64,000 bases of DNA from Bordetella parapertussis (lineage in GTDB: Bacteria > Pseudomonadota > Gammaproteobacteria > Burkholderiales > Burkholderiaceae_E), in the NCBI GenBank assembly GCA_945872335.1, contig CAMBZS010000002.1:1-64000 (forward strand). Direction: 5' to 3'. Of this stretch, positions 1 to 64,000 are shown one piece after another. Made by a program: the position numbers and the translations under genes. Below the pieces are notes generated by a model. The model ran no database searches. It was not told the DNA's origin and saw nothing but the letters and a program-made list of their open reading frames with translations. Positions within the stretch are counted from its first letter, which is position 1, and every line of letters begins with the position of its first letter.

Positions 1-209
1 TGGAGTCTTACCTGACGATTCCGCCCGCACAAATCACCCAGATCTTCCGCGGTGTTGTCGACGATCTTCGCTGGATGGATGCGTCGCAGCGCGGCTACCT
101 GCTGCTCACGGTCACCCGGGCCGAATTGCAGGCGGATTGGGTTTTCGTAAGTGATGTCACCAAGACAAGCTTCACCGCGTCGATCGGCAACAGCGTGAAA
201 GTGACCTGA
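1..209 (+). CDS. PhoD-family alkaline phosphatase, C-terminal fragment
   Basis: The reading frame is open from base 3 to a TGA at 207-209, giving 68 residues; the rest of the gene lies left of the window. The tail contains RWMDASQRGYLLLTVTRAEL followed by a W-x-F-V strand. This matches the end of PhoD phosphatases, secreted calcium/iron phosphodiesterase-monoesterases that release phosphate from organic esters. The catalytic core is outside the window, so the call rests on the tail and on the second PhoD gene lying tail to tail only 16 bases away. Another secreted metallophosphatase cannot be excluded. Confidence 0.6.
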   Translation, partial: ESYLTIPPAQITQIFRGVVDDLRWMDASQRGYLLLTVTRAELQADWVFVSDVTKTSFTASIGNSVKVT

Positions 210-230
210 CCGTTCCGGTTGGGGGTCAGG
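205..230. terminator. Inverted repeat between convergent phoD genes
   Basis: The 7-base arms CCTGACC (205-211) and GGTCAGG (224-230) flank a 12-base loop and overlap both stop codons. No T-run follows, so it is a weak candidate for a bidirectional transcription stop between the two convergent phosphatase genes. Confidence 0.35.
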
Positions 231-1749
231 CGGGCTGCACACCTGGCCGCTCGGCATCAACCACAAACCCGGCGGCAATCCGGCACGCGCTCTTCGGGTC
301 GACTGGGTTATCGACTGTGACCAGGTCGGCGCGAGTGAAATTACCGTCGATCGCGAGCTCGATGTAGCCTCTTCGGTCAGACTGCGCATACCGGATATGA
401 GGGTTGGCCGCGCGACTCGCGTCCACCCGTGACTGCGGTGGTCCGAGGCTGCTTATCGATGTGCAGCAGAACTCGCTTGCTACGACGGGTTTCGAGAGGT
501 CTTCGAAATCAAGCCGCAGGTCCGCAGCTACATGGGTATGTATGTCGCCCCCCAGGACCAGAGGGCCAGGACGTCCTGCGATAGATTCCAGCAGACGCCT
601 GCGCGCGGCAGGATAGCCGTCCCAGCCGTCGGTCCAGTGGCGCTCGGAACCTGGAGGGCCAGAGGCCGCTTTTGCCATCAGGGTGCTCTGCGCGATCAGA
701 TTCCAGCGGTGATCGGAAGCCAGTCCGGCGGCGAGCCAGCGCTCCTGCTGCGCGCCGAGCAGCGATCGATTCGGGTCAGACAATTCGGGGCAGTCTGCGA
801 GCGTGACCGAATTCGATCCGGCACGTCCCGGGCGGGGACAGGCCTGGACATCACGATACTGCCTGGTGTCGAGCAGATGAATCCGCGCGAGGCGCCCCCA
901 ATCAAACCGATCGTAGATTCGAAGCACGCCATCGCGTGGACGCCAGGCCTTGGGCACTGGCATATGCTCCCACCAGGCTTGGTAAGCGTCGGCGCGGTAG
1001 CGCGCGAAATCGGGCTGAAGGCTCTGCCCCGTAAGGCCAGCATAGTCGTTATCCACCTCATGGTCGTCCCAGACGACGAGCCACGGGTGCGCGGCGTGCG
1101 CGGCCTGAAGGGCTGGGTCACTGCGATGTATCGCATAGCGCGCGCGGAAATCCTCGAGTGTCTCCACGCGCGGCCCCACCTCCCGGATGGCGCCGGCTCG
1201 CGTGGCGTATTCATAGATGTAGTCGCCCAGGAATACCACCAGATCAAGTGGTCGCTCAGCCACGTTTGCCCAGGCCGCGTAGTGCCCGGTGTCAAAGCGT
1301 TGGCAACTCGCGATCGCCAGACGCAGCGGCGCCAACTGATCTGCTCCTGGCGCGGTTCGGGTTCGGCCGGTGGGGCTGAGCACGCCCTGGGCTTCGAACC
1401 GGTACCAGTAAGGCCGCCCCGACTCAAGACCGGACGGCTCGGCGTGAACGCAGAATGCGTCGCGAGCGATAGCGATTTCCGTTCCGTTTGCCACGACCGT
1501 TCGAAACGCCTCATCGGCCGCGACTTCCCAGCGCACGCGTACGGGGCCAAGGGATGGTTCGACCATCAGTCGAGTCCAGAGCACAACGCTGTCCGGCCGA
1601 GGCTGGCCGGAGGCAACACCTAGCGCAAAGAGATTGGACGAGTCCGCGCGTGCTGCGGCAGTGGGCATCGCAAAGGCCAAGGCGCCAGCGCTTCCAAGCA
1701 GGAGGTCGCGGCGGGCGGGCGAGAGAAGAGAAGTTGATCGGGGGTCCAT
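226..1749 (-). CDS. phoD: PhoD-family alkaline phosphatase, Tat-exported
   Basis: This is a 507-residue secreted phosphatase expected to release inorganic phosphate from mono- and diesters in the periplasm or outside the cell. A twin-arginine signal (ARRDLLLG, then a hydrophobic stretch ending in AAARA) opens the protein. A fibronectin-like N-terminal domain follows (VASGQPRPDSVVLWTRL), then the metallophosphatase core with LGDYIYEY, WDDHEVDND and GDIHTH, which supply the usual metal ligands. The frame is open to 1863, but I chose the ATG at 1749 because GGAG lies 7 bases upstream and the Tat signal starts right after it. The longer N-terminus would put the signal about 50 residues in. Pho-regulon control is likely from function; I saw no clear Pho box. 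Confidence 0.93.
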   Translation of the reverse strand: MDPRSTSLLSPARRDLLLGSAGALAFAMPTAAARADSSNLFALGVASGQPRPDSVVLWTRLMVEPSLGPVRVRWEVAADEAFRTVVANGTEIAIARDAFCVHAEPSGLESGRPYWYRFEAQGVLSPTGRTRTAPGADQLAPLRLAIASCQRFDTGHYAAWANVAERPLDLVVFLGDYIYEYATRAGAIREVGPRVETLEDFRARYAIHRSDPALQAAHAAHPWLVVWDDHEVDNDYAGLTGQSLQPDFARYRADAYQAWWEHMPVPKAWRPRDGVLRIYDRFDWGRLARIHLLDTRQYRDVQACPRPGRAGSNSVTLADCPELSDPNRSLLGAQQERWLAAGLASDHRWNLIAQSTLMAKAASGPPGSERHWTDGWDGYPAARRRLLESIAGRPGPLVLGGDIHTHVAADLRLDFEDLSKPVVASEFCCTSISSLGPPQSRVDASRAANPHIRYAQSDRRGYIELAIDGNFTRADLVTVDNPVDPKSACRIAAGFVVDAERPGVQPA

Positions 1750-1974
1750 CGATACTCCAGCAAAGGGCTTGATTGGCGCATGGCGTGATGACATGGGCGT
1801 GACGGAGGACGGGCGAGAAAGGTAGCGGGCGAGGAGAGCCGCAGGCGATGATCGTGTGGGCATGCGGTTGCCCTGTTGAGTGCCCTGAGCCCTTCGGGTG
1901 TTCCCGTCATGAGCCCGTCACGCGGGCGTCATAATTGGCGGGCAATTTGCGCGGGTTGAGGCAACACATCCGCC

Positions 1975-2922
1975 ATGCCCTTTCAGACTCTCGCCCCCGG
2001 TCGGCCTGGTCGCGCTCAAGTCGAGTGCGGTTCGCTTATTCGTTTGACGCTCATCCTGCTGTTCGTGACCGTTGTCGCGGCGCAGATCTCCGGCTGTTCG
2101 ATTAACCGCATGCTTGCGCGCGCGGTGGCTGATCAGCTTACCGCGCAGGCTGAAGATCAAGATGACGATCTGGAGCTGGTGCGGGACGCCGCACCATTCT
2201 TTCTGAAATTTGGCGAGTCAGTGCTAGCCCGAACGCCCGATCACGAGGGGCTGGCCGAAGTGATCGCGGCCGGGTTCGTTCGCTACGCGTGGGCATTTGT
2301 TGCCTTTGAAGCGGATCGGGTCGAATCGCGGGATTCGGCCGCTGCCACCCGCCTGCGACAGCGAGCCGTTCGCTTATATGCGCGGGCCGAGCGCCATGCC
2401 ATGCGCGCGCTCGAGCAACATTACCCCGGCCTTGAAAGGTGGCTTGCCAATCCTCTGCCTGGCGGTGATCCCATGGTGCTCGATCCGCGGCATGCGGGCG
2501 TCGCCTATTGGGCGGCAGCCGCGTGGGGGGCCCGGATCGCACTCTCGAAAAGTAATGCAGAAGCTATCGCGCAACTCCCAGCTGCAGTTCGCCTCACCAG
2601 CCTGCTCACCGCCTGCTGTGTGACCTGGGGTGACGGCGCTGTGGCTTCGCTCGCGGGTACGTTTGAAGCGGGTCGACCTGGCGGGCGTTTGAGCGACGCG
2701 CAACGCTGGTTTGACGAAGCGGCGCGGCTATCGGGCGGTCGCATGGCAGCGGTTGCGCTTGCGCGCGCCGAAGCGCTGCCGCTTGCGGCTGGCGATCGCG
2801 ATGAGTTCACCCGGCTCGTGCGCGAGGCCATCACGATCGCAACCCAAAACCCAGGAGCGGATAACCGCATCATGCTCGAGCGGGCGCGCTGGCTGCTCGA
2901 TACGATCGACGACCGCTTCTGA
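1975..2922 (+). CDS. TRAP transporter TAtT-component lipoprotein
   Basis: This 315-residue protein resembles the TAtT (T-component) family, an alpha-helical TPR-like lipoprotein that pairs with TRAP binding proteins; Treponema Tp0956 is the studied example. A hydrophobic signal ends in a lipobox ISGC with the acylated Cys at about residue 41. The rest is helical and Ala/Arg-rich, with TPR-like runs such as RARAVRLYARAE and WFDEAARLSGG. The dctP gene starts 26 bases downstream and a fused DctQM follows, which is the arrangement known for TAtT systems. It probably docks DctP at a membrane. The Shine-Dalgarno match for the ATG is weak (GAGG about 15 bases away), so the exact start is uncertain. 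The ligand is unknown. Confidence 0.8.
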   Translation: MPFQTLAPGRPGRAQVECGSLIRLTLILLFVTVVAAQISGCSINRMLARAVADQLTAQAEDQDDDLELVRDAAPFFLKFGESVLARTPDHEGLAEVIAAGFVRYAWAFVAFEADRVESRDSAAATRLRQRAVRLYARAERHAMRALEQHYPGLERWLANPLPGGDPMVLDPRHAGVAYWAAAAWGARIALSKSNAEAIAQLPAAVRLTSLLTACCVTWGDGAVASLAGTFEAGRPGGRLSDAQRWFDEAARLSGGRMAAVALARAEALPLAAGDRDEFTRLVREAITIATQNPGADNRIMLERARWLLDTIDDRF

Positions 2923-2948
2923 TTCTCCAGACCTGTAGAGATCAACTC

Positions 2949-3980
2949 ATGTCATCGTCCCGCCGCTACTTTAGCGTCAATGCCTGCGTGCTCGCTTTGA
3001 ACACCTTGACCGTTGCGGGTACGACGAGTGCACAGCCCGCCGCGCAGCTGAGAATCGGCTCGGTGGTCCCGAGGAACTCGGTGTACCACCAGGAACTGAT
3101 GAAGCTTGGTGAGGCGTGGCGGGCCGCTCAGGGTGGCAACGCACGCTTTGCTGCGTTTACAGATGGTTCGCAGGGCGGCGAAGCCGAGATGGTCCGGCGC
3201 ATGCGGATCGGCCAGCTTCAGGGCGCACTGATGTCGGTCGTGGGTCTGCGTGAAATCGAACCCACCATCTCGGCGCTGCAAAATTTGCCACTGCTTTTTC
3301 GCAGCTGGGAGGAAATCGACTATGTCCGAGAGCGCCTGCGACCCTCGATCGAACGGCGATTCAGCGAGCGTGGCTTTGTGGTACTCGGCTGGGGCGACGC
3401 GGGCTGGATTCGGTTTTTCTCTCGCGAGCGGGCCGTGCATCCGGATGACTTCAAGCGGATGAGATTTTTCGCCTGGGGATCCGAGCCCGAGCAACAGTCC
3501 ATCATGAAGAGCCTGGGTTACACACCGGTTCCGCTTGAGACGGGGGATGCGCTGGCGGCGATTCAAACTGGGATGATCAGCGTGGTGCCGTCGACGCCCT
3601 ATTTCGCGTTGGCCGCACAAATTTTCTCTGCCGCATCGCATATGCTCGAGATCAATTGGGCCCCGATGGTTGGCGCTCTGGTGGTGACCCAAAAAGCCTG
3701 GGACTCGATGTCGGATACGGCTCGAGCATCGCTCCGCACTGCGGGCGAATCAGCGGGCATCGCCATGCGGAATCGCGCCCGAGCTGAGGTCGACGAGGCG
3801 GTCGAGGCCATGAAGAAGCGCGGACTCACCGTTAACCAACCCGATGACTTGCAACGCAAGGCGTGGGAGGACCTCGCCCAGGGCCTTTATCCGAGGCTTC
3901 GCGGCACCCTGGTGCCTGCTGACGCCTTCGATGAAGTGTTTTTGCACCTTAAGGCTTATCGTTCAACCCGGGGCGGTTGA
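2949..3980 (+). CDS. dctP: TRAP transporter substrate-binding protein DctP (TAtT-associated)
   Basis: This is a periplasmic binding protein of 343 residues for a TRAP secondary importer. The N-terminus SSRRYFS plus a hydrophobic run ending in SAQP looks like a Tat signal. The DctP fold shows in RIGSVVPRNSVYHQELMKLG, the central FKRMRFFAWGSEPEQQ segment at the position where DctP proteins carry their ligand-binding Arg, and PLETGDALAAIQTGMI. Many DctP proteins have R-x-x-G at the Arg site. Here RFFAWG replaces it, so the ligand may not be a simple carboxylate. The gene lies between the TAtT lipoprotein and the fused permease, apparently in one operon. Confidence 0.9.
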   Translation: MSSSRRYFSVNACVLALNTLTVAGTTSAQPAAQLRIGSVVPRNSVYHQELMKLGEAWRAAQGGNARFAAFTDGSQGGEAEMVRRMRIGQLQGALMSVVGLREIEPTISALQNLPLLFRSWEEIDYVRERLRPSIERRFSERGFVVLGWGDAGWIRFFSRERAVHPDDFKRMRFFAWGSEPEQQSIMKSLGYTPVPLETGDALAAIQTGMISVVPSTPYFALAAQIFSAASHMLEINWAPMVGALVVTQKAWDSMSDTARASLRTAGESAGIAMRNRARAEVDEAVEAMKKRGLTVNQPDDLQRKAWEDLAQGLYPRLRGTLVPADAFDEVFLHLKAYRSTRGG

Positions 3981-3993
3981 GCGGCCGGCTGCG

Positions 3994-5823
3994 TTGAGTA
4001 CCCTCGCATCATCGGAATCGCGGACTGACCTGTTCGGCTGGTTGGCCGCGCTCGCGCTCGCGCTGATGGTGGCGATTCCGGTGGTGGAGATCGCTGCCCG
4101 GCCCCTGATGGGTCAAGGCATTGATAACGCCTCGGTGGTAGTCCAGCATCTCGGGCTATTGATGGCGATGGCCGGTGCGGTAGCGGCCGCGCGCCGAAAC
4201 GAGTTGAGCACTGTGCTGCATCTGCCCGAGCGAGCAGATCAGGGGCTGGGGCAGCCGGTCGATCCGTTGTGGGTACTGCATGCGGTTGCGCTTAGCGGGT
4301 CGGCGTTCGCGGCCGCGGTGCTTGCGCGGGCGAGCTGGACCTTCGTCATGAGCGAGATGGACGCAGGCACTCGGCTCGCCTATGGCATTCCGGTCTGGGC
4401 GATCCAGTTTGCGCTACCCGCGGGATTTGCGCTGATTTCGGTCTTTCTGGGCAGGCGCCTGTCGCGACGGGCCGCCCAGGGCTGGGCACTTGCGTTGGCA
4501 CTGCTCGGCGCGGGCTGGTTGGGCGCGGAGGCCTTTGAGGGCACGAGCCCCATCGGAACTGTTGTAGCGGTAGCGATGATCGTTGCCATGCTACTTGCAG
4601 GCGCGCCGATCTTTGCCTGTCTTGGTGCGCTCGCTGTGGTGCTGATGGCGGGGGAAGGGCTGCCGCTTGCGTCAGTTCCGCTTTCTCACTATCAGATCAC
4701 CGTCAATCCGTCGCTCCCCGCGCTACCGCTCTTTACGCTTGCCGGTATTGTGGTGGCGCGAACCGGTGCAGCCGCGCGGGTGGGGAGGCTCTTGCAGGCG
4801 CTATTTGGCGACGGACCGCGGGCGGTTGCGATCGCCGCGGCACTGCTCTGTTCAGGCTTCACTGCGCTCACGGGCGGAAGTGGCGTAACGATTCTTGCGC
4901 TGGGAGGGCTCCTCTATCCGATGCTCACCCGTGCCGGCTATCCAGAGCGTCGGGCGATCGGTCTGCTGACCGGTGCGAGTGCCCTCGGCGTATTGATCGC
5001 ACCATCGGTTCCGCTGGTGCTGTATGCCGTGATTGCCCGGGTGCCGATTCAAGAGATGTTCGTTGCTGGGCTTCTGCCGGCTGCGATCATGATCGTCTGC
5101 CTGCTGGGCATTGGTGGCTATTTCAGGAAGATGCCACGGCTCGAGCCGGTGCTCGGCGGAGCCGATCTGCCGCTGCAGAGGCCTGATCGTAAGGCCGATA
5201 TCTATCTCGCGGCGAAGGCGGCGGGGTGGGAGCTGTTGATTCCAGTCATTGCCGTCGGGTCGATTGCGGTGGGCATTGCCACACCCACTGAAAGTGCCGC
5301 ACTCACGGCGGCATTTGTCGTGCTGTCACAAGGTCTGGTGCACAGGGAACTGACCCCAGCGCGGTTGGGGCTGTGCCTCGCCGACAGCGCGCGACTGATC
5401 GGCGGGGTGATGCTGATCCTTGGCATGGCGCTTGCGCTCACGAATTGGCTGACTGATGTCGGGGCGCCAGCCGCGTTGGTTGACTGGGTCCGGGAGCGGG
5501 TCGACAGCCCGCACCTTTTCATGCTCGCGCTACTTGCCACGCTGTTTGTGGCCGCCGCGTTGCTCGAGATCTATGCCGCGATCGTGGTGCTGGTTCCGCT
5601 CCTCCTGCCGCTTGCGCAAAGCTATGGCATTGACCCGGTGCACTTTGGCGTGGTGTTCATGGCGGCGATGGAGGTGGGATTCATCTGCCCGCCCGCGGGG
5701 ATGAATCTGTACTTTGCCTCGGCCATGTTCGGTAAGCCGCTTCTCTGGACCGCGCGCGCGGCGCTACCTTCCCTTCTGGCGATCATGCTTGGCACGCTGG
5801 TGGTTGCGTTCGTAGTCAGCTAG
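3994..5823 (+). CDS. TRAP transporter fused small/large permease (DctQM)
   Basis: This inner-membrane protein of about 609 residues fuses the DctQ small subunit (first ~190 residues, about four membrane segments) to DctM. DctM is the sodium-driven translocation subunit, with about twelve segments and the family stretches ALTGGSGVTILALGGLLYP and GFICPPAGMNLYFASAMFG. The frame is open from 3844, inside dctP, but that part is only dctP read out of frame. I place the start at the TTG at 3994, 13 bases after the dctP stop, because the hydrophobic DctQ sequence begins soon after. There is no good Shine-Dalgarno, so translation may be coupled to dctP. The ATG at 3931 is an alternative start. Fused QM subunits are common in TAtT-type systems. 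Confidence 0.88.
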   Translation: MSTLASSESRTDLFGWLAALALALMVAIPVVEIAARPLMGQGIDNASVVVQHLGLLMAMAGAVAAARRNELSTVLHLPERADQGLGQPVDPLWVLHAVALSGSAFAAAVLARASWTFVMSEMDAGTRLAYGIPVWAIQFALPAGFALISVFLGRRLSRRAAQGWALALALLGAGWLGAEAFEGTSPIGTVVAVAMIVAMLLAGAPIFACLGALAVVLMAGEGLPLASVPLSHYQITVNPSLPALPLFTLAGIVVARTGAAARVGRLLQALFGDGPRAVAIAAALLCSGFTALTGGSGVTILALGGLLYPMLTRAGYPERRAIGLLTGASALGVLIAPSVPLVLYAVIARVPIQEMFVAGLLPAAIMIVCLLGIGGYFRKMPRLEPVLGGADLPLQRPDRKADIYLAAKAAGWELLIPVIAVGSIAVGIATPTESAALTAAFVVLSQGLVHRELTPARLGLCLADSARLIGGVMLILGMALALTNWLTDVGAPAALVDWVRERVDSPHLFMLALLATLFVAAALLEIYAAIVVLVPLLLPLAQSYGIDPVHFGVVFMAAMEVGFICPPAGMNLYFASAMFGKPLLWTARAALPSLLAIMLGTLVVAFVVS

Positions 5824-5860
5824 GGATTCGGTGTCCTCATCTTGAGCGCGATTCACGGCC

Positions 5861-5867
5861 CTGTCAT
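5861..5867 (+). promoter_or_regulatory. Pho-box half-site upstream of phnD
   Basis: CTGTCAT, a perfect copy of the repeat unit of the E. coli PhoB box, lies 54 bases upstream of the phnD start codon. A second copy 11 bases on is poor (3 of 7), so it is only a half-site. The position fits the phosphorus role of the operon. Confidence 0.25.
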
Positions 5868-5920
5868 CTGCCCCGCTTAACCTCTCCACCATTCTTCTTC
5901 CCTCAAACCTGGAGAGCGCA

Positions 5921-6796
5921 ATGACGACGCGTCGACAACTGATTTCCGCACCGCTTGCTGTGGCAACGGTGTCAGCCCTGCCCGCCCCTTTTGTGCATGC
6001 GCAGAAGCGTCCGGTCCTGAAGGTAGGCTTGGGCCCGCAGCAGCCCACACAGGCCGATACGCGCCGGGTGTGGGAGCCGCTCTATCGCAGCGTGTGCGAT
6101 CAGGTTGGCTGCGATCTTGACCTGACAGTTGCCAACGACTGGGCAGGCATCGCGGTTGCGCTTGCCAACCAGCAGATCGATGTCGCGCAGATGGGGCCCT
6201 GGGGATACGTGCTCGCCAAGCAAAAGGGCGAGGCGCAGGCAATTGCCATGCTGCTAATCGAAGGTCGCGATTACTACAAGGCGATTGTAGTGGGCCGGCC
6301 CGGGCTCGAGGTGAAGAGTTTTCCAGATGACGCCAAAGGGATGTCGATGCAGATGCTGGACGTCGGGTCCACGTCGGGCTGGCTGGTTCCCACCCACTTC
6401 CTGCGCTCGCGCGGTATCAACCCCCGTACCTACTTCGGGCGTTACGCGGAAGGTGCGTCGGCCGCTGCCGCTCAGATGGCGACCATTGGCGGGCAGGTTG
6501 ACCTCGCGACAGGCTGGGACACCCACCGCAACACCATGATCCGAAACGGGCAGATCAAGCCTGACGCCAACCGAGTGGTCTGGGAGTCGGAGCCCTTGCC
6601 TAATGAGCCGGTGGTTGTACGGCGTGGCTTTGATCCGGATCTTGCGAAACGCTTGCAAAGCGCGTTTGCTTCGCTACCCAAGGATGACGCCGCCAGGATG
6701 ATGCCGTGGCCGTACTCTGGCTTCGTTGCGGTGGGGCATGAGCCCTACGCCAAGCTTGAGGTCATGGGTCGCGAAGTCGGCGTGCTCAAGGGTTGA
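5921..6796 (+). CDS. phnD: Phosphonate/phosphite-type ABC transporter substrate-binding protein
   Basis: This periplasmic binding protein of 291 residues belongs to the PhnD family, which presents phosphonates, phosphite or phosphate esters to a PhnE/PhnC importer. TTRRQLIS begins a Tat-like signal ending at VHAQ. Family features include VGLGPQQPTQADTRRVWEPL at the mature N-terminus, the IDVAQMGPWGYVLA segment (usual family form D-x-x-x-x-G-P), and MLDVGSTSGWLVPTHFL, the DxxSxSG-like loop that normally holds the phosphoryl group. A good GGAG ribosome site lies 8 bases before the ATG. It leads a four-gene operon: phnD, phnE, phnC and a HAD phosphatase. The window has no C-P lyase genes, so a true phosphonate would need enzymes encoded elsewhere. 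Confidence 0.88.
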   Translation: MTTRRQLISAPLAVATVSALPAPFVHAQKRPVLKVGLGPQQPTQADTRRVWEPLYRSVCDQVGCDLDLTVANDWAGIAVALANQQIDVAQMGPWGYVLAKQKGEAQAIAMLLIEGRDYYKAIVVGRPGLEVKSFPDDAKGMSMQMLDVGSTSGWLVPTHFLRSRGINPRTYFGRYAEGASAAAAQMATIGGQVDLATGWDTHRNTMIRNGQIKPDANRVVWESEPLPNEPVVVRRGFDPDLAKRLQSAFASLPKDDAARMMPWPYSGFVAVGHEPYAKLEVMGREVGVLKG

Positions 6797-6812
6797 GTAG
6801 CAGGACACCATC

Positions 6813-7640
6813 ATGACCCTGCGTGCACCGGCGCGTCGGCTTGCCGCGGGTGGCTATGCGGAGCAGCTATTCTCCTGGCGATCCCGAGCAGGGCTGATCC
6901 GTGCCGCGTCGGTGCTTGTCGCGTTTGCTTTCGTGGTCGGCTGCGCCTGGATTGCGAAGGTGGAGCCCGGCAAGTTGATTGAGGGCTTGCCGCGGCTTCT
7001 GAAGTGGGCGGCGACCGCCTGGCCGCCCAACCTGTCCGAGCTGGATGCGGTGGCGCTGCGTGCTGCCGAAACGGTGGCAATTGCCACCATCGGAACGCTT
7101 GCTGCGGCCATCGTATCGGCGCCGCTGTCGATGCTGGCGGCAAGCAACATTACGCCGAGTCCGTCAGCCTCCCGGGTGATCCGCGGTTTTGCCAACGCGT
7201 GTCGCGGTATCGATACGGTCGTTTTTGCAATCCTCTTTGTCGCAGCGGTCGGCCTCGGACCATTTGCCGGGGTGTTGGGAATGTTCATCCACTCGATCGG
7301 CGTGATTACAAAGCTCAACGCCGAGGCCATCGAGACCTTGCCAAAGGCTCCGCTCGAAGCGGCGGCCATGACGGGCGCCGGTACGGGTTCGATCATGGGT
7401 CACATCGTCTTGCCCGCAGTGTTGCCCAACCTGAGTTCCGTCTCCCTGTATGTGTGGGAGGCCAATGTTCGAACCTCGACGGTTCTTGGCATTGTGGGCG
7501 CGGGCGGTATCGGGATCGAAATCAAGGCGGCGATCGATCTGCTCGACTTCCAGCGACTGTTCACGCTCACGATGGCGGTGCTGATCATGGTCACGCTGAT
7601 CGACCAGCTGAGCGCCTGGCTGCGTCGCCGGTTGGTATGA
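6813..7640 (+). CDS. phnE: Phosphonate-type ABC transporter permease
   Basis: This 275-residue inner-membrane permease has about six hydrophobic segments. The cytoplasmic coupling loop reads EAAAMTGAGTGSIMGHIVLPAV, the EAA motif of binding-protein-dependent importers, and the C-terminal half has [14 protein letters not shown], typical of PhnE. It starts 16 bases after phnD. Its TGA overlaps the ATG of phnC in an ATGA arrangement, which implies translational coupling. There is a single phnE here, unlike the tandem phnE genes of the second phn operon at 31523-33125. Confidence 0.92.
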   Translation: MTLRAPARRLAAGGYAEQLFSWRSRAGLIRAASVLVAFAFVVGCAWIAKVEPGKLIEGLPRLLKWAATAWPPNLSELDAVALRAAETVAIATIGTLAAAIVSAPLSMLAASNITPSPSASRVIRGFANACRGIDTVVFAILFVAAVGLGPFAGVLGMFIHSIGVITKLNAEAIETLPKAPLEAAAMTGAGTGSIMGHIVLPAVLPNLSSVSLYVWEANVRTSTVLGIVGAGGIGIEIKAAIDLLDFQRLFTLTMAVLIMVTLIDQLSAWLRRRLV

Positions 7641-8407
7641 CTGCTCACCGAAGCGACACCCTGAGAGTCGACGCGCTCAGCAAACGCTACGGAGACGTCT
7701 GTGCGCTTGATCACTTGTCGGTCTCGGTCGAGCCGGGTGAGATGGTGGTGCTCCTCGGCCCCAGTGGTGCGGGCAAGTCCACTCTCTTCCGGTGCCTCAC
7801 CGGGCTGGTGAGGCCCGACTCGGGCGAGGTGTGGTTGCTCGGCGAGCCTATCCATCGCCTGGATCGGCGGGCGCTTCAGCAGCACCGCCGTTCGATCGGA
7901 TTGGTATTCCAACAACACAACTTGGTCGGCCGCCTGAGCGCGATCGACAACGTACTCACGGGCCGACTTGGATCGACGCCACTGTGGCGAGTCCTTGCGA
8001 GACGGTTTGCGCCCGCTGACCGGCAGGCCGCCCTTGCGAGTCTCGATCGCGTGGGGCTTCTTGACAAGGCGTATCAACGAAGCGATTCACTGTCGGGCGG
8101 CCAGCAGCAACGTGTGGCGATTGCCCGCGTCCTGGCGCAGGACTGCAAGGTTCTGCTGGCCGATGAGCCGGTGGCGAGCCTCGATCCGGAGTCGGCACGC
8201 AGGGTATTGTCAGATCTGCGTCGGGTTGCACGGGAAGAAGGGCTCGCTGTGTTGTGCAGCCTCCACCAAGTGGAGTGGGCCCGGCAGTATGCCGATCGGG
8301 TTGTCGGGTTGCGAAGCGGGCGTGCGGTGTTTGACTGCCCGGTCGGGGAGCTCAGCAGTGCGCGGGAATCCTCGCTGTATCAGTCCTCGGAAAGCGAGTC
8401 ACCGTGA
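7637..8407 (+). CDS. phnC: Phosphonate-type ABC transporter ATP-binding protein
   Basis: This 256-residue ATPase powers the PhnDE importer from the cytoplasmic side. Walker A is GPSGAGKS, the signature is LSGGQQQR, and Walker B is VLLADEPVASLDPE followed by the switch His in CSLHQVEWA. The frame is open far upstream to 7004, but that part is phnE read out of frame. The ATG at 7637 overlaps the phnE stop by four bases and begins a PhnC-like N-terminus (LRVDALSKRYGDVCALDHLS). The stop in turn overlaps the GTG of the HAD gene. It resembles the second phnC at 33113-33877 only at family level. Confidence 0.93.
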   Translation: MTAHRSDTLRVDALSKRYGDVCALDHLSVSVEPGEMVVLLGPSGAGKSTLFRCLTGLVRPDSGEVWLLGEPIHRLDRRALQQHRRSIGLVFQQHNLVGRLSAIDNVLTGRLGSTPLWRVLARRFAPADRQAALASLDRVGLLDKAYQRSDSLSGGQQQRVAIARVLAQDCKVLLADEPVASLDPESARRVLSDLRRVAREEGLAVLCSLHQVEWARQYADRVVGLRSGRAVFDCPVGELSSARESSLYQSSESESP

Positions 8408-9081
8408 CGGTCAACGCCGACTCCGAGCGGCTTGCCGAGCTGTTTGCCCGGCCAGTTCAGATCTTCGACCTTGATGGAACGCTGGTCGACACCCTGGTTG
8501 ATTTGACGGTGGCGCTCAACATGGCGCTGTACGACCATCGTTTGCCGCCGGTGTCGCGAGATCTGGTACGCGCATCGCTGCATGGCGGCTTTGAAGCGAG
8601 TGTCAGGGCCGCATTGGAAGCGGCCGATGCCCACGACGATCGATTCGATCCGCTCCTCGCAAGCTATCAGCATCGCTATCGCGCAGTGTCCGGAAAGCTG
8701 GCCCGGGTCTATCGGGGTGTGCCCCGCAAGCTCGCGGAGCTGCGAAGGCATGGCGCGCGGCTCGCAATCTGCTCGAACAAGACCGAAGCCGAAGCCCGCC
8801 GGTTGCTCGAGCTTATGGGTATCGCTGGGTTCTTCGAGGCCGTGGTGGGCGCAGATACCTGCGGGACGCGAAAGCCTGATCCGGAACCGCTCGTCAAAGC
8901 GATCGACCTGCTGGGTGGCAACCGGGGTCACGCGCTCTTTACGGGCGACAGCCATGTTGATGTTGCTTGTGCGCATGCTGCGGGAGTCGACTGCGCCTTT
9001 TTTGGTGGCGGTTACGGCGACCCGCAGGCTACGGTGAGCGCGCGATTTGATGCGTGGGACCAGCTTCCGGTTCATGGCTGA
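8404..9081 (+). CDS. HAD-superfamily phosphatase (Gph-like) at the end of the phn operon
   Basis: This 225-residue cytoplasmic hydrolase has all four HAD motifs: FDLDGTLVDT (nucleophile D22, acid D24), ICSNKT (motif II), the Lys of GTRKPDPEP (motif III) and FTGDSHVDV (motif IV). The helical cap and the length fit the phosphoglycolate-phosphatase/beta-phosphoglucomutase subclass. Motif I is DLDGT, not the DWAGT of phosphonoacetaldehyde hydrolase, so I call it a phosphatase and not a C-P hydrolase. Its GTG start overlaps the phnC stop (GTGA), so it is translationally coupled to the importer. That suggests it dephosphorylates the imported compound or a direct product. The substrate cannot be read from sequence. 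Confidence 0.85.
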   Translation: MTVNADSERLAELFARPVQIFDLDGTLVDTLVDLTVALNMALYDHRLPPVSRDLVRASLHGGFEASVRAALEAADAHDDRFDPLLASYQHRYRAVSGKLARVYRGVPRKLAELRRHGARLAICSNKTEAEARRLLELMGIAGFFEAVVGADTCGTRKPDPEPLVKAIDLLGGNRGHALFTGDSHVDVACAHAAGVDCAFFGGGYGDPQATVSARFDAWDQLPVHG

Positions 9082-9111
9082 TTGCGAATCGATGACGCGG
9101 CAGACACCGTT

Positions 9112-9140
9112 TTGTCATATTGGCTGAATAGCGTTATGGA
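9112..9140 (+). promoter_or_regulatory. Candidate promoter/Pho-like site before the giant phosphatase gene
   Basis: TTGTCA (9112-9117) and TATGGA (9135-9140) are 17 bases apart, so they could be the -35 and -10 of a sigma-70 promoter; the -10 is poor. TTGTCAT also resembles a PhoB half-site, with CTGAATA 12 bases on, one base more than the usual 11-base spacing. The gene's GTG (9164) has GAGG 7 bases upstream. Confidence 0.25.
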
Positions 9141-9163
9141 TCTCAACTGCCCGAGGTTCAACC

Positions 9164-12100
9164 GTGATCAAAACACTCCCGCCCGCCAAATCGCCTGCTG
9201 CTTCAACTCCGAAGACTCTCCGCGCCGACGCGCGCAAGCCGCAGATTGATGAGCGCTCCGCTCCGGGCGCGGAAGACGCGGCGCTGGTTATGGCAGGACT
9301 CGACAACACCCGGGCGGCCAATCGGGACCAGCGGGATATCGACGACCAAGCAGCTTTAGAACTCGGGGGCGTAGCCGGCGAGTCGATCGTCTCCGCAACC
9401 GGTGCCGAGCCTGCCGCCGGCTCGGGCGCGTCGTCAGCAATAACGATCGAAATCGCGCAGGCCTCTCCCGCGGGTGCAGCAACCGCAAGCGATGCGTCTG
9501 CTAAGAGTGCCGGTTCGGGCGGCGCCTTCGCAGGATTCGTTCCTGTCGCCTTCGCGCTGGGCGGCCTGGGGCTGATCATGAGCCGCGACAGCGGCACAAG
9601 TGCTCCCGCAGCAACGCCGACGATTGCCGGCAAGATCGTGGACGGGTACATCTCGGGCGCAACCGTCTTTATCGACCGAAACAAGAACGGCCAACTCGAC
9701 GCCGATGAGCCCTCAACCAAGTCGGATGCGCAAGGCAACTTCACGCTGCCCAAGGGCGTTGAAGGAACGCTGGTATCGGTTGGTGGCCGAGACATCTCCA
9801 CCAATCTCGATTTCACAGGTGTGATGAAGGCGCCGGCGGGCTCGACGGCGGTAACGCCACTCACCACGCTGGTGAGCGAGTTGATGACCAGCCGCAATCT
9901 GAGCGCTGCAGCTGCTCAGGAACAGGTGCTCGATGCGGTAGGTCTTTCAGCGCTCAAGGGCAAAGTCGACCTGACCACGCTCGATCCGGTGGCGGCTGCG
10001 ACGGCGGGCACTGCTGGAGCGCTCGACATCCAGAAAGCCGGCGTTGCGGTGGCCTCCCTGGTGAACAGTCTGGCGGTGAAGGTGCAACAAGCCGCGAACG
10101 TCGGTACCGACAAACATGACGAGATCGCAAGCGGCATTTTCTCGGAGCTTGCGAAGTCGATCGGAGCCGGCAAGCTCGCGAGCGACAAGATCGCAGCGAC
10201 CGCGAGCGAGATCGTCAATACGCTCGCCACGCAGGCCACGATCGCGGGTGTTGCAGTCGGCAGCGCCAATCTGAAAGCAGCAACGATTGCCGCTATCGAG
10301 AATCTCGCCAGCCTGTCGTCGAAGCTTGCAGCCGCCACGAACGTCGACTCGGTCGCGTCGGGGCAAAAGACCGCTCTGACCCAGACAACCTATACGCTGC
10401 AACTTCTGCATTTCTCCGACGCCGAGGCCGGAGCGCTTGCCTCGACCACCGCGCCCAAGCTGGCTGCGCTGGTGGACAAGTTCGAGGACGCATATTCAAA
10501 CAGCATCACGCTCGTCGGGGGTGACAACTTCCTGCCGGGCCCGTTTCTCGGTGCGGGCACCGATCCATCGATCATTACCGCGCTCAACGCTGCGGGTGGC
10601 GGCACACTTGCGGCAACGGCGACCGTTCCGATTGCTGCGGTCGATATCGCAATCCACAACGTGATCGGCGTTGAAGCATCAGCTGTCGGCAACCATGAGT
10701 TCGATCTGGGCTCGCGCGTGCTGAGCGATGCGATCAAGGGTGCGAGCGGCGCGAAGGGTGCCCAGTTCCCGCACATCACCGCCAACCTGGATTTTTCGGG
10801 CGATGCCGATCTCAAGTCGATCTATGTCGACACCACGGCCACGGCGGGGCTTGAAGAGGCCTCGTCGCTCAAGGGCAAGATCGCGCCGTCGGCGATCCTG
10901 ATCGAGAACGGCGCAAAGATCGGCCTGGTAGGCGTCACCACCCAGATCCTGGAGTCGATTTCCTCGCCCTCCGGTACCGAAGTCAAGGGCTTCCCGACAG
11001 GCCCTGGCCCCAATGGCGAAGCCGACGACATGACGCTTCTGGCGTCGCAGCTGCAACCGGTCATCAACGACCTCAGCAATCAGGGCGTCAACAAGATCAT
11101 TCTTCTGTCGCACCTGCAAATCGTCGGCAACGAAAAGTTGCTCGCCACCAAGTTGTCCGGCGTGGACATCATCGTGGCTGCAGGCTCCAACACCCGGATG
11201 GGTGACGCCAATGACAAGGCGGTCGCCTTCGCCGGTCACCCTGCAGCGTTTGCCGAGTCCTATCCCCACGCTGCCACGGACAAGGACGGCGCGACCACGC
11301 TGGTGGTCAGCACAGACAACGAGTTCACCTATCTGGGCCGGTTGGTGGTCGATTTCAATGAGGCGGGCAATGTTGTGGCGTCCAGCGTGACCGCCAATGC
11401 CGCCGTCAATGGTGCATGGGCCGCCACCGATGCCAATGTGGCGGCGGCCTGGGGTGTCGCAGAGTCCGCGCTTGCAACGACAGCCTACGCAGCAGGAACA
11501 CGCGGCCATGCAGTCAAGACACTGACGGATGCGGTGCAGTCGGTCATCACCGTCAAGGATGGCAATGTGCTGGGGTATGCCTCCGTGTATCTGGAGGGCG
11601 AACGCACGGCGGTGCGTTCAGAAGAAACCAACCTTGGAAACCTGTCGGCCGATGCGAACCTGTATGCGGCCCGCCAGGCACTGGGCGCGGCCGCGCCGTC
11701 GACGCCAATCGTGTCGCTGAAGAACGGCGGTGGCATTCGCGCGCAGATCGGTACGCTGTCCAATCCCAAGGCGGACGGAACAGTCGACAAGCTCGCGCCG
11801 TCCGACAACAGCGTCTCGCTGCTCGACCTCGAGAATTCGCTGCGATTCAACAACCAGCTGATGATGTTCGACACCACACCCGAGGGGCTCAAGGCCATCC
11901 TCGAACATGGTGTTGCGGCCGGTACGCTTCAGGGGCGCTTTCCGCAGATCGGTGGCGTGGCGTTTTCCTGGGACCCCGATTTCGCAGCGGGCGCGCGTGT
12001 CATGGATATTGCGCTGGTCGCAGCCGACGGTTCGCGAATCGGGCTGTATGACAATGGCTCGAAGCTCGCCTCGGCGCCGGCCAAGATTTCGGTGGTGACG

Positions 12101-15100
12101 CTGAGCTTTCTCGCCCAAGGCGGCGACAGTTATCCGATCAAGGCCAATGCCGACAACTTCCGCTATTTGGTGGATGTCGCAGGTGGCGGATACAAGCTGA
12201 GCGCAGCGGTACCTGAAGATCGTGATTTCACTGCGTCGGCCACCACGACTGAATTCGCAGCGGGTTCAACGGTGTCGTCCGAACAGGCAGCCTTCCGGTC
12301 GTACCTGTCGGCAAGCTTTGGCACTGCGCAGACTGCGTTTGCCCAAGCCGACACGCCGGCGGCTTACGACGAGCGCATTCAGAACCTCAACTCTCGGACC
12401 GAAGGAGTCTTGCAGCCGTCGGATATCGCGCTTGCCAAGCTTGGAACGTACAGCGCCGGTGTTTATAACGCCGCGGGCGCCGAGATTGTGGCCTTCGATG
12501 CAGCCACCAAACGCATGTTCCTGGTGAATTCGGTGGCGGCCGAGCTTCATGTGATCAATGTCGCGGATCCTGCCAACCCGGTGCTGGCGGGCAAGATCGA
12601 TTTCAAGGGCTACGCCACCACCGCAGGCACCACGCCCCAGGTGAACTCGGTTGCGGTGTCCAATGGCATGGTTGCGGTGGCGGTGGCGGATGCCAACCCC
12701 ACGGCCGCGGGCAAGGTCGTGCTGTTCAAGGCGGACATTGCAGTCTCGACCACACCCACCGCACCTGCCGGTGCACGCGCGCTCGACGCAGGCTTCGGTC
12801 CCGACATGCTGACCTTCACGCCAGATGGCCGGAAGGTTTTGGTCGCCAACGAGGCCGAGGCGATCAACGAGCGTGCTGCGAGCGATCCGTACTACAACGG
12901 CGGCGCCCTGTTTGTGGCCAACGGCGGGATCACCGTTGTGACCTTGGGTGGCGACCCTGCGAGCGCGATCAGCAACGCCACTGCCCAGCAACTTGATTTC
13001 ACGGCCTACAACGGCAAGGAAGGGTGGTTGCGCGAACGTGGCGTTCGAATTGCACCGGGCGCCGCCGCCTCGAATGACCTCGAGCCTGAGTACATTGCCG
13101 TCTCGCCCGATGGCAAACAGGCAATGGTTACGCTTCAAGAGAACAATGCGGTTGCAGTACTGGATCTAAGCGCGGCCAATGCGTCGATTGTCGATATCGT
13201 GCCGATGGGCTACAAGGACCATGCGCGCGGTGATCTGGTGATGACGGCCTATGACACGATGTCGGCCGCCGACCTTCCATCGATTGGCACCGACGCCTTT
13301 GGCAAGGCCGTGCCGTCGGGTGGCTTCTCCGGTCTCCACTATCTCGGGTCCAGCAACGGCAAGTGGCGGTTCCTCACCGTGAGCGACCGGGGCCCGAACG
13401 GCGAGCCGGTCAATGTCGATTCCGATGCAGCGCTTGAGCGACCCTTCGTGTTGCCGGCTTACCAGGCGCGGGTATCCACCCTGGAGTTTGACCCGGCCAC
13501 CAAGCAGATTGCGATTGTTGCCACCACGCTTCTAACCCGTACCGACGGCACACCGCTGACGGGTTTGCCCAACATCCCGGGCACCGACGAGGAACCGGTT
13601 CAGATCGTGCCCGCTACCGATGCGTCGCGAGCCGGAACCTTCACTTCGGGTGGTGCAACGCTTGGCTACAAGACCTTGTCCTACGACCCTCTGGGTGCTG
13701 ATCTCGAGGGCATCTACCAGACCGCGACCGGGTCCATGTGGATGGTCGATGAATACCGTCCTGCAGTCTATGAATTCGACGCAACCGGCAAGATGGTGTC
13801 GCGTTTCGTGCCAGCAGGCACCGCGGCGCTGACGCCCGACACCAGCGACACCTTCGGCACCGAAACCCTACCGGCGCACCTGATCAAACGGCAGGCCAAC
13901 CGCGGATTCGAGGCGCTGGCGGTAGATGAATCGCGCGGTCTGCTGTTCGCGTTTGTCCAGAGCCCGTTGGACAGCGTATCCGGCTCGTCGGTCGACACCG
14001 CTGGTCCGCTGATTCGCATCGAGGTGATGGCAATGCGGGATCTCGCTGCGGGCACCGCATTGCCCCAGGGCGGGACCCTATCGGCTGCTGCATCGAAAGG
14101 TACGGTGATTGCCGAGTATGCCTATCTGCTTGAACGGCCGACGTTGAATCTGGGTGCGCTCGACAAGATTGGTGATGCGGTGTTCAACCCCGCCACCGGC
14201 ACCATCTTTGTCTTTGAGCGTGACTCCTCTGTTGCGCCCGAGGCGAAGAAGGTTCTGTACGAGATCGACCTGCGCGGCGCGACGAATCTGCTCTCGGCCA
14301 CCCCGGTGCTGCCGACCGGTAAAACGGTGCTGGAGGCGCTCACCGTTGATGAGTTGCTGGCAGCCGGCATCAACCCGGTACACAAGGAGCGTATCGCGAA
14401 TCTGCCGTCGCTCGGTTTTACGCCCAACGACAAGGCGGAAGGTCTTGCCTTGCTGCCCAATGGCGGTCTTGCGGTCATCAACGACAACGACTTCGGAGTC
14501 AACGGTGTCGGAACGGAAACCGTCGGATTCGGACTGTTCCAGTTCAATGGCGCCAACCGCATCGATGCAGACAATGACACGACTGGTCAGCCCACCGGAA
14601 CCATACCCGCAATCAACCTGGTCAGCCCCAAGCTCTATGGCGCCTACATGCCCGACGCGATCGCATCGTTCAGCGTCAACGGCAAGACCTACTACATCAC
14701 GGCTAACGAAGGCGACTCGCGCGGCGTGGATGAGGTTCAGGTCAAGGATCTGGGCACCACGGGCAAGCCCGTCGCGGATGTGGCAGCCAACGCGTCTGCG
14801 CTTGACGGTGACCTGAAGGTAATCACCAACGGCATCGATGTTGACGGCGATGGCGACCTCGACAAGCTGGTCGCCTTCGGAGGGCGATCGTTTTCGATTC
14901 TGGACGCCTACGGCAATCGGATCTACGACAGCGGTGATCAGATCGAGCGACTGATGGCGGAGGTGTTGCCCGGCGCGTTCAACGCCAACCACACCAGCAA
15001 TTCGGTCGATAACCGCAGCGATGACAAAGGACCCGAGCCCGAAGCGGTCACGACCGCTGTGGTGGGCGACAAGGTGTACGCCTTTGTCGGTTTGGAGCGG

Positions 15101-18100
15101 ATGGGCGGTGTCGCAGTGTATGACGTGACCGACCCGTACAACCCCACCTTCGCCAGCTACTCGAACACCCGGAATTTCAGCGAGACACCGGCGCTTGGCA
15201 AGGGCGGTGACCTCGGGCCCGAAGGCATCATCGCCATCCCCGCCTCGGCAAGCCCCAACGGCAAGCCCATGATTGCGGTGGCCAATGAGGTGAGCGGGAC
15301 GGTGTCGTTGTTCAACATCGCGTCGACGCCCATTTCCGAGACTGATCCGACGGTCTGGATGGCGGGCCAGTTGCGCAACGACGGCTTGGTGGGTACCAGC
15401 GGCGCGCCATCGTTGTCGTTCAATCATCCGGCGGGCGGGGTTGACCTCGCAGGCTATCAGCTGACCGGACGCTTTGCGCTGCCCGCTCAGCCCGCCGCTG
15501 CTAACAAGCTCGCGCACGAGGCATCGGCCGTCACTTACAACCGCGATACCGACAGCCTGTTCGTTTTGGGCGATGGCGGCACTGCCATCGCCCAGGTCAC
15601 CAAGCAGGGCGTACTGATCGACTCGATGGCGCTGGCCGCGGGATCGAGTGCGCAAGGCACGTACTTCTACGATACCGAAGGCATTGCCTACTTGGGTAAC
15701 GGTCGTTTTGCGATGGTCGAAGAGCGCGACCGCAAGTTGAACGAGTTTGTCTACCAGGCAGGCGGCACGCTGGGGCCGACCAGCGCGGTGCGTTCGGTGA
15801 AGATGGGCACATCGATCGGCAACATCGGTCTGGAGGGCCTGAGCCTAGACCCCGCCACGGGCGGCTTCCTGTTCGCCAAGGAAGCGACGCCGATGGGGGT
15901 GTTCCAGTCGACCGTGGATTTCGCAGCGGGCACGGCCAGCAACGGTTCGCCGACCACGGACAACGCAGCCAACCTGTTTGATCCGGCCAAGACCGGGCTC
16001 ACCTCGGTCAACGACATCTTCGCGCTTTCCAATGTCACCCAGGCGGGCTCAGCAGATTACAACAGCTTCCTGCTGCTGAGTGCAGCCGATGGCAAGCTGC
16101 TCAAGATGGATCGGCAAGGACGTACCGAGGGCAGCATCAGCTTCGCTGCGGCGGCGAAGAACGAGGGCGTCACCATGGACGGCGCCAGCAATATCTACAT
16201 TGTGGGCGAAGAGGGTGGTGGCAGCATCGACAAACCCGAGATGCTGGTGTACTCGCCAACGGTTCACGGTGCTGCGGTTGCGCCCGGGGCCAACCTCTAT
16301 CTGTCATTCGATCAGCCCGTGATGGCGGGTAGCGGTTCGATCGTTCTCAAGGATGGAGGCAGTGATGTCCGAACGATCTCCGTATCGGATACCACCCAGG
16401 TCAGCATCACTGGCACCCTGGTCACCCTCAATCCTGCCGCGTCGCTCAATGCCGGCACCAGCTACACCGTGAGCTACGACGCGGGCGTGTTTAAGGGGAT
16501 CACCGGCATCGCGATGGACAGCGTTGCTGCAGGCGTTCTGTCGTTCAAGACAGCGGGCGATCTGTTGGCGCCCCGGTTGACCTTGACGTCGCCGGTGAAT
16601 GGTGCGGCGGGTATCACCAGCCACCACACCATCCTGACGTTCGACGAGCCCGTGAAGGCGGGAAGCGGCATGATCACGCTGAGCGGAGTCAACTCGGGCG
16701 GATTGACCGATGTGCGAATGATCCCGGTGGGCGATACCACGCAGGTGACGATCAGCGGCACCACGGTCGACATCAATCCCAGCGCAGATCTGCGAAATGG
16801 CTACACGTATACCGTGTCCATCGGCGGCGGTGTGATCACCGACCTGGTGGGTAACGCGTACCCGGGCTTCACCACAGCCACATCGCTGCGCTACACACGC
16901 AACACCGGTACCGCGGTGGGGCCGCAAACCGTCATTGTTTCGGAGGTCAATTCGAACGCAGGCACCGATTTTTTCGAGCTCTACAACTACGGCACCGAAG
17001 CGGTCAGCCTGGATGGCTGGAAATGGGATGACGACTCGGCGTCGTTTACCGATGCCGCTGCGGTGAGCTTCCCGGCCGGGACGACACTTGCTGCCGGTGC
17101 CCGCCTGGTGGTGGTGGCAGGCACTGATGCGGCTGCCTTCAAGACCGCGTGGGGGCTTGGCGCGGAGGTGCCGGTGGTGGCAACCGGTGGACCGGGACTC
17201 GGCTCGGGCGATGCGGTGGTCGTGTTTAATCAGGCCGGTCAGGCAGTCACGGCGCTTAACTACGGAATCAGCGCGAAAACAGCGTCGGACGGATCGGCCA
17301 TTCCGGTGGCGGCGCCCGCGGCGGGAATCACGCTCGCGAGTGCGGCGAGCCATGCCGGTGCCGCCTTTGGCGGAACGGCTACGGCCTCTGCGGTATGGGA
17401 TGGCGTGTCAACGACCGCGCCAACCTACCTGCCTGCCACCGTCGGTCAACTGGGGGCGTTCGCCCAGTCGGCTGCTGCGGCCAATATCGGCTCGCCCGGG
17501 CTGATTGCAGCACCCCAATCGTCGGACAGCGTGGCGCCCACGTTGTCGAGTTCACTGCCGATCAAGTCCTCGCAGTCTGCGCTCGCCACCACCAATATCG
17601 TGCTGAGTTTCAGCGAATCGGTGAAGGTGGGGACGGGCAATATCGTCATCGTCAACACGGCGGATGCGAGCGATACCCGAACCATTCCAGTGACCGACGC
17701 CGCGCAGGTCGCCATCTCCTCCGGAGTGGTTACCGTCAATCCGACCTCCAATCTCAAGCCGGGGGCCAGTTATTCGGTGCAGATGGCCGCTGGCGTGATC
17801 GAGGACCTGGCGGGGAACGACTTTGCAGGGCTGCTGGGCGACCAGTCGATCGGCTTTGCGGTGGCGACGCAATCGCCGAAGCTGCTGATCACCGAGCTCA
17901 ACTCAAACGCAGGCCCGTCGGACTATTTCGAGCTCTACAACTTCGGCAGCTCAGCGATTTCGCTGTCGGGTTGGCGTTGGGATGACGATTCAGCATCGTT
18001 TGCCGAAGGCAAGGCGTTTCCGGCGGTCAGCATTCCGGCGGGCAAGTCCTTGGTGGTTGCGTCGACGCCTGAGACGGATGCCGCGCTGGCAGCGTTCAAA

Positions 18101-18478
18101 TCAGCCTGGGGCCTAGGCGACAGCGCGCAGGTGATCACTTCGGCGGGCCCCGGCCTGGGAGGCGGCGATGCAGTCGTTCTCTTCAACGATGCGGGCTCTG
18201 TGGTTGCCTCGTTCAACTACTCCGGCACAGCCAAGCTTGCAACCGATGGCACCAGCGTGGCGGCATCGAAGGCAGCAACTGGAGTGACGTTTGCGGCTTC
18301 GTCGCATGCGGGGCCCGCGTATGGTGCCGCGGTGGGGACGAATGGCGTCTCGGCGGTCTGGGATGGTGTGTCGACCAGCGACCCTTCTTATCTGGCCGCG
18401 ACCGTGGGTTCGCTGGGTGGCTATGCCCAAACAGGCAACGCCGCCAACATCGGCTCCCCGGGCGTTATCCCCGTCTGA
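9164..18478 (+). CDS. Giant multidomain extracellular phosphatase/phytase-like protein
   Basis: This 3104-residue surface or secreted protein starts at GTG with GAGG 7 bases before it. Approximate order: polar N-terminus; a hydrophobic helix (116-145, AFAGFVPVAFALGGLGLIM); a prealbumin-like domain (156-200, VFIDRNKNGQLDADEPS); and a 5'-nucleotidase metallophosphatase (409-760) with D419, D454, N510-H511 and H650. The usual DxH is DAE (419-421) and the usual GHxH is GSNT (674-677). Next are the 5'-nucleotidase C-terminal domain (800-1010) and a choice-of-anchor-I propeller (1089-1350 and 1819-2053) interrupted by an esterase-like phytase domain (1355-1795). An SdiA-regulated-like propeller (2095-2353) and Ig-like, Ig-like, lamin-tail, Ig-like and lamin-tail domains complete it. 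There is no classical signal peptide, RTX repeat or PEP-CTERM, so the export route is unclear. The phosphorus role is inferred from the domains and the phn operon next door. Confidence 0.85.
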   Translation: MIKTLPPAKSPAASTPKTLRADARKPQIDERSAPGAEDAALVMAGLDNTRAANRDQRDIDDQAALELGGVAGESIVSATGAEPAAGSGASSAITIEIAQASPAGAATASDASAKSAGSGGAFAGFVPVAFALGGLGLIMSRDSGTSAPAATPTIAGKIVDGYISGATVFIDRNKNGQLDADEPSTKSDAQGNFTLPKGVEGTLVSVGGRDISTNLDFTGVMKAPAGSTAVTPLTTLVSELMTSRNLSAAAAQEQVLDAVGLSALKGKVDLTTLDPVAAATAGTAGALDIQKAGVAVASLVNSLAVKVQQAANVGTDKHDEIASGIFSELAKSIGAGKLASDKIAATASEIVNTLATQATIAGVAVGSANLKAATIAAIENLASLSSKLAAATNVDSVASGQKTALTQTTYTLQLLHFSDAEAGALASTTAPKLAALVDKFEDAYSNSITLVGGDNFLPGPFLGAGTDPSIITALNAAGGGTLAATATVPIAAVDIAIHNVIGVEASAVGNHEFDLGSRVLSDAIKGASGAKGAQFPHITANLDFSGDADLKSIYVDTTATAGLEEASSLKGKIAPSAILIENGAKIGLVGVTTQILESISSPSGTEVKGFPTGPGPNGEADDMTLLASQLQPVINDLSNQGVNKIILLSHLQIVGNEKLLATKLSGVDIIVAAGSNTRMGDANDKAVAFAGHPAAFAESYPHAATDKDGATTLVVSTDNEFTYLGRLVVDFNEAGNVVASSVTANAAVNGAWAATDANVAAAWGVAESALATTAYAAGTRGHAVKTLTDAVQSVITVKDGNVLGYASVYLEGERTAVRSEETNLGNLSADANLYAARQALGAAAPSTPIVSLKNGGGIRAQIGTLSNPKADGTVDKLAPSDNSVSLLDLENSLRFNNQLMMFDTTPEGLKAILEHGVAAGTLQGRFPQIGGVAFSWDPDFAAGARVMDIALVAADGSRIGLYDNGSKLASAPAKISVVTLSFLAQGGDSYPIKANADNFRYLVDVAGGGYKLSAAVPEDRDFTASATTTEFAAGSTVSSEQAAFRSYLSASFGTAQTAFAQADTPAAYDERIQNLNSRTEGVLQPSDIALAKLGTYSAGVYNAAGAEIVAFDAATKRMFLVNSVAAELHVINVADPANPVLAGKIDFKGYATTAGTTPQVNSVAVSNGMVAVAVADANPTAAGKVVLFKADIAVSTTPTAPAGARALDAGFGPDMLTFTPDGRKVLVANEAEAINERAASDPYYNGGALFVANGGITVVTLGGDPASAISNATAQQLDFTAYNGKEGWLRERGVRIAPGAAASNDLEPEYIAVSPDGKQAMVTLQENNAVAVLDLSAANASIVDIVPMGYKDHARGDLVMTAYDTMSAADLPSIGTDAFGKAVPSGGFSGLHYLGSSNGKWRFLTVSDRGPNGEPVNVDSDAALERPFVLPAYQARVSTLEFDPATKQIAIVATTLLTRTDGTPLTGLPNIPGTDEEPVQIVPATDASRAGTFTSGGATLGYKTLSYDPLGADLEGIYQTATGSMWMVDEYRPAVYEFDATGKMVSRFVPAGTAALTPDTSDTFGTETLPAHLIKRQANRGFEALAVDESRGLLFAFVQSPLDSVSGSSVDTAGPLIRIEVMAMRDLAAGTALPQGGTLSAAASKGTVIAEYAYLLERPTLNLGALDKIGDAVFNPATGTIFVFERDSSVAPEAKKVLYEIDLRGATNLLSATPVLPTGKTVLEALTVDELLAAGINPVHKERIANLPSLGFTPNDKAEGLALLPNGGLAVINDNDFGVNGVGTETVGFGLFQFNGANRIDADNDTTGQPTGTIPAINLVSPKLYGAYMPDAIASFSVNGKTYYITANEGDSRGVDEVQVKDLGTTGKPVADVAANASALDGDLKVITNGIDVDGDGDLDKLVAFGGRSFSILDAYGNRIYDSGDQIERLMAEVLPGAFNANHTSNSVDNRSDDKGPEPEAVTTAVVGDKVYAFVGLERMGGVAVYDVTDPYNPTFASYSNTRNFSETPALGKGGDLGPEGIIAIPASASPNGKPMIAVANEVSGTVSLFNIASTPISETDPTVWMAGQLRNDGLVGTSGAPSLSFNHPAGGVDLAGYQLTGRFALPAQPAAANKLAHEASAVTYNRDTDSLFVLGDGGTAIAQVTKQGVLIDSMALAAGSSAQGTYFYDTEGIAYLGNGRFAMVEERDRKLNEFVYQAGGTLGPTSAVRSVKMGTSIGNIGLEGLSLDPATGGFLFAKEATPMGVFQSTVDFAAGTASNGSPTTDNAANLFDPAKTGLTSVNDIFALSNVTQAGSADYNSFLLLSAADGKLLKMDRQGRTEGSISFAAAAKNEGVTMDGASNIYIVGEEGGGSIDKPEMLVYSPTVHGAAVAPGANLYLSFDQPVMAGSGSIVLKDGGSDVRTISVSDTTQVSITGTLVTLNPAASLNAGTSYTVSYDAGVFKGITGIAMDSVAAGVLSFKTAGDLLAPRLTLTSPVNGAAGITSHHTILTFDEPVKAGSGMITLSGVNSGGLTDVRMIPVGDTTQVTISGTTVDINPSADLRNGYTYTVSIGGGVITDLVGNAYPGFTTATSLRYTRNTGTAVGPQTVIVSEVNSNAGTDFFELYNYGTEAVSLDGWKWDDDSASFTDAAAVSFPAGTTLAAGARLVVVAGTDAAAFKTAWGLGAEVPVVATGGPGLGSGDAVVVFNQAGQAVTALNYGISAKTASDGSAIPVAAPAAGITLASAASHAGAAFGGTATASAVWDGVSTTAPTYLPATVGQLGAFAQSAAAANIGSPGLIAAPQSSDSVAPTLSSSLPIKSSQSALATTNIVLSFSESVKVGTGNIVIVNTADASDTRTIPVTDAAQVAISSGVVTVNPTSNLKPGASYSVQMAAGVIEDLAGNDFAGLLGDQSIGFAVATQSPKLLITELNSNAGPSDYFELYNFGSSAISLSGWRWDDDSASFAEGKAFPAVSIPAGKSLVVASTPETDAALAAFKSAWGLGDSAQVITSAGPGLGGGDAVVLFNDAGSVVASFNYSGTAKLATDGTSVAASKAATGVTFAASSHAGPAYGAAVGTNGVSAVWDGVSTSDPSYLAATVGSLGGYAQTGNAANIGSPGVIPV
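16568..17520 (+). repeat. Tandem Ig-like plus lamin-tail module, copy 1
   Basis: The encoded unit is an Ig-like (Big_5) domain beginning APRLTLTSPVNG and a lamin-tail domain with ELYNYGTEAVSLDGWKWDDD, ending near NIGSPGLI. The same order recurs directly downstream with clear similarity at both DNA and protein level, which indicates an old intragenic duplication of about 950 bases. Confidence 0.75.
17534..18476 (+). repeat. Tandem Ig-like plus lamin-tail module, copy 2
   Basis: Second copy of the unit at 16568-17520. The Ig-like domain begins APTLSSSLPIKSSQ, and the lamin-tail domain has ELYNFGSSAISLSGWRWDDD and ends NIGSPGVIPV at the C-terminus of the protein. The copies have diverged, so the repeat is not recent. 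Confidence 0.75.
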
Positions 18479-18492
18479 TCGGGCAATCGGGC

Positions 18493-18522
18493 GCGCAGGA
18501 GGCTTCCGACAGCCTCCTGCGC
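18493..18522. terminator. Strong hairpin between the giant gene and cytochrome c
   Basis: Perfect 11-base arms GCGCAGGAGGC (18493-18503) and GCCTCCTGCGC (18512-18522) enclose an 8-base loop, 15 bases after the giant gene's stop. It lies between convergent genes and can serve both strands. There is no T-run, as is common in GC-rich genomes. Confidence 0.7.
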
Positions 18523-18536
18523 TCTCCGAGCAATCG

Positions 18537-18968
18537 CTAGCGATTCGCCCCTGGCTTCTTTGCCGCCAGTTCCTTCTCGCGTTTGACGATTTCTTCGCGG
18601 ATGGCAGCAAACCCTTTCGCATCGGGTTGCGTCCATTTGCCGCCTGAACCGTTCATCATGTGAACCACCGCTGCGGCGAAGTCCTCGATCGACAGATCGG
18701 GCTTGCCGCCCTTGGCGGGCATGCCGCGCACGCCCACATAGCCGTGCGCAATGAGAATCGCCTGTCCTTCCTCGATCAGCGGCGCCCAGGCCTTGCGATC
18801 ACCCAGTTTGGGGGCGCCAGCCACGCCACTCGTATGGCAGACCGCGCAGGTGCTTTGATAGACGTTGGCGCCATCGGCGGCCGCGGGTACAGCGACAAGG
18901 CCGAGCCATGCTGCGGCGAGCAGCACCAGACAACGCGGGGCCCGAGGGAAACGCTCGAGATGCAACAT
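18537..18968 (-). CDS. Periplasmic cytochrome c (c5-type)
   Basis: This 143-residue class I cytochrome c carries electrons in the periplasm. The N-terminus is a Sec signal (hydrophobic residues 13-30, AAA cleavage region). The heme site is CAVCH (C41, C44, H45) and the axial Met is M83 in RGMPAKGG, the arrangement of the cytochrome c5/CycA-like group. The tail after residue 110 is Lys/Glu-rich. I use the ATG at 18968, which has GGAG 6 bases upstream; the frame also opens with a TTG at 18980. It is convergent with the giant gene and divergent from leuC, so it is probably a single-gene unit. The redox partner is not visible in the window. Confidence 0.9.
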
Positions 18969-19084
18969 CGGATGCTCCAAAATGCAATGCGTTGCCGATT
19001 ATCGCCCGACACGGCGTCGCCTTCGGAACGATCAGGACCGGCGGCGCTTGCGCAGCGCCTGCCGCTCTGTCACATTGCCCCGCC

Positions 19085-20509
19085 ATGAACACGCCCCCTA
19101 CTCCGCAGACTCTGTTTGACCGCATCTGGGCGCGCCACGCGGTGCTGGAGCGCGAAGACGGTCAGACGCTCCTCTACATCGACCGGCATCTGGTACAGGA
19201 CGGCTCGGCGCCGGCCTTTGCGATGCTGCGGGCAAGCGGTCGCGCGCCGCGCGTGCCCGAGCGGGCATTTGCGAGCCCCGACCACTATGTACCAACCAAC
19301 AACCGCGACCTGTCCTCGGTTGCAGACCCCGAAAAGCGTGCCATGGCGCAGGCGCTCGAGAATGACTCTCGCGCGGCCGGCATCCGCTTTTTCGGTCTTG
19401 ACGATCCGCGCCAGGGCATTGTTCATGTGGTGGGCCCGGAGCAGGGCATTACCCAGCCTGGCATGCTGCTCGTCTGTGGCGATAGCCACACCTCGACCCA
19501 TGGCGCGCTCGGCGCACTGGCGTTTGGCATTGGCGCGAGCGAAGTGGCACATGTGCTCGCCACCCAGGTGCTCTGGCAGCGTAAGCCCCGCACGCTGCGC
19601 ATCCGGGTGGACGGGCGGCTGGGCGCACAGGTGAGTGCCAAGGACGTGATTCTTGCGATCATCGCCCGGATCGGTACGGCGGGCGCAGTGGGCCATGTCA
19701 TCGAATATGCGGGCTCGGCGATTCGCGGCCTCTCGATCGAAGGGCGGCTCACGCTTTGCAACATGTCGATCGAGGCCGGGGGGCGTGCCGGCATGGTCTC
19801 GCCCGATGACACCACGTTCGAATACCTCGCCGGCCGGCCGTTTGCCCCGCAGGGTGCGGCCTGGGATGCGGCGCTCGCTCGCTGGCGCTCGCTTGCCACC
19901 GATACCGATGCGCGGTTTGATCGCGAGGTGGCGCTCGATGCAGCCGACATCCCGCCCATGGTGACCTGGGGCAACAGCCCTGAGCAGGCCCTGGGCGTGG
20001 ACGGGCGCATCCCGGACCCGGCCGCCGAGCCCGATCGCGAGCGTCGCGAGGCGCTCCGCCGCACGCTCGATTACATGGGCCTTGCGCCAGGCCAGACGAT
20101 CGCCGGACTGCCGGTCGATCGGGTGTTCATCGGCTCCTGCACCAACGGCCGCATTGAAGATATGCGGGCGGCGGCGGCGGTCGCGCGCGGGCGGCGTGTG
20201 GCGGCTGGGGTCGAGGCCTGGGCGGTGCCTGGCTCGGGCCTGGTCAAGGCACAGGCCGAGGCAGAGGGACTTGACCGCATCTTCACCGAAGCAGGCTTTC
20301 AGTGGCGATATGCAGGCTGCTCGATGTGTATCGGTACCAACGGTGATCTGGTGGCGCCGGGCGCGCGCTGCGCGTCCACCTCCAACCGCAATTTTGTGGG
20401 CCGTCAGGGCCCGGGTTCGCGCACCCACCTGATGAGCCCGGCGATGGCCGCGGCTGCTGCAGTCACCGGACGCATCACCGATGTTCGCGCCTTGCTTGGA
20501 GGACGCTGA
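19085..20509 (+). CDS. leuC: 3-isopropylmalate dehydratase large subunit (LeuC paralogue)
   Basis: This 474-residue aconitase-family [4Fe-4S] subunit isomerises a 2-alkylmalate to the 3-alkylmalate with LeuD. The LeuC active-site stretch [20 protein letters not shown] is intact, and the cluster cysteines lie in [11 protein letters not shown] and CSMCIG. The segment after the last cysteines reads [10 protein letters not shown], where common leucine-pathway enzymes have CLAMNAD-type sequence, so this may be a divergent paralogue. There is no Shine-Dalgarno before the ATG, but the N-terminus ([10 protein letters not shown]) aligns with LeuC starts. leuD follows after 2 bases. No leuA is present in the window. 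The substrate could be a different alkylmalate. Confidence 0.88.
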
Positions 20510-20511
20510 TC

Positions 20512-21111
20512 ATGCGGCCCTTTACCCGGCTTGATGCGGTGGCGATGCCGCTCGCCCAGATCAATGTCGATACCGATCAGGTGGTGCCAGCGCGCTATCT
20601 GCAGAAGCCTCGTAGCGATGATTTCGGGAACTACCTGTTTCGCGATTTACGGCAGCGCGCGGACGGCACCGACCACCCCGACTTCCCGCTGAATCAGCCC
20701 GCCTGGCGAAATGCGCGTGTGATCGTGGCGGGACGCAATTTCGGCTGTGGCTCCTCGCGCGAGCACGCAGTCTGGGCCCTCTACGACTACGGCTTCCGGG
20801 CCGCGATCGCGCCGAGTTTCGGCGACATTTTTGCCGGCAATTCGCTCAAGAACGGCTTTCTGCCAGTAGCGCTGCCCGAGCCGGTGGTGCTCGCCACACT
20901 CGCCTATCTGGAGGCCCATCCGGGTGCCCGCATCGTGGTCGACCTTGAGGCGCAGCAGGTGGTGCTGCCCGATTCCGGTGTTCACGGGTTCGACATTGCG
21001 CCGTTTGCACGTCGATGCCTCCTGGAAGGACTGGACGAAATCGACTACACCCTCAGCCACCTGGCGCAGTTACAGGAATTCGAGCGCCGCCACGCGGCCG
21101 ACGGATTCTGA
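20512..21111 (+). CDS. leuD: 3-isopropylmalate dehydratase small subunit (LeuD paralogue)
   Basis: This 199-residue swivel-domain partner of LeuC has the conserved [19 protein letters not shown] and [17 protein letters not shown]. The substrate-recognition loop reads [15 protein letters not shown]. In the leucine-biosynthetic LeuD proteins I know, this position is closer to FLK-x-I-x-RTGFG, and the loop is thought to set side-chain specificity. That change, with the altered LeuC tail, supports a paralogue for another alkylmalate. The ribosome site GGAGG lies inside the end of leuC, so the two are co-translated. Confidence 0.87.
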
Positions 21112-21128
21112 TTTTCGGAGCGCATCCC

Positions 21129-22205
21129 ATGAAAATTCTGGTTCTCGCAGGCGACGGTATCGGGGCTGAGGTCACCGCGCAGGCGGTCCGCGTGGTGCAG
21201 GCGGTGGCAGGTGCCGTGCCCGGCCTCGAGCTCGCTCACGCACCGATCGGTGCGGATGCGCTTGAAGCCTACGGCGACCCCCTTCCCGCCCATACGCTCG
21301 CGCTTGCCCGCAAGGCTGAGGCGATCCTGTTTGGCTCGGTGGGCGTGCCTGGTGACGAAGAGATCCCCTACGAGAAGCGACCGGGCGCAAGTCTGTTGCG
21401 GCTGCGCAAGGACCTGGATCTGTTTGCGAATTTCCGTCCGGCCTTTTTGTTTCCCGAGCTGATCGGGGCCTCCACGCTCAAGCGGGAGGTTGTGGAAGGC
21501 CTGGACATCATGATTCTTCGCGAACTCACGGGCGATCTCTATTTCGGTGAACCGCGCGGGTTTGACACCACGGCCGATGGCGTTGCAAGGGCGTTCAACA
21601 CCATGGTCTACACCGAGCCCGAAATCGAGCGTATCGCTCACGTAGCGTTTCGGCTTGCACGTACCCGTCGGCGCAAGGTGTGTTCGGTCGACAAGGCCAA
21701 TGTGCTGGAGGTGATGCAGCTCTGGCGCAAGGTGGTGGCTCGCGTGGGCGAGGAGTATCCCGATGTCGAGCTCACGCACCAGTTTGTCGATGCAGCGGTG
21801 ATGCAGCTCATGCGTGCGCCCAAGCAGTTCGACGTCATGGTGATGGGCAATGTGTTTGGTGACATCGTGTCGGACGCCGCCGCCATGCTCACGGGCTCAA
21901 TCGGCATGTTGCCCTCGGCCTCGTTCGCGCTGGGTCGCAAGGGGCTTTACGAGCCGGTGCACGGCACGGCGCCCGATATCGCCGGACGCGACCTCGCCAA
22001 TCCCCTAGCCGCGATTCTCTCGGCCGCGATGATGATGCGGCACTCGTTTGACCGTGCCGATCTCGCGGATCGTATTGAACGGGCAGTCGGGCAGGCACTC
22101 GCGAGCGGCTATCGCACGGGTGACATCATGCAACCCGGTATGAAGCAGGTGGGCACCCGCGAGATGGGTGAAGCGGTGCTGGAAGCACTCGCAGCCGGCG
22201 GTTGA
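21129..22205 (+). CDS. leuB: 3-isopropylmalate dehydrogenase (LeuB-like)
   Basis: This 358-residue NAD-dependent beta-decarboxylating dehydrogenase oxidises and decarboxylates a 3-alkylmalate to a 2-oxoacid. The nucleotide/substrate landmarks are [10 protein letters not shown] at the N-terminus, [43 protein letters not shown] and [20 protein letters not shown]. The frame is open to 21015 within leuD, but the ATG at 21129 has GGAG 9 bases before it and the canonical [12 protein letters not shown] start. It follows leuD by 17 bases and precedes the thiolase-like gene by 19, so all five genes from 19085 to 23780 probably share a transcript. Confidence 0.9.
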
Positions 22206-22224
22206 GTAACCAGGAGAACGCAGG

Positions 22225-23358
22225 ATGAGCAATCCGCTACATGCGCTCAAGAACCAGATTGCCGTGGTCGGGGTGGGCAACACCGCCTATGGCAATTTCC
22301 CCGATGTGAGCGACTACGGGCTGGGCGCGCAGGCGTTTCGCTCCGCGATCCAAGACTGCGGGCTCGACAAGAACGAGATTGACGGACTGGTGTGCTGCCG
22401 CGTCCCCTACTACGCGCGGATGGGCGAGATCCTGGGCCTCGATCCACGCTGGACGCTTCAGATGCCGCCTCACGGCCGAATGTCGGGGATGTCGATCGTC
22501 GAGGCCGCGCTCGCGCTCCACACGGGAGCTGCGAAATACGTGGCGCTCATCTACGCCAACATCGGTCGCTCGCGCCGGGTGAACTACGGCGGGGAGGAGA
22601 GCGCCGCGTTCTGGGATCCCTGGGGCTTTACCTCGCCGGGGGCCGCCCACGCCATGATGTTTCGCATGCACATGGAGCGCTATGGCACCACCACGCGCCA
22701 GCTTGCCGAGGTGTCGGTTGCGTTTCGGCGCCACGCCATGCTGCAGCCCGATGCCGTCATGAAGACGCCCATGTCGATCGATGATCACGAGGCCTCGCGC
22801 CCGATCGTCGAGCCGCTCCGGCTGTTTGATTACTGTCTGATCAACGACGGCGCGGTCTGCCTCATCCTCACCACCGCCGATCGCGCGCGCGATCTCAAAA
22901 AGCCTCCGGTGCTGATCTCTGGTTTTGGCGCACGCGACGCATTTCGCCGCAGTGCCATTCCCAATTTCGATCCCGACTTCTGGTATGCCGAAACGCGGGA
23001 TGCGGGCGAGCAGGCGTACGCCATGGCAGGCGTTGGCCCGTCTGATGTCGATGCGCTCATGTGCTATGACAACTTCAGCCCCACCGTGCTGTTTAGCCTT
23101 GAGGGTCTGGGTTTTTGCCAGCGAGGCGAGGCGGGCTCGTTCGTGGAAGGCGGGACGCTTCAGCTAGGCAACAGGCTGCCCACCAACACCGACGGCGGGC
23201 ACCTGTCCAACTCCTATATGCAGGGCTGGGCGCTCAACGTCGAGGCGGTGCGGCAGCTGCGTGGCGAGTGCGGTGAGCGCCAGGTGCCCGACTGCGAGAT
23301 CGTGCAGTACGTGGCAACCGCCCCCTGCACGCGCTCCATCATCTATACCCGCGGCTGA
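22225..23358 (+). CDS. SCP2-thiolase-like protein (thiolase or retro-aldolase)
   Basis: This 377-residue thiolase-fold protein belongs to the lipid-transfer/SCP2 group. Landmarks are IAVVGVGNTAYGNF, DYCLINDGAVCLILTT and NTDGGHLSNSYMQGWALNVEA. The usual nucleophilic Cys region of degradative thiolases is replaced by ALIYANIGRSRR, so classical thiolysis is doubtful. Members that pair with a DUF35 protein, such as steroid side-chain Ltp2, act as retro-aldolases on acyl-CoA using Tyr residues. The DUF35 partner starts 11 bases downstream, so a two-protein aldolase is a reasonable inference. AGGAG lies 9 bases before the ATG. Confidence 0.82.
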   Translation: MSNPLHALKNQIAVVGVGNTAYGNFPDVSDYGLGAQAFRSAIQDCGLDKNEIDGLVCCRVPYYARMGEILGLDPRWTLQMPPHGRMSGMSIVEAALALHTGAAKYVALIYANIGRSRRVNYGGEESAAFWDPWGFTSPGAAHAMMFRMHMERYGTTTRQLAEVSVAFRRHAMLQPDAVMKTPMSIDDHEASRPIVEPLRLFDYCLINDGAVCLILTTADRARDLKKPPVLISGFGARDAFRRSAIPNFDPDFWYAETRDAGEQAYAMAGVGPSDVDALMCYDNFSPTVLFSLEGLGFCQRGEAGSFVEGGTLQLGNRLPTNTDGGHLSNSYMQGWALNVEAVRQLRGECGERQVPDCEIVQYVATAPCTRSIIYTRG

Positions 23359-23369
23359 GGAGAACCGAC

Positions 23370-23780
23370 ATGCTTGGACACTATGACAAGCCGCTTCCAT
23401 CCGGCGATCCCGATGCCCGCCCGTTCTGGCAGCGCGCGCGTGAACATCGCCTGGCAGTGCAGCGCTGCGATGCCTGCGGCGACCGCCACTTTCCGCCCGG
23501 TCCGGTGTGCCCGGCGTGCCTGTCCGATCGGCAGTCATGGGAGGACGTGAGCGGACGTGCGACGCTGCTTTCGTGGGTGCTGTTTCACCGCGCCTACTGG
23601 GTGAGTTTTCGCGATGACGTACCCTACGATGCCTGTCTGGTGAAGCTCGAGGAAGGGCCGATTCTGATCAGCAATTTCGCGGGCGGCATTCCTGAAGGCG
23701 CTCGCGCCGGGATGCCGCTTCGCGTGGTGTTCGATGATGTATCGCCCGAGCTCACCCTGCCGCGTTTCGTGCCCGCGTAA
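23370..23780 (+). CDS. DUF35 Zn-ribbon/OB-fold acyl-CoA-binding partner
   Basis: This 136-residue protein has a Zn-ribbon (CDACGDRHFPPGPVCPACLS, two C-x2-C knuckles at about residues 32-51) followed by an OB fold. DUF35 proteins bind acyl-CoA and form complexes with thiolase-fold enzymes, which they help fold or supply with substrate. It lies 11 bases after the thiolase-like gene with GGAG before its ATG, and is the last gene of the leuCDB operon before a terminator-like hairpin. Confidence 0.9.
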   Translation: MLGHYDKPLPSGDPDARPFWQRAREHRLAVQRCDACGDRHFPPGPVCPACLSDRQSWEDVSGRATLLSWVLFHRAYWVSFRDDVPYDACLVKLEEGPILISNFAGGIPEGARAGMPLRVVFDDVSPELTLPRFVPA

Positions 23781-23782
23781 GT

Positions 23783-23812
23783 CAGGCGCCATCGCTTGCG
23801 CGGGGGCGCCTG
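23783..23812. terminator. Hairpin between DUF35 gene and Bug gene
   Basis: Perfect arms CAGGCGCC (23783-23790) and GGCGCCTG (23805-23812) with a 14-base loop sit in the 47-base gap between two convergent genes. It is a plausible bidirectional stop; no T-run. Confidence 0.55.
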
Positions 23813-23827
23813 GGGTTCGCTCGCCGC

Positions 23828-24784
23828 TCAGTCGAGTTTCGCTCCTGCGGCCTTCACCACTTCCGCATAACGCTTGATTTCGGCCTCGACGAAACGGCCG
23901 AAGTCTTGCGCGCTGCCGCCGCCGATATCGGCGCCCAGGTCATTGAGCCGCTTCACCACTGCCGGATCCTTCAGCACCGCATTGATCTCGGTGTTCAGCC
24001 GATCGACAATCTCGCGCGGCGTGCCTGCAGGCGCCATCACACCGTACCAGGCCGACATCGACACCCCCTTGATACCCAGCTCGGAGAAAGTGGGGAGCTG
24101 CGGAAAAGCAGGTGAACGCTTGTCGGCTGCCACCGCAAGCGCCTTCATCTTGCCTGCTGCCACGAAGGAAACCGGCGCGGTGGTGTCCATCATGAGCGTG
24201 ATCGTGCCTGCGAGCAGGTCGGAGTGCGCCATGCCCGCACCGCGATACGGCACATGCATCAGCTGCACGCCGGTATGGGTTGCAAGCATCTGTCCGGCCA
24301 GATGGTGTGACGAGCCCACACCCGCCGAGCCGTAGCTCACCTTGTTCGGATTGGCACGCGCGAAATCGATCAGTTCACGCGCCGAGTTGTATGGCGAACC
24401 GGCTGCGACCACCAGGATGTTGGGCACCTGAGAGAAATAGATGACCGGCTCGAAATCGCGGATGGGATCAAACGGCAGCTTGGAATAGAGATGAACATTC
24501 ACAGCATTCGGACTGACCGAGGCCATCAGAATGGTGTAGCCATCGGGCTTTGAGCGCGCGGCGACCTCGGTGCCGATGTTGCCGCCCGCGCCGCCGCGGT
24601 TGTCGACCGCCACCGATTGCCCGAGGCGCTGTGCAAGGGGTTGCGCAAGGATGCGTGCCATGGTGTCCACGCCGCCGCCGGGCGCGAACGGCACAACCAG
24701 CCGGAGCGACTGATTGGGCCAGGGCTGTGCGGTGACTGCGCCGGCAAGCAGAAACAGAAATGCGGCAACGAAACTGCGCTTCAT
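23828..24784 (-). CDS. Bug-type tripartite tricarboxylate transporter binding protein
   Basis: This 318-residue periplasmic protein binds organic acids, typically carboxylates. It has a Sec signal ending TAQPWP. The family loop is the canonical VVPFAPGGGVDTMAR, followed by VDNRGGAGGNIGTE and the MHVPYRGAGMAHSDLLAG segment. I chose the ATG at 24784, which has GGAGA 9 bases upstream; the longer frame to 24925 adds a non-signal extension. No TctA/TctB membrane genes are present in the window, so it is an orphan, as is usual for the expanded Bug families of Burkholderiales. It is divergent from the CoA-transferase gene, and the two may share substrate and control. Confidence 0.92.
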   Translation of the reverse strand: MKRSFVAAFLFLLAGAVTAQPWPNQSLRLVVPFAPGGGVDTMARILAQPLAQRLGQSVAVDNRGGAGGNIGTEVAARSKPDGYTILMASVSPNAVNVHLYSKLPFDPIRDFEPVIYFSQVPNILVVAAGSPYNSARELIDFARANPNKVSYGSAGVGSSHHLAGQMLATHTGVQLMHVPYRGAGMAHSDLLAGTITLMMDTTAPVSFVAAGKMKALAVAADKRSPAFPQLPTFSELGIKGVSMSAWYGVMAPAGTPREIVDRLNTEINAVLKDPAVVKRLNDLGADIGGGSAQDFGRFVEAEIKRYAEVVKAAGAKLD

Positions 24785-24937
24785 GGGGATGTCTCCGGTG
24801 ATTAGAATGCCCTGCGGCCGAACATGCGATCGAGAAGGCCTCGCACACGCGCCAACTCCCAAGGCTGTCGCACGATGGTAGGCCATATCGCGCGGCTTGC
24901 CGACCCGATGTTTCATTGAATCCAATTCGAGATTGCC

Positions 24938-27622
24938 ATGTCCACGCCCTCAGCGCCGGCCGAATCCCTCGCACAACGCCTGTCGCCCGCCGGCAAGCCC
25001 GGCATGCTGGCAGGGCTCAGGGTGGTCGAAGTGGCCGACGAATCGGCCGAATACGTGGGTCTTGTGCTTGCCGGGCTCGGTGCCGAGGTGATCAAGATTG
25101 AGCCGCCCTCGGGTAGTCCCACCCGCACCATCGGGCCGTTTGTCGGCGATCAGCCGGGTGCCGACCGATCGCTTTTCTTCATGAACTACAACCGGGGCAA
25201 GCGGTCGGTGGTGCTGGACGCCGGAGACGCGCAGCAGCGCGAACAGATGCTCGCGCTCATTGCGTCCGCGGACATCCTGGTCGATGGCACCAACGGGCGC
25301 CTTGCCACAAGTCTCTCGCCCGACAAGTTGCTTTCAGATCGCTTTCCGCGGCTGATCCATGCCCGCATGACCCCATTCGGTGACACCGGCCCGTGGAAGG
25401 ATTTTCAGGCGGGCGATCTGGTGCATCTGGCGCTGGGCGGCGTGATGATGAATTGCGGTTACGACCCCGATCCAACCGGCGAGTACGACACGCCGCCGAT
25501 CGCCCCGCAGAGCTGGCACGCGTATCACATTGCCGGTGATCAGCTAGCGGCGGCCATCGTGGCGGCGCTTCTTCACCGTGCGCGTACCGGAGAGGGCCAG
25601 GATTTGTGCTGCGCAGTGCATGAGGCGGTATCGAAGAACACCGAGATCGATGTGATGTCCTGGGTGATGCGGCGGGCCCCGGTCTTCCGGCAGACCGCAC
25701 GCCACGCAGTCGAATTCCCCAGCCGCTCGCCCAATGTGAGCCATACCAAGGATGGTCGCTGGGTCATGACCTGGGGGGTATCGGCGCGCGACAAGGCAAA
25801 GCTCGTGCCCTTTCTCGACCGATGGCAGATGGCTGCTGATCTCGAGCAGCCCGCTGCCGAGGCCGACTTCAAGGCGCGCACGATTCCGGGGTCGGCGGGT
25901 ACCGATGAGGCCACCATGCACACGCTCGACGTTGTGCAGCGTTTCATGCGGGCCTGGCGCCATGAGACCGTGCCCTGGCAGGCCGCGCAGGAGGCCGGTT
26001 TACTGTGGGCGCCGGTGCGAAAGCCGCATGAAAACGCGACCGATCCGCACTGGCAGCAGCGTGCGACCTTTTCAGAGATTGAACACCCCGAGCTTGGGCG
26101 GTCGCTGTGCTACCCGGTGAGCAAGTGGCTGAGCACCGCGACGGCCTGGCAGAGCTGCGGGCCGGCGCCTGCGCTCGGCGAGGATCAGGCAAAGCTCGCT
26201 GAGTGGCTGCGTACGCCGGGCGCGGCCGACCGTGATCTCGATCCCGAATCGTCCGCCAAGTCGTCGGCTGAATCGCCGGCGCGCGCTGCGGCTCGCCCGT
26301 TGCGTGAAGCGCCCGCGCATCAAGCCGGCCCGCAGCGTTCAGCGCATGGCCTGCCGTTTGCGCTACAGGGCGTCCGCATCCTCGACTTCTCCTGGTTTCT
26401 TGCGTCGGCAGGGGGCACACGGATTCTCGCGTCCCTCGGCGCAGAGAGCCTCAAGGTGGAGTGGAAGGAAAACCCGGATACCCGGCTTGCGGCCATGGCG
26501 CCTGTTGGCGGCCGCGAGGCACGCGAGCGCGCCACCGCGCCACTCATCGGCGTCACCGACCCCGACATGGGCGGGCAGTTCAACAACAAGAACTCGGGCA
26601 AGCGCGGGCTCTCGCTCAACATCCGGCATCCGAAAGGCCTCGCCATCGCGAAGGAACTGATCCGGGTCTCGGACATTGTGGCCGAGGGCTTTTCGCCCGG
26701 CGTTCTTGAGCGCCTGGGCCTGGGCTATGACGTGATGCGCTCGATCCGGCCCGATATCATCTATGTGCAGCAGTCAGGGATGGGGTCGGTAGGCCGTTAC
26801 GGCCGATTTCGCACCGTGGGTCCGATTGCAGCGTCGCTGGTGGGCTCCACCGACATGTCCGGACTGCCCGAGCCTGCGATGCCGGCCGGATGGGGCTATT
26901 CGTATCTCGACTGGATTGGTGCCTATGGGTTTGCGCTCGCAGCGCTGGGTGCGCTGTGGCACCGCGAGCGCACGGGGGAAGGGCAGTGGATCGATGCCTC
27001 GCAGTGCGAAGCGGGAATCTTTCAGACCGGTGTTGCAGTGCTCGACTGGTCGGCCAATGGCCGCGTGTGGCAGCGAACGGGCAACCGCTCGCCCTATAAG
27101 CAAGCGGCCCCGCACGGCGCGTATCGGCTTCGTGGCAACGACCGCTGGATCGCGATCGCCTGCTTCGATGAATCCCAATGGCAGGCCTTCATCCGCGAAA
27201 GCGGCATGACTGCGCTGGCGCAGGATCCGCGTTTTGAAACACTTGCTGCCCGCCTCGTGAACCAGGATGCGCTCGACCAGGCTGTGCAGTCATGGACGCT
27301 CCAGCAGAACGACTATGACTGCATGCAGCGGTTGCAGCGCGCCGGGGTGCCGGCGGGGGTCTGTCAGACTGCCGAAGATCGCTGCGATCACGACGCGCAA
27401 CTGCGCGCGCTTGACTGGCTATCCGAAGTGACGGGCAGCAAGATCGGCCGCTGGCCGGTGGGCGAATTTCCGGTGAAGCTGTCGCGAACGCCTGCCTGGA
27501 GCGGCGGGCCGATCGATCGCGGAGCGCCCTGCTACGGCGAAGACAATGCGTTCATCCTCTCCACCTATCTCGGTATGTCGTCCTCGGACATTGCCAGGCT
27601 CGCCGAGGAAGGCGTGATCTGA
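24938..27622 (+). CDS. Tandem two-domain CaiB/BaiF (class III) CoA-transferase
   Basis: This 894-residue fusion has two class III CoA-transferase domains (about 20-430 and 470-880) joined by an Ala/Ser/Glu/Arg-rich linker (residues 430-470). These enzymes move CoA between carboxylic acids through a catalytic Asp in G-x-G-Q-x-x-D. Domain 2 has it (GEGQWIDASQ, D686). Domain 1 reads GEGQDLCCAV, placing Cys224 where the Asp should be, so the first half is probably catalytically dead or altered. Single-domain relatives form interlocked homodimers, so a fused pair may mimic a heterodimer with one working site. It lies next to the leuCDB/thiolase cluster and is divergent from the Bug gene, pointing to activation of an imported acid. 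Confidence 0.88.
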   Translation: MSTPSAPAESLAQRLSPAGKPGMLAGLRVVEVADESAEYVGLVLAGLGAEVIKIEPPSGSPTRTIGPFVGDQPGADRSLFFMNYNRGKRSVVLDAGDAQQREQMLALIASADILVDGTNGRLATSLSPDKLLSDRFPRLIHARMTPFGDTGPWKDFQAGDLVHLALGGVMMNCGYDPDPTGEYDTPPIAPQSWHAYHIAGDQLAAAIVAALLHRARTGEGQDLCCAVHEAVSKNTEIDVMSWVMRRAPVFRQTARHAVEFPSRSPNVSHTKDGRWVMTWGVSARDKAKLVPFLDRWQMAADLEQPAAEADFKARTIPGSAGTDEATMHTLDVVQRFMRAWRHETVPWQAAQEAGLLWAPVRKPHENATDPHWQQRATFSEIEHPELGRSLCYPVSKWLSTATAWQSCGPAPALGEDQAKLAEWLRTPGAADRDLDPESSAKSSAESPARAAARPLREAPAHQAGPQRSAHGLPFALQGVRILDFSWFLASAGGTRILASLGAESLKVEWKENPDTRLAAMAPVGGREARERATAPLIGVTDPDMGGQFNNKNSGKRGLSLNIRHPKGLAIAKELIRVSDIVAEGFSPGVLERLGLGYDVMRSIRPDIIYVQQSGMGSVGRYGRFRTVGPIAASLVGSTDMSGLPEPAMPAGWGYSYLDWIGAYGFALAALGALWHRERTGEGQWIDASQCEAGIFQTGVAVLDWSANGRVWQRTGNRSPYKQAAPHGAYRLRGNDRWIAIACFDESQWQAFIRESGMTALAQDPRFETLAARLVNQDALDQAVQSWTLQQNDYDCMQRLQRAGVPAGVCQTAEDRCDHDAQLRALDWLSEVTGSKIGRWPVGEFPVKLSRTPAWSGGPIDRGAPCYGEDNAFILSTYLGMSSSDIARLAEEGVI

Positions 27623-27630
27623 GACCTGCG

Positions 27631-28944
27631 CTATTTCGCGAGTGCCGGCACCCAGGTGGCGAGCGGCGGGAACATGATGATGAGCGCGATCAGAATCAGC
27701 ACGCAGGCGATGAACGGTGCGGCGGCGAGATAGATGTCACGCATGGTGGTTTCCGGGGGCGCCACGCCCTTCATCACAAAGAGCAGCAGTCCGAAGGGTG
27801 GCGTGGTGTAGCCGATCTCGAGCGCGAGCAGCATGATGAGGCCGAACCAGGTGAGGTCAAAGCCCAGCGTCTTGGCCAGCGGGAAAAAGATGGGCGCGGT
27901 GAGCAGCATCATGGACAGCTGGTCCATGAAACAACCCAGGAACAGCAGAATGCCGATCATGGCGAGCAGCATGGCAAGCGGGGCAAGTTCGAATGACAGC
28001 GCCCAGTTCATGAGTCCGCTCGAGGCGCCTGTGAAGGCGAGCGCCTGGGCAAACGTGGCCGAGCCGAAAATGATCAGGAACGACATCACCGTGACCCGTA
28101 GTGCGCCCTCCACCGATCGGACGATCGCCTGCCAGGTGAGCGTGCGGTAACAGGCGGCGAGCACCGCGACCGACAGGGCGCCCAGCGCTGCCGCTTCGGT
28201 GGGCGTGGCCCAGCCCACCAGCATCAGCACCACCGAAAACACGATCAGCCCGACCATCGGCAGCACATCGAACACGATCAGCCGGATTTTCTCGGCGAAC
28301 GGCGCGGGCTTGACTTCGTAGTAGGGCGCAGCGCTGGGATCGATGACCGTCCAGCCCCAGATCAGCACGCCATACATGAACGCAAGCACCAGGCCAGGAA
28401 TGATGCCGGCAAGCAGCAAGTCGGTAACGTCGGTTTGCCCCAGCGTGGCGAGGAGTACGGTGAGCGCCGACGGCGGGATGATGACCGCCAACCCGCCCAC
28501 GCCCATGATCGGACCGATCGACAGGTATTTGTTGTAGCCCCGCTTCATCATGTCGGGGACCATCAGCGAGCCGAGGAGCGCACACGCGCCCATGGAGGAA
28601 CCGGCAGGGCCGGCAAACGCGGTCCCGCCGATGAGCGTGACATAGGACAAGCGACCGCGGACATTGCCCAACAGCTTGTCGGCGGCGTTGAAGCAGCGTG
28701 TGGCAAGACCCGTGTGATAAAACAGTTCGCCCATCAGGAGAAACATGGGGATGGGCACCAGCGCGAAGGTGGTCATCGCGCCAAAGCCGTTGTTTACCAC
28801 CTGGCCGATTGCAGCCGATCCGCCCATGTAGAACACCGCGGCCATGATGTTGGTTGCGAAAAAAGCGATGGCCACCGGTATGCCAACCAGCATCAGCGCA
28901 ACCGATGCGCCGAACAGCACGATGGCGGGCCAGATCCAGTCCAT
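27631..28944 (-). CDS. dctM: TRAP transporter large permease DctM
   Basis: This 437-residue membrane protein has about twelve segments and is the translocating subunit of a sodium-coupled TRAP importer. Family stretches are FAGPAGSSMGACALLGSLMVP, VIIPPSALTVLLA, WATPTEAAALGAL and EIGYTTPPFGLLLFVMKGV. The frame is open to 29055, but the ATG at 28944 overlaps the dctQ stop by one base (TGATG), so the two are coupled. The operon order on the minus strand is dctP, hairpin, dctQ, dctM. It is convergent with the CoA-transferase gene with 8 bases between. Confidence 0.93.
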   Translation of the reverse strand: MDWIWPAIVLFGASVALMLVGIPVAIAFFATNIMAAVFYMGGSAAIGQVVNNGFGAMTTFALVPIPMFLLMGELFYHTGLATRCFNAADKLLGNVRGRLSYVTLIGGTAFAGPAGSSMGACALLGSLMVPDMMKRGYNKYLSIGPIMGVGGLAVIIPPSALTVLLATLGQTDVTDLLLAGIIPGLVLAFMYGVLIWGWTVIDPSAAPYYEVKPAPFAEKIRLIVFDVLPMVGLIVFSVVLMLVGWATPTEAAALGALSVAVLAACYRTLTWQAIVRSVEGALRVTVMSFLIIFGSATFAQALAFTGASSGLMNWALSFELAPLAMLLAMIGILLFLGCFMDQLSMMLLTAPIFFPLAKTLGFDLTWFGLIMLLALEIGYTTPPFGLLLFVMKGVAPPETTMRDIYLAAAPFIACVLILIALIIMFPPLATWVPALAK

Positions 28945-29462
28945 CAGTCGGTGGCTCCGCCGCTTTCGCTTGCCAGGGCTGCGAGCGGTGATTCGTCGCG
29001 CCACAGATAACGCACGAACTCGAGCCCCATGAAGAGAAACGAGATCGGGATCCACATCACGATGGCCCAGCGCGGCGCGTCGAATGAACGCACGTCCTTG
29101 TTGTTCTGAATCCAGTCGAGCATCGTGACCTCAAACCCGTACCAGGCCATGGTGAGGCAGATGGCCACACAGAGCAGCCCGATTGCGCGCAGAAACCATT
29201 TTCGCGCGGGCCGCTTCAGGGTCATCAGCAGCAGTTCCACGTACACATGACCCTTCTCGCGAACCAGCCAGGGTGCCCCCAGGCAGGGAATGAGGAGCAG
29301 CGCGTATTCGCTGAAGGTAAAGAAGTGGGCCGACGGCTGGCGGTCAAGATTGCGGATCAGGACATCGAGACAGATGGTGATCATGACCGCCACCATGAGC
29401 AGTGCGGCCGCGACCGCCATGGTCCGGATGAGAAGCGTATGGAGTCGGGCGATCAGGTTCAC
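28944..29462 (-). CDS. dctQ: TRAP transporter small permease DctQ
   Basis: This 172-residue protein has four predicted membrane helices, as expected for DctQ, the small subunit that supports DctM. Landmarks are MITICLDVLIRNL, FSEYALLLIPCLGAPWLVRE and HVYVELLL, with a polar C-terminus. The first codon is GTG at 29462 and lacks a clear Shine-Dalgarno; an internal ATG 14 codons on (MAVAAALLM) is a possible alternative start. The long hairpin just upstream separates it from dctP. Confidence 0.87.
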   Translation of the reverse strand: MNLIARLHTLLIRTMAVAAALLMVAVMITICLDVLIRNLDRQPSAHFFTFSEYALLLIPCLGAPWLVREKGHVYVELLLMTLKRPARKWFLRAIGLLCVAICLTMAWYGFEVTMLDWIQNNKDVRSFDAPRWAIVMWIPISFLFMGLEFVRYLWRDESPLAALASESGGATD

Positions 29463-29532
29463 GGCCGGTTTTCGCGGGGCGGGGCGCGGTTAAGGGCAGG
29501 GTAATGACCCTGGCCAAGGTTCAGGTCGCTGC

Positions 29533-29575
29533 CCGGACGACGGTGGCGCGATGCGTGTCACGCGCCATCGTCCGG
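29533..29575 (-). terminator. Large hairpin between dctP and dctQ
   Basis: CCGGACGA (29533-29540) plus TGGCGCG (29544-29550) pair with CGCGCCA (29561-29567) plus TCGTCCGG (29568-29575), leaving a 3-base bulge and a 10-base loop. It follows the dctP stop and precedes dctQ in the same operon. It may be a partial terminator or an mRNA 3' stabiliser that keeps binding-protein output above permease output. Confidence 0.6.
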
Positions 29576-29590
29576 CAGGAGCGGCTGCGC

Positions 29591-30589
29591 TCAGGGTGTA
29601 AACAGTTTGACGACCTTGTCGTAATCGTTGGGCACGCCCGCTTTGTCCATCCGCTCTTTCATGCGGGCGTGCGCTGCGGCGCTTGCACCGGCGATGAAGC
29701 GCTTGCCAGCCTCGGCGCCGAGCGCGAAGGTTTTGACGCCGCGTTTGTCGAGTTCGGCGATCTCGCGATCCCGGATCTGCTGCATGTCGGCAATGCTCGC
29801 CACCTCATGCTCAATCGCCATCTTGGTGAGGAACTCGCGCGTCTTTGGCTGCAGCGACGCCCATTTCTTCGCGTTGATGATCACGCCCAGATCGGTGGAG
29901 AAAAACTTCGGGTCGAGCCGGAACTTGAGGTGCTTGTCCCAGTTGGCATCCATGATGCCGATCTCGGTCCAGCCGGTGATTTCGATCGTGCCGCGCTCGA
30001 GCGCGGTGTAGATGTCGGTGGAGGGCATGTTCAGCACCTGCGCACCCAGGAAGTTGGTGAGGAAGGCGTTGTAGATGGGGTTGCCGCGCACCTTGAAGCC
30101 CTTCACGTCGAGGTTGCCCTGCGCGTCGGTCTTCATTTCCTTGGTTGACCAGAGGTGGAAGCGGATGCCGCTGTCAAACCAGCCCAGGTAGTGCACGCCC
30201 ATGCGCTTCATGTGGGCGTCATTCAAGGCCTCGTAGGCGCCGCTCTTGCGTGCTGTGGGGCCATCGATGGAGGAGGCCGACACGGCGTCGCACTCGGGCA
30301 CGGCGGCAGCGTAGAACGCGCACGGCGTGTAAACCATGTCGACCACGCCGTTGCGTACCGCGTTGGGCTGCTCGAACATGCCCATGGCCTCGGGGCCGCC
30401 ACGTACGGTGATCTCGACGATGCCCTTGCCTTCGTCATTCACTTTCTTGACGAAATTGAGGAAGCTTCGCGAGTACACCCAGTTGGCGGGAAACGAATGC
30501 AGCGCGGTGAGCTTGTCCTGGGCGAGCGAAACCGAAGCGGGCACTGCGAGCGCGATGGCCAGCGCGGCGCCGAGCAGACGACGAATCAT
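29591..30589 (-). CDS. dctP: TRAP transporter substrate-binding protein DctP
   Basis: This 332-residue periplasmic binding protein has a Sec signal ending VSLAQDK. Typical DctP regions are LTALHSFPANWVYSRSFLNF, VRGGPEAMGMFEQPNAVRNG, and GFKVRGNPIYNAF, whose Arg is at the carboxylate-clamp position. TALERGTIEITGWTEIG is further evidence. AGGAG lies 7 bases before the ATG; the frame upstream to 30655 lacks signal character. It is the first gene of the dctPQM operon. A carboxylate ligand is likely, possibly an acid used by the neighbouring CoA-transferase, but this is inference. Confidence 0.92.
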   Translation of the reverse strand: MIRRLLGAALAIALAVPASVSLAQDKLTALHSFPANWVYSRSFLNFVKKVNDEGKGIVEITVRGGPEAMGMFEQPNAVRNGVVDMVYTPCAFYAAAVPECDAVSASSIDGPTARKSGAYEALNDAHMKRMGVHYLGWFDSGIRFHLWSTKEMKTDAQGNLDVKGFKVRGNPIYNAFLTNFLGAQVLNMPSTDIYTALERGTIEITGWTEIGIMDANWDKHLKFRLDPKFFSTDLGVIINAKKWASLQPKTREFLTKMAIEHEVASIADMQQIRDREIAELDKRGVKTFALGAEAGKRFIAGASAAAHARMKERMDKAGVPNDYDKVVKLFTP

Positions 30590-30667
30590 GTCGAATCTCC
30601 TGTGAGGTCTTGACGAAGGGCGGAAGTGTCGCACGATCGGGAGGGGCGCGGGCAATACCCGGGCAAA

Positions 30668-30705
30668 CCCTGCCGGGCTGGTCGGGCGCGATCAGCCCGG
30701 CAGGG
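30668..30705 (-). terminator. Terminator hairpin at the end of the second phn operon
   Basis: Perfect 13-base arms CCCTGCCGGGCTG (30668-30680) and CAGCCCGGCAGGG (30693-30705) enclose a 12-base loop. The HAD gene's stop (30692-30694) lies at the loop/stem junction, so the last codons are in the stem. It is the strongest hairpin in this region and separates the phn operon from dctP. Confidence 0.7.
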
Positions 30706-31504
30706 GGCTGCCTGCGTGGGCGAGTGCTTCAGCAAAGCCCGCGGCCGAACGCTCCCGGCTGACAAATGTGGGCATTGGATCGATACGGCCGCCGTAGTCG
30801 AGCACATTGGCCACCCCTATCGAACGCTCGAAAAACCCGAACATCGGCGCGTCATTGGGCGAATCGCCCAGGTAAAGATGATCTCGCGCGAGGGCCTGGG
30901 CAGTGATGCCGAATTCATCGGCCGCCATCTTGAGCGCCGTACTGAGCTTGTCGTGTTCGCCGAACCAGGCATTGACATGGATGGAGCTGATTTTCACGTG
31001 CATCCCGGCCTCACGCATCAGGCTCGCCACCCGGTCGGCGGTGGGAAGTCCGTCGGTCTGGACGTCTTCGGCGAAATCGATCGCCAGATCACACGCCCGA
31101 TACGGCTGATCGGCGCTCACCGCAACGCCTGGCACGGCGGAGAGCACCCGCCTTGCGATCTCGTCAAAACGTGCCCGGTTGGCTGCGAGTGTGGCCTCGT
31201 CCTGTAGGAAGTGGCGCGTCATGCGGTGGCGGGCGCGGTCATAGCGGAACCAGAAGGCGCCGTTTTCGCCGATCACTGCGTCGACCGGCCACATCCGTGC
31301 AATGTGATCGCACCAGCCAGCCGGGCGACCGGTGACCGCCACCGACAACCTCCCAGACTGCTGCCAGGCATCGAGCGCTGCGAGTGCCTCGGGGCGCATC
31401 CGACCGTCGGTGGTAAATGTGTCGTCGATGTCGAAGAACACCCCGCGGACCGGCGGTGATGCGGGCAGGTCGGTCAGCGGGCGGGGGATATTGAGAGATG
31501 ACAT
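30692..31504 (-). CDS. HAD-IIB (Cof-type) phosphatase at the end of the second phn operon
   Basis: This 270-residue hydrolase has HAD motifs FFDIDDTFTTDG (D25 and D27), VTGRP, the Lys of EHDKLSTAL and YLGDSPNDAPMF. The cap between motifs II and III and the ND in motif IV place it in the Cof/sucrose-phosphatase/mannosyl-3-phosphoglycerate-phosphatase subclass. It follows the second phnE by 18 bases on the same strand. It is a different subclass from the HAD gene at 8404-9081 yet has the same operon position, so both phn importers seem to deliver something that is dephosphorylated inside the cell. The substrate is unknown. No clear ribosome site precedes the ATG. Confidence 0.85.
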   Translation of the reverse strand: MSSLNIPRPLTDLPASPPVRGVFFDIDDTFTTDGRMRPEALAALDAWQQSGRLSVAVTGRPAGWCDHIARMWPVDAVIGENGAFWFRYDRARHRMTRHFLQDEATLAANRARFDEIARRVLSAVPGVAVSADQPYRACDLAIDFAEDVQTDGLPTADRVASLMREAGMHVKISSIHVNAWFGEHDKLSTALKMAADEFGITAQALARDHLYLGDSPNDAPMFGFFERSIGVANVLDYGGRIDPMPTFVSRERSAAGFAEALAHAGSPLPG

Positions 31505-31522
31505 TCGGCGATCGACCCGTGG

Positions 31523-32338
31523 TCAGAGGATGCGCTTTCGGATCTGCGTCACGATGATTTCGGCCAGGATCACGATCACAAAAATTGACAGGAGAATGAG
31601 CGAGACCCGGGTCCATTGGAAGAGGTTCAGCGCGGTATCGAGTGCCATGCCCACGCCACCTGCGCCCACCAGCCCCAGCACCGATGATTCGCGGATGTTG
31701 ATGTCCCAGCGGAGCAGCAATACCGACCAGAAAGTGGGCGCAAGCTGCGGCCAGTAGCCCTGTGACAGCACCGACAGCCAGGGCGCGCCTGCTGCATGCA
31801 GGGCCTCGACCGGACCTGGGTCGGCCTCCTCGAGCGCCTCGCCGATGAGCTTGCCGACAAAGCCGATCGAGCGGCAGGCAATGGCAAGCGTACCGGCCAG
31901 CGCCCCCGGACCAAATATCGCCACGAAGAGCAGCGCCCAGATGAGGGAATTGACCGAACGGGTGGCAACCAGAATCAGGCGGGCGGCGAGATTGATGAGC
32001 CGGCTTCTGATCAGATTGCGCGCGGACAGCACGCCCACCGGAAGCGCGAGCGCCACTGCGATGAGGGTGCCGAGCGTGGCGATGTGCAGCGTATCGACGA
32101 GCGCATCGTGAACGCCCGAGGGATAAAAGCCGACATTGATCGGCCACATCCGGACGAGCAGATCCTGAACCTGCTCGGGGGCATCGATCAGAAACTCGGG
32201 GATGACTTCCACGCTTCGCACCGATGCGAGCACCGCTGCGACCACGGTGAGGGTGAGCATCAGCCGCGCGAGCCTTTCGCTGCGCGAGTGGCGCTGCCAT
32301 GCGCGCACGGGGCGCGCTCCCGGGCGAGTCTCAGGCAT
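31523..32338 (-). CDS. phnE: Phosphonate-type ABC transporter permease, second copy
   Basis: This 271-residue inner-membrane permease has about six hydrophobic segments, the coupling loop EALHAAGAPWLSVLSQGYWPQ and SSVLGLVGAGGVGMAL near the C-terminus. The ATG at 32338 overlaps the end of the upstream phnE by 8 bases, which supports this start over the longer frame to 32395. With its partner it forms a heterodimeric channel, an arrangement seen in several phnDCEE operons. Confidence 0.92.
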   Translation of the reverse strand: MPETRPGARPVRAWQRHSRSERLARLMLTLTVVAAVLASVRSVEVIPEFLIDAPEQVQDLLVRMWPINVGFYPSGVHDALVDTLHIATLGTLIAVALALPVGVLSARNLIRSRLINLAARLILVATRSVNSLIWALLFVAIFGPGALAGTLAIACRSIGFVGKLIGEALEEADPGPVEALHAAGAPWLSVLSQGYWPQLAPTFWSVLLLRWDINIRESSVLGLVGAGGVGMALDTALNLFQWTRVSLILLSIFVIVILAEIIVTQIRKRIL

Positions 32339-33125
32339 CGCTGCGCCGTGCATCGATGCCCAGGATCGATCGGACCACGCGGGCAAGCGTCTCACCGACC
32401 ATGATCATGGCGATGATGGCGATCAGGATCGCGCAGACGAAGCTGTAATCAAAGCGCTGGAACGCCGCAAAGAGTGTGCTGCCGATGCCGCCCGCACCGA
32501 CAATGCCCACCATGGTGGAGTTACGAAGGTTTGAATCCACCTGGTAGGTGGCAAAGCCCACGAAACGCGACATGACCTGTGGCAGCACACCGTAGGCGAG
32601 CACGCTTGCAAACGGCGCACCGGTGGCGCGCACAGCCTCCACCTGCTTGAGCGAAATTTCCTCGATTGCCTCGGCAAAGAGCTTGCCGATGAAGCCCACC
32701 GAGGCGACGGTGAGCGTGAGAATGCCGGCCAGCGCGCCAAAGCCCACCGCTTTGACGAACAGGATGGCCACGATCACCGGATGAAAGGAGCGGCAAAGCG
32801 CGACCACCGCTCGCGCGGGCCAGCTGACCCAGGCCGGCATCAGGTTGCGCGCGGCGAGCACCCCCAGCGGGAGCGAGAAAACAATGCCTGCGCACGAGGC
32901 AAGAATTGCGATCTCCAGGCTTTCTGTGAGGCCGCGCACCATGCTGTCGGCCTGCAGGATCTCAGGCGGGAACATCCGCCCCAGAAAGCGTCTCGCGTTG
33001 TCGATTCCGATCACGAACCGCTCGACGCTGAAATCGAGGCGCTGCGCGGCGAACACGACATAGATCGCGAGCGCGACCCAGCCGAGCGCGGCCCACGGGC
33101 TGCGGGCAAAGGCTAGCCTAGCCAA
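32331..33125 (-). CDS. phnE: Phosphonate-type ABC transporter permease, first copy
   Basis: This 264-residue permease is related to but distinct from the next gene. It has [20 protein letters not shown], the EAA-type loop [21 protein letters not shown] and [16 protein letters not shown]. The proposed start is a TTG at 33125 that overlaps the phnC stop region; no ATG or GTG lies near the expected N-terminus. The start is therefore the least certain part of the call. Confidence 0.9.
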
Positions 33126-33877
33126 CCCTCACCACCATAAATCGCGCGAAGCTGCTCGTCGGAGAGGCCGTCGGGGCCACCGTCATAAATGATGGAACCT
33201 TCGGCCATGCCGATGATGCGGCTTGCAAAGCGCCGCGCCAGATCGACATCGTGCATGTTGACGATGACCGGTACGCGCAGGCTCTCGCCCAGATGCGCGA
33301 GGAGTTGCATGATGTCGACTGATGTGCGGGGGTCGAGCGACGAGGTGGGCTCATCGGCGAGCAGCAGCCGCGGGTTCTGCATCACCGCGCGTGCAATCCC
33401 CACGCGCTGCCGCTGCCCGCCCGAGAGCCCGTCTGCGCGTCGGTGCTCAAAGCCCGTGAGGCCCACGATATCAAGCAGTTCGAAGGCGCGGTCGATGTCG
33501 GCTGCCGGATAGCGGCGAAGCCACGCCTTCCAGGCGGGCACGTAGCCCAGCCTGCCGCAGAGCAGGTTCTCCATCACCGACAGGCGCTCCACCAGGTTGT
33601 ACTCCTGGAACACCATGCCGATGGTGCGGCGCGCCATGCGCAACTGTTTTCGGTCGAGCTTGACCAGGTCGCGGCCCTCGAACACGATCGAGCCCGAGGT
33701 GGGTTCCACCAGCCGGTTGATGCATCGGATCAGCGTGGATTTGCCGGTGCCGGAGGCGCCGATGATGGCCGTGAGCCCGCCCGAACCGATGTCGAGCGAG
33801 ACACCCCTCAGCACGGGCTTGCCCGGGAGGTATTCCTTGGTGAGCCCGCGGATCGCGAGCGCGGCGCTGGCGCTCAA
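33113..33877 (-). CDS. phnC: Phosphonate-type ABC transporter ATP-binding protein
   Basis: This 254-residue ATPase has Walker A GASGTGKS, the Q-loop region [13 protein letters not shown], signature LSGGQRQR, and Walker [14 protein letters not shown] followed by the switch His in NMHDVDLA. It is close to PhnC in length and in the [11 protein letters not shown] insertion. It begins at a TTG (33877), 5 bases after the phnD stop, with TAGG just upstream; no ATG is available in frame there. Confidence 0.92.
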
Positions 33878-33882
33878 GACGC

Positions 33883-34911
33883 CTACTTGCCCTGGGCCTT
33901 GGCCTTCGCCTCGGCGGCCTTCCGGCGTGCTTCCTCTTCGCGCTTGGCTTCGCGCTCATAGGCGGCACCATTGAACTTTTCGCCACCGGCCTCGGCGACT
34001 TCGCGAACCACCGCCCACTCCTTCTGGTAAGTCACCGGGAAGAACCGGTCGGCGCCGTCAAATGCTTTCTTCATGTCGTCGGTGAAGCGGTAGTCGTAGA
34101 AGCACTTGAGCATACGGTCGCGCAGCGTCGGCTCGAGATCATGGGCGTAGGCAAACGATGAGGTTGGAAATTTGGCGCTGCGGTAAATCACGCGGAAGTC
34201 GTCTTCCTTGATTTGCCCGCGCGTGGCCATGCGGTGAAACACGTCGGAGGCAACCGCCGCGGCTTCGTAATCACCCGAGCGCACGCCCAGCACCGACTGG
34301 TCGTGCTTGCCAGAGAACAGAATGTTGTAGTCCTTGCCGGGGTTGAGCCCTTCGCGCGGGAACAGCGCCATCGGTGCCATGTGGCCCGAATTGGACGAGG
34401 GCGAGGTGTGGGCGACTTTGCGGCCCTTCAGATCGGCGAGTTTCTGGAATGCGGACTCCTTTCGCACGATCACAATCAGGTTGTAGCCCTGGAACTCTTT
34501 TTCGTAGCCTTTCACGGCGAAGGGCACTGCGCCCGCGATGTTGACCGCAAAGGCTGTCGGGCCAGTTGAAAAGCCGCCCACGTGCAAGCGACCCGAGCGC
34601 ATGGCCTCGATCTCGGCGGCATTCGACTGAACCTGGAAGAACACCACCCGCTTGGCGGTGCACTGCGCAAGATGGTCGGTGAAGGGCTTGAAGACCTTTT
34701 CGTAGACGGCGGGGTCTTCCACCGGGGTGTAGGTGAAGACCAGTGTGTTGGGGTTCTTGTAGCGCTTGGGATCCTTCGGGGGATCAGCGACCATGTCGCG
34801 GTTTTCATCGCAGTACTGCGGGTCGAGGTCACCACGGTGGCTGCAGGTATCCTGCGCATAGGCGCTCGCGCAGGCGGTAAAAAGCAGAATCAGGGCGGCG
34901 AGTTTCTTCAT
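33883..34911 (-). CDS. phnD: PhnD-type substrate-binding protein with a charged C-terminal tail
   Basis: This 342-residue periplasmic protein has a Sec signal ([13 protein letters not shown]) and a Cys-containing mature start ([12 protein letters not shown]). Family features are [40 protein letters not shown] and [14 protein letters not shown], the loop that holds the phosphoryl group in PhnD and PtxB relatives. The C-terminal ~25 residues are Glu/Lys/Arg/Ala-rich ([17 protein letters not shown]), probably a solvent-exposed helix, and unlike the first PhnD. GGGAG precedes the ATG at 34911. The much longer open frame to 36486 is only the antisense of the Rieske gene. Phosphonate, phosphite or a phosphate ester could be the ligand. 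Confidence 0.88.
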
Positions 34912-34975
34912 GAACAGACTCCCGGCGGCCTTGAGGCCTCGGTGGGTGGATTGTTGAACCGGTTGTAACGGCATC

Positions 34976-35004
34976 ATATTAGAAGACTGTGGCGCGGCTG
35001 GCAC
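34976..35004 (-). promoter_or_regulatory. Candidate promoter for the second phn operon
   Basis: Read on the minus strand, GTGCCA (35004-34999) and TAATAT (34981-34976) are 17 bases apart, each matching the sigma-70 consensus at 4 of 6 positions. It would start a transcript about 60 bases before phnD. It is the only AT-rich spot in the 276-base divergent gap to the Rieske gene (34912-35187), where I see no other feature. Confidence 0.3.
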
Positions 35005-35187
35005 TGAAACGCCTGGCTCGGCGGGCGGGCTTGATTGGCACGCCGCAGAGACTGACAATCGAGGGCGCCAACATGGTGTCGAGCCGGGCGCTCGGAACGC
35101 GACAGGCATATCCGCGCCAATGGGCCAGACTTGGGCGTCCTGAGTTGAACCGAGGCCCTGCCGAACTCTTCTGAAAGGACCACGCTG

Positions 35188-36483
35188 ATGCTCTCCGCCC
35201 AGGACAACGCGCTTCTGATCGCAAGCGGCCCCGGCACCGTCATGGGTGAGTATCTCCGGCGGTACTGGCATCCTGTTGCGCTGAGCGAAGAAGTGCCTGA
35301 CGCGGATTGCACGCCGATCCGGGTGCGTGTCCTTGGCGAAGACTGGGTGCTGTTTCGCGACTCTGCTGGCCGCACGGGCCTCCTCGACCCGGCCTGCGCG
35401 CACCGCGGTGCGAATCTGTTCTACGGCCGGAACGAGGAAGGGGGGCTGCGCTGCGTCTATCACGGCTGGAAGTTCGCCACCGACGGCGCTTGCATCAATA
35501 TGCCCAATGTGCCGCCGGGCTCGGCACTCCACGGCAAGATGCGTATCCGGGCCTGCCCCACCGCCGAGTTTGCGGGCATGGTCTGGGCCTATCTGGGCCC
35601 GGAGGACGGGCGTCCGGCAAGCGTGCCGCAGCTCGAAGCGGGGCTCGTGCCAGCCTCGCACCGCTTCGTCACCAAGCGGCTGGTCGAGTGCAACTGGACG
35701 CATTCCATGGAAGGCGCGCTCGACACCGCGCATTTTTCGTTTCTCCACATGCCCGCGCCCGCGCAATTGCGCGATGACAATCCCGCGGTGGCCGCCGACG
35801 TGGCGCGGCTCAGGTGGCTGCGCAACGACCCCATGCCGCGCTTCAAGCTGATTGACCATGAGGTGGGGTTCCTGATCGGCGGTGCCCGCCACGCCGATCC
35901 GGGAGACCACTACTGGCGGCTCACCCAGTACATGTTGCCCACCCACTCGATCACGCCCTCGGCCATGCCCGGTGAAACCCTCTACGGTTATACCTGGACG
36001 CCGATCGATGACAGCCGTTGCTGGATCTACACCTATGCCTGGCATCCCGATCGGCCGCTTGGCGAGGCTGAGCGCGAACGCTACGCGCAGGGAGGCTACG
36101 GCCAGTTTGCGGAACTCGGTGCGGGCTATGTGCCGCTTCGTAATCGCGGCAACGACTACCTGCTGTCGCGCGAAGCGCAGCGTACCGTCTCGTTTACCGG
36201 CGTACGTGGCATTGCCGAACAGGACCAGATGGCGCAGGAGAGCCAGGGCGTGATTGCCGATCGCACGCGCGAGCACCTGACCGCCACCGACATCGCAATC
36301 GTTCATTTCCGGCGTCTTCTGCTCGGCGAGGCGCGCGCGCTTGCCGCTGGACAGGCGCCTGCCGCACCCGGACGCGCCGAGGCGTATCGCGTTCGCGGGG
36401 GTGGCGCGCACACACCGGCCAGCCAGTCGCTCGAGCAGGTGATGGAAACGCGCTTCGGCTCGGCCAACGGGCTGATCGTCTGA
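35188..36483 (+). CDS. Rieske non-heme iron oxygenase, large subunit (phthalate-dioxygenase-like)
   Basis: This 431-residue aromatic-ring hydroxylase or O-demethylase component has a Rieske [2Fe-2S] site C70-x-H72 and C89-x2-H92 (CAHRG and CVYHGWKF). The mononuclear iron segment is ECNWTHSMEGALDTAHFSFL with the expected His and Asp/Glu pattern. The single-polypeptide form and length fit the phthalate 4,5-dioxygenase/vanillate-demethylase group, which needs a separate ferredoxin-reductase. None is nearby. AAAGGA lies 8 bases before the ATG. A Bug binding-protein gene follows 49 bases later, so uptake of an aromatic acid is plausible. Confidence 0.9.
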   Translation: MLSAQDNALLIASGPGTVMGEYLRRYWHPVALSEEVPDADCTPIRVRVLGEDWVLFRDSAGRTGLLDPACAHRGANLFYGRNEEGGLRCVYHGWKFATDGACINMPNVPPGSALHGKMRIRACPTAEFAGMVWAYLGPEDGRPASVPQLEAGLVPASHRFVTKRLVECNWTHSMEGALDTAHFSFLHMPAPAQLRDDNPAVAADVARLRWLRNDPMPRFKLIDHEVGFLIGGARHADPGDHYWRLTQYMLPTHSITPSAMPGETLYGYTWTPIDDSRCWIYTYAWHPDRPLGEAERERYAQGGYGQFAELGAGYVPLRNRGNDYLLSREAQRTVSFTGVRGIAEQDQMAQESQGVIADRTREHLTATDIAIVHFRRLLLGEARALAAGQAPAAPGRAEAYRVRGGGAHTPASQSLEQVMETRFGSANGLIV

Positions 36484-36532
36484 CAACCGGGCGCATCTGA
36501 CCCCATCATTCGAACATCAACAGGAGACCAGG

Positions 36533-37534
36533 ATGAACCTTCTTCGCAAACTGGGCGCGCGGACCGCGGCTGGTGCCCTCGGGATGTTGCTGGCTGCCGC
36601 GTGGGTGGGCAATACCGCCCAGGCCCAGACTCAGCAGGCTGCCTCCAAGCCGATCAGCGTCATCGTTCCGTTCTCCGCCGGGAGCGCGAGCGATGTCATC
36701 GGCCGATTCCTGCTCGATAAGGTAGCCGCCAACAGCGGCCGAAGTTTTGTCTATCTGAACCGGCCAGCGGCAGGCGGCAATGTGGGAACGCTCTCGGTGG
36801 TGCGCGCTGAGCCCGACGGACTCACAATCGGGTTCAGTACCTCGGGTCCGCTTGCGGTGAACAAGATCCTCAACGCGGAACTCGGCTACGACCCCGAGAA
36901 GGATCTGCAGCCGATCGGCGTGGTTGCCGTGCTCCCCAACGTCGTGGTGGTGAGTGCTGAACTGCCAATCGATTCGCTCGCCCGGCTGATCGACTATCTG
37001 AAGAAGACGCCGGACGTGGGTTACGGTTCGGTGGGTCCCGGAAGCTCCCAGCACCTCGCAGGAGCCTTCTTTGAGCAGCTGATCGGCGCCCGTATGACGC
37101 ATGTGCCGTATCGGGTGACCGGCAACCTGGTGACCGATCTGGTGTCGGGCCGGGTACCGGTGAGCTTTCAGCTGCTGCCCAACGTGCTGGGCTCCATTCA
37201 AGGCGCAAAGGTTCGCCCGCTCGCCGTAGCGGCCAAATCGCGTCTGCCTGCGCTACCCAATGTGCCGACGGCGGCCGAAGCGGGTTTGCCCGAGTATGAG
37301 TCCGCAGCCTGGTTTGCGCTGATCGCGCCACGCGGCATTGCCCGGGCTTATGTTGATCGGCTCAATGCTGATGTCAATGTGGCGCTTCGCGACCCGGCGG
37401 TGCGCAGCCGCTTCTCTGATCTGGGCGCCGAGCCGCGCGAATCCTCGCCCGAGGACATGACACGTGTCATGGCCGACGACATCGCGAAGTGGGGCGCGAT
37501 CATCAAGAAAGGCGGTATTTCGCTCAACCCTTAG
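36533..37534 (+). CDS. Bug-type binding protein with a divergent ligand loop
   Basis: This 333-residue periplasmic protein has a signal ending NTAQAQTQ. It shows Bug family features VFLNRPAAGGNVGT-like at residues ~78-95 and MTHVPYRVTGNLVTDLVSG. The usual VPF-x-PGG-x-x-D ligand loop reads VPFSAGSASDVIGR, so Pro-Gly-Gly is replaced and the ligand may differ from simple dicarboxylates. It follows the Rieske gene in the same direction with AGGAG before its ATG. Its stop overlaps the convergent livM stop region by 11 bases. Confidence 0.88.
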   Translation: MNLLRKLGARTAAGALGMLLAAAWVGNTAQAQTQQAASKPISVIVPFSAGSASDVIGRFLLDKVAANSGRSFVYLNRPAAGGNVGTLSVVRAEPDGLTIGFSTSGPLAVNKILNAELGYDPEKDLQPIGVVAVLPNVVVVSAELPIDSLARLIDYLKKTPDVGYGSVGPGSSQHLAGAFFEQLIGARMTHVPYRVTGNLVTDLVSGRVPVSFQLLPNVLGSIQGAKVRPLAVAAKSRLPALPNVPTAAEAGLPEYESAAWFALIAPRGIARAYVDRLNADVNVALRDPAVRSRFSDLGAEPRESSPEDMTRVMADDIAKWGAIIKKGGISLNP

Positions 37535-38489
37535 GCCGCCCGCCGGTCACCCGTCTCAACAGCCCGGCCACGCCGCCGGGCGCCACCCAGAGGGCAATCA
37601 ACAGACACACGCCATAGATTGCCCACGCCGCTTCGCGGGACACCTGTTCGGCGCTGTGGGGAACAAACTGCACGAATAGTGCGCCCACCAGGCTGCCAGT
37701 GATCGAGGCCAGACCGCCCACCACAATGCCCACCAGAAGTGAAATCGACAGAAACATGTCGAAGCTGTCGGGCCCCACATAGCGCACCGTGATCGCGCTG
37801 AGCGCCCCGGCAATACCGGCAAACATTGCACTGATTCCGAACAGCTGGGCCTTGAGTTGCGCGCCGTGAACGCCGATTGTTGCGGCGGCGGTCGGATGGT
37901 CGCGAAGGGCCCGCATTGCAAGCCCGAGCTGTCCGCGCACGAGCCGGTCGGTGAGCACCATGCCCGCGAGCAGCATGCCGAGAGCCAGTGCGTAAGCCCA
38001 GCGCTCAGCCGACAGCGGCCAGAGCGCGGGCGCCTGCACCGCATCGAGCACGAGCCCGTTGCTGCCACCGGTCCAGGGCGCGAGCAGCGGGTGCTTGCAG
38101 AGCTGCGGCACCGCGACCGCGAGCGCAAAACTTGCGAGGGCCAGATAGAGCCCCTCGAGCCGCGCCGCCGGCAATCCGAACAGCCAGCCGGCGGCAAAAC
38201 AGAGGGCGGCACAGCCTGGCAGGGTGAGCCAGTCCGGCAGCCCCAGCTGCTGCATGAGCCACGCACTGAAATAGGCGCCGAGCGCGAAGAATGCGCCGTG
38301 GCCGAGCGAGATCTGCCCGCACCAGCCGGTGAGGAGATTGAGCCCCAGCATGGCAATTGCGAGCACGCAGACCTGGGTGAGCTGAAAGAGCCGGTAGTCC
38401 GACACCAGCCAGGGCGCGGCGAGGGCGAGCCCAAGCGCGACCATGGCCCACAGCCGGCGCAGCCTGTCCGCTTGAAAACCGGATGTCAT
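37524..38489 (-). CDS. livM: Branched-chain amino acid-type ABC permease LivM
   Basis: This 321-residue inner-membrane permease has 8-10 hydrophobic segments. Family landmarks are LGLNLLTGWCGQISLGHGAF near the N-terminus, GLYLALASFALAVAVPQL and RYVGPDSFDMFLSISLLVGI. The ATG at 38489 gives a normal N-terminus; the frame to 38573 is antisense to the livH end. It is the last gene of a seven-gene minus-strand operon starting at gudD. HAAT-type importers carry many ligands besides amino acids, including urea, amides and aromatic acids. Confidence 0.92.
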   Translation of the reverse strand: MTSGFQADRLRRLWAMVALGLALAAPWLVSDYRLFQLTQVCVLAIAMLGLNLLTGWCGQISLGHGAFFALGAYFSAWLMQQLGLPDWLTLPGCAALCFAAGWLFGLPAARLEGLYLALASFALAVAVPQLCKHPLLAPWTGGSNGLVLDAVQAPALWPLSAERWAYALALGMLLAGMVLTDRLVRGQLGLAMRALRDHPTAAATIGVHGAQLKAQLFGISAMFAGIAGALSAITVRYVGPDSFDMFLSISLLVGIVVGGLASITGSLVGALFVQFVPHSAEQVSREAAWAIYGVCLLIALWVAPGGVAGLLRRVTGGRPKG

Positions 38490-38493
38490 GGGT

Positions 38494-39372
38494 TCATACC
38501 CGCGAAACCTGCGTGCGGGCGAAGAGGCCGGCAGGTCTGACCAGCAGCACCGCCACGATAAGGGCAAGCGCAAAGCTCAGCTTGAGTTCCGGACCAATCA
38601 GCCAGGCGCCCACCAGGGCGTCGAGCAGACCCACGATCAGCCCACCCGCTGCCGCCCCCCAGGGATTGTCGATGCCACCCAGCAGCGTGGCAGCAAACCC
38701 GTACAGAAGGACGCCCGCCATCATGTTCGGGTCGAGATAAACGATGGGGGCGATCATCATCCCGGCGCATGCGCCGAGCGCGCCGGCGAGCCCCCAGCCA
38801 AGTGCGAGCATGCGGCCCGCAGAAATGCCCACCAGCCGGCTTGAGACCGGATTCTGTGCGACTGCACGCATGGCAAGCCCGAGCCGCGTGAAGCGGAAGA
38901 AAAGCCAGACCGCGGCGAGCTCGATGAGCGCAAGGGCCACCACGCCCGCCGCGTGGCCCGACAGGTAAGGAAAGCCGGGGAGGGTGCCGGCCGGAAACGG
39001 GCTTGGGAACTCCCGCAGCACCGGGGTGAACAGCCAGGAGGCGAGGCTGTGAAAGATCGCGAGGAGCGCCACAAAAACAATGACTGTCGCAAGTGGCTGC
39101 GATCGCGCAACGGGCGCGACGATCAGGCGCTCGATCGCGGCCGAGGCGATGAACGATACCACCAGCGTTGCCGCGAATGCAGTCCAGTAGCCGAGCCCGG
39201 CCTCGATCAGTGCGAGCGCGACATAGGTTGAAAACATCGCCATCTCGCCCTGTGCGAAATTCAGGTGATGGGTGCTTCGCCACACCATCACCAGGGCAAC
39301 GGCCAGACTGGCATAGATCGCACCGGCGGTGAGGCCGGCGAACAGCTGATGAAGAAAAACCTCGGGGGTCAT
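38494..39372 (-). CDS. livH: Branched-chain amino acid-type ABC permease LivH
   Basis: This 292-residue inner-membrane permease shows FAGLTAGAIYASLAVALVMV, HHLNFAQGEMAMFSTYVAL, the coupling-loop region GLAMRAVAQNPVSSRLVGI and LLGGIDNPWGAAAGGL, all LivH hallmarks. The ATG at 39372 follows the livF stop by 5 bases; the upstream TTG at 39381 is less likely. It pairs with LivM four bases downstream. Confidence 0.93.
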   Translation of the reverse strand: MTPEVFLHQLFAGLTAGAIYASLAVALVMVWRSTHHLNFAQGEMAMFSTYVALALIEAGLGYWTAFAATLVVSFIASAAIERLIVAPVARSQPLATVIVFVALLAIFHSLASWLFTPVLREFPSPFPAGTLPGFPYLSGHAAGVVALALIELAAVWLFFRFTRLGLAMRAVAQNPVSSRLVGISAGRMLALGWGLAGALGACAGMMIAPIVYLDPNMMAGVLLYGFAATLLGGIDNPWGAAAGGLIVGLLDALVGAWLIGPELKLSFALALIVAVLLVRPAGLFARTQVSRV

Positions 39373-39377
39373 GGGTC

Positions 39378-40091
39378 TCAATCGCCCAGATAGGCATGCT
39401 GCACGCGGGGGTCATCCCGCAGCGCTTGCGCCGACCCGCGGGTGACGAGTCTTCCGGTCTCGAGCAGGCAGGCGCTGTCCGCGAGCTCGAGCGCCGCCTG
39501 CGCGTTCTGTTCCACCACCAGCATCGCCATCTGCTCCTGGTCGCGAATGGTGGCGAGTGCCTCGAAGAGCTCGCTCACCAGCTTCGGGGCGAGCCCGAAC
39601 GAGGGCTCATCGAGCAGCAGCAATCGCGGTCGCGACATCAGCCCGCGGGCGATGGCGAGCATCTGTTGCTCGCCACCCGACAGGGTGCCCGCCTGCTGAC
39701 GCAGTCGTTCTTTCAGGCGCGGAAAGTGCTGAAACATCCGCTCGCGATCCGCGGCGATACCCGCGCGGTCGCGTCGCAGCCACGCCCCCAGCTGAAGGTT
39801 CTCGTCCACCGTCAGGTGAACGAAGGTGCCGCGCCCCTCGGGCACATGCGCGACGCCGCGCTGCGCGATCGACTCCGGTGGCAGACCCGATAGCGGGCGC
39901 CCGTCAAACCGGATCGCGCCGGCACTTTCCACCAGTCCGCTCACCGCGCGAAGCAGCGTCGTCTTGCCCGCGCCGTTGGCGCCAAGGAGCGCCACCACCT
40001 GTCCGGGTGCGATCGACAGCGTGATGTCTCGCAGTACCGTGATGTCGCCATAGCCGGCGGTGAGATTCTCAATGGCGAGGAGCTCGGTCAT
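39378..40091 (-). CDS. livF: ABC transporter ATP-binding protein LivF
   Basis: This 237-residue ATPase has Walker A GANGAGKT, signature LSGGEQQM and Walker B LLLLDEPSFGLAPKLV. VPEGRGTFVHLTVDENLQLG is typical of LivF. The ATG overlaps the livG stop (ATGA), which fixes the start at 40091. It pairs with LivG to power LivHM. Confidence 0.93.
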   Translation of the reverse strand: MTELLAIENLTAGYGDITVLRDITLSIAPGQVVALLGANGAGKTTLLRAVSGLVESAGAIRFDGRPLSGLPPESIAQRGVAHVPEGRGTFVHLTVDENLQLGAWLRRDRAGIAADRERMFQHFPRLKERLRQQAGTLSGGEQQMLAIARGLMSRPRLLLLDEPSFGLAPKLVSELFEALATIRDQEQMAMLVVEQNAQAALELADSACLLETGRLVTRGSAQALRDDPRVQHAYLGD

Positions 40092-40858
40092 CGGCGCGTG
40101 CCCAGCCACGCAGCGATGACCTCTGGATGGGTCCGGACATGCTCGGGCGGGCCCTCGGCGATGATCGAGCCGAAGTCGAGCGCGATCACCCGATCGCAGA
40201 GCGCTGATACCAGCCGCATCCGGTGCTCGATCATCAGTACGGCAAGACCGGTGCGTTCGCGAAGCGCAAGCAGGCTCTCGGCCAGTTGATCGGCCTCGTC
40301 CACCGTGAGCCCGCTTGCGGGCTCATCGAGCAGCAGGAGCCGGGGCGCGGCGGCGAGCGCACGAGCGAGCTCGACCCGCCTTCGCAGCCCCAGGGAAAGT
40401 TCGCTTACCGGTTGCATCGCCACCGGGCTGAGCGCGCAGGCATCTAGCAGCCGGTCGGTTTCGGCTTCTGCATCCCGCGCCTCGCGCCTCACCGTGGCCA
40501 GGGCCAGCGCGTGCGCGATCAGGCCTGCGCGATGTCTGGGCTGGGTGCCGGCGAGCACGTTGTCGCGTACCGACATCGAACCGAACAGTGCAAGGTTCTG
40601 AAAGGTGCGCGCAATGCCAAGCCCGGCGAGCGCATGGGCGGGCACCGCAAGGAGTGACTGGCCGCAGAAGAAGAGATCACCCGCCTCGGGCGCCTGGAGC
40701 CGGCTCACGCAGTTAAGAAGCGTGGTCTTTCCTGCACCATTGGGGCCCACCAGTCCAACGATCTCGCCCGCCGCGAGGTCGAAGCTCACCCCGTCGATCG
40801 CGAGCACGCCGCCAAAGCGCACGCGCAACCGATCGATCCTGAGAAGGGGCGCAGCCAC
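40088..40858 (-). CDS. livG: ABC transporter ATP-binding protein LivG
   Basis: This 256-residue ATPase has Walker A GPNGAGKT, the LivG-type IARTFQNLALFGSMSVRDNV and Walker B LLLLDEPASGL, then the switch His of MIEHRM. The signature reads LSLGLRRRVELARAL, where LSxGxxRR is normal; the Q-to-L change after it is mild. It starts at GTG 40858. It is 19 bases downstream of a Bug gene, which takes the place where a LivK binding protein would be expected. Confidence 0.92.
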   Translation of the reverse strand: MAAPLLRIDRLRVRFGGVLAIDGVSFDLAAGEIVGLVGPNGAGKTTLLNCVSRLQAPEAGDLFFCGQSLLAVPAHALAGLGIARTFQNLALFGSMSVRDNVLAGTQPRHRAGLIAHALALATVRREARDAEAETDRLLDACALSPVAMQPVSELSLGLRRRVELARALAAAPRLLLLDEPASGLTVDEADQLAESLLALRERTGLAVLMIEHRMRLVSALCDRVIALDFGSIIAEGPPEHVRTHPEVIAAWLGTRR

Positions 40859-40877
40859 AACGCCGGTGGCCGCCGTA

Positions 40878-41837
40878 CTACTGTGGCTTGATGCCCGCGT
40901 TCCGGATCACCTTGCCAAGGGTGTCGGCCTGCGCGCGAACATAGGCGGCAAATTCCGCCGGCGAATTGCCCACCGCTTCGAAGCCCAGCTTTTCGAGCCG
41001 GTCGAGTACGGTGGGATCCTTGAGGGTTTTCAGGGTGTCGGCATTCAGTCGGGCAATGATGTCGGCCGGGGTGCCCGCCGGGGCGACCAGCCCGAACCAG
41101 GCGACGATCTCATAGCCGGCAAGACCTGCCTCCGCAATGGTGGGCACATCGGGCAGTTGCCGGTCACGTCGTGGGGAGGTGACGGCGATCGCGCGGATCC
41201 GGCCCGAGCGAATATGGTTGATGGCGGCCGGAATGTTGTCGAAGGTCATGTCGATCTGTCCGGCGATCAGATCATTGAGTGCCGGCGCAGCCCCCTTGTA
41301 CGGCACCTGCGAGAGTTTGGTCCCTGCCATCAGGTTGAACATCTCGGCCGCAAGATGACCGGTGGCCCCGAACGCAGCAGTGCCGTAGAGAAGCGGTCGC
41401 GGGCTGGTCTTGGCGAGCGCGATCAGTTCCGGCACCGTCTGGGCCGGCAGGCTGGGATTGACCACGATCACATTGCCCGACACCGCCACCAGCGAAATCA
41501 TGGCGAGATCGCGTTGTGGGTCGTAAGGCAGGTTCGCCCGCATGAAGGGCTGCGTGGCAAGCGTGATGCCGGACATCATGAGCGTATAGCCGTCGCCCGG
41601 CTGGCGCACCACGTATTCCTCGGCGATGCTGGTGGTGGCGCCCGCGCGGTTCTCGATCACGGTGGGCTGGCCCAGATGGTCGGCGAGCTTGAGCGCCACG
41701 GCGCGTGTGAGGAGGTCGACCGTGCCACCTGCCGATGCCGGCACCACGATCCGCACCGGGCGCGACGGGTAGCCTTGCGCAAGCGCGCCCGACAGACAGC
41801 AGACTGACAGGGCGTAGACGAGCAGATGACGGATCAT
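40878..41837 (-). CDS. Bug-type binding protein inside the gud/liv operon
   Basis: This 319-residue periplasmic protein has a signal ending SGALAQGYP. The family loop reads VVPASAGGTVDLLTR, with Phe-x-Pro-Gly-Gly changed to Ala-Ser-Ala-Gly-Gly, followed by IENRAGATTSIAEE and QVPYKGAAPALNDLIAG. AAGGAG lies 8-9 bases before the ATG. It sits between the HpaI-type aldolase and LivGFHM on the same strand. No LivK and no TctAB genes occur in the window, so it may be the binding protein for the Liv-type importer, or may serve a transporter elsewhere. Confidence 0.9.
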   Translation of the reverse strand: MIRHLLVYALSVCCLSGALAQGYPSRPVRIVVPASAGGTVDLLTRAVALKLADHLGQPTVIENRAGATTSIAEEYVVRQPGDGYTLMMSGITLATQPFMRANLPYDPQRDLAMISLVAVSGNVIVVNPSLPAQTVPELIALAKTSPRPLLYGTAAFGATGHLAAEMFNLMAGTKLSQVPYKGAAPALNDLIAGQIDMTFDNIPAAINHIRSGRIRAIAVTSPRRDRQLPDVPTIAEAGLAGYEIVAWFGLVAPAGTPADIIARLNADTLKTLKDPTVLDRLEKLGFEAVGNSPAEFAAYVRAQADTLGKVIRNAGIKPQ

Positions 41838-41933
41838 GGTCGGAGGCTCCTTGGGCGGATCACGCCGGACTCTAGCGGACCGGCCCGCTGCTGTTAAGTG
41901 GTTGCTGCGGAAAGCAGGCGGCGACCAGGTGCG

Positions 41934-42698
41934 TCACGCGCGGATCCGTGCTGCGAGCGCGGTGGCGCTGTCGCGCAACAAATTCTGGTCAGCCCCCACT
42001 GCAACGAACAGACAACCCTGACCGACGTAGTGGCGGGCGAGCGCTTCGTCGCCAGTCAGAATGCCCGCTGCCTTGCCGCAGGCGCGGATTCGTGCAATGG
42101 CACGGTCGATGGTGGCAAGCACCTCGGGATGCTTGGGATTGGCAAGATGCCCCATGGCGGCGGACAGATCGCCAGGGCCGATGAAGACCCCATCGATACC
42201 GTCGACACGTGCGATCGACTCCAGATTCTCAAGCCCCTGCAGGGTTTCAACCTGAACCAGCACGCAGATTTCCTCGTGATTGCGCTGCGCGTAGCCCTGC
42301 ACCCTGCCGTAGTGACTGGCGCGCGGCGCGCCCGCGTAGCCGCGCACGCCCATCGGCGGATAGCGGGTGTACGCAACCGCCTGCCGCGCTTCGTCCTCGG
42401 TCTGCACATAAGGCACGAGCAGGCTCTGTGCACCGATGTCGAGCAGACGCTTGAATGTGACCATGTCGTTCCAGGGCGGGCGCACGATGGGCGTGGCGCT
42501 GCCACCCGTCATTGCCTGCAGTTGCGAGAGCACTTGCTGCAGATCGTTGGGTGAATGTTCCATGTCGATCAGCAGCCAGTCGTAGCCGCAGTGCGCAAGA
42601 ATCTCGATACTGATCGGGCTGCACAGATGCGACCACAGGCCGATCTGGGTTCGGCCTTCGCGCAGGGCCTGCTTGAAGCGGTTCACCGGCAGTTCCAT
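41934..42698 (-). CDS. HpcH/HpaI-family aldolase (5-keto-4-deoxyglucarate aldolase-like)
   Basis: This 254-residue metal-dependent class II aldolase cleaves 2-keto-4-hydroxy acids to pyruvate and an aldehyde. Landmarks are GLWSHLCSPISIEILAHCGY, LLIDMEHSPND (metal/substrate region), the Arg of PIVRPPW, VQVETLQGLENLE and IGPGDLSAAMG. It lies 25 bases after glucarate dehydratase, whose product is the substrate of GarL-type members, so cleavage of 5-keto-4-deoxy-D-glucarate to pyruvate and tartronate semialdehyde is the best guess. AAGGAG precedes the ATG. Confidence 0.88.
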   Translation of the reverse strand: MELPVNRFKQALREGRTQIGLWSHLCSPISIEILAHCGYDWLLIDMEHSPNDLQQVLSQLQAMTGGSATPIVRPPWNDMVTFKRLLDIGAQSLLVPYVQTEDEARQAVAYTRYPPMGVRGYAGAPRASHYGRVQGYAQRNHEEICVLVQVETLQGLENLESIARVDGIDGVFIGPGDLSAAMGHLANPKHPEVLATIDRAIARIRACGKAAGILTGDEALARHYVGQGCLFVAVGADQNLLRDSATALAARIRA

Positions 42699-42723
42699 GG
42701 GGGGTCTCCTTGGTCGGGGTGGC

Positions 42724-44052
42724 CTAGCGCACGAGGCACGGCCGCTTGGGGTCGAAGGTCCAGCCGGGAATCAGATACTGCATGGCGAGCGCATCATCGC
42801 GCGCACCGAGCCCGTGCTTCAGATAGAGCGCGTGAGCGCGGTCCACCGCCTCCGGGTTGAGTTCCACGCCAAGCCCCGGTCGGGTTGACACGGTGATGTG
42901 GCCATCGCGGATTGCAAGCGGATTGCGCGTGAGCGGTTCGCCGTCCTGCCAGATCCAGTGCGTGTCGATGGCGGTGACCCGGCCCGGTGCGGCCGCCGCA
43001 CAATGGGTAAACATGGCGAGCGACACATCGAAGTGGTTGTTCGAATGCGACCCCCAGGTGAGCCCGAACATCTGGCAGATCTGGGCCACGCGCACCGATC
43101 CCTGAAGGGTCCAGAAATGGGGATCGGCCAGGGGAATATCGACCGACTGAAGCGCAAGGCTGTGAGCGAGTTCGCGCCAGTCCGTGGCCACCATGTTGGT
43201 CGCAGTGGGCAGACCCGTGGCGCGCCGGAACTCGGCCATGACCTCGCGGCCAGAGAAGCCGCGCTCCGGGCCGCACGGATCCTCGGCATAAGCGAGCTCG
43301 CGGTGCCGGTCGCGAAGCAGCCGTACGGCATCCGACAGCAGCCAGCCGCCGTTGGGGTCCAGCGTGATGCGTGCCTCGGGAAAGCGTTCGGAAAGCGCGA
43401 TGATCGCCTCGACCTCGTCTTCACCTTGGAGCACGCCGCCCTTGAGTTTGAAGTCGGTAAAGCCATAGCGCGCGTGCGCAGCTTCGGCGAGTCGCACGAT
43501 GGACCTTGCATCGAGCGCGGGTTCGTTGCGAAGCTGTGCCCAGGCGTCGGCCGCATCGGGCTCGGCGCGATAGCCCAGATCGGTTCGCGTTCGATCGCCA
43601 ACATAAAACAGATAGCCCAGCACCTGCACCCGATCGCGCTGCCGTCCTTCGCCCAACAGATCGCATAGCGGCACGCCCTCGAACTGGCCCAGCAAATCCA
43701 GAAGCCCGCTCTCGACCGCTGTGAGCGCGTGGATGGCCACCCTCAGATCAAAGGTCTGCTGGCCACGCCCCCCTGCATCGCGCTCGCCGAAGCGCGCGCG
43801 CATTGCGTTCAGCGTGGCGCGCCATGCGCCAAGCGGCTGGCCTTCAACCAGCGCCCGCGCTTCCTCGAGCGTCTGCCGGATTCGCTCCCCGCCGGGCACT
43901 TCGCCCACGCCCGTGGCCCCGCTCGAGTCGGTCAGCACCACCAGATTGCGGGTGAAGAAAGGCGCATGCGCACCGCTCAGATTGAGGAGCATGCTGTCGT
44001 GGCCGGCCACCGGAATGACCTGCATGCGGGTGATGATCGGAGTGCGCGTCAT
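42724..44052 (-). CDS. gudD: Glucarate dehydratase (enolase superfamily)
   Basis: This 442-residue enolase-superfamily enzyme is expected to dehydrate D-glucarate (or L-idarate) to 5-keto-4-deoxyglucarate. Landmarks are TGVGEVPGG, the KxK base motif in TDFKLKGGV, the first metal Asp in ITLDPNGGW and further acidic ligands in [12 protein letters not shown], plus the catalytic His region in [16 protein letters not shown]. Length and the [12 protein letters not shown] segment fit GudD. The ATG at 44052 is preceded by pyrimidines with no Shine-Dalgarno, so the transcript may be leaderless. It is the first gene of the operon running to livM and is divergent from the Bug gene at 44139. Confidence 0.92.
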
Positions 44053-44138
44053 GGGGAGGGTAGGATGCCGGTGGTAGGTTATTCGCAACTGCCGGCATTG
44101 TGCCTTGCCGGTGTGCATCGCTGAAAGGAGCACGCCTC

Positions 44139-45122
44139 ATGAACCGTCGTCAGCTGATCGCCGCCGGCGCCGCGCTCGCCTGCGGCCCGGTGGCCTCACC
44201 CTTGTTGGCGCAGAGCGCCTGGCCCGCCCGGCCGCTGCGGATGGTGATCCCTTTCCCCCCGGGTGGGCCCACCGACGCGTTCGCTCGGCTCTATGCCACC
44301 GCGCTGGGGCAGCAGGTTGGCCAGCCGGTGGTGCTCGACAACAAGGCGGGAGCGTCCGGGGCCGTGGGTGCGCTTGAGGTCCGGCGAAGCGCCCCTGATG
44401 GCTACACCCTCCTGTTTGGGACGGCCTCCACGCATGTGCTCTACAACCTGATTCAGCCAAAGCCGCAATTCGATGCGCTCGCCGACTTCGCGTGGGTGGG
44501 CGTTCTGGGCGGCGCGCCGCTGGTTTTTGCGGTTCATCCGCAGATGCCCGCCACGCTCCGGGAACTGGTGGCGCGCTCGCGCGCGCAGCCGGGAAGCCTG
44601 AGCTACGGTTCGCCAGGCAGCGGCACCATGATGCATATTGCCGCCGAGCGCTTGAAGCAGCTCACCGGCGCGCAGATTGCGCATGTGCCCTACAAGGGAA
44701 GCGCGCCGGCGAGGCAGGATCTGCTGGGCGGCACGCTGCAGATGGCGATCGACACACTCGGGCCTATGCTGCCACAGCATCAGGCGGGCAAGGCGCGTAT
44801 CGTCGGCATCGCAAGCGCCCGTCGTGCGGCCACGGCGCCCGACATCCCGACGGTGGCTGAATCGGCTGGCCTCTCCGAGCCCTTTGAGGCCATGCTCTGG
44901 AATGTGGTCACTGTGCCGCGAGAAACACCGCCCGAACTGGTTCGTACGCTCGCCGAAGCGAGCCGCCGCGTGATGGCCGACCCGGCGCTGCGGTCGCAGC
45001 TCGAGGCGCAGTCCATGTTTGCCGATGTGCATTTTGGTGCCGACGCCGAGCGCTTTGCCCGGGCGGAGGTGGCCAAGTGGAAACCGATCGTCGATCAACT
45101 GGGTGACCAGGCGCGAGGCTGA
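44139..45122 (+). CDS. Bug-type binding protein with Tat-like signal
   Basis: This 327-residue periplasmic protein begins NRRQLIAAG, a twin-arginine-like signal ending in PLLAQ. The ligand loop is canonical, VIPFPPGGPTDAFAR, then LDNKAGASGAVGALE and AHVPYKGSAPARQDLLGG. AAAGGAG lies before the ATG at 44139. It is divergent from gudD across an 86-base gap and precedes a GlcG-like gene by 4 bases. The four Bug genes in the window are not closely alike, so each probably has its own ligand. Confidence 0.92.
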   Translation: MNRRQLIAAGAALACGPVASPLLAQSAWPARPLRMVIPFPPGGPTDAFARLYATALGQQVGQPVVLDNKAGASGAVGALEVRRSAPDGYTLLFGTASTHVLYNLIQPKPQFDALADFAWVGVLGGAPLVFAVHPQMPATLRELVARSRAQPGSLSYGSPGSGTMMHIAAERLKQLTGAQIAHVPYKGSAPARQDLLGGTLQMAIDTLGPMLPQHQAGKARIVGIASARRAATAPDIPTVAESAGLSEPFEAMLWNVVTVPRETPPELVRTLAEASRRVMADPALRSQLEAQSMFADVHFGADAERFARAEVAKWKPIVDQLGDQARG

Positions 45123-45126
45123 AACT

Positions 45127-45615
45127 ATGGCGGAACATCTCATCTCCATCCGTTCAACGCTCGCGCTCGAGATCGCCGACCGGATCTGTATCGAGGCGCT
45201 CAAACTGCGGCGGGCCAACGGTCTTTTGCCGCTCACCGTGGCGGTGCTCGATGCGGGCGGCAATCTGGTGAGCTTTCGGCGCGAAGACGGTTGCGGGGTG
45301 TTGCGCGCCGATATCGCCATGGGCAAGGCGTGGGGTGCGCTCGGCATGGGCATGTCCACCCGGCAGATTCGTGATCGGCTCGCCAACCGTCCCACCTTTC
45401 AGTCGGCGCTCGCTGCTGCCTCGGATGGCCGCTTTATCCCTACGCCCGGGGGCGTGCTGATCATTGATGCGGAAGGCCAGGCGATCGGCTCGGTGGGCAT
45501 CAGCGGTGATGCGTCGGACAAGGACGAGTTCTGCGCGATCGGCGCCATTCGGGCGGCGGGCTTTGCTGCCGAACCGCCCGAGCCGCAGTCCGACTGGAAT
45601 GATGCGAAGCTCTGA
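45127..45615 (+). CDS. GlcG/HbpS (DUF336) family protein
   Basis: This 162-residue protein of the GlcG/HbpS fold has AVLDAGGNLVSFRREDG, the FIPTPGGVLIID segment and SVGISGDASDKDEFCAIGAI, all typical of DUF336. Members bind heme or act with catabolic operons for glycolate, propanediol and aromatic acids, but a general reaction is not settled. The ATG at 45127 lies 4 bases after the Bug stop; the frame upstream to 45019 is inside the Bug gene. It probably forms a two-gene unit with that binding protein. Confidence 0.88.
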   Translation: MAEHLISIRSTLALEIADRICIEALKLRRANGLLPLTVAVLDAGGNLVSFRREDGCGVLRADIAMGKAWGALGMGMSTRQIRDRLANRPTFQSALAAASDGRFIPTPGGVLIIDAEGQAIGSVGISGDASDKDEFCAIGAIRAAGFAAEPPEPQSDWNDAKL

Positions 45616-45673
45616 GCGGCGCGAGGTCAGGCCCGGGCAGCGTGACACACAATCGATCAAGGAGAGACTACCG

Positions 45674-45745
45674 ATGAGCCGGAACGACCCCACGGCGCGC
45701 ATGCGCCGACTGCTGTGCGCGATCACGCCGCGCTCACCCCGATGA
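45674..45745 (+). CDS. Mini-ORF coupled to the lipocalin-like gene
   Basis: This 23-codon frame has a strong ribosome site (AAGGAGA, 9 bases upstream) and a basic product starting MSRNDPTARMRRLL. Its TGA overlaps the next gene's ATG as ATGA (45742-45745). The following gene has a weaker ribosome site of its own, so this may be a leader peptide that couples translation, or an early fragment of a longer gene. I do not recognise the peptide. Confidence 0.45.
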   Translation: MSRNDPTARMRRLLCAITPRSPR

Positions 45746-46158
45746 AGGATCAGATCTTGAACATGAGTCCGCTCGATGGAATCTGGCGCCTGGTGCAGGC
45801 CCGCGCCACCGATCAGCACGGCCAGCCGCTGCCGCCGCCTTACGGACTTGAGCCGCTTGGCATGGTGCAGATCGAGAACGGCCGGATGCTCGCGGCGCTT
45901 TGCAACGGTGATCCGGCGCTCGCACCCGGACAGGCCCGTGAATTCGTTTCCTATGGCGGGCCCTGCGCGTTTGACGGCGAGCACCTGAGCACTGACGTCG
46001 ATCTGTCTGCACGCCCGGACTGGCTCGGTGCACCGCAGGTTCGAGAAGCTGAACTCGTGGGCGATCGCCTGGTGCTCAAGCCGCCGCTGCGCGAGTACGG
46101 CGGTGTGCTGCAGCAGCGTGAACTGATCTGGGAGCGGGTCTGGCGGCCTCGTGGCTGA
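45742..46158 (+). CDS. Lipocalin-like domain protein
   Basis: This 138-residue protein has the N-terminal lipocalin-like pattern SPLDGIWRLVQARATDQHG, an alternating beta-strand profile, FVSYGGPCAFDGEH and a C-terminal RELIWERVW strand, as in the small lipocalin-like (Lipocalin_5) family often found beside catabolic genes. There is no signal peptide, so it is probably cytoplasmic. The start could be the ATG at 45742, which overlaps the mini-ORF stop, or the ATG at 45763 just before SPLDG. It is convergent with recD, 2 bases apart. The ligand is unknown. Confidence 0.72.
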   Translation: MKDQILNMSPLDGIWRLVQARATDQHGQPLPPPYGLEPLGMVQIENGRMLAALCNGDPALAPGQAREFVSYGGPCAFDGEHLSTDVDLSARPDWLGAPQVREAELVGDRLVLKPPLREYGGVLQQRELIWERVWRPRG

Positions 46159-46160
46159 GC

Positions 46161-48236
46161 TCACAGGCCGCTCAAGCCGCTTTCGCGCCGGGTCACGCGG
46201 GCGAGCCCCTGCTCCAGAAGCCCTGGCTGCTCCGAGATCAGTGTGAATGCCTGCCGCGCGCGCGTGATGCCGGTGTAGAGCAATTCGCGGGTGAGCGCTG
46301 AGCCGCTGTGTGCTGCCAGCACCAGCGCCGTGTGGTCGAATTCCGAGCCTTGGCTCTTGTGAACCGTTGCAGCGAAGGCCGTCTCCACCTGCGCGAGCCG
46401 GCCGGGTGATACGGCACGCACGCCCTCGGGGTGAGGGAAATACACCCGCAAGCGGTCGGCTGCATGCGCACCGGGCAGCGCGATGCCGACATCGCCATTG
46501 AAGATGCCGATTGCTGGTGCATTGCGGGTCACCATGACCGGCCGCCCCGCGTACCAGGCTCCGAACGGGCTGAGTAGTCCTGCCGCGGCGAGCGCCTGCT
46601 CGATCGCGCGGTTGAGGCCGCTCACCCCCCAGTCGCCCTCGCGGACCACGCACAGCACACGAAACCGGTCGAAGGCCTCAAGGATGCTCCGCACCCACCG
46701 CTGATGGGCCTCAATATCTTCGTCGGCAGGACGCGCCTGAAGCTGCACGAGGTAGTCGCGATACGAGTTGCGCGCGCCGGCCCGTCCGTTGACCGCCAGC
46801 GATACGACCTGTGACAGGCTGCCGCGGCCAGCGGCAAACACCGGCGAAGTGTCGTCCGCGTGGATGAGCGCAGCCACACGCTCGGGACCGACGGCGTCAT
46901 TGACCGCACGGGCAAGCGCAGCGATCGGGCCTGAGAAGCGGTGGCTCTGCTCGAGAACGATGGTCTGTCCAGCCAGCGCGGTGGGTACGCGCTCGTCGTC
47001 GAAGAGGCTCAGATTCGCTTGCGCACTCGCTGACGCGGCCGGCTGGAAGATGCTCTCGGGTGGCAATGTCTCCGCGGTCGCGGCCTCGATGAACCGGGCA
47101 GTATCGCGGTCATAGCGCGCCGCGAACGGGGCGCCGCAGAGATCGCCCAACACAGCGCCGGCCTCCACCGAGGCGAGCTGATCCTTGTCGCCGATCAGGA
47201 CCAGACGTGCCGACGAGGGCAGCGCCTGTAGGAGGGCCGCCATCATTTCGAGGTGAACCATCGAGGCCTCGTCGATGATCACCAGATCGGCGGCGACCGG
47301 ATGCGCGGTGTGGTGGCGAAATCGTCGCGTGTGCGGGGAAGCGCCGAGCAGGGCATGGAGCGTGCGTGCCGGACCCATCTGATGGCTGAGCGCAGCGACA
47401 TCGAGCGCTGGTCCCAGAACACCGGACAGCGCCTGGAGCGACTGATCGATCGACTGGCGCAGCCGCGCCGCCGCCTTGCCGGTTGGGGCGGCCAGGGCAA
47501 CCCGCAGTGGCGCAGGCCCCGGGTGCAGTGCGGCGAGCAACGCGATAAGCCGTGCGGCCGTATGCGTCTTGCCTGTGCCGGGTCCACCGGTGAGGATCGT
47601 CAGTCGCCCGCGGGCGGCGATTGCGCAGGCGACTCGTTGCCAGTCAGGCGCACGGTGCCCGGTGGCAGACGATGCGGTCGTCCGCGAGGCGAGCTGCGCC
47701 ATCGTGACGGGCGGTGCCTGTAGCTCGGTCGCAGCCGGTCCGAACAGAAGCGTGATCCAGCGCTGCAGTGCTGACGGATCGACCGCATCGCGCATGCTGC
47801 TCCGCGCTCGGATCGCGCTCGCCACGGTTTGCTCGTAGTGCCAGTAGCGGCGCAGATAGAGCCTCGCCACAGGGCCTGTGCAGTCGAGGACAAGCGGCTC
47901 GCCGTGGTCGCTCGCGGCGGTGGTCACCCAGACCGTGCGGCTCGCGCGCAGCACCTCGAGCCAGGCCGTCTGGTCGGCGGGCAGGCGGCGCCAGAGTTGC
48001 AGGGCGATGGGCTGGGTCTCCGGGGTCCAGTCAAAGAGCGGCGCATCGGCCTCGCAGAGCGCACCGACTGGCAGGCAGCTGTGGCCCATTCCTTCCACGC
48101 GGGCGAGAAGGGCCGCAGCGGCCTCCAGCGCAGGACCCGCCTGCGGATCGAGCGATGCGATGAATCTGGCAAAGGCGCGATCGAGCAGGCGCAGCCCCCC
48201 TGCATGCGTCAGGTCGCCTAGCGCATCGCGCGTCAT
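46161..48236 (-). CDS. recD: Exodeoxyribonuclease V alpha subunit RecD
   Basis: This 691-residue 5'-3' helicase subunit of RecBCD has Walker A GGPGTGKT (217-224), LVIIDEASMVHLEMMAALL (motif II), LIGDKDQLASVEAGAVLGDL (motif III) and AATVHKSQGSEFDH plus YTGITRARQ (motifs V and VI). It overlaps recB by four bases (ATGA). RecBCD processes double-strand ends for recombination and destroys foreign linear DNA. Confidence 0.95.
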   Translation of the reverse strand: MTRDALGDLTHAGGLRLLDRAFARFIASLDPQAGPALEAAAALLARVEGMGHSCLPVGALCEADAPLFDWTPETQPIALQLWRRLPADQTAWLEVLRASRTVWVTTAASDHGEPLVLDCTGPVARLYLRRYWHYEQTVASAIRARSSMRDAVDPSALQRWITLLFGPAATELQAPPVTMAQLASRTTASSATGHRAPDWQRVACAIAARGRLTILTGGPGTGKTHTAARLIALLAALHPGPAPLRVALAAPTGKAAARLRQSIDQSLQALSGVLGPALDVAALSHQMGPARTLHALLGASPHTRRFRHHTAHPVAADLVIIDEASMVHLEMMAALLQALPSSARLVLIGDKDQLASVEAGAVLGDLCGAPFAARYDRDTARFIEAATAETLPPESIFQPAASASAQANLSLFDDERVPTALAGQTIVLEQSHRFSGPIAALARAVNDAVGPERVAALIHADDTSPVFAAGRGSLSQVVSLAVNGRAGARNSYRDYLVQLQARPADEDIEAHQRWVRSILEAFDRFRVLCVVREGDWGVSGLNRAIEQALAAAGLLSPFGAWYAGRPVMVTRNAPAIGIFNGDVGIALPGAHAADRLRVYFPHPEGVRAVSPGRLAQVETAFAATVHKSQGSEFDHTALVLAAHSGSALTRELLYTGITRARQAFTLISEQPGLLEQGLARVTRRESGLSGL

Positions 48237-51200
48237 GGCGAGACCTCGGCCTGCAGCAGCCCGTCGAGTGCTTCGAGAAGCGCGAGGACCTGGGCGTCGG
48301 CTGGCATGGCGTATTCGCCCTGCACCGGACCGTCGATGCCGCGCACGAACCAGTAGAGCGCCCCGCCCAGGTGGCGCGCGGGCTGGTAGGCCTCGCCCAG
48401 CCGCGATCGGAGCAGCCGGTGGAGCGCAAGCAGATAGAGCGCGGCCTGTACATCGTAGCGGTGGCGCGCCATCTCCGATTCGAGCGCTGCGCGGTCATAA
48501 GCGGCGCCATCGCGCCCCACCTGATTGGTCTTGTAGTCAAGCACCCAGAATCGGCCCTGATGCTCGAACACCAGATCGGCAAAGCCCATCAGCATGCCGT
48601 TCAGCTGACGGCTCGCGAGCGCCGGGCGTGGCTGATCACCCAGCAGATGACGCCGGCAAAGTGTGTCCACCACGCCCGCGTGCAGATGCGCGGCCGGCAT
48701 CCAGAACTCCATCTCCGGCAGGCGCTCACGCAGCTCGGAGAGCGGGGCGCCCAGGCTGGGCAGACGGGTCTCAAGCAGTGCACCGAGCCAGCGCTCCACC
48801 GCTTCACGCCAGTCGCCGCGGTTTGCACGCTCGCAACGGGCGGCGAGCTGCGCCTGAAGGGTGGGACGGTTGGCGAGCGAGAAGCCCTCGCGGTCCAGCC
48901 ACTCGAGCAGGCCGTGGATGAAGTCGCCCGAGGCGCGTCCGCCCGGGAACCGGTGCCACGGCGCGGGATCGCCGCGAAGCGGGCGAATCGGTCCGGTCGT
49001 GGGGGCCGCGTCGTCTTCGTCGGCCGCGCGGTCGCGCACCCAGGCAGGCGAGAACGTTGCATCATCGAGATCGCGCGTGAGGAGCGAATAGCTGGCGGGT
49101 GACCAGTGCCGCTCGAAATTCGCGGCATAGGCAGGTCGCGCGGCGAGCGGCGGGCGTGCAAGGCTCGCGTGCACCTGCGAGCAATCGCTTTGCGCGGGTA
49201 CGGCTTCGAGCACGATCTGCGCGTCAAAGCGTGCCTGGGCGTCGCGGGCGAGCGCCTGCAACTGCGCGAGCCAATCGTCGGGTGTTCGTTCGATTTCTCC
49301 GCCGAGGAGCCGCCCGGCCGCGCTCTGATGCGTGGCGGCGCGTGTGTTCCGACCGACTTTCTGCAGTCCGAATCCCATCCAGATCGCATGCCGGGCGCGG
49401 GTCATGGCGACATAGAAGAGCCGCAATTCCTCGCGCAACTGCTCGAGCTCGGCATAGGCTCGGTCGTCCGCGTCGGGCTCGAGATGGAGCATCCGTTCGC
49501 CCTGCGCATCGATCCGGCTCACAAAGAGGGCCGCGCGCTTTCCTGCCGATTGGGCGCTACATGCGAAGGGCAGACACACCACCGGGTATTCGAGGCCCTT
49601 GCTTTTGTGGACCGTCACGATCTGTATCAGGTCATCATCGCTTTCCAGGCGCAGCAGATGGTCCTCGGCGCGCGCCTCGTCGGCCTCGGCGATGCGGCTC
49701 GCGAGCCAGCGGATGAGCGCCTGCTCGCCATCAAGCTCGACGCTTGCGTTCTGCAGCAGCTCCGCCAGGTGCAGCCAGTTGGTGAGCCGCCGCTCGCCAT
49801 CGGCAAGCGGCCGCCATCGAGCAGGAAGGCCGATCTCGTGGAGGCTTCTGCGCATCATGGCGAGCGCGCCGCGCTCGGCCCAAACGGTGCGGAGCTGCCG
49901 CAAGCGGTCGCACTGCGCATCGAAGGCCTCATCATCAATCACAAGGCGCTCAAGCTCGGCAAGGCTGAGCCCTGCCGTGCGCGTGGCGAGCGCCGCCCGA
50001 ACCAGCGTCAGATCGGTGGGGGCGGCGACTGCGCGCAGCCAGCGGAGCAGGTCGCTGGCTTCGTCGGTGGCGAAAACCGAATCGCCCTCTGACAGATACA
50101 CCGATGCGATGTTGCGGCGCCTCAGTTCGCGCCGGACCGCCTCGGCCTCGCGGCCGGTTCGCACCAGCACCGCAATGTGGCGCGATCGCAGGCGTGTCCA
50201 TCCGCGGTCTGGATCCTGAAAACCTGCCGACGAATCGTTGAGCCAGGTGGCGATGCGCTCGGCGCAGCGCTCGGCAAACAGGCGACGACTCGATTCGCGC
50301 GAGCGGACTGTGCAGTCGTGTTCCAAGGTGATGGCCGCCGCCGGGCCCTTGTCAGTGACAAAGGACTCGGCGCGGCCGCGGGCGGCAGTGGGTTGAAACG
50401 GGATTGGCTGACCATTCGGGGAACCGAACAGGAACGCGCCTGACCAGGCATCGGCTGCGCTCACCCGGCGCTCTTCTGCGCGCAGGAACCAGCTGTTCAC
50501 CGCGTCCACCAGCGCACGGGTCGAGCGGTAGTTGGTGTCAAGCGCATAGTGCCGTCCGGCAGTGGCGGCGCGCGCACGCAGATAACTGTGAATGTCGGCG
50601 CCGCGGAACTGGTAGATCGATTGCTTCGGGTCGCCGATGAGAAACAGCGCATGCTGCGGATCGTTGTCGGCGCAACGATAGAGCGCATCGAATAGCCGAT
50701 ATTGCGCGGGCGAAGTGTCCTGGAATTCGTCGATCAGTGCGACCGGATAGCGCGCGAGAACAGCTCGGCGCAAGGCGCCCGCGTGGTCGCCCTCAAGCGC
50801 CTGGGCGAGACGCTCGACGATGTCGCTGAAGCCGAAGGTTCGCGACTGGGTTTTGAGCGCCTTGAGGCGGGCAGCCACCGACGCTGCCGCATGGATGCGG
50901 ATCGCGGTGTGTGGCCGGGAGAGTCGCTCGATCGCATCAAGGAGTTGCGCCAGTGCCGCAAACGAATCGGGAAGCGCGAGCGGAGGCGCTCCGGGGGCGC
51001 GTCGCGAGAGCAGGTCGGCGGGGCTCAGGCGCAACCGTGCAGTCTCGCTCTTCAAGGGTGTTGCGCCAACCGGATCATGCGCCCAGCGGCTGATGTCGTC
51101 GAACCAGCGTTTGAAGTCAGCTCGACGAAACGCCTTGGATGTCCAGTGATCTGGATGTCGGTCGATCTGCAGCTCGATCCAGTCGCGCATCGATTGCGCG

Positions 51201-51937
51201 CGCACTGCCCAGCCCGTGCTCAATACGGCGAGCGCATTCGCATGCTCGCGGGTGGCACGCTCGACGCATTCTGCGAGCGATTCCATCGGGGGCGGCCAGG
51301 CCCGCTTTTCCGGGAGGAGGCGCGACACATCGGCAAACATCGCATCGGGGGTTGGATACTGCGCGAGGAGACTCTCAAGCGCAGGCCCTTCGAGCGGATA
51401 GCACTGCTGTCGCCAGTAATCCTGGAGCGCTTCGCGCACCAGCGCCTGCTCGTCTGCGATCAGCGTTTCATCAAAAGGATGACCGGTATCGAAAGCGAAT
51501 TCGCCCAGCATTCGCTGGCACCACGCGTCGATGGTGAAGACTGCCGATTCATCCATCGCCTCGGCCGCGTTGGCGAGCCGCCATGCGGCCAACTCGCGCG
51601 CATCCTGTTCGCGATAGCCAGCGAGGAGCGCCTGGAGAAAGTGATCGTCGTGGGCGGGGCAGTCCAGGCCCCGGAAGCAGCGCGCCGCCTCGACCAGGCG
51701 GCTCCGGATCCGGTTCGACAACTCGCGGGTGGCCGCGCGGGTGAAGGTCATCACCAGGATCTCGGCCGGCATCAGCGCTGCCCGGAAAGCCGTGGGCTCG
51801 GGGCTGGCCTCGCCGTGACCGAGGACCAGCCGCAGGTAGAGCGCCGCAATGGTCCAGGTCTTGCCGGTGCCGGCACTCGCTTCAATCAGACGGCTGCCAA
51901 AGAGTGGCAGACGGTAGGCGTTGAGCACCTGGGTCAT
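48233..51937 (-). CDS. recB: Exodeoxyribonuclease V beta subunit RecB
   Basis: This 1234-residue UvrD-type 3'-5' helicase and nuclease starts with LIEASAGTGKTWTIAALYLR (Walker A). It has ALIDEFQDTSPAQYRLFDAL and LIGDPKQSIYQFRGAD (motifs II and III), VTVHKSKGLEYPVV (motif V) and a C-terminal nuclease domain with GFADLVFEHQGRFWVLDYKT, the catalytic Asp...Asp-x-Lys arrangement. The ATG at 51937 overlaps the recC stop, which fixes the start. The family runs about 1180-1250 residues, so the length is normal. Confidence 0.95.
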   Translation of the reverse strand: MTQVLNAYRLPLFGSRLIEASAGTGKTWTIAALYLRLVLGHGEASPEPTAFRAALMPAEILVMTFTRAATRELSNRIRSRLVEAARCFRGLDCPAHDDHFLQALLAGYREQDARELAAWRLANAAEAMDESAVFTIDAWCQRMLGEFAFDTGHPFDETLIADEQALVREALQDYWRQQCYPLEGPALESLLAQYPTPDAMFADVSRLLPEKRAWPPPMESLAECVERATREHANALAVLSTGWAVRAQSMRDWIELQIDRHPDHWTSKAFRRADFKRWFDDISRWAHDPVGATPLKSETARLRLSPADLLSRRAPGAPPLALPDSFAALAQLLDAIERLSRPHTAIRIHAAASVAARLKALKTQSRTFGFSDIVERLAQALEGDHAGALRRAVLARYPVALIDEFQDTSPAQYRLFDALYRCADNDPQHALFLIGDPKQSIYQFRGADIHSYLRARAATAGRHYALDTNYRSTRALVDAVNSWFLRAEERRVSAADAWSGAFLFGSPNGQPIPFQPTAARGRAESFVTDKGPAAAITLEHDCTVRSRESSRRLFAERCAERIATWLNDSSAGFQDPDRGWTRLRSRHIAVLVRTGREAEAVRRELRRRNIASVYLSEGDSVFATDEASDLLRWLRAVAAPTDLTLVRAALATRTAGLSLAELERLVIDDEAFDAQCDRLRQLRTVWAERGALAMMRRSLHEIGLPARWRPLADGERRLTNWLHLAELLQNASVELDGEQALIRWLASRIAEADEARAEDHLLRLESDDDLIQIVTVHKSKGLEYPVVCLPFACSAQSAGKRAALFVSRIDAQGERMLHLEPDADDRAYAELEQLREELRLFYVAMTRARHAIWMGFGLQKVGRNTRAATHQSAAGRLLGGEIERTPDDWLAQLQALARDAQARFDAQIVLEAVPAQSDCSQVHASLARPPLAARPAYAANFERHWSPASYSLLTRDLDDATFSPAWVRDRAADEDDAAPTTGPIRPLRGDPAPWHRFPGGRASGDFIHGLLEWLDREGFSLANRPTLQAQLAARCERANRGDWREAVERWLGALLETRLPSLGAPLSELRERLPEMEFWMPAAHLHAGVVDTLCRRHLLGDQPRPALASRQLNGMLMGFADLVFEHQGRFWVLDYKTNQVGRDGAAYDRAALESEMARHRYDVQAALYLLALHRLLRSRLGEAYQPARHLGGALYWFVRGIDGPVQGEYAMPADAQVLALLEALDGLLQAEVSP

Positions 51938-54900
51938 TCGTCTGCCCGTCCAGAGCACGGTTCCGGCGCGTCCTGGGGCTCGGCCTTGGCGTGGGGCAGG
52001 GCCGTGACATGGGAGCCGACCCAGCGGACCAGTTCGGCATAACACCCGCTGGCGAGGCGTGCGAACCTTCCATCGGCTGCGAGCGCCTCGAAATCAGGGA
52101 ACAGTCGCGCGAGGACCGGATCGGCGACCTCACCGCGAACATGCTCGCTTCCTTCGTAGACTGCGGCGGCGTCGTCCTCGCTTTGGGTGTCGCAGTATTC
52201 GACAGCGGTTTTGGCGGCGACCGGCAGCGGTTCGACGCATGCCTTGCGATACAGCGCGAGCAGATCGAGAAGGCGCTCGCGCGCGTGATCAGGAGCCGGT
52301 GGGCGGGCCCGAAGCGTTGCGTCGCGCCCAACCAGGACCAACTGATCGGACAGTCCCAATGCGCCCAGAAGCAGGGCTTGCACCCAGGTCTCGAGGAGAC
52401 GATGCGGCATGGGTCTGCGCTTGCCGGAGGATTCGAGCAGCGTGTTCGCGCTTGCATGGAGCTGAATCGCCGGCTGCGTTGCATCGGTGGAAGCAAACCG
52501 GCCGGGCGTGAACGCTTCGATCAGCGTGCCGGCCAGCTCGATTCGGAGCGGCAGTCGCTCAAGCGCATGTGGGTGCCGGTCGCGCTCAGCCATCCAGGCG
52601 CGCACGGGCCGCGCGGCGAGCGCTGCCAGGGACTTTCGGTGCACCACGCCGGGTCCGCCCAATGGCAGCCTGCCCTCGCGTTCGAGTCGCAAGAGGCGTC
52701 CCGCGATCAGGCGCTCAGGATCGGTGCGGGGGCTGTCTTCCGCAGGTCCGTCGCGCAGATCGGCGAGCACCCCGCGGGTGATCGAATCGAGCAGCTGGTA
52801 GGCGTCAAGGGAATCGAGCGTGAACGGTTCGTCGTCGGCGGAGGCGGAGTCATCCTCGCTCAGAAAAATCCCCAGCGTGGATTCGAAATAGGTACGGGGC
52901 GGATTGCGAAGGAGCCTTGCGAGTTCGGGGGGGCTGAGCCGCGCCGGAGCGGGAGAAGGGGCGGGTGAACGCGCAGGGCCAGTGGCGGGTGAAGGTGCGG
53001 GGGATGGTGCGGGTGAAGGACCCGGTGAAGGCGCGGCCCGGGGTGGGCCGCCCGGTGGATCCGGGTCATCATCCATTGCTGCGTGCCATTCATGGGCGTG
53101 GGTGAATAGACCACTGTCCGCCTCGAAATACCGGCGACTGAAGGGCTGCAGGGGGTGGGTGGTGGTTCGATCGTTCACGGTCTGTTCAGACCAGCGCGCA
53201 GCAAGATAGTCGCGCAGTTGCGCGACCAGCACCGAGGGCGGCTGCTTGCTGTCGTCCCTGACGCTTCGTCCGGTCCAGCTCAGGTAGAGCACCCGCCTGG
53301 CAGACAGAAGCGCCTCCAGCATCATCTGACGATCATCGTCGCGCCGGGCACGGTCGCCTGGTCGGCGCTGGCCGGCGAGTGCGATGAGATCGAAGTCGGG
53401 ACGCGCGGCGCGGCGCGGATAGTCACCATCATTCATGCCGATGAGGCACAGGACCTCAAACGGAATCGCCCGCATCGGCGTGAACGTGCAGAAGGTGACG
53501 CCCCGACCGCGGAAGGCTCGGCCAAGTGTGGGCGCATCGAGTGCATCGAGCCAGGCCTCGCCGGCAACGGAAAGCGGAATCGCCTCCTCGAAACCCGCGG
53601 CCGCGCAGTCGGCGCTCCAGCGTTCAAGGGCGGTTTCAAGCGCTTTCAGGATGCCGAGGTCGGCGGGGCTTTCGGCGCGAACCAGATCGGTGAGCAGGCG
53701 CTGAAAGCGGCTCGCCCAGAGAACTGGGGCGGTCGGGGTGGCCGATGTGTTGAGCCACTCGCCAAGCACCTCCAGCAGACCCGCGAGGGCGCCTGCGAGG
53801 TGGGCCTCGAGCCCGCCGACCTCGTCAAACGGTTCAATGCCGTCAAACGCCTCACCCGAGGCGGCGCGGGCCTCGCCCACTGCCCAGCCGAGCAGCATTC
53901 GCCGCAGGCCGAATGCTGCGGTGTTGACCTCGCCCGCCGCGCCCAGGCCAAGGAGGCTGCGCTGTTCGCGATCGAGGCCCCATCGGATGCCCGCTTCCCG
54001 CATCCAGCGCATGAGCCGGGGGATCCCGTCGGGCTCCACACCAAAACGCGTAGCGATCGACGGTACCTCAAAGAGCGCACAGAGCGCCGAGAGCGTGCAG
54101 CGTTCATCGCGAATACGCAGCACCCACTGAAGGGCCACCAGCAGCGGGCTGCTGCCGCGCGCGGCGAGGTCGGCGATATCAAAGGGAATATGACGGCGAT
54201 CGCTGTCGGCGTATTGCCCGAACACGGCGCGGATCGAGGGCGCGAAGCGGTTGATGTCGGGCACCATCACGATGATGTCGCGTGGCCGAAGCGCGCGCCC
54301 GGTGGACGAGCGGTCGGGTGCTTGGGCAAGGAGCTCGAGCAGCTGGTCGTGCAGCACCTCGAGCTCGCGAACCGGCCCGTGAGCAATGTGAAACACGATC
54401 GATTTGTCGCAAGCGGGCACCGGCGGGCGCGCCTTGCCGTCGAGCGGTTCCAGATCGCGAATCTGCTGCTGCACCTGCGAAAGAAGCGACGCGCCGGCCG
54501 GCTCCTCGTCGTCGAACAAGTCGATTCGATTGAGGTCAAAGCGTGATTTCGCCTGCTCGGCGTCGTCGAATTCATCGAGCAGCCGCACAAAATCCCGCGA
54601 CTGCCGCCCCCAGGCTGCGAGCAGCGGGTTGCCGTAGTGATGCATCTGATCAAACCCGACCGTCGCGAGATCCCGGTCATCACGAAGCCGGTGACGCCGC
54701 CGCGCGGCGCGCAGCAGCTCGCGTCCCTCGAGGATGTCGGCCCAGTGAAAGCGGCAGGGGTTGGGAATGGCGAGCAGCACCTGTGCGTGTCGGGCGAGCG
54801 CGGCAAGGAGGCGCAGCGTGGGGTGCGGAAGGCTGGTCAGCCCGAACACCACCACCCGGCGAGGCAGCGCAACCGTACCGGCATCGCCCGGCGGACGCCG

Positions 54901-55551
54901 GGCGAGCGCATCGACGACCCGATCATGAACATGTGGCCGGATGAGTGCGCGCTCATCGGGCGCGAGGTCGGCGAGCACGCGTTGCCAGACCAGCGACTGC
55001 CAGCGATGCTCGGGCCGCAACCGCTCACGGGCGCCTCGTGCGGTGATGAGCACGTCCTCGCCGGCCGCCCAGCAATCCAGCCAGTCTGGGCGGTGGACCT
55101 GATACTGGTCGAAGAGGTCGGCGATCTGGAGTGCGAGCTGGTGGCGGCGGCGCGGCTCGCCCTCGCCCAGATAGTTGGCAAGCGGTGCGGTCACGGCCCC
55201 GGGGTCGGTGCCGCGTGTGAGGTCGGTCAGCACACGCATCAGCCGCCAGGTCAGCGTGGCGCGGTCAAGCGGTGACCGCTCGGGCACGCGGTCCGCACCC
55301 AGCACCTGTCGGTAGAGCCGCCACTGGAATTGTCCCGGCAGTTGCAGGCTGAGGGCGGCGCACACCCCCTGACGCTGTGCCAGCGCCATCTTCAGCCACT
55401 CCCCGGTGCCATTGCTCTGCACCAGAACGATCTCGGATTCGAGTGGCGCGAGGCGATAGCGGCTCATGAACTCGCCCACCGCATCGAGCAGCATCTCGAT
55501 CCGGTTGCCGTGAAACGCCACAAAACCAGAATGGAGCGAAGGGGTGTACAA
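51934..55551 (-). CDS. recC: Exodeoxyribonuclease V gamma subunit RecC
   Basis: This RecC subunit of about 1205 residues senses Chi and splits the strands. It begins near FHGNRIEMLLDAVGEF, the usual RecC start, and has VQSNGTGEWLKMALAQRQGV, PLVALQWVLRIRDERCTL and CLIGMNDGDYPRRAARPDFD. An unusual Pro-Ala-Ser linker lies at about residues 825-875. The start is uncertain. I use the TTG at 55551; the frame runs to 55761, but that N-terminus is not RecC-like, and a GTG at 55521 is another choice. It leads the recC-recB-recD operon and is divergent from bciA. Confidence 0.92.
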   Translation of the reverse strand: MYTPSLHSGFVAFHGNRIEMLLDAVGEFMSRYRLAPLESEIVLVQSNGTGEWLKMALAQRQGVCAALSLQLPGQFQWRLYRQVLGADRVPERSPLDRATLTWRLMRVLTDLTRGTDPGAVTAPLANYLGEGEPRRRHQLALQIADLFDQYQVHRPDWLDCWAAGEDVLITARGARERLRPEHRWQSLVWQRVLADLAPDERALIRPHVHDRVVDALARRPPGDAGTVALPRRVVVFGLTSLPHPTLRLLAALARHAQVLLAIPNPCRFHWADILEGRELLRAARRRHRLRDDRDLATVGFDQMHHYGNPLLAAWGRQSRDFVRLLDEFDDAEQAKSRFDLNRIDLFDDEEPAGASLLSQVQQQIRDLEPLDGKARPPVPACDKSIVFHIAHGPVRELEVLHDQLLELLAQAPDRSSTGRALRPRDIIVMVPDINRFAPSIRAVFGQYADSDRRHIPFDIADLAARGSSPLLVALQWVLRIRDERCTLSALCALFEVPSIATRFGVEPDGIPRLMRWMREAGIRWGLDREQRSLLGLGAAGEVNTAAFGLRRMLLGWAVGEARAASGEAFDGIEPFDEVGGLEAHLAGALAGLLEVLGEWLNTSATPTAPVLWASRFQRLLTDLVRAESPADLGILKALETALERWSADCAAAGFEEAIPLSVAGEAWLDALDAPTLGRAFRGRGVTFCTFTPMRAIPFEVLCLIGMNDGDYPRRAARPDFDLIALAGQRRPGDRARRDDDRQMMLEALLSARRVLYLSWTGRSVRDDSKQPPSVLVAQLRDYLAARWSEQTVNDRTTTHPLQPFSRRYFEADSGLFTHAHEWHAAMDDDPDPPGGPPRAAPSPGPSPAPSPAPSPATGPARSPAPSPAPARLSPPELARLLRNPPRTYFESTLGIFLSEDDSASADDEPFTLDSLDAYQLLDSITRGVLADLRDGPAEDSPRTDPERLIAGRLLRLEREGRLPLGGPGVVHRKSLAALAARPVRAWMAERDRHPHALERLPLRIELAGTLIEAFTPGRFASTDATQPAIQLHASANTLLESSGKRRPMPHRLLETWVQALLLGALGLSDQLVLVGRDATLRARPPAPDHARERLLDLLALYRKACVEPLPVAAKTAVEYCDTQSEDDAAAVYEGSEHVRGEVADPVLARLFPDFEALAADGRFARLASGCYAELVRWVGSHVTALPHAKAEPQDAPEPCSGRADE
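52936..53070 (-). repeat. Imperfect 12-base repeats coding a Pro-Ala-Ser linker in RecC
   Basis: Copies of a degenerate 12-base unit (GCGGGTGAAGGN on the plus strand, clearest at 52984-53035) encode PSPAPSPAPSP-type sequence. The run lies between two RecC domains and probably forms a flexible spacer that varies in length by slippage. Confidence 0.75.
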
Positions 55552-55557
55552 GGCGGG

Positions 55558-55569
55558 CGAAAGCTTTCG
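55558..55569. other. Perfect 12-base palindrome at the recC 5' end
   Basis: CGAAAGCTTTCG lies 6 bases upstream of the proposed recC TTG, in the 166-base gap shared with bciA. It could be an operator or a small hairpin at the translation start. I see no clear promoter hexamers beside it. Confidence 0.3.
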
Positions 55570-55717
55570 GAAAGTGGGGGGCGGGGACCGGCGCGGTGCG
55601 CTGTCCGGGCACAATTGCGCCGGGTCAGTTCCCGCACAATAAACCCATGAACCGCACGTCATCAAACCTGTCGCGAACTTGCCCCGAGGAGCGCCGCCAG
55701 CCCGGCCTGCGCATGCC

Positions 55718-56767
55718 ATGAACGCCCGCCGGATCCTGGTGCTCGGGGCAAGCGGAACCATCGGCCGGGCGGTGGTTCGAAGCCTCCTCGATCGCGGGCA
55801 CGAAGCGGTGTGCCTGGTGAGGCCCCGCGCCGCACTCGCGCGCGGGCCGTGCGACAGCGCCGATGCCGCGCTCGCTCACGCGTCTCGCGACATCCCCGAC
55901 GCCGCGCTCGCGGGCGCCGAGCTTCGATACGGCCTCGCCACGGATCCGGCGAGCCTGCGCGACCACGGGCTTCGGGGCGAGCGCTTTGATGCGCTCATTT
56001 CATGCCTCGCCTCGCGCACTGGTTCGCCCGCGGACGCATGGCGAATCGACTACCAGGCCCACGTCGATACGCTATCCGTGGCGCGCGAGGCGGGCATTGG
56101 CCAGATGGTGCTGCTGTCCGCGATCTGTGTGCAAAAGCCGCTTCTTGCGTTTCAGCAGGCCAAGCTCGCATTCGAGCGCAAGCTGATCGACTCGGGGCTT
56201 TGCTACAGCATCGTCCGCCCGACCGCATTTTTCAAATCGCTATCCGGACAGATCGAGCGTGTGAGGGCGGGCAAGCCTTATCTGATGTTTGGCAACGGCG
56301 AACTCACGCGCTGCAAGCCGGTGAGCGACCGCGACCTGGCGCGTTATATCGTGCGCTGCATCGATGATCCAGCGCTGCATGACCGCATCCTGCCGATTGG
56401 TGGGCCAGGGCCCGCGCTCTCCCCGCGCGAGCAGGGCGAGATGCTGTTTCGACTGCTGGGCCGGAGCCCGCGCTTTCGTTCGGTGCCGGTGGCGGTGCTC
56501 GATGCGGTGGTGGGTGGGTTGAGCGTGGCCGGACATATCGTGCCGGCTTTGCGCGACAAGGCTGAGCTCGCGCGGATTGGCCGCTATTACGCAACCGAAT
56601 CGATGCTGTTGCTCGACCCGGTGAGCGGACGCTATCTGGATGAAGCCACGCCCTCGACCGGCACCGATACGCTGGAGGCATTTTTTGAGAGCGTGGTGGC
56701 GGGCCGATTGAAGGCGCCCGACTTACGTGAACACGGGGTGTTTGGCAGCCACCGGCGCCGGCATTGA
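55718..56767 (+). CDS. bciA: Divinyl (proto)chlorophyllide a 8-vinyl reductase BciA
   Basis: This 349-residue NAD(P)H-dependent atypical short-chain dehydrogenase reduces the 8-vinyl group of divinyl (proto)chlorophyllide during (bacterio)chlorophyll synthesis. The Rossmann motif is VLGASGTIG (residues 8-16). The very specific family core is present: SCLASRTGSPADAW, VLLSAICVQKPLLAFQQAKL, VRPTAFFKSLSGQ and ILPIGGPGPALSPREQGE. Other bch, crt or puf genes are not in the window; bciA often lies apart from the photosynthesis cluster. The ATG at 55718 has no strong Shine-Dalgarno, and an upstream frame to 55679 adds a short basic extension. The call depends on the family core and is strong. Confidence 0.93.
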   Translation: MNARRILVLGASGTIGRAVVRSLLDRGHEAVCLVRPRAALARGPCDSADAALAHASRDIPDAALAGAELRYGLATDPASLRDHGLRGERFDALISCLASRTGSPADAWRIDYQAHVDTLSVAREAGIGQMVLLSAICVQKPLLAFQQAKLAFERKLIDSGLCYSIVRPTAFFKSLSGQIERVRAGKPYLMFGNGELTRCKPVSDRDLARYIVRCIDDPALHDRILPIGGPGPALSPREQGEMLFRLLGRSPRFRSVPVAVLDAVVGGLSVAGHIVPALRDKAELARIGRYYATESMLLLDPVSGRYLDEATPSTGTDTLEAFFESVVAGRLKAPDLREHGVFGSHRRRH

Positions 56768-56881
56768 GCGGCCGCCGTCGGTCGGTCCAGCAGTTCGTGC
56801 ATCAAAACATAACCAATCGGTATTTCCAGAGCGGACGGGAGTCGGCTAGGCTTTCGTGTCGATTTGCTTTGGAGACGGACC

Positions 56882-58030
56882 ATGACCGCCAGTTCTTATC
56901 TTGCCGACCGATCCCGCAGAACGCTGCTTCGTAGTGCCCCAGGGTCGCTGGCATGGGCGCTTGCGGGCGGCATGATGGGGTCTGGCAGCATCGCAAGTGC
57001 AGAACCGGTTCCGTCAAGCGGTGTTCCTGCGGTGGACCGGCTCGCCATCAGGGTGGTCACCGATTCATACCACCACGCCTTCGAACCTTCTAGGACGGTC
57101 GGCGACGTGCGAATTCAGCGGGTTGGCACCACACTGAGCAAGGTCGCGGCGCCGCGTACGCTTCAAAACGAGTGGGGGCTCTCGCTGCATCTTGAGTCTT
57201 CGCTTTCGGGCGAGAGCCGGCAGGTTCTGATTGATTTTGGATTTACCAGCGCGACACTCAACTCAAATCTGGATGTTTTGGGTGTCGACCCTGGTCGGCT
57301 CGACGCCTTGGTTCTTTCTCACGGACACTACGACCACTTCGGCGGACTGGTGGGATTTCTCGAAGCGCACCGGGGTCGTATCAAAGCTGGACTGCCGTTT
57401 GTGCTCGGTGGCGAAGAGTGCTTCTGCTCGCGCGAGGGCGGCATTGGCGAAAACATAGGCAGCTTCGGTGCACTGGATCGCCAGGCGATTGCGAACGCCA
57501 AGCTGGCCGTACGCTACGCTGAACGTCCGAGCCTTGTGGCGGGCCACGCATTTACAACCGGCCGCATTCCTGCCGATAGCTTCGAGCGGGTGCTCTCCCC
57601 CACCCGAATGAGTGTTGGCGTCAAGGACGGGGTTGGCTGTGCGCCCGAAGGACTGCCCGAGGACAAGCGCAACGTGACAACGTTGATTCCGGATGATTTT
57701 CAGCATGAGCAGGCCACCGCCTTTGTGGTTCGTGACAAAGGTCTGGTGGTCATGACCTCATGCGGCCACCGTGGCGTGGTCAACTCCGTGCGAACCGCCC
57801 AGAAGGTGTCAGGCGTTCAAAAGGTGCACGCGATTCTGGGCGGATTTCATCTGGCGCCGCACCCGCCGGAGTACCTGCGCCAGACCGCTGAGGCAATCAA
57901 GACCTTGTCCCCGGACTGGCTCATTCCGATGCATTGCAGCGGTGAACCGTTTTTCGCGATTGCCCGGGACGTCCTGGGTGACAAGGTGTTGCGCTCGTCG
58001 ACCGGGACGCGATTTGTATTCGGGGCGTGA
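56882..58030 (+). CDS. Tat-exported metallo-beta-lactamase-fold hydrolase
   Basis: This 382-residue protein begins with a twin-arginine signal (SRRTLLRSAPG, then a hydrophobic stretch ending ASAEP). The metal-binding motif LSHGHYDH gives H147, H149, D151 and H152; later ligands are in MTSCGHRGVVNSV, GGFHLAP and IPMHCSGEPFF. The layout with GLSLHLES and DFGFTS resembles the MJ0936/RFA-P-synthase-like MBL group annotated as methanopterin-related, but in proteobacteria the substrate is unknown. GGAGACGGACC precedes the ATG at 56882. It is convergent with the GST gene. Confidence 0.85.
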   Translation: MTASSYLADRSRRTLLRSAPGSLAWALAGGMMGSGSIASAEPVPSSGVPAVDRLAIRVVTDSYHHAFEPSRTVGDVRIQRVGTTLSKVAAPRTLQNEWGLSLHLESSLSGESRQVLIDFGFTSATLNSNLDVLGVDPGRLDALVLSHGHYDHFGGLVGFLEAHRGRIKAGLPFVLGGEECFCSREGGIGENIGSFGALDRQAIANAKLAVRYAERPSLVAGHAFTTGRIPADSFERVLSPTRMSVGVKDGVGCAPEGLPEDKRNVTTLIPDDFQHEQATAFVVRDKGLVVMTSCGHRGVVNSVRTAQKVSGVQKVHAILGGFHLAPHPPEYLRQTAEAIKTLSPDWLIPMHCSGEPFFAIARDVLGDKVLRSSTGTRFVFGA

Positions 58031-58058
58031 GGCCGAGCGGGCCGGCAGGCTCGTCAGA

Positions 58059-58694
58059 TCAGAACTTCGCCTTGACCGCCTCTTCATGCGCGAGCAACGC
58101 CTTCACGCTCGCGCGCGCCTCGACGCGGGCACGATGCGCCGTGCAATTCACAAAGCGTGACAGATCGGCTCCAAACGCGCCTCCCCGCCTGAAGGTCCAG
58201 TAAAAGTAGGCATCGGCGCAGCCAAACCGCTCGCCGAAGAACCAGGTCTTGCCGGCGAGCATCTGCTCGGCGAGTTCGAATTGTTCGACCATGCCCGCAT
58301 GACCCAGCGCCTTCACACGCGCTGCGGCACCGGGGTCGTCACAGTAGCGCTCGGGCCGGGCCTGCTGGGTGAGTTTGGGATGAATGCCCGACCCGCACCA
58401 GCCAAGCACCGACAGGGCCTGGATGAACTGCATGGGGTCCGATGGCATCAGACCCGCGTGCGGAAACTGCCGGTCGATCCAGGTCTGGATTGCGACGTTT
58501 TCGGTGATCACCGTGCCGTCGACGATAAGGGCCGGCACCTTGCCCTTGGGGTTGATTTTCAGGTACTCGGGTTTGTGGTGTTCGCCTGCACCCAGATTGA
58601 GGTCGAGGGTGTTGAATGACGCCCCGGCTTCCTTCAGCAGGATGTAGGGCGCAATCGCGCAGGCACCGGGCGCAAAGGCAAGCGTGATGTTCAT
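58059..58694 (-). CDS. Glutathione S-transferase family protein
   Basis: This 211-residue cytosolic enzyme has a thioredoxin-fold N-terminal domain (FAPGACAIAPYILLKEAGAS, with KGKVPALIVDGTVITENVAI as the cis-Pro and Glu/Asn glutathione site) and a helical C-terminal domain. The beta-class start FAPGACA has a Ser/Cys-like catalytic region typical of proteobacteria. It lies 47 bases after dctM in the FAD-monooxygenase/TRAP operon. GSTs in such operons detoxify or isomerise ring-cleavage or epoxide intermediates. The exact substrate is not visible. Confidence 0.88.
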   Translation of the reverse strand: MNITLAFAPGACAIAPYILLKEAGASFNTLDLNLGAGEHHKPEYLKINPKGKVPALIVDGTVITENVAIQTWIDRQFPHAGLMPSDPMQFIQALSVLGWCGSGIHPKLTQQARPERYCDDPGAAARVKALGHAGMVEQFELAEQMLAGKTWFFGERFGCADAYFYWTFRRGGAFGADLSRFVNCTAHRARVEARASVKALLAHEEAVKAKF

Positions 58695-58741
58695 GGCGGT
58701 CAGTCCTTTCGAGATGGATCTGAAATCAAGCGGTGTGCGCG

Positions 58742-60049
58742 CTATGACCAGCCGGTTGCCTTGGGCAGCCAGGTGCAGAGCGCCGGAAACAGGGTGATCA
58801 CCGCAAGTCTTGCGATATCGGCAAGCACGAAGGGCGTGATGCCGCGGTAGATGCTCATGAGCGGAATGTGCGAGGCCATTGACTGCACCACGAACACGTT
58901 GATTCCGATGGGCGGAATGATCATGCCCATGCTGATGAGAACCACATTGACCACGCCCCACCACAGTGGGTCATAGCCCAGTCCGATGATGAGCGGATAG
59001 ACAAAGGGAAGCGTGATGACCATGGCGGCGATTTCATCGAAGATCGCGCCCGCGATCAGGTACATGATCTGCAGCATCACGATCACCAGTAGCGCCGAGA
59101 CCCCCAGCTTTTCAATGCCTTCAACCACGGCCTGGGGCATGCCCGAGAGGGTGACGAAATAGCTGAATACCGATGCCCCGATGATGATCACGAAGATGAG
59201 CGCGGTGGAGGTGACCGTATCGCGGATCGACTCGATGAAGCGGGCCATGGTGAGCCGCTTTCTCGCAAGCGCGATCGCAAATGCGAAGGTGGCCCCGACC
59301 GATGCAGCCTCGTTCACGGTGAACATGCCGGAATAGATGCCTGCGCCCACGGCGATGGCGAGCAGCACCACCGCCCAGCATTCGCGAACCGTGGCCATTC
59401 GCGCTCTCCAGTCGCTGCGGGGGCCCACCGGGGCCTGGTCCGGCGCAAAGCGCGCATAGACCGACACGGCGGCCATGTAAAACACCACGGTCAGAAGCCC
59501 GGGGATGACCGACGCCACAAACAGGGCGGTGATCGAATTTTCGGTGAGCACGCCGTAAAGCACGAGAATGACTGAGGGCGGGATGATGATGCCCAGCGTG
59601 CCTCCGGTGGCAATGGTGGCCGCTGCAAAGCCCTGCCCATAGCGGTGCGACAGCATTTCCGGGAGCGCAATACGCGACATGGTGGCCGCGGTGGCGACCG
59701 ACGATCCGCAGACCGCGCCAAAGCCCGCGCAGCCGAGCACGGTGGAAATCGCCAGTCCGCCGGGACGATGACCGAAAAACGCACCGGCCACCCGATAGAG
59801 TTCGGTGGACAGGCCACCCGCATGCGCGAAGTTGCCCATCAGAAGAAAGAGCGGAATGACCGCAAGCGCGAGGCTGCTGAGTGCGCTCGAGGGCTCGGTG
59901 GAGAGAAGCGAGAGCGCGGGCTCCCAGCCGATGATGAAACTGCAGCCGACGAGCCCCGCCACGCCCATGGCCACACCGATCGGCACGTGAAGCGCGATCA
60001 GCGCAAACATGAGACCGAGACCGAGCAGGCCGGTGAAAAGCGAATCCAT
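58742..60049 (-). CDS. dctM: TRAP transporter large permease DctM
   Basis: This 435-residue multi-spanning permease has GCAGFGAVCGSSVATAATM, GGTLGIIIPPSVILVLYGV, NEAASVGATFAF and GMIIPPIGINVFVVQSMA, the DctM landmarks. The frame to 60166 lies mostly inside dctQ; the ATG at 60049 lies 8 bases after the dctQ stop. It is the third DctM-type protein in the window, counting the fused one at 3994. Confidence 0.93.
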   Translation of the reverse strand: MDSLFTGLLGLGLMFALIALHVPIGVAMGVAGLVGCSFIIGWEPALSLLSTEPSSALSSLALAVIPLFLLMGNFAHAGGLSTELYRVAGAFFGHRPGGLAISTVLGCAGFGAVCGSSVATAATMSRIALPEMLSHRYGQGFAAATIATGGTLGIIIPPSVILVLYGVLTENSITALFVASVIPGLLTVVFYMAAVSVYARFAPDQAPVGPRSDWRARMATVRECWAVVLLAIAVGAGIYSGMFTVNEAASVGATFAFAIALARKRLTMARFIESIRDTVTSTALIFVIIIGASVFSYFVTLSGMPQAVVEGIEKLGVSALLVIVMLQIMYLIAGAIFDEIAAMVITLPFVYPLIIGLGYDPLWWGVVNVVLISMGMIIPPIGINVFVVQSMASHIPLMSIYRGITPFVLADIARLAVITLFPALCTWLPKATGWS

Positions 60050-60057
60050 GAGAGGGT

Positions 60058-60567
60058 TCAGTGCTCGGGTTCGTCGGCGTGGCCGCCCAGCGCGCGGACC
60101 CAGCGGTGGATGACCAGCATCTGGGCGGGGATTGCCACCGCCATTACGAGGGTGGCAAGCAGCCACGCGGGCGCCACCGGAACCTCGATGGTCCGTGTGG
60201 TGGCGCCTCGTCCATGCTGATCAAGAACAAACAGAAAAAACTGCCAGGTGACGAGCGAGAAGAACACCAGGGTGACCGAACATCCGAAGATCTCGAGCGT
60301 GCGATAGCCGCGCCGCGGCAGCGCTTTGCCCAGAAACCGGATGGTGACATTCGACTGGCTGAGGAGCCCTGCCGGGAAGGCTGTTGCGATGATCACCGCC
60401 ATCACCAGGCTCAGGATGTCGGTGAGGCCGGGCAGGCGAGACCAGCCCAGATAGCGAGCGGCACCCTCGTAGGTGGTGAGCGCTGCCGCCACGCACAGGC
60501 CGGTGAAGCCAAGTAGCGCGAGCCGGTCGGTGAGTCGCGCGAACCGGCGCGCAAACGATTCCGTCAC
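60058..60567 (-). CDS. dctQ: TRAP transporter small permease DctQ
   Basis: This 169-residue protein has four hydrophobic segments (LALLGFTGLCVAAALTTYEG, LSLVMAVIIATAFPAGLLSQ, TLVFFSLVTWQFFLFVL and WLLATLVMAVAIPAQMLVI). SQSNVTIRFLGKALP is the typical DctQ cytoplasmic loop. It starts with GTG at 60567, 10 bases after the dctP stop, and lies directly before dctM in the operon. Confidence 0.9.
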   Translation of the reverse strand: MTESFARRFARLTDRLALLGFTGLCVAAALTTYEGAARYLGWSRLPGLTDILSLVMAVIIATAFPAGLLSQSNVTIRFLGKALPRRGYRTLEIFGCSVTLVFFSLVTWQFFLFVLDQHGRGATTRTIEVPVAPAWLLATLVMAVAIPAQMLVIHRWVRALGGHADEPEH

Positions 60568-60577
60568 GGCGGATTCT

Positions 60578-61594
60578 TCAGCCGCGGATTTTCTTCAACT
60601 GCGCAACCGCCTCGGCATAGATCTTTTCGCCGTTGGGCGATTTCTGGATCCACCATTTGTGCACCGCCTGTGCCTGCTGGGCATAGCGTGCCTTGTCGGC
60701 GGCCGCGAGTTCGGCGAGCTGGATCTTGGCGTCTTTCTCGACGGTGGCCCGGATTTCCTGGCCTACGCCCTCGTAGGCCTCGCCCGCCCCGCGCGCAAGC
60801 GTGGTGCCGCCGTGCTTCATGACGGCGTCCTGTACGTCCTTGGGCAGGCCATCAAAGGTTTTACGATTCATGAGCAGGAGAAAGGGGATGACCCCGATCG
60901 GTGCCAACTGATTCTGGCGAACCAGGGGCAGGGTCTTGAAAGTGCGCATGCCCGACCAGCTCTGGATCACGCCGTCGAGTGTGCGGCGCTGCAGACCCTC
61001 GTTCATTTCTGGGCTGTCCATGGTCTCGGCGCTCGCGCCCATCACCTTGAGCCACTCGGCATGCACCGCGCCCACTGACCGGATCTTCTTGCCCTTCAGT
61101 TCATCAAGCGACTTGATCGGGTTGGCCATCCAGAGATTGGAGACCTCGGTGGCGAAGAAGCCGACCAGATGAACATCTTCGATGCCCCGCAGCATCTTCT
61201 TCTCGCACAGATGCCAGCCGACCAGCGCCGCTTCGGTGGCGTTCTCAAACAGAAACGGCAACTCGAATAGCTGCATGTCTTCGAACTGCCTGCCGTGATA
61301 ACCGGGCAGCACCCAGGCGACATCGGCGACCCCGGTTCGCACCAGATCGAACTGCTTGAAAGCGTCCTTGCCGAGCGAGCCACCCCAGAAACCCTGGAAA
61401 CGGGCGCGGGTGCCAACCTCCTGCTGGGTGGCAAGCATCCAGGGCTTGATGACTTTTGCGACGCCCACCGACTGTTCGGGCACAAACGTGGCGACCTTCA
61501 CCAGCGGGCCTGATTGTGCCTGCGAGGGTGAAACCAGAGAGCCGGTAGCCAAGGCGCCGGCGGCGTTGAGGAGGTGTCGACGGGTGGGGTTCAT
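60578..61594 (-). CDS. dctP: TRAP transporter substrate-binding protein DctP, Tat signal
   Basis: This 338-residue protein begins PTRRHLLNAAGALATG, a twin-arginine signal ending PSQAQ. DctP landmarks are VKVATFVPEQSVGVAKVIKP, FQGFWGGSLGKDAFKQFDLV, KGKKIRSVGAVHAEWLKVMG with the ligand-clamp Arg, and SGMRTFKTLPLVRQ. GGAGA precedes the ATG at 61594. It follows the FAD monooxygenase by 144 bases on the same strand, so the ligand may be that enzyme's aromatic substrate. Confidence 0.92.
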   Translation of the reverse strand: MNPTRRHLLNAAGALATGSLVSPSQAQSGPLVKVATFVPEQSVGVAKVIKPWMLATQQEVGTRARFQGFWGGSLGKDAFKQFDLVRTGVADVAWVLPGYHGRQFEDMQLFELPFLFENATEAALVGWHLCEKKMLRGIEDVHLVGFFATEVSNLWMANPIKSLDELKGKKIRSVGAVHAEWLKVMGASAETMDSPEMNEGLQRRTLDGVIQSWSGMRTFKTLPLVRQNQLAPIGVIPFLLLMNRKTFDGLPKDVQDAVMKHGGTTLARGAGEAYEGVGQEIRATVEKDAKIQLAELAAADKARYAQQAQAVHKWWIQKSPNGEKIYAEAVAQLKKIRG

Positions 61595-61738
61595 GGGTGT
61601 CTCCGAAGTGGTGTGAGGCGCCACGTCTGTCGGGTGGTTTCGCCGTAAGGGTGGTGAGTGTAATTCGGCCCGCTGGTTTTGTGCGCGGGCCGGAGGGCCT
61701 CTGCTGAAAAATCGAAGCCGCAGGCGTGGCCAGCGCGA

Positions 61739-63424
61739 TCAGTGGCGGGGGTCATGCCCCAGGACCTGTTCAATGAGCGGTCGTGCTGATTCGGGCAGCG
61801 CGTCGCCACGCCATGCGACATGCCCGTCGGGTCTCACCAGGACCCAGCGCCGCTCATACAGCCGGTCATGCGCAGGGCTGGGTAGCGTGCGGTGGCGCAG
61901 TTCAACCCCGTGAACACGGCAGGCGGCTTCGATCGCGGCCCGCGCCGGGGCGGCGGGGTCTGCGGGTGTGTCCGACGCGCCCACCAGCACCCAGTCGCGG
62001 CCGAACCAGTCGAGCGTGCTCGCGCCGCGCAGGCTCTGATCCGCTGTCAGCCAGGCATGTGGCGCGCGCGATCCTGGCCAGGTGCTCGGCACTACCTGCG
62101 CAGGATCGTCGGGCGGCTCGGGGCTCCCATCGGCCGCCACCACCGGTGAGTCGATGTAGCGGTAGCCGAGGTGCAGGCCTGCCGAGTTGAACTGCCGGCT
62201 CATCCAGCGGATGCGGGGGATGATCCGCGCGCGGGCTGCCTCGCCGGCGGGGCTGTCCTCGTCGATCTCGGGCGGCACCTCGTCCATCACCATGTCGATC
62301 TTGTCGGAGTTGTTGGCCGAGACCACGCTGTTGCGAACCGCGATGGGCTTGCGCTCGATCTCGTAACTGTCGAGCAGGCGCTCACCCGCCTGACCGGCTT
62401 CAAAGGCAGCAAGCTTCCAGCCCAGATCCATCGCATCGCCGATGCCGGTGTTCATGCCCACGCCGCCGGTCGGCACAAACAGGTGGGCGCTGTCGCCTGC
62501 CAGGAAGACGCGCCCGCCGGCGGAGCGCCACTGCCTTGCCACCGACTGGTGGTGATGCCACTGCGTACTCGCGCAAAGCTCAAAGGCGAACGGCCGGCCG
62601 ACCGCGCGGGTGAGTACCTCGCGGGCGTCGATCGATTCCGTGCTCTTTGAGTGATCGAGAAAATAATACTGAAAGCTCCAGAGCTCGATCCCGTCGATTG
62701 CAGTGAAAACGCCAAAGCTGTCGGGCGCGAACACGAAATAGAGATTGCCCAGCCCCTTGCCGTGAATCGAAAGGAATTCCCTTGATCGGAAATAAAAGCT
62801 GACATTTGCGCGCATTTTTCCGCGGCCGTTGTAGCGGATGCCGAGTGTGCGCCGGATTGCACTGGTGCCCCCGTCGCAAGCCACCAGCCAGCGACTGCGA
62901 ATCTGGTGTGACGCACCGCTCGAGAGATCGGTGGCAAGCGAGGTCACGCCGCTGTCGTCTTCCTTGAAAGAGTCAAACCGCCAGCCGTGACGCAGGTTCA
63001 CACCGGACTGAGACTGGGCGAACCGCCAGAGCACTGGCTCGAGCGCCTGCTGACCGATCTGCGTCTTGTAGAACGGTGACCATTGCAGCTCTCGCCAGCG
63101 GGCCATCACTTCCGGCGGGCGTTCGACTGTCTGGCGGATTGAGGGCGAGGTGATCCGGTAGAGCTCGTGTCCGGCAAGCCGGCTTGAGAACGTGATGAAG
63201 TAGTTGACCTCGGGCGGGAGGGCGGCGCGGTAGATGTCATCGGTGATGCCCCAACGCCTGAAATATTCCATGGACCGGGCGCCCAGGAGGGTGGCCTTCG
63301 GATGCTCGGTAGGTGCCGTTCGGGCCTCAAGCAGCGTGCAGGGCAGGCCGCGCCAGCCGAGTTCGCCGGCAAGCGACAGGCCCACCGGTCCGCCGCCCAC
63401 GATCAGCACGGGGGTTTCGATCAC
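61739..63424 (-). CDS. FAD-dependent aromatic monooxygenase (PHBH/PheA class A)
   Basis: This 561-residue flavoprotein hydroxylates aromatic rings using NAD(P)H and O2. Motifs in order are VLIVGGGPVGLSLAGELGWR (FAD Rossmann), the DG motif ACDGGTSAIRRTLG, and the GD motif FLAGDSAHLFVPTGGVGMNT followed by GDAMDLGWKLA. The length and C-terminal thioredoxin-like domain match the 2-polyprenyl/phenol-type subgroup that acts on phenols such as 3-(3-hydroxyphenyl)propionate. It starts at GTG 63424 with GGAG 8 bases upstream. It heads the operon with dctP, dctQ, dctM and the GST. Confidence 0.9.
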   Translation of the reverse strand: MIETPVLIVGGGPVGLSLAGELGWRGLPCTLLEARTAPTEHPKATLLGARSMEYFRRWGITDDIYRAALPPEVNYFITFSSRLAGHELYRITSPSIRQTVERPPEVMARWRELQWSPFYKTQIGQQALEPVLWRFAQSQSGVNLRHGWRFDSFKEDDSGVTSLATDLSSGASHQIRSRWLVACDGGTSAIRRTLGIRYNGRGKMRANVSFYFRSREFLSIHGKGLGNLYFVFAPDSFGVFTAIDGIELWSFQYYFLDHSKSTESIDAREVLTRAVGRPFAFELCASTQWHHHQSVARQWRSAGGRVFLAGDSAHLFVPTGGVGMNTGIGDAMDLGWKLAAFEAGQAGERLLDSYEIERKPIAVRNSVVSANNSDKIDMVMDEVPPEIDEDSPAGEAARARIIPRIRWMSRQFNSAGLHLGYRYIDSPVVAADGSPEPPDDPAQVVPSTWPGSRAPHAWLTADQSLRGASTLDWFGRDWVLVGASDTPADPAAPARAAIEAACRVHGVELRHRTLPSPAHDRLYERRWVLVRPDGHVAWRGDALPESARPLIEQVLGHDPRH

Positions 63425-63608
63425 AGATCACTCCAGACTGGGGTTGCCGTGTCTGATTCTAGAACGTCAAAGACCGATAGCGGGCGCGATCGTCTGCGGC
63501 TGGCGCCCGGGGGCTGGGCGTGCTTCGCCACCCGGGTACTCCCGGCTTAAGATGCCAGGCTGCCTTCCCATCAACGTCTTCATCGCCGCTTGTCCATCAA
63601 TACCCGCC

Positions 63609-64000
63609 ATGAGTGATGTCGTGATCATCGGTGCCGGCGCCGTCGGTGCGTGTATAGCACTTGCGCTGCTCGCCGACGGTCACCGCGTGACAGTTGTTGA
63701 ACCCCGCCCCCCCGGCGGCGACCATGCAGCCAGTTTCGGTAACGGGGGCTGGCTCAGCACCGCGTCGGTGGTGCCCATGTCGCTGCCCGGCCTCTGGAAA
63801 AACATCCCGCGTTATCTGCTCGATTCCGACGGCCCGCTGGTCATTCGCGCGGCCGCACTGCCGCGGCTTGCGCCCTGGCTTGTCCGCTTTGTGGCGGCCG
63901 GACACCGTCTCGATCGGGTCGCCAGTACGGCGAGCGCGCTGTCTGCGCTGCTTCATGACGCACCGGCCCGCCATGCGGCGCTCGCGCGCGAGGCGGGCGT
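63609..64000 (+). CDS. FAD-dependent oxidoreductase, DadA-like, N-terminal part
   Basis: The ATG at 63609 opens a frame that runs off the right edge (about 130 residues seen). It begins SDVVIIGAGAVGACIALALL, the dinucleotide-binding GxGxxG, followed by VTVVEPRPPGG and ASFGNGGWLSTASVVP, as in D-amino acid dehydrogenase (DadA) and related DAO-family enzymes. The substrate cannot be fixed from this part. There is no clear Shine-Dalgarno. The 184-base gap to the divergent FAD monooxygenase shows no other feature. Confidence 0.82.
   Translation, partial: MSDVVIIGAGAVGACIALALLADGHRVTVVEPRPPGGDHAASFGNGGWLSTASVVPMSLPGLWKNIPRYLLDSDGPLVIRAAALPRLAPWLVRFVAAGHRLDRVASTASALSALLHDAPARHAALAREAG

Follow-up and report, generated by a model that had tools for sequence, protein, structure and literature searches.

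Two phn clusters in the window

The window, i.e., the whole stretch of 64,000 nucleotides analysed here, contains two phn clusters that differ in gene order, and each of them ends in a HAD gene, as a sequence-only reading of this DNA had described. Cluster 1 (5921-9081, + strand) has the order phnD-phnE-phnC-HAD, and cluster 2 (30692-34911, - strand) has the order phnD-phnC-phnE-phnE-HAD. PhnC and PhnE of both clusters score above their NCBIfam cut-offs. The genes are as follows.

5921..6796, +, phnD1, HtxB-like periplasmic binding protein with a rebuilt pocket (PDB match HtxB 5me4, Foldseek, pocket alignment)
6813..7640, +, phnE1, permease (TIGR01097, 240 bits, cut-off 216.7)
7637..8407, +, phnC1, ATPase (TIGR02315, 296 bits, cut-off 266; 4-nt overlap with phnE1)
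8404..9081, +, HAD1, class IA HAD phosphatase, Gph-like, cap motif SLHGG (PF13419, 1.9e-32; TIGR01449 below cut-off; 4-nt overlap with phnC1)
27631..30655, -, TRAP transporter DctP-DctQ-DctM (Pfam DctP, DctQ, DctM; directly downstream of HAD2 after a 36-nt gap)
30692..31504, -, HAD2, HAD-IIB phosphatase, putative glycerol-phosphate phosphatase (TIGR01484 above cut-off; 18 nt downstream of phnE2b)
31523..32338, -, phnE2b, permease (TIGR01097, 275.9 bits; 8-nt overlap with phnE2a, ATG at 32338)
32331..33125, -, phnE2a, permease (TIGR01097, 267 bits; 13-nt overlap with phnC2)
33113..33877, -, phnC2, ATPase (TIGR02315, 304.8 bits, above cut-off)
33883..34911, -, phnD2, GpxB-type predicted glycerol-phosphate-binding protein (best PDB match GpxB 9lf9; 8/9 ligand residues)

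The overlaps in cluster 1 read ATGA (phnE1/phnC1) and GTGA (phnC1/HAD1), and because of the latter we regard HAD1 as translationally coupled. The TRAP genes are possibly co-transcribed with HAD2. A sigma-70 promoter scan of cluster 2 found none, and a Pho-box scan gave 9 matches against 12.4 expected, which is no signal above chance.

The two phosphatases had been assigned to different HAD subclasses, and this difference stands. HAD1 is Gph-like, though its score against the Gph equivalog TIGR01449 is under the cut-off (153.5 against 180). HAD2 passes the HAD-IIB model TIGR01484 (55.1, cut-off 41.8) and has the DxD...K...GDxxND motifs; the further label Cof has to be dropped (TIGR00099, 35.7 against a cut-off of 137).

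PhnD2 is a GpxB-type binding protein

The top solved-structure match of PhnD2 is GpxB 9lf9 (8.5e-76, 258.6 bits, 41% identity), and the next is PtxB, at 82. PhnD2 passes the cut-off of the broad model TIGR01098 and fails the PhnD equivalog TIGR03431 (149 bits against 261). Eight of the nine ligand residues of GpxB, i.e., T111, G112, Y138, S168, N169, S170, H199 and R223, are identical in PhnD2. The ninth, T247, is replaced by Ser, which keeps the hydroxyl, and PhnD2 sits in a sister group carrying Ser at this position. In GpxB these residues bind glycerol-1-phosphate (G1P) and glycerol-3-phosphate (G3P), the two are bound alike (PMC12718374), and a low micromolar Kd for both marks a GpxB transporter. 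This bacterial G1P importer, described only in December 2025, is known from Phaeobacter and Marinobacter, and Burkholderiales are named among its carriers; the same paper mentions no phosphatase and no enzyme acting on imported G1P (PMC12718374). Cluster 2 resembles the GpxB system (PDB 9lf9; PMC12718374) in its binding protein family, its ligand residues and its phnC/phnE-type importer genes. It differs in the sequence distance, in T247S and in the HAD-IIB gene that directly follows the permease. Judged from these sequence features, cluster 2 is very probably a GpxB-type glycerol-phosphate importer.

Archaeal lipids are built on G1P. Import of glycerol phosphate coupled to a phosphoester-cleaving enzyme, as in cluster 2, has a counterpart in Ugp with the phosphodiesterase GlpQ/UgpQ, although Ugp is a CUT1-family transporter whereas Gpx has the scaffold of the phosphonate family (PhnT).

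HAD2 travels with gpxB and with glpD

The catalytic residues of HAD2 (D25, D27, T58, K186, D214 and D218) are invariant in 33 homologues, as is N217. Its model has a pLDDT of 95, and the nearest PDB folds are PH1421 and TA0175. Of 250 genomes, 23 carry both gpxB and a HAD-IIB gene, where 5.3 would be expected (Fisher 1e-14). At the level of families they are shared by 11 of 51 against 3.1 expected (2e-8), that is, by 11 of the 12 gpxB-bearing families, and in a phylum sample of 349 genomes they are found together in 10 against 2.0 expected (3e-6). A glpD gene lies within 0.9 kb and on the same strand in 18 of 45 HAD2-family loci, spread over five families. GlpR/DeoR regulators stand beside HAD2 or gpx in L105, L168, L187, L199 and L203, the last of which also has glpD directly downstream of gpx, and UgpBAEC adjoins HAD2 in L185. 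GlmU and GlmS are beside gpxB in many relatives; we rejected them as partners, since they are housekeeping neighbours.

Cluster 2 is best read as a system that imports glycerol phosphates and then splits them into glycerol and phosphate; the GpxB-type pocket, the glpD/glpR/ugp context and the genome co-occurrence argue together for this. PhnD2 in the periplasm would bind G3P and G1P, and PhnC with the two PhnE would carry them into the cell. HAD2 would then strip the phosphate, after which GlpK would re-phosphorylate the glycerol and GlpD would oxidise it, the genes for these two enzymes lying elsewhere in the genome; a search of the genome for a canonical UgpB found none. Such a detour through glycerol would bypass the difficulty that G1P is presumably not a substrate of GlpD. 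For the step that follows G1P import, a HAD family that tracks both the Gpx importer and glpD across the order offers a concrete candidate.

Alternatively, cluster 2 could import G3P for direct use, as a membrane lipid precursor or as a carbon source through GlpD, with HAD2 serving as a homeostasis phosphatase that relieves toxic G3P rather than as part of a G1P route. We consider this somewhat unlikely. The HAD2 family does adjoin glpD even in genomes without gpxB, the present genome has both glpD and glpK, and HAD phosphatases relieve G3P stress in Pseudomonas aeruginosa (PMC9765544). A general role in G3P control may also be read from two counts, since 33 of 50 gpx loci have no phosphatase of the searched types within 2.5 kb (17 have one) and HAD-IIB is present in 21 of the 220 gpxB-less genomes of the order sample. 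In the window, however, HAD2 adjoins the importer and not glpD, and as GpxB binds G1P and G3P alike (PMC12718374), a route for G1P would be needed anyway. The known G3P phosphatases PA0562 and PA3172 of P. aeruginosa (PMC9765544) and RHR2 of yeast are HAD enzymes that take phosphate off G3P, as proposed for HAD2, but they were found by homology and expression tests and not beside an importer, and they may belong to a HAD subclass other than HAD-IIB. A search for a HAD-type glycerol-1-phosphate phosphatase found none in the literature covered, and wider searching brought up no relevant work on HAD enzymes associated with phn importers. Unrelated phosphatases occupy the slot in other gpx loci, HAD-IIA in five and histidine phosphatases in five.

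PhnD1 has a rebuilt HtxB-like pocket

The top PDB match of PhnD1 is HtxB 5me4 (2.1e-62, 39% identity), which is also its best Foldseek match (TM-score 0.90-0.92, normalised by target). Like PhnD2, it passes TIGR01098 and fails TIGR03431 (141 bits against 261). In the alignment its pocket reads W-P-Y-S-T-S-A-W-T-E at HtxB positions 52, 71, 97, 128, 129, 130, 158, 176, 178 and 206. PhnD1 belongs to a monophyletic group, clade 1 (support 100/100), in which this pocket is exact in 31 of 34 loci, with conservative variants in three Rhodoplanes. Among 20 other HtxB-like relatives compared, 19 have WPYSTSH(F/Y)RD, and L114 is an outlier that differs.

Clade 1 resembles HtxB of Pseudomonas stutzeri (PDB 5me4; PMC5700983, PMC6629693) in fold, in the W52 cap and in the two-oxygen site Y97/T129/S130. 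It differs by N128S, F158A, M176W, R178T and D206E in nearly every member, and by an adjoining HAD phosphatase in place of oxidising enzymes. Of the HtxB set W52, N128, F158 and the D206-R178 salt bridge, PhnD1 retains W52 alone, with S128, A158, T178 and E206 instead. The third-oxygen site is Phe in HtxB and His in PtxB and the hybrids, and the clade-1 pocket has neither the phosphite His nor the Arg/Asp salt bridge. The hybrid HtxB-like proteins of Bradyrhizobium and Methylopila (PMC6629693) share N128S and the tryptophan cap with clade 1; where they have His158 and Tyr/Phe176 (F158H, M176Y/F), clade 1 has Ala158 and Trp176, plus Thr178 and Glu206.

Is cluster 1 then a true hypophosphite or phosphite importer? 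This is very unlikely, even though HtxB is the closest solved protein and fold and W52, P71, Y97, T129 and S130 are retained, since the five substitutions remove the salt bridge together with both solutions to the third-oxygen site, and no oxidising gene was noticed beside cluster 1.

HAD1 and the ligand of cluster 1

The catalytic residues of HAD1 (D22, D24, K157, D182 and D186) are invariant across 8 homologues, and the protein is not the genome's own Gph-like protein L256, whose cap has GKG in place of SLHGG. Among the 34 clade-1 loci compared, the HAD1 subfamily adjoins the importer in 8 from betaproteobacteria, which fall at several places in the tree, and is absent next to the alphaproteobacterial members. 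The neighbouring genes of relatives come from a simple gene-calling script, so that some of their ends are approximate. The doubt raised with the earlier proposal, that HAD genes might not be conserved beside phn genes, is half borne out: adjacency holds for these 8 loci and fails for the alphaproteobacterial members and for the 33 gpx loci noted above, although HAD-IIB and gpxB co-occur genome-wide. A giant protein is encoded downstream of cluster 1 (9164-18478), and no counterpart was noticed beside the clade-1 loci of relatives.

Cluster 1 would be a separate importer, in which the pocket has been remodelled from hypophosphite/phosphite to a larger, organic compound of phosphorus; a small organophosphate is the probable ligand. 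Its phosphate would be freed by the coupled HAD1, and in some relatives a GpdQ-like phosphodiesterase would act first.

One possible ligand class is the cationic lipid headgroups, i.e., phosphocholine, phosphoethanolamine or a glycerophosphodiester, for which W52, W176 and E206 would form an aromatic/acidic box, with the phosphate freed by HAD1, after a phosphodiesterase in the loci that have one. The whole clade has lost the third-oxygen His and gained W176/E206, and E206 takes the place of Asp205, the amine-binding residue of E. coli PhnD. In addition, a GpdQ-like diesterase directly precedes the HAD gene in two of the 8 loci (L218 and L236), and the same loci also encode a Ugp-like CUT1 importer. 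Against this, a small pocket may not accommodate a headgroup, the window's own cluster 1 has no diesterase, and the regulators beside clade-1 members, a PhnF-type GntR and an aminoethylphosphonate-associated LysR, point to phosphonates.

These regulators, and the acidic residue at the amine-binding position, would suit import of a phosphonate or a phosphonate ester whose phosphorylated breakdown product is the substrate of HAD1, a reading that we regard as unlikely. The Glu177/Asp205 pair that binds the amine of 2-AEP in C-P lyase-linked PhnD is Thr/Glu in PhnD1. The sequence-only reading had seen neither C-P lyase nor phosphonatase, and this holds for the whole genome: no C-P lyase (PhnJ) is above cut-off, and no protein passes PhnX TIGR01422 (cut-off 220), to which HAD1 has a weak resemblance of 20.7 bits. 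A third locus, outside the window on contig 61, encodes a PhnW/PhnA/PhnY 2-AEP pathway with its own PhnCDE. Its PhnD3, our positive control, has the Glu/Asp pair and passes TIGR03431, and this locus is the genome's true phosphonate importer. A plasmid survey found only proteins of less than 50% identity.

Discussion

Homology, pocket residues, gene order and coupling, co-occurrence and intact HAD catalytic residues are observed, and from them we infer the ligands, the enzyme substrates and the reaction order in both clusters. With moderate confidence, we favor a Gpx-type importer with HAD2 in cluster 2 and a separate, remodelled importer with HAD1 in cluster 1. Import of phosphate esters to be dephosphorylated in the cytoplasm, as proposed earlier for both clusters, has good support in cluster 2; in cluster 1, where the binding protein is HtxB-like with a rebuilt pocket, it is plausible at most. 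There is no support for seeing the clusters as parallel solutions to one problem, because the pockets and gene contexts differ and the systems very probably take different substrates; on the same grounds we rejected that both do the same job.

More tentatively, HAD2 could be a HAD-IIB glycerol-1-phosphate phosphatase recruited to the Gpx importer; it would supply the step, so far without a name, by which bacteria can use archaeal-type G1P, with HAD-IIA or histidine phosphatases in its place elsewhere. Independently, clade 1 could have arisen from a hypophosphite/phosphite-type binder by rebuilding of the third-oxygen site and represent an organophosphate importer not recognised before.

The two apparent phosphonate transporters look like phosphorus-scavenging systems for different compounds. 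Cluster 1 illustrates that genes labelled as phosphonate, phosphite or hypophosphite importers by overall similarity can differ greatly in the pocket. Functional calls in environmental genomes, such as counts of HtxB or PhnD as markers of reduced-phosphorus use, may therefore be wrong.

Organization of the two phn clusters

Two phn importers, each with a HAD phosphatase gene, had been claimed from the sequence alone, and both are present with the gene orders then given, at 5921-9081 (cluster 1) and 30692-34911 (cluster 2).

Genes of the two phn clusters in the window
5921-6796, + strand: cluster 1 phnD, encoding the binding protein PhnD1 (from the sequence of the window)
6813-7640, + strand: cluster 1 phnE, above the curated PhnE cut-off
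7637-8407, + strand: cluster 1 phnC, above the curated PhnC cut-off
8404-9081, + strand: cluster 1 HAD1, class IA, near Gph, under the Gph cut-off
34911-33883, - strand: cluster 2 phnD, encoding the binding protein PhnD2 (from the sequence of the window)
33877-33113, - strand: cluster 2 phnC, above the curated PhnC cut-off
33125-32331, - strand: cluster 2 phnE, first copy, above the curated PhnE cut-off
32338-31523, - strand: cluster 2 phnE, second copy, above the curated PhnE cut-off
31504-30692, - strand: cluster 2 HAD2, HAD-IIB, not Cof

HAD1 is Gph-like as proposed, and HAD2 belongs to class IIB but not to Cof. Because 4-nt overlaps join the last three genes of cluster 1 (phnE, phnC and HAD1), HAD1 is translationally coupled. 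In cluster 2, the gap between the second phnE and HAD2 is 18 nt. Neither PhnD1 nor PhnD2 reaches the PhnD equivalog cut-off; the broad phosphate/phosphite/phosphonate model alone accepts both. The proposal that both clusters import phosphate esters for dephosphorylation is well supported for cluster 2, given its GpxB-type pocket and the glpD context of the HAD2 family, and plausible for cluster 1, which is a distinct, uncharacterised importer.

A TRAP transporter flanks each importer on the same strand (1975-5823, +, for cluster 1, containing a T-component, TAtT; 27631-30655, -, for cluster 2). Starting 82 nt past HAD1, a single gene (9164-18478, +) encodes a secreted-type protein of 3104 aa, in which three Big_5 and two lamin-tail domains accompany 5'-nucleotidase C-terminal, phytase-like, choice-of-anchor I and SdiA-regulated domains. 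Together with a PhoD phosphatase (226-1863, -), this protein suggests a phosphorus-scavenging island.

Cluster 2 and glycerol phosphates

Cluster 2 is best read as a system for glycerol-phosphate import and dephosphorylation. The top PDB match of PhnD2 is 9lf9, GpxB with glycerol-1-phosphate (G1P) bound (8.5e-76), and the runner-up is PtxB (4e-22). GpxB contacts G1P and glycerol-3-phosphate (G3P) through Thr111, Gly112, Tyr138, Ser168, Asn169, Ser170, His199, Arg223 and Thr247 (PMC12718374); in the pocket alignment, the sole change in PhnD2 is Ser for Thr247. Its ten-column pattern, T G Y S N S H R T S, recurs in about 20 relatives, and proteins with 64-68% identity to 9lf9 have a pattern ending in T T. 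Since both types are present in one genome (G163), PhnD2 and its like form a sister group to canonical GpxB. Judged from these pockets, the cluster 2 importer probably takes glycerol phosphates.

Tandem PhnD2-like proteins, two or three per transporter, occur in seven loci (L084, L085, L087, L089, L090, L091, L096). In most of the extra copies the glycerol-tail residues are altered, to Gly or otherwise, which suggests a wider substrate range. A further GpxB-like protein (L104, 6887-7990, +) has a heavily altered pocket, P G M S N S H H T D, and probably binds a different ligand.

HAD2 and gpxB occur together across genomes. Among 250 genomes of the order, 30 carry gpxB, 44 HAD2 and 23 both, against 5.3 expected (Fisher 1e-14); by family (n = 51) the counts are 12, 13 and 11 (2e-8), and across 349 genomes sampled phylum-wide they are 27, 26 and 10, against 2.0 expected (3e-6), all p-values being indicative only because the sampled genomes share kinship. 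Of 45 HAD2 loci, 18 have glpD no more than 0.9 kb away on the same strand, frequently overlapping. GlpR/DeoR regulators adjoin HAD2 in four loci (L105, L168, L187, L199); in L203 such a regulator is divergent from gpxB, and glpD follows the gpx permease. L185 (7480-13530) ties the HAD-IIB family directly to a classical G3P-type importer, as its HAD2 homologue and a UgpBAEC-like operon face each other.

Within 2.5 kb of gpx (n = 50 loci) we found HAD-IIB in 7, HAD-IIA (TIGR01459) in 5 and histidine phosphatase in 5, most directly adjoining the transporter genes; 33 loci have none of the three within this distance. That unrelated phosphatases have been recruited to this one slot speaks for a need for dephosphorylation.

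The HAD2 catalytic residues are all invariant across 33 homologues. The nearest structures to its model (pLDDT 95), PH1421 and TA0175, are at most 20% identical, so the substrate is not readable from the model. On balance we lean towards HAD2 being a glycerol-phosphate phosphatase. In the proposed route, G1P or G3P would be imported by the cluster 2 transporter, HAD2 would strip the phosphate, and the resulting glycerol would pass to GlpK and GlpD, whose genes are adjacent on contig 86 of the same genome. G1P should be no substrate for GlpD, given the known stereospecificity of that enzyme. No UgpB was found in this genome. The Gpx importer type has already been described; as far as the literature searched shows, there is no earlier description of the HAD-Gpx pairing, of the HAD-IIB family linked to glpD or of the remodelled HtxB-like clade treated below.

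Cluster 1 and a remodelled HtxB-like clade

PhnD1 is nearest to the hypophosphite binder HtxB in sequence (2.1e-62, 39% identity) and fold. The HtxB pocket comprises W52, P71, Y97, N128, T129, S130, F158, M176, R178 and D206 (PMC5700983, PMC6629693), and PhnD1 has W P Y S T S A W T E at these positions. Using an alignment of its clade (clade 1), we found 34 readable loci, of which 31 have exactly this pocket and three, from Rhodoplanes, vary slightly; carriers include Burkholderiales, Azoarcus, Roseomonas, Phreatobacter, Reyranella and others. Among other HtxB-like relatives in the order, 19 of 20 have W P Y S T S H F/Y R D, a predicted phosphite pocket, the outlier (L114) differing at several positions. 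This contrast and the monophyly of clade 1 (support 100/100) indicate two losses in the clade, of the third-oxygen histidine and of the Arg/Asp salt bridge, and two gains, Trp176 and Glu206. These changes argue against hypophosphite or phosphite as the ligand and for a larger, perhaps cationic one.

HAD1 homologues (33-48% identity) form one subfamily with the cap motif [ST][LM]H[GF]G, found in eight betaproteobacterial loci (the window, L217, L218, L219, L220, L221, L236, L241); in L220 the gene is upstream of phnD. None was seen in alphaproteobacterial clade 1 loci or in L243 and L245. The expected conservation of HAD genes beside the importers is half borne out: it is seen in these eight loci and fails in the alphaproteobacterial part of clade 1, and 17 of 50 gpx loci have one of the three phosphatase types within 2.5 kb, although HAD-IIB and gpxB co-occur genome-wide. 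Directly before HAD1 in L218 and L236 lies a metallophosphoesterase whose top PDB matches, 2dxl and 3d03, are structures of the GpdQ glycerophosphodiesterase of Enterobacter aerogenes; relatives of this metallophosphoesterase occur near phnD in L222 and L241. Several clade 1 loci hold a Ugp-like CUT1 importer, an aminoethylphosphonate-associated LysR or a PhnF-type regulator. These neighbours point towards organophosphate or phosphonate supply, with no single ligand indicated.

In L069, L074, L076, L079 and L082, an ArsS-family arsenosugar radical SAM gene (TIGR04167 match on the L079 copy) lies next to a distant HtxB-like importer whose pocket is of the phosphite type, often alongside a metallophosphoesterase and a glycosyltransferase-like gene.

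The phosphonate system of the genome

The claimed lack of C-P lyase and phosphonatase extends to the whole genome, where PhnJ was not found and no protein is above the PhnX cut-off. A complete-looking locus on contig 61 (L009, 1030-15666) is the genome's 2-AEP system. It holds phnCDE, PhnW, PhnA (phosphonoacetate hydrolase), PhnY, a Phn-HD oxygenase, a phosphonate-associated alcohol dehydrogenase, a second ABC importer and an SpdA-like phosphodiesterase. Its PhnD, our positive control for the pocket reading, is above the PhnD equivalog cut-off, has E. coli PhnD as a PDB match (1.5e-97), and carries Glu and Asp at the two amine-binding positions.
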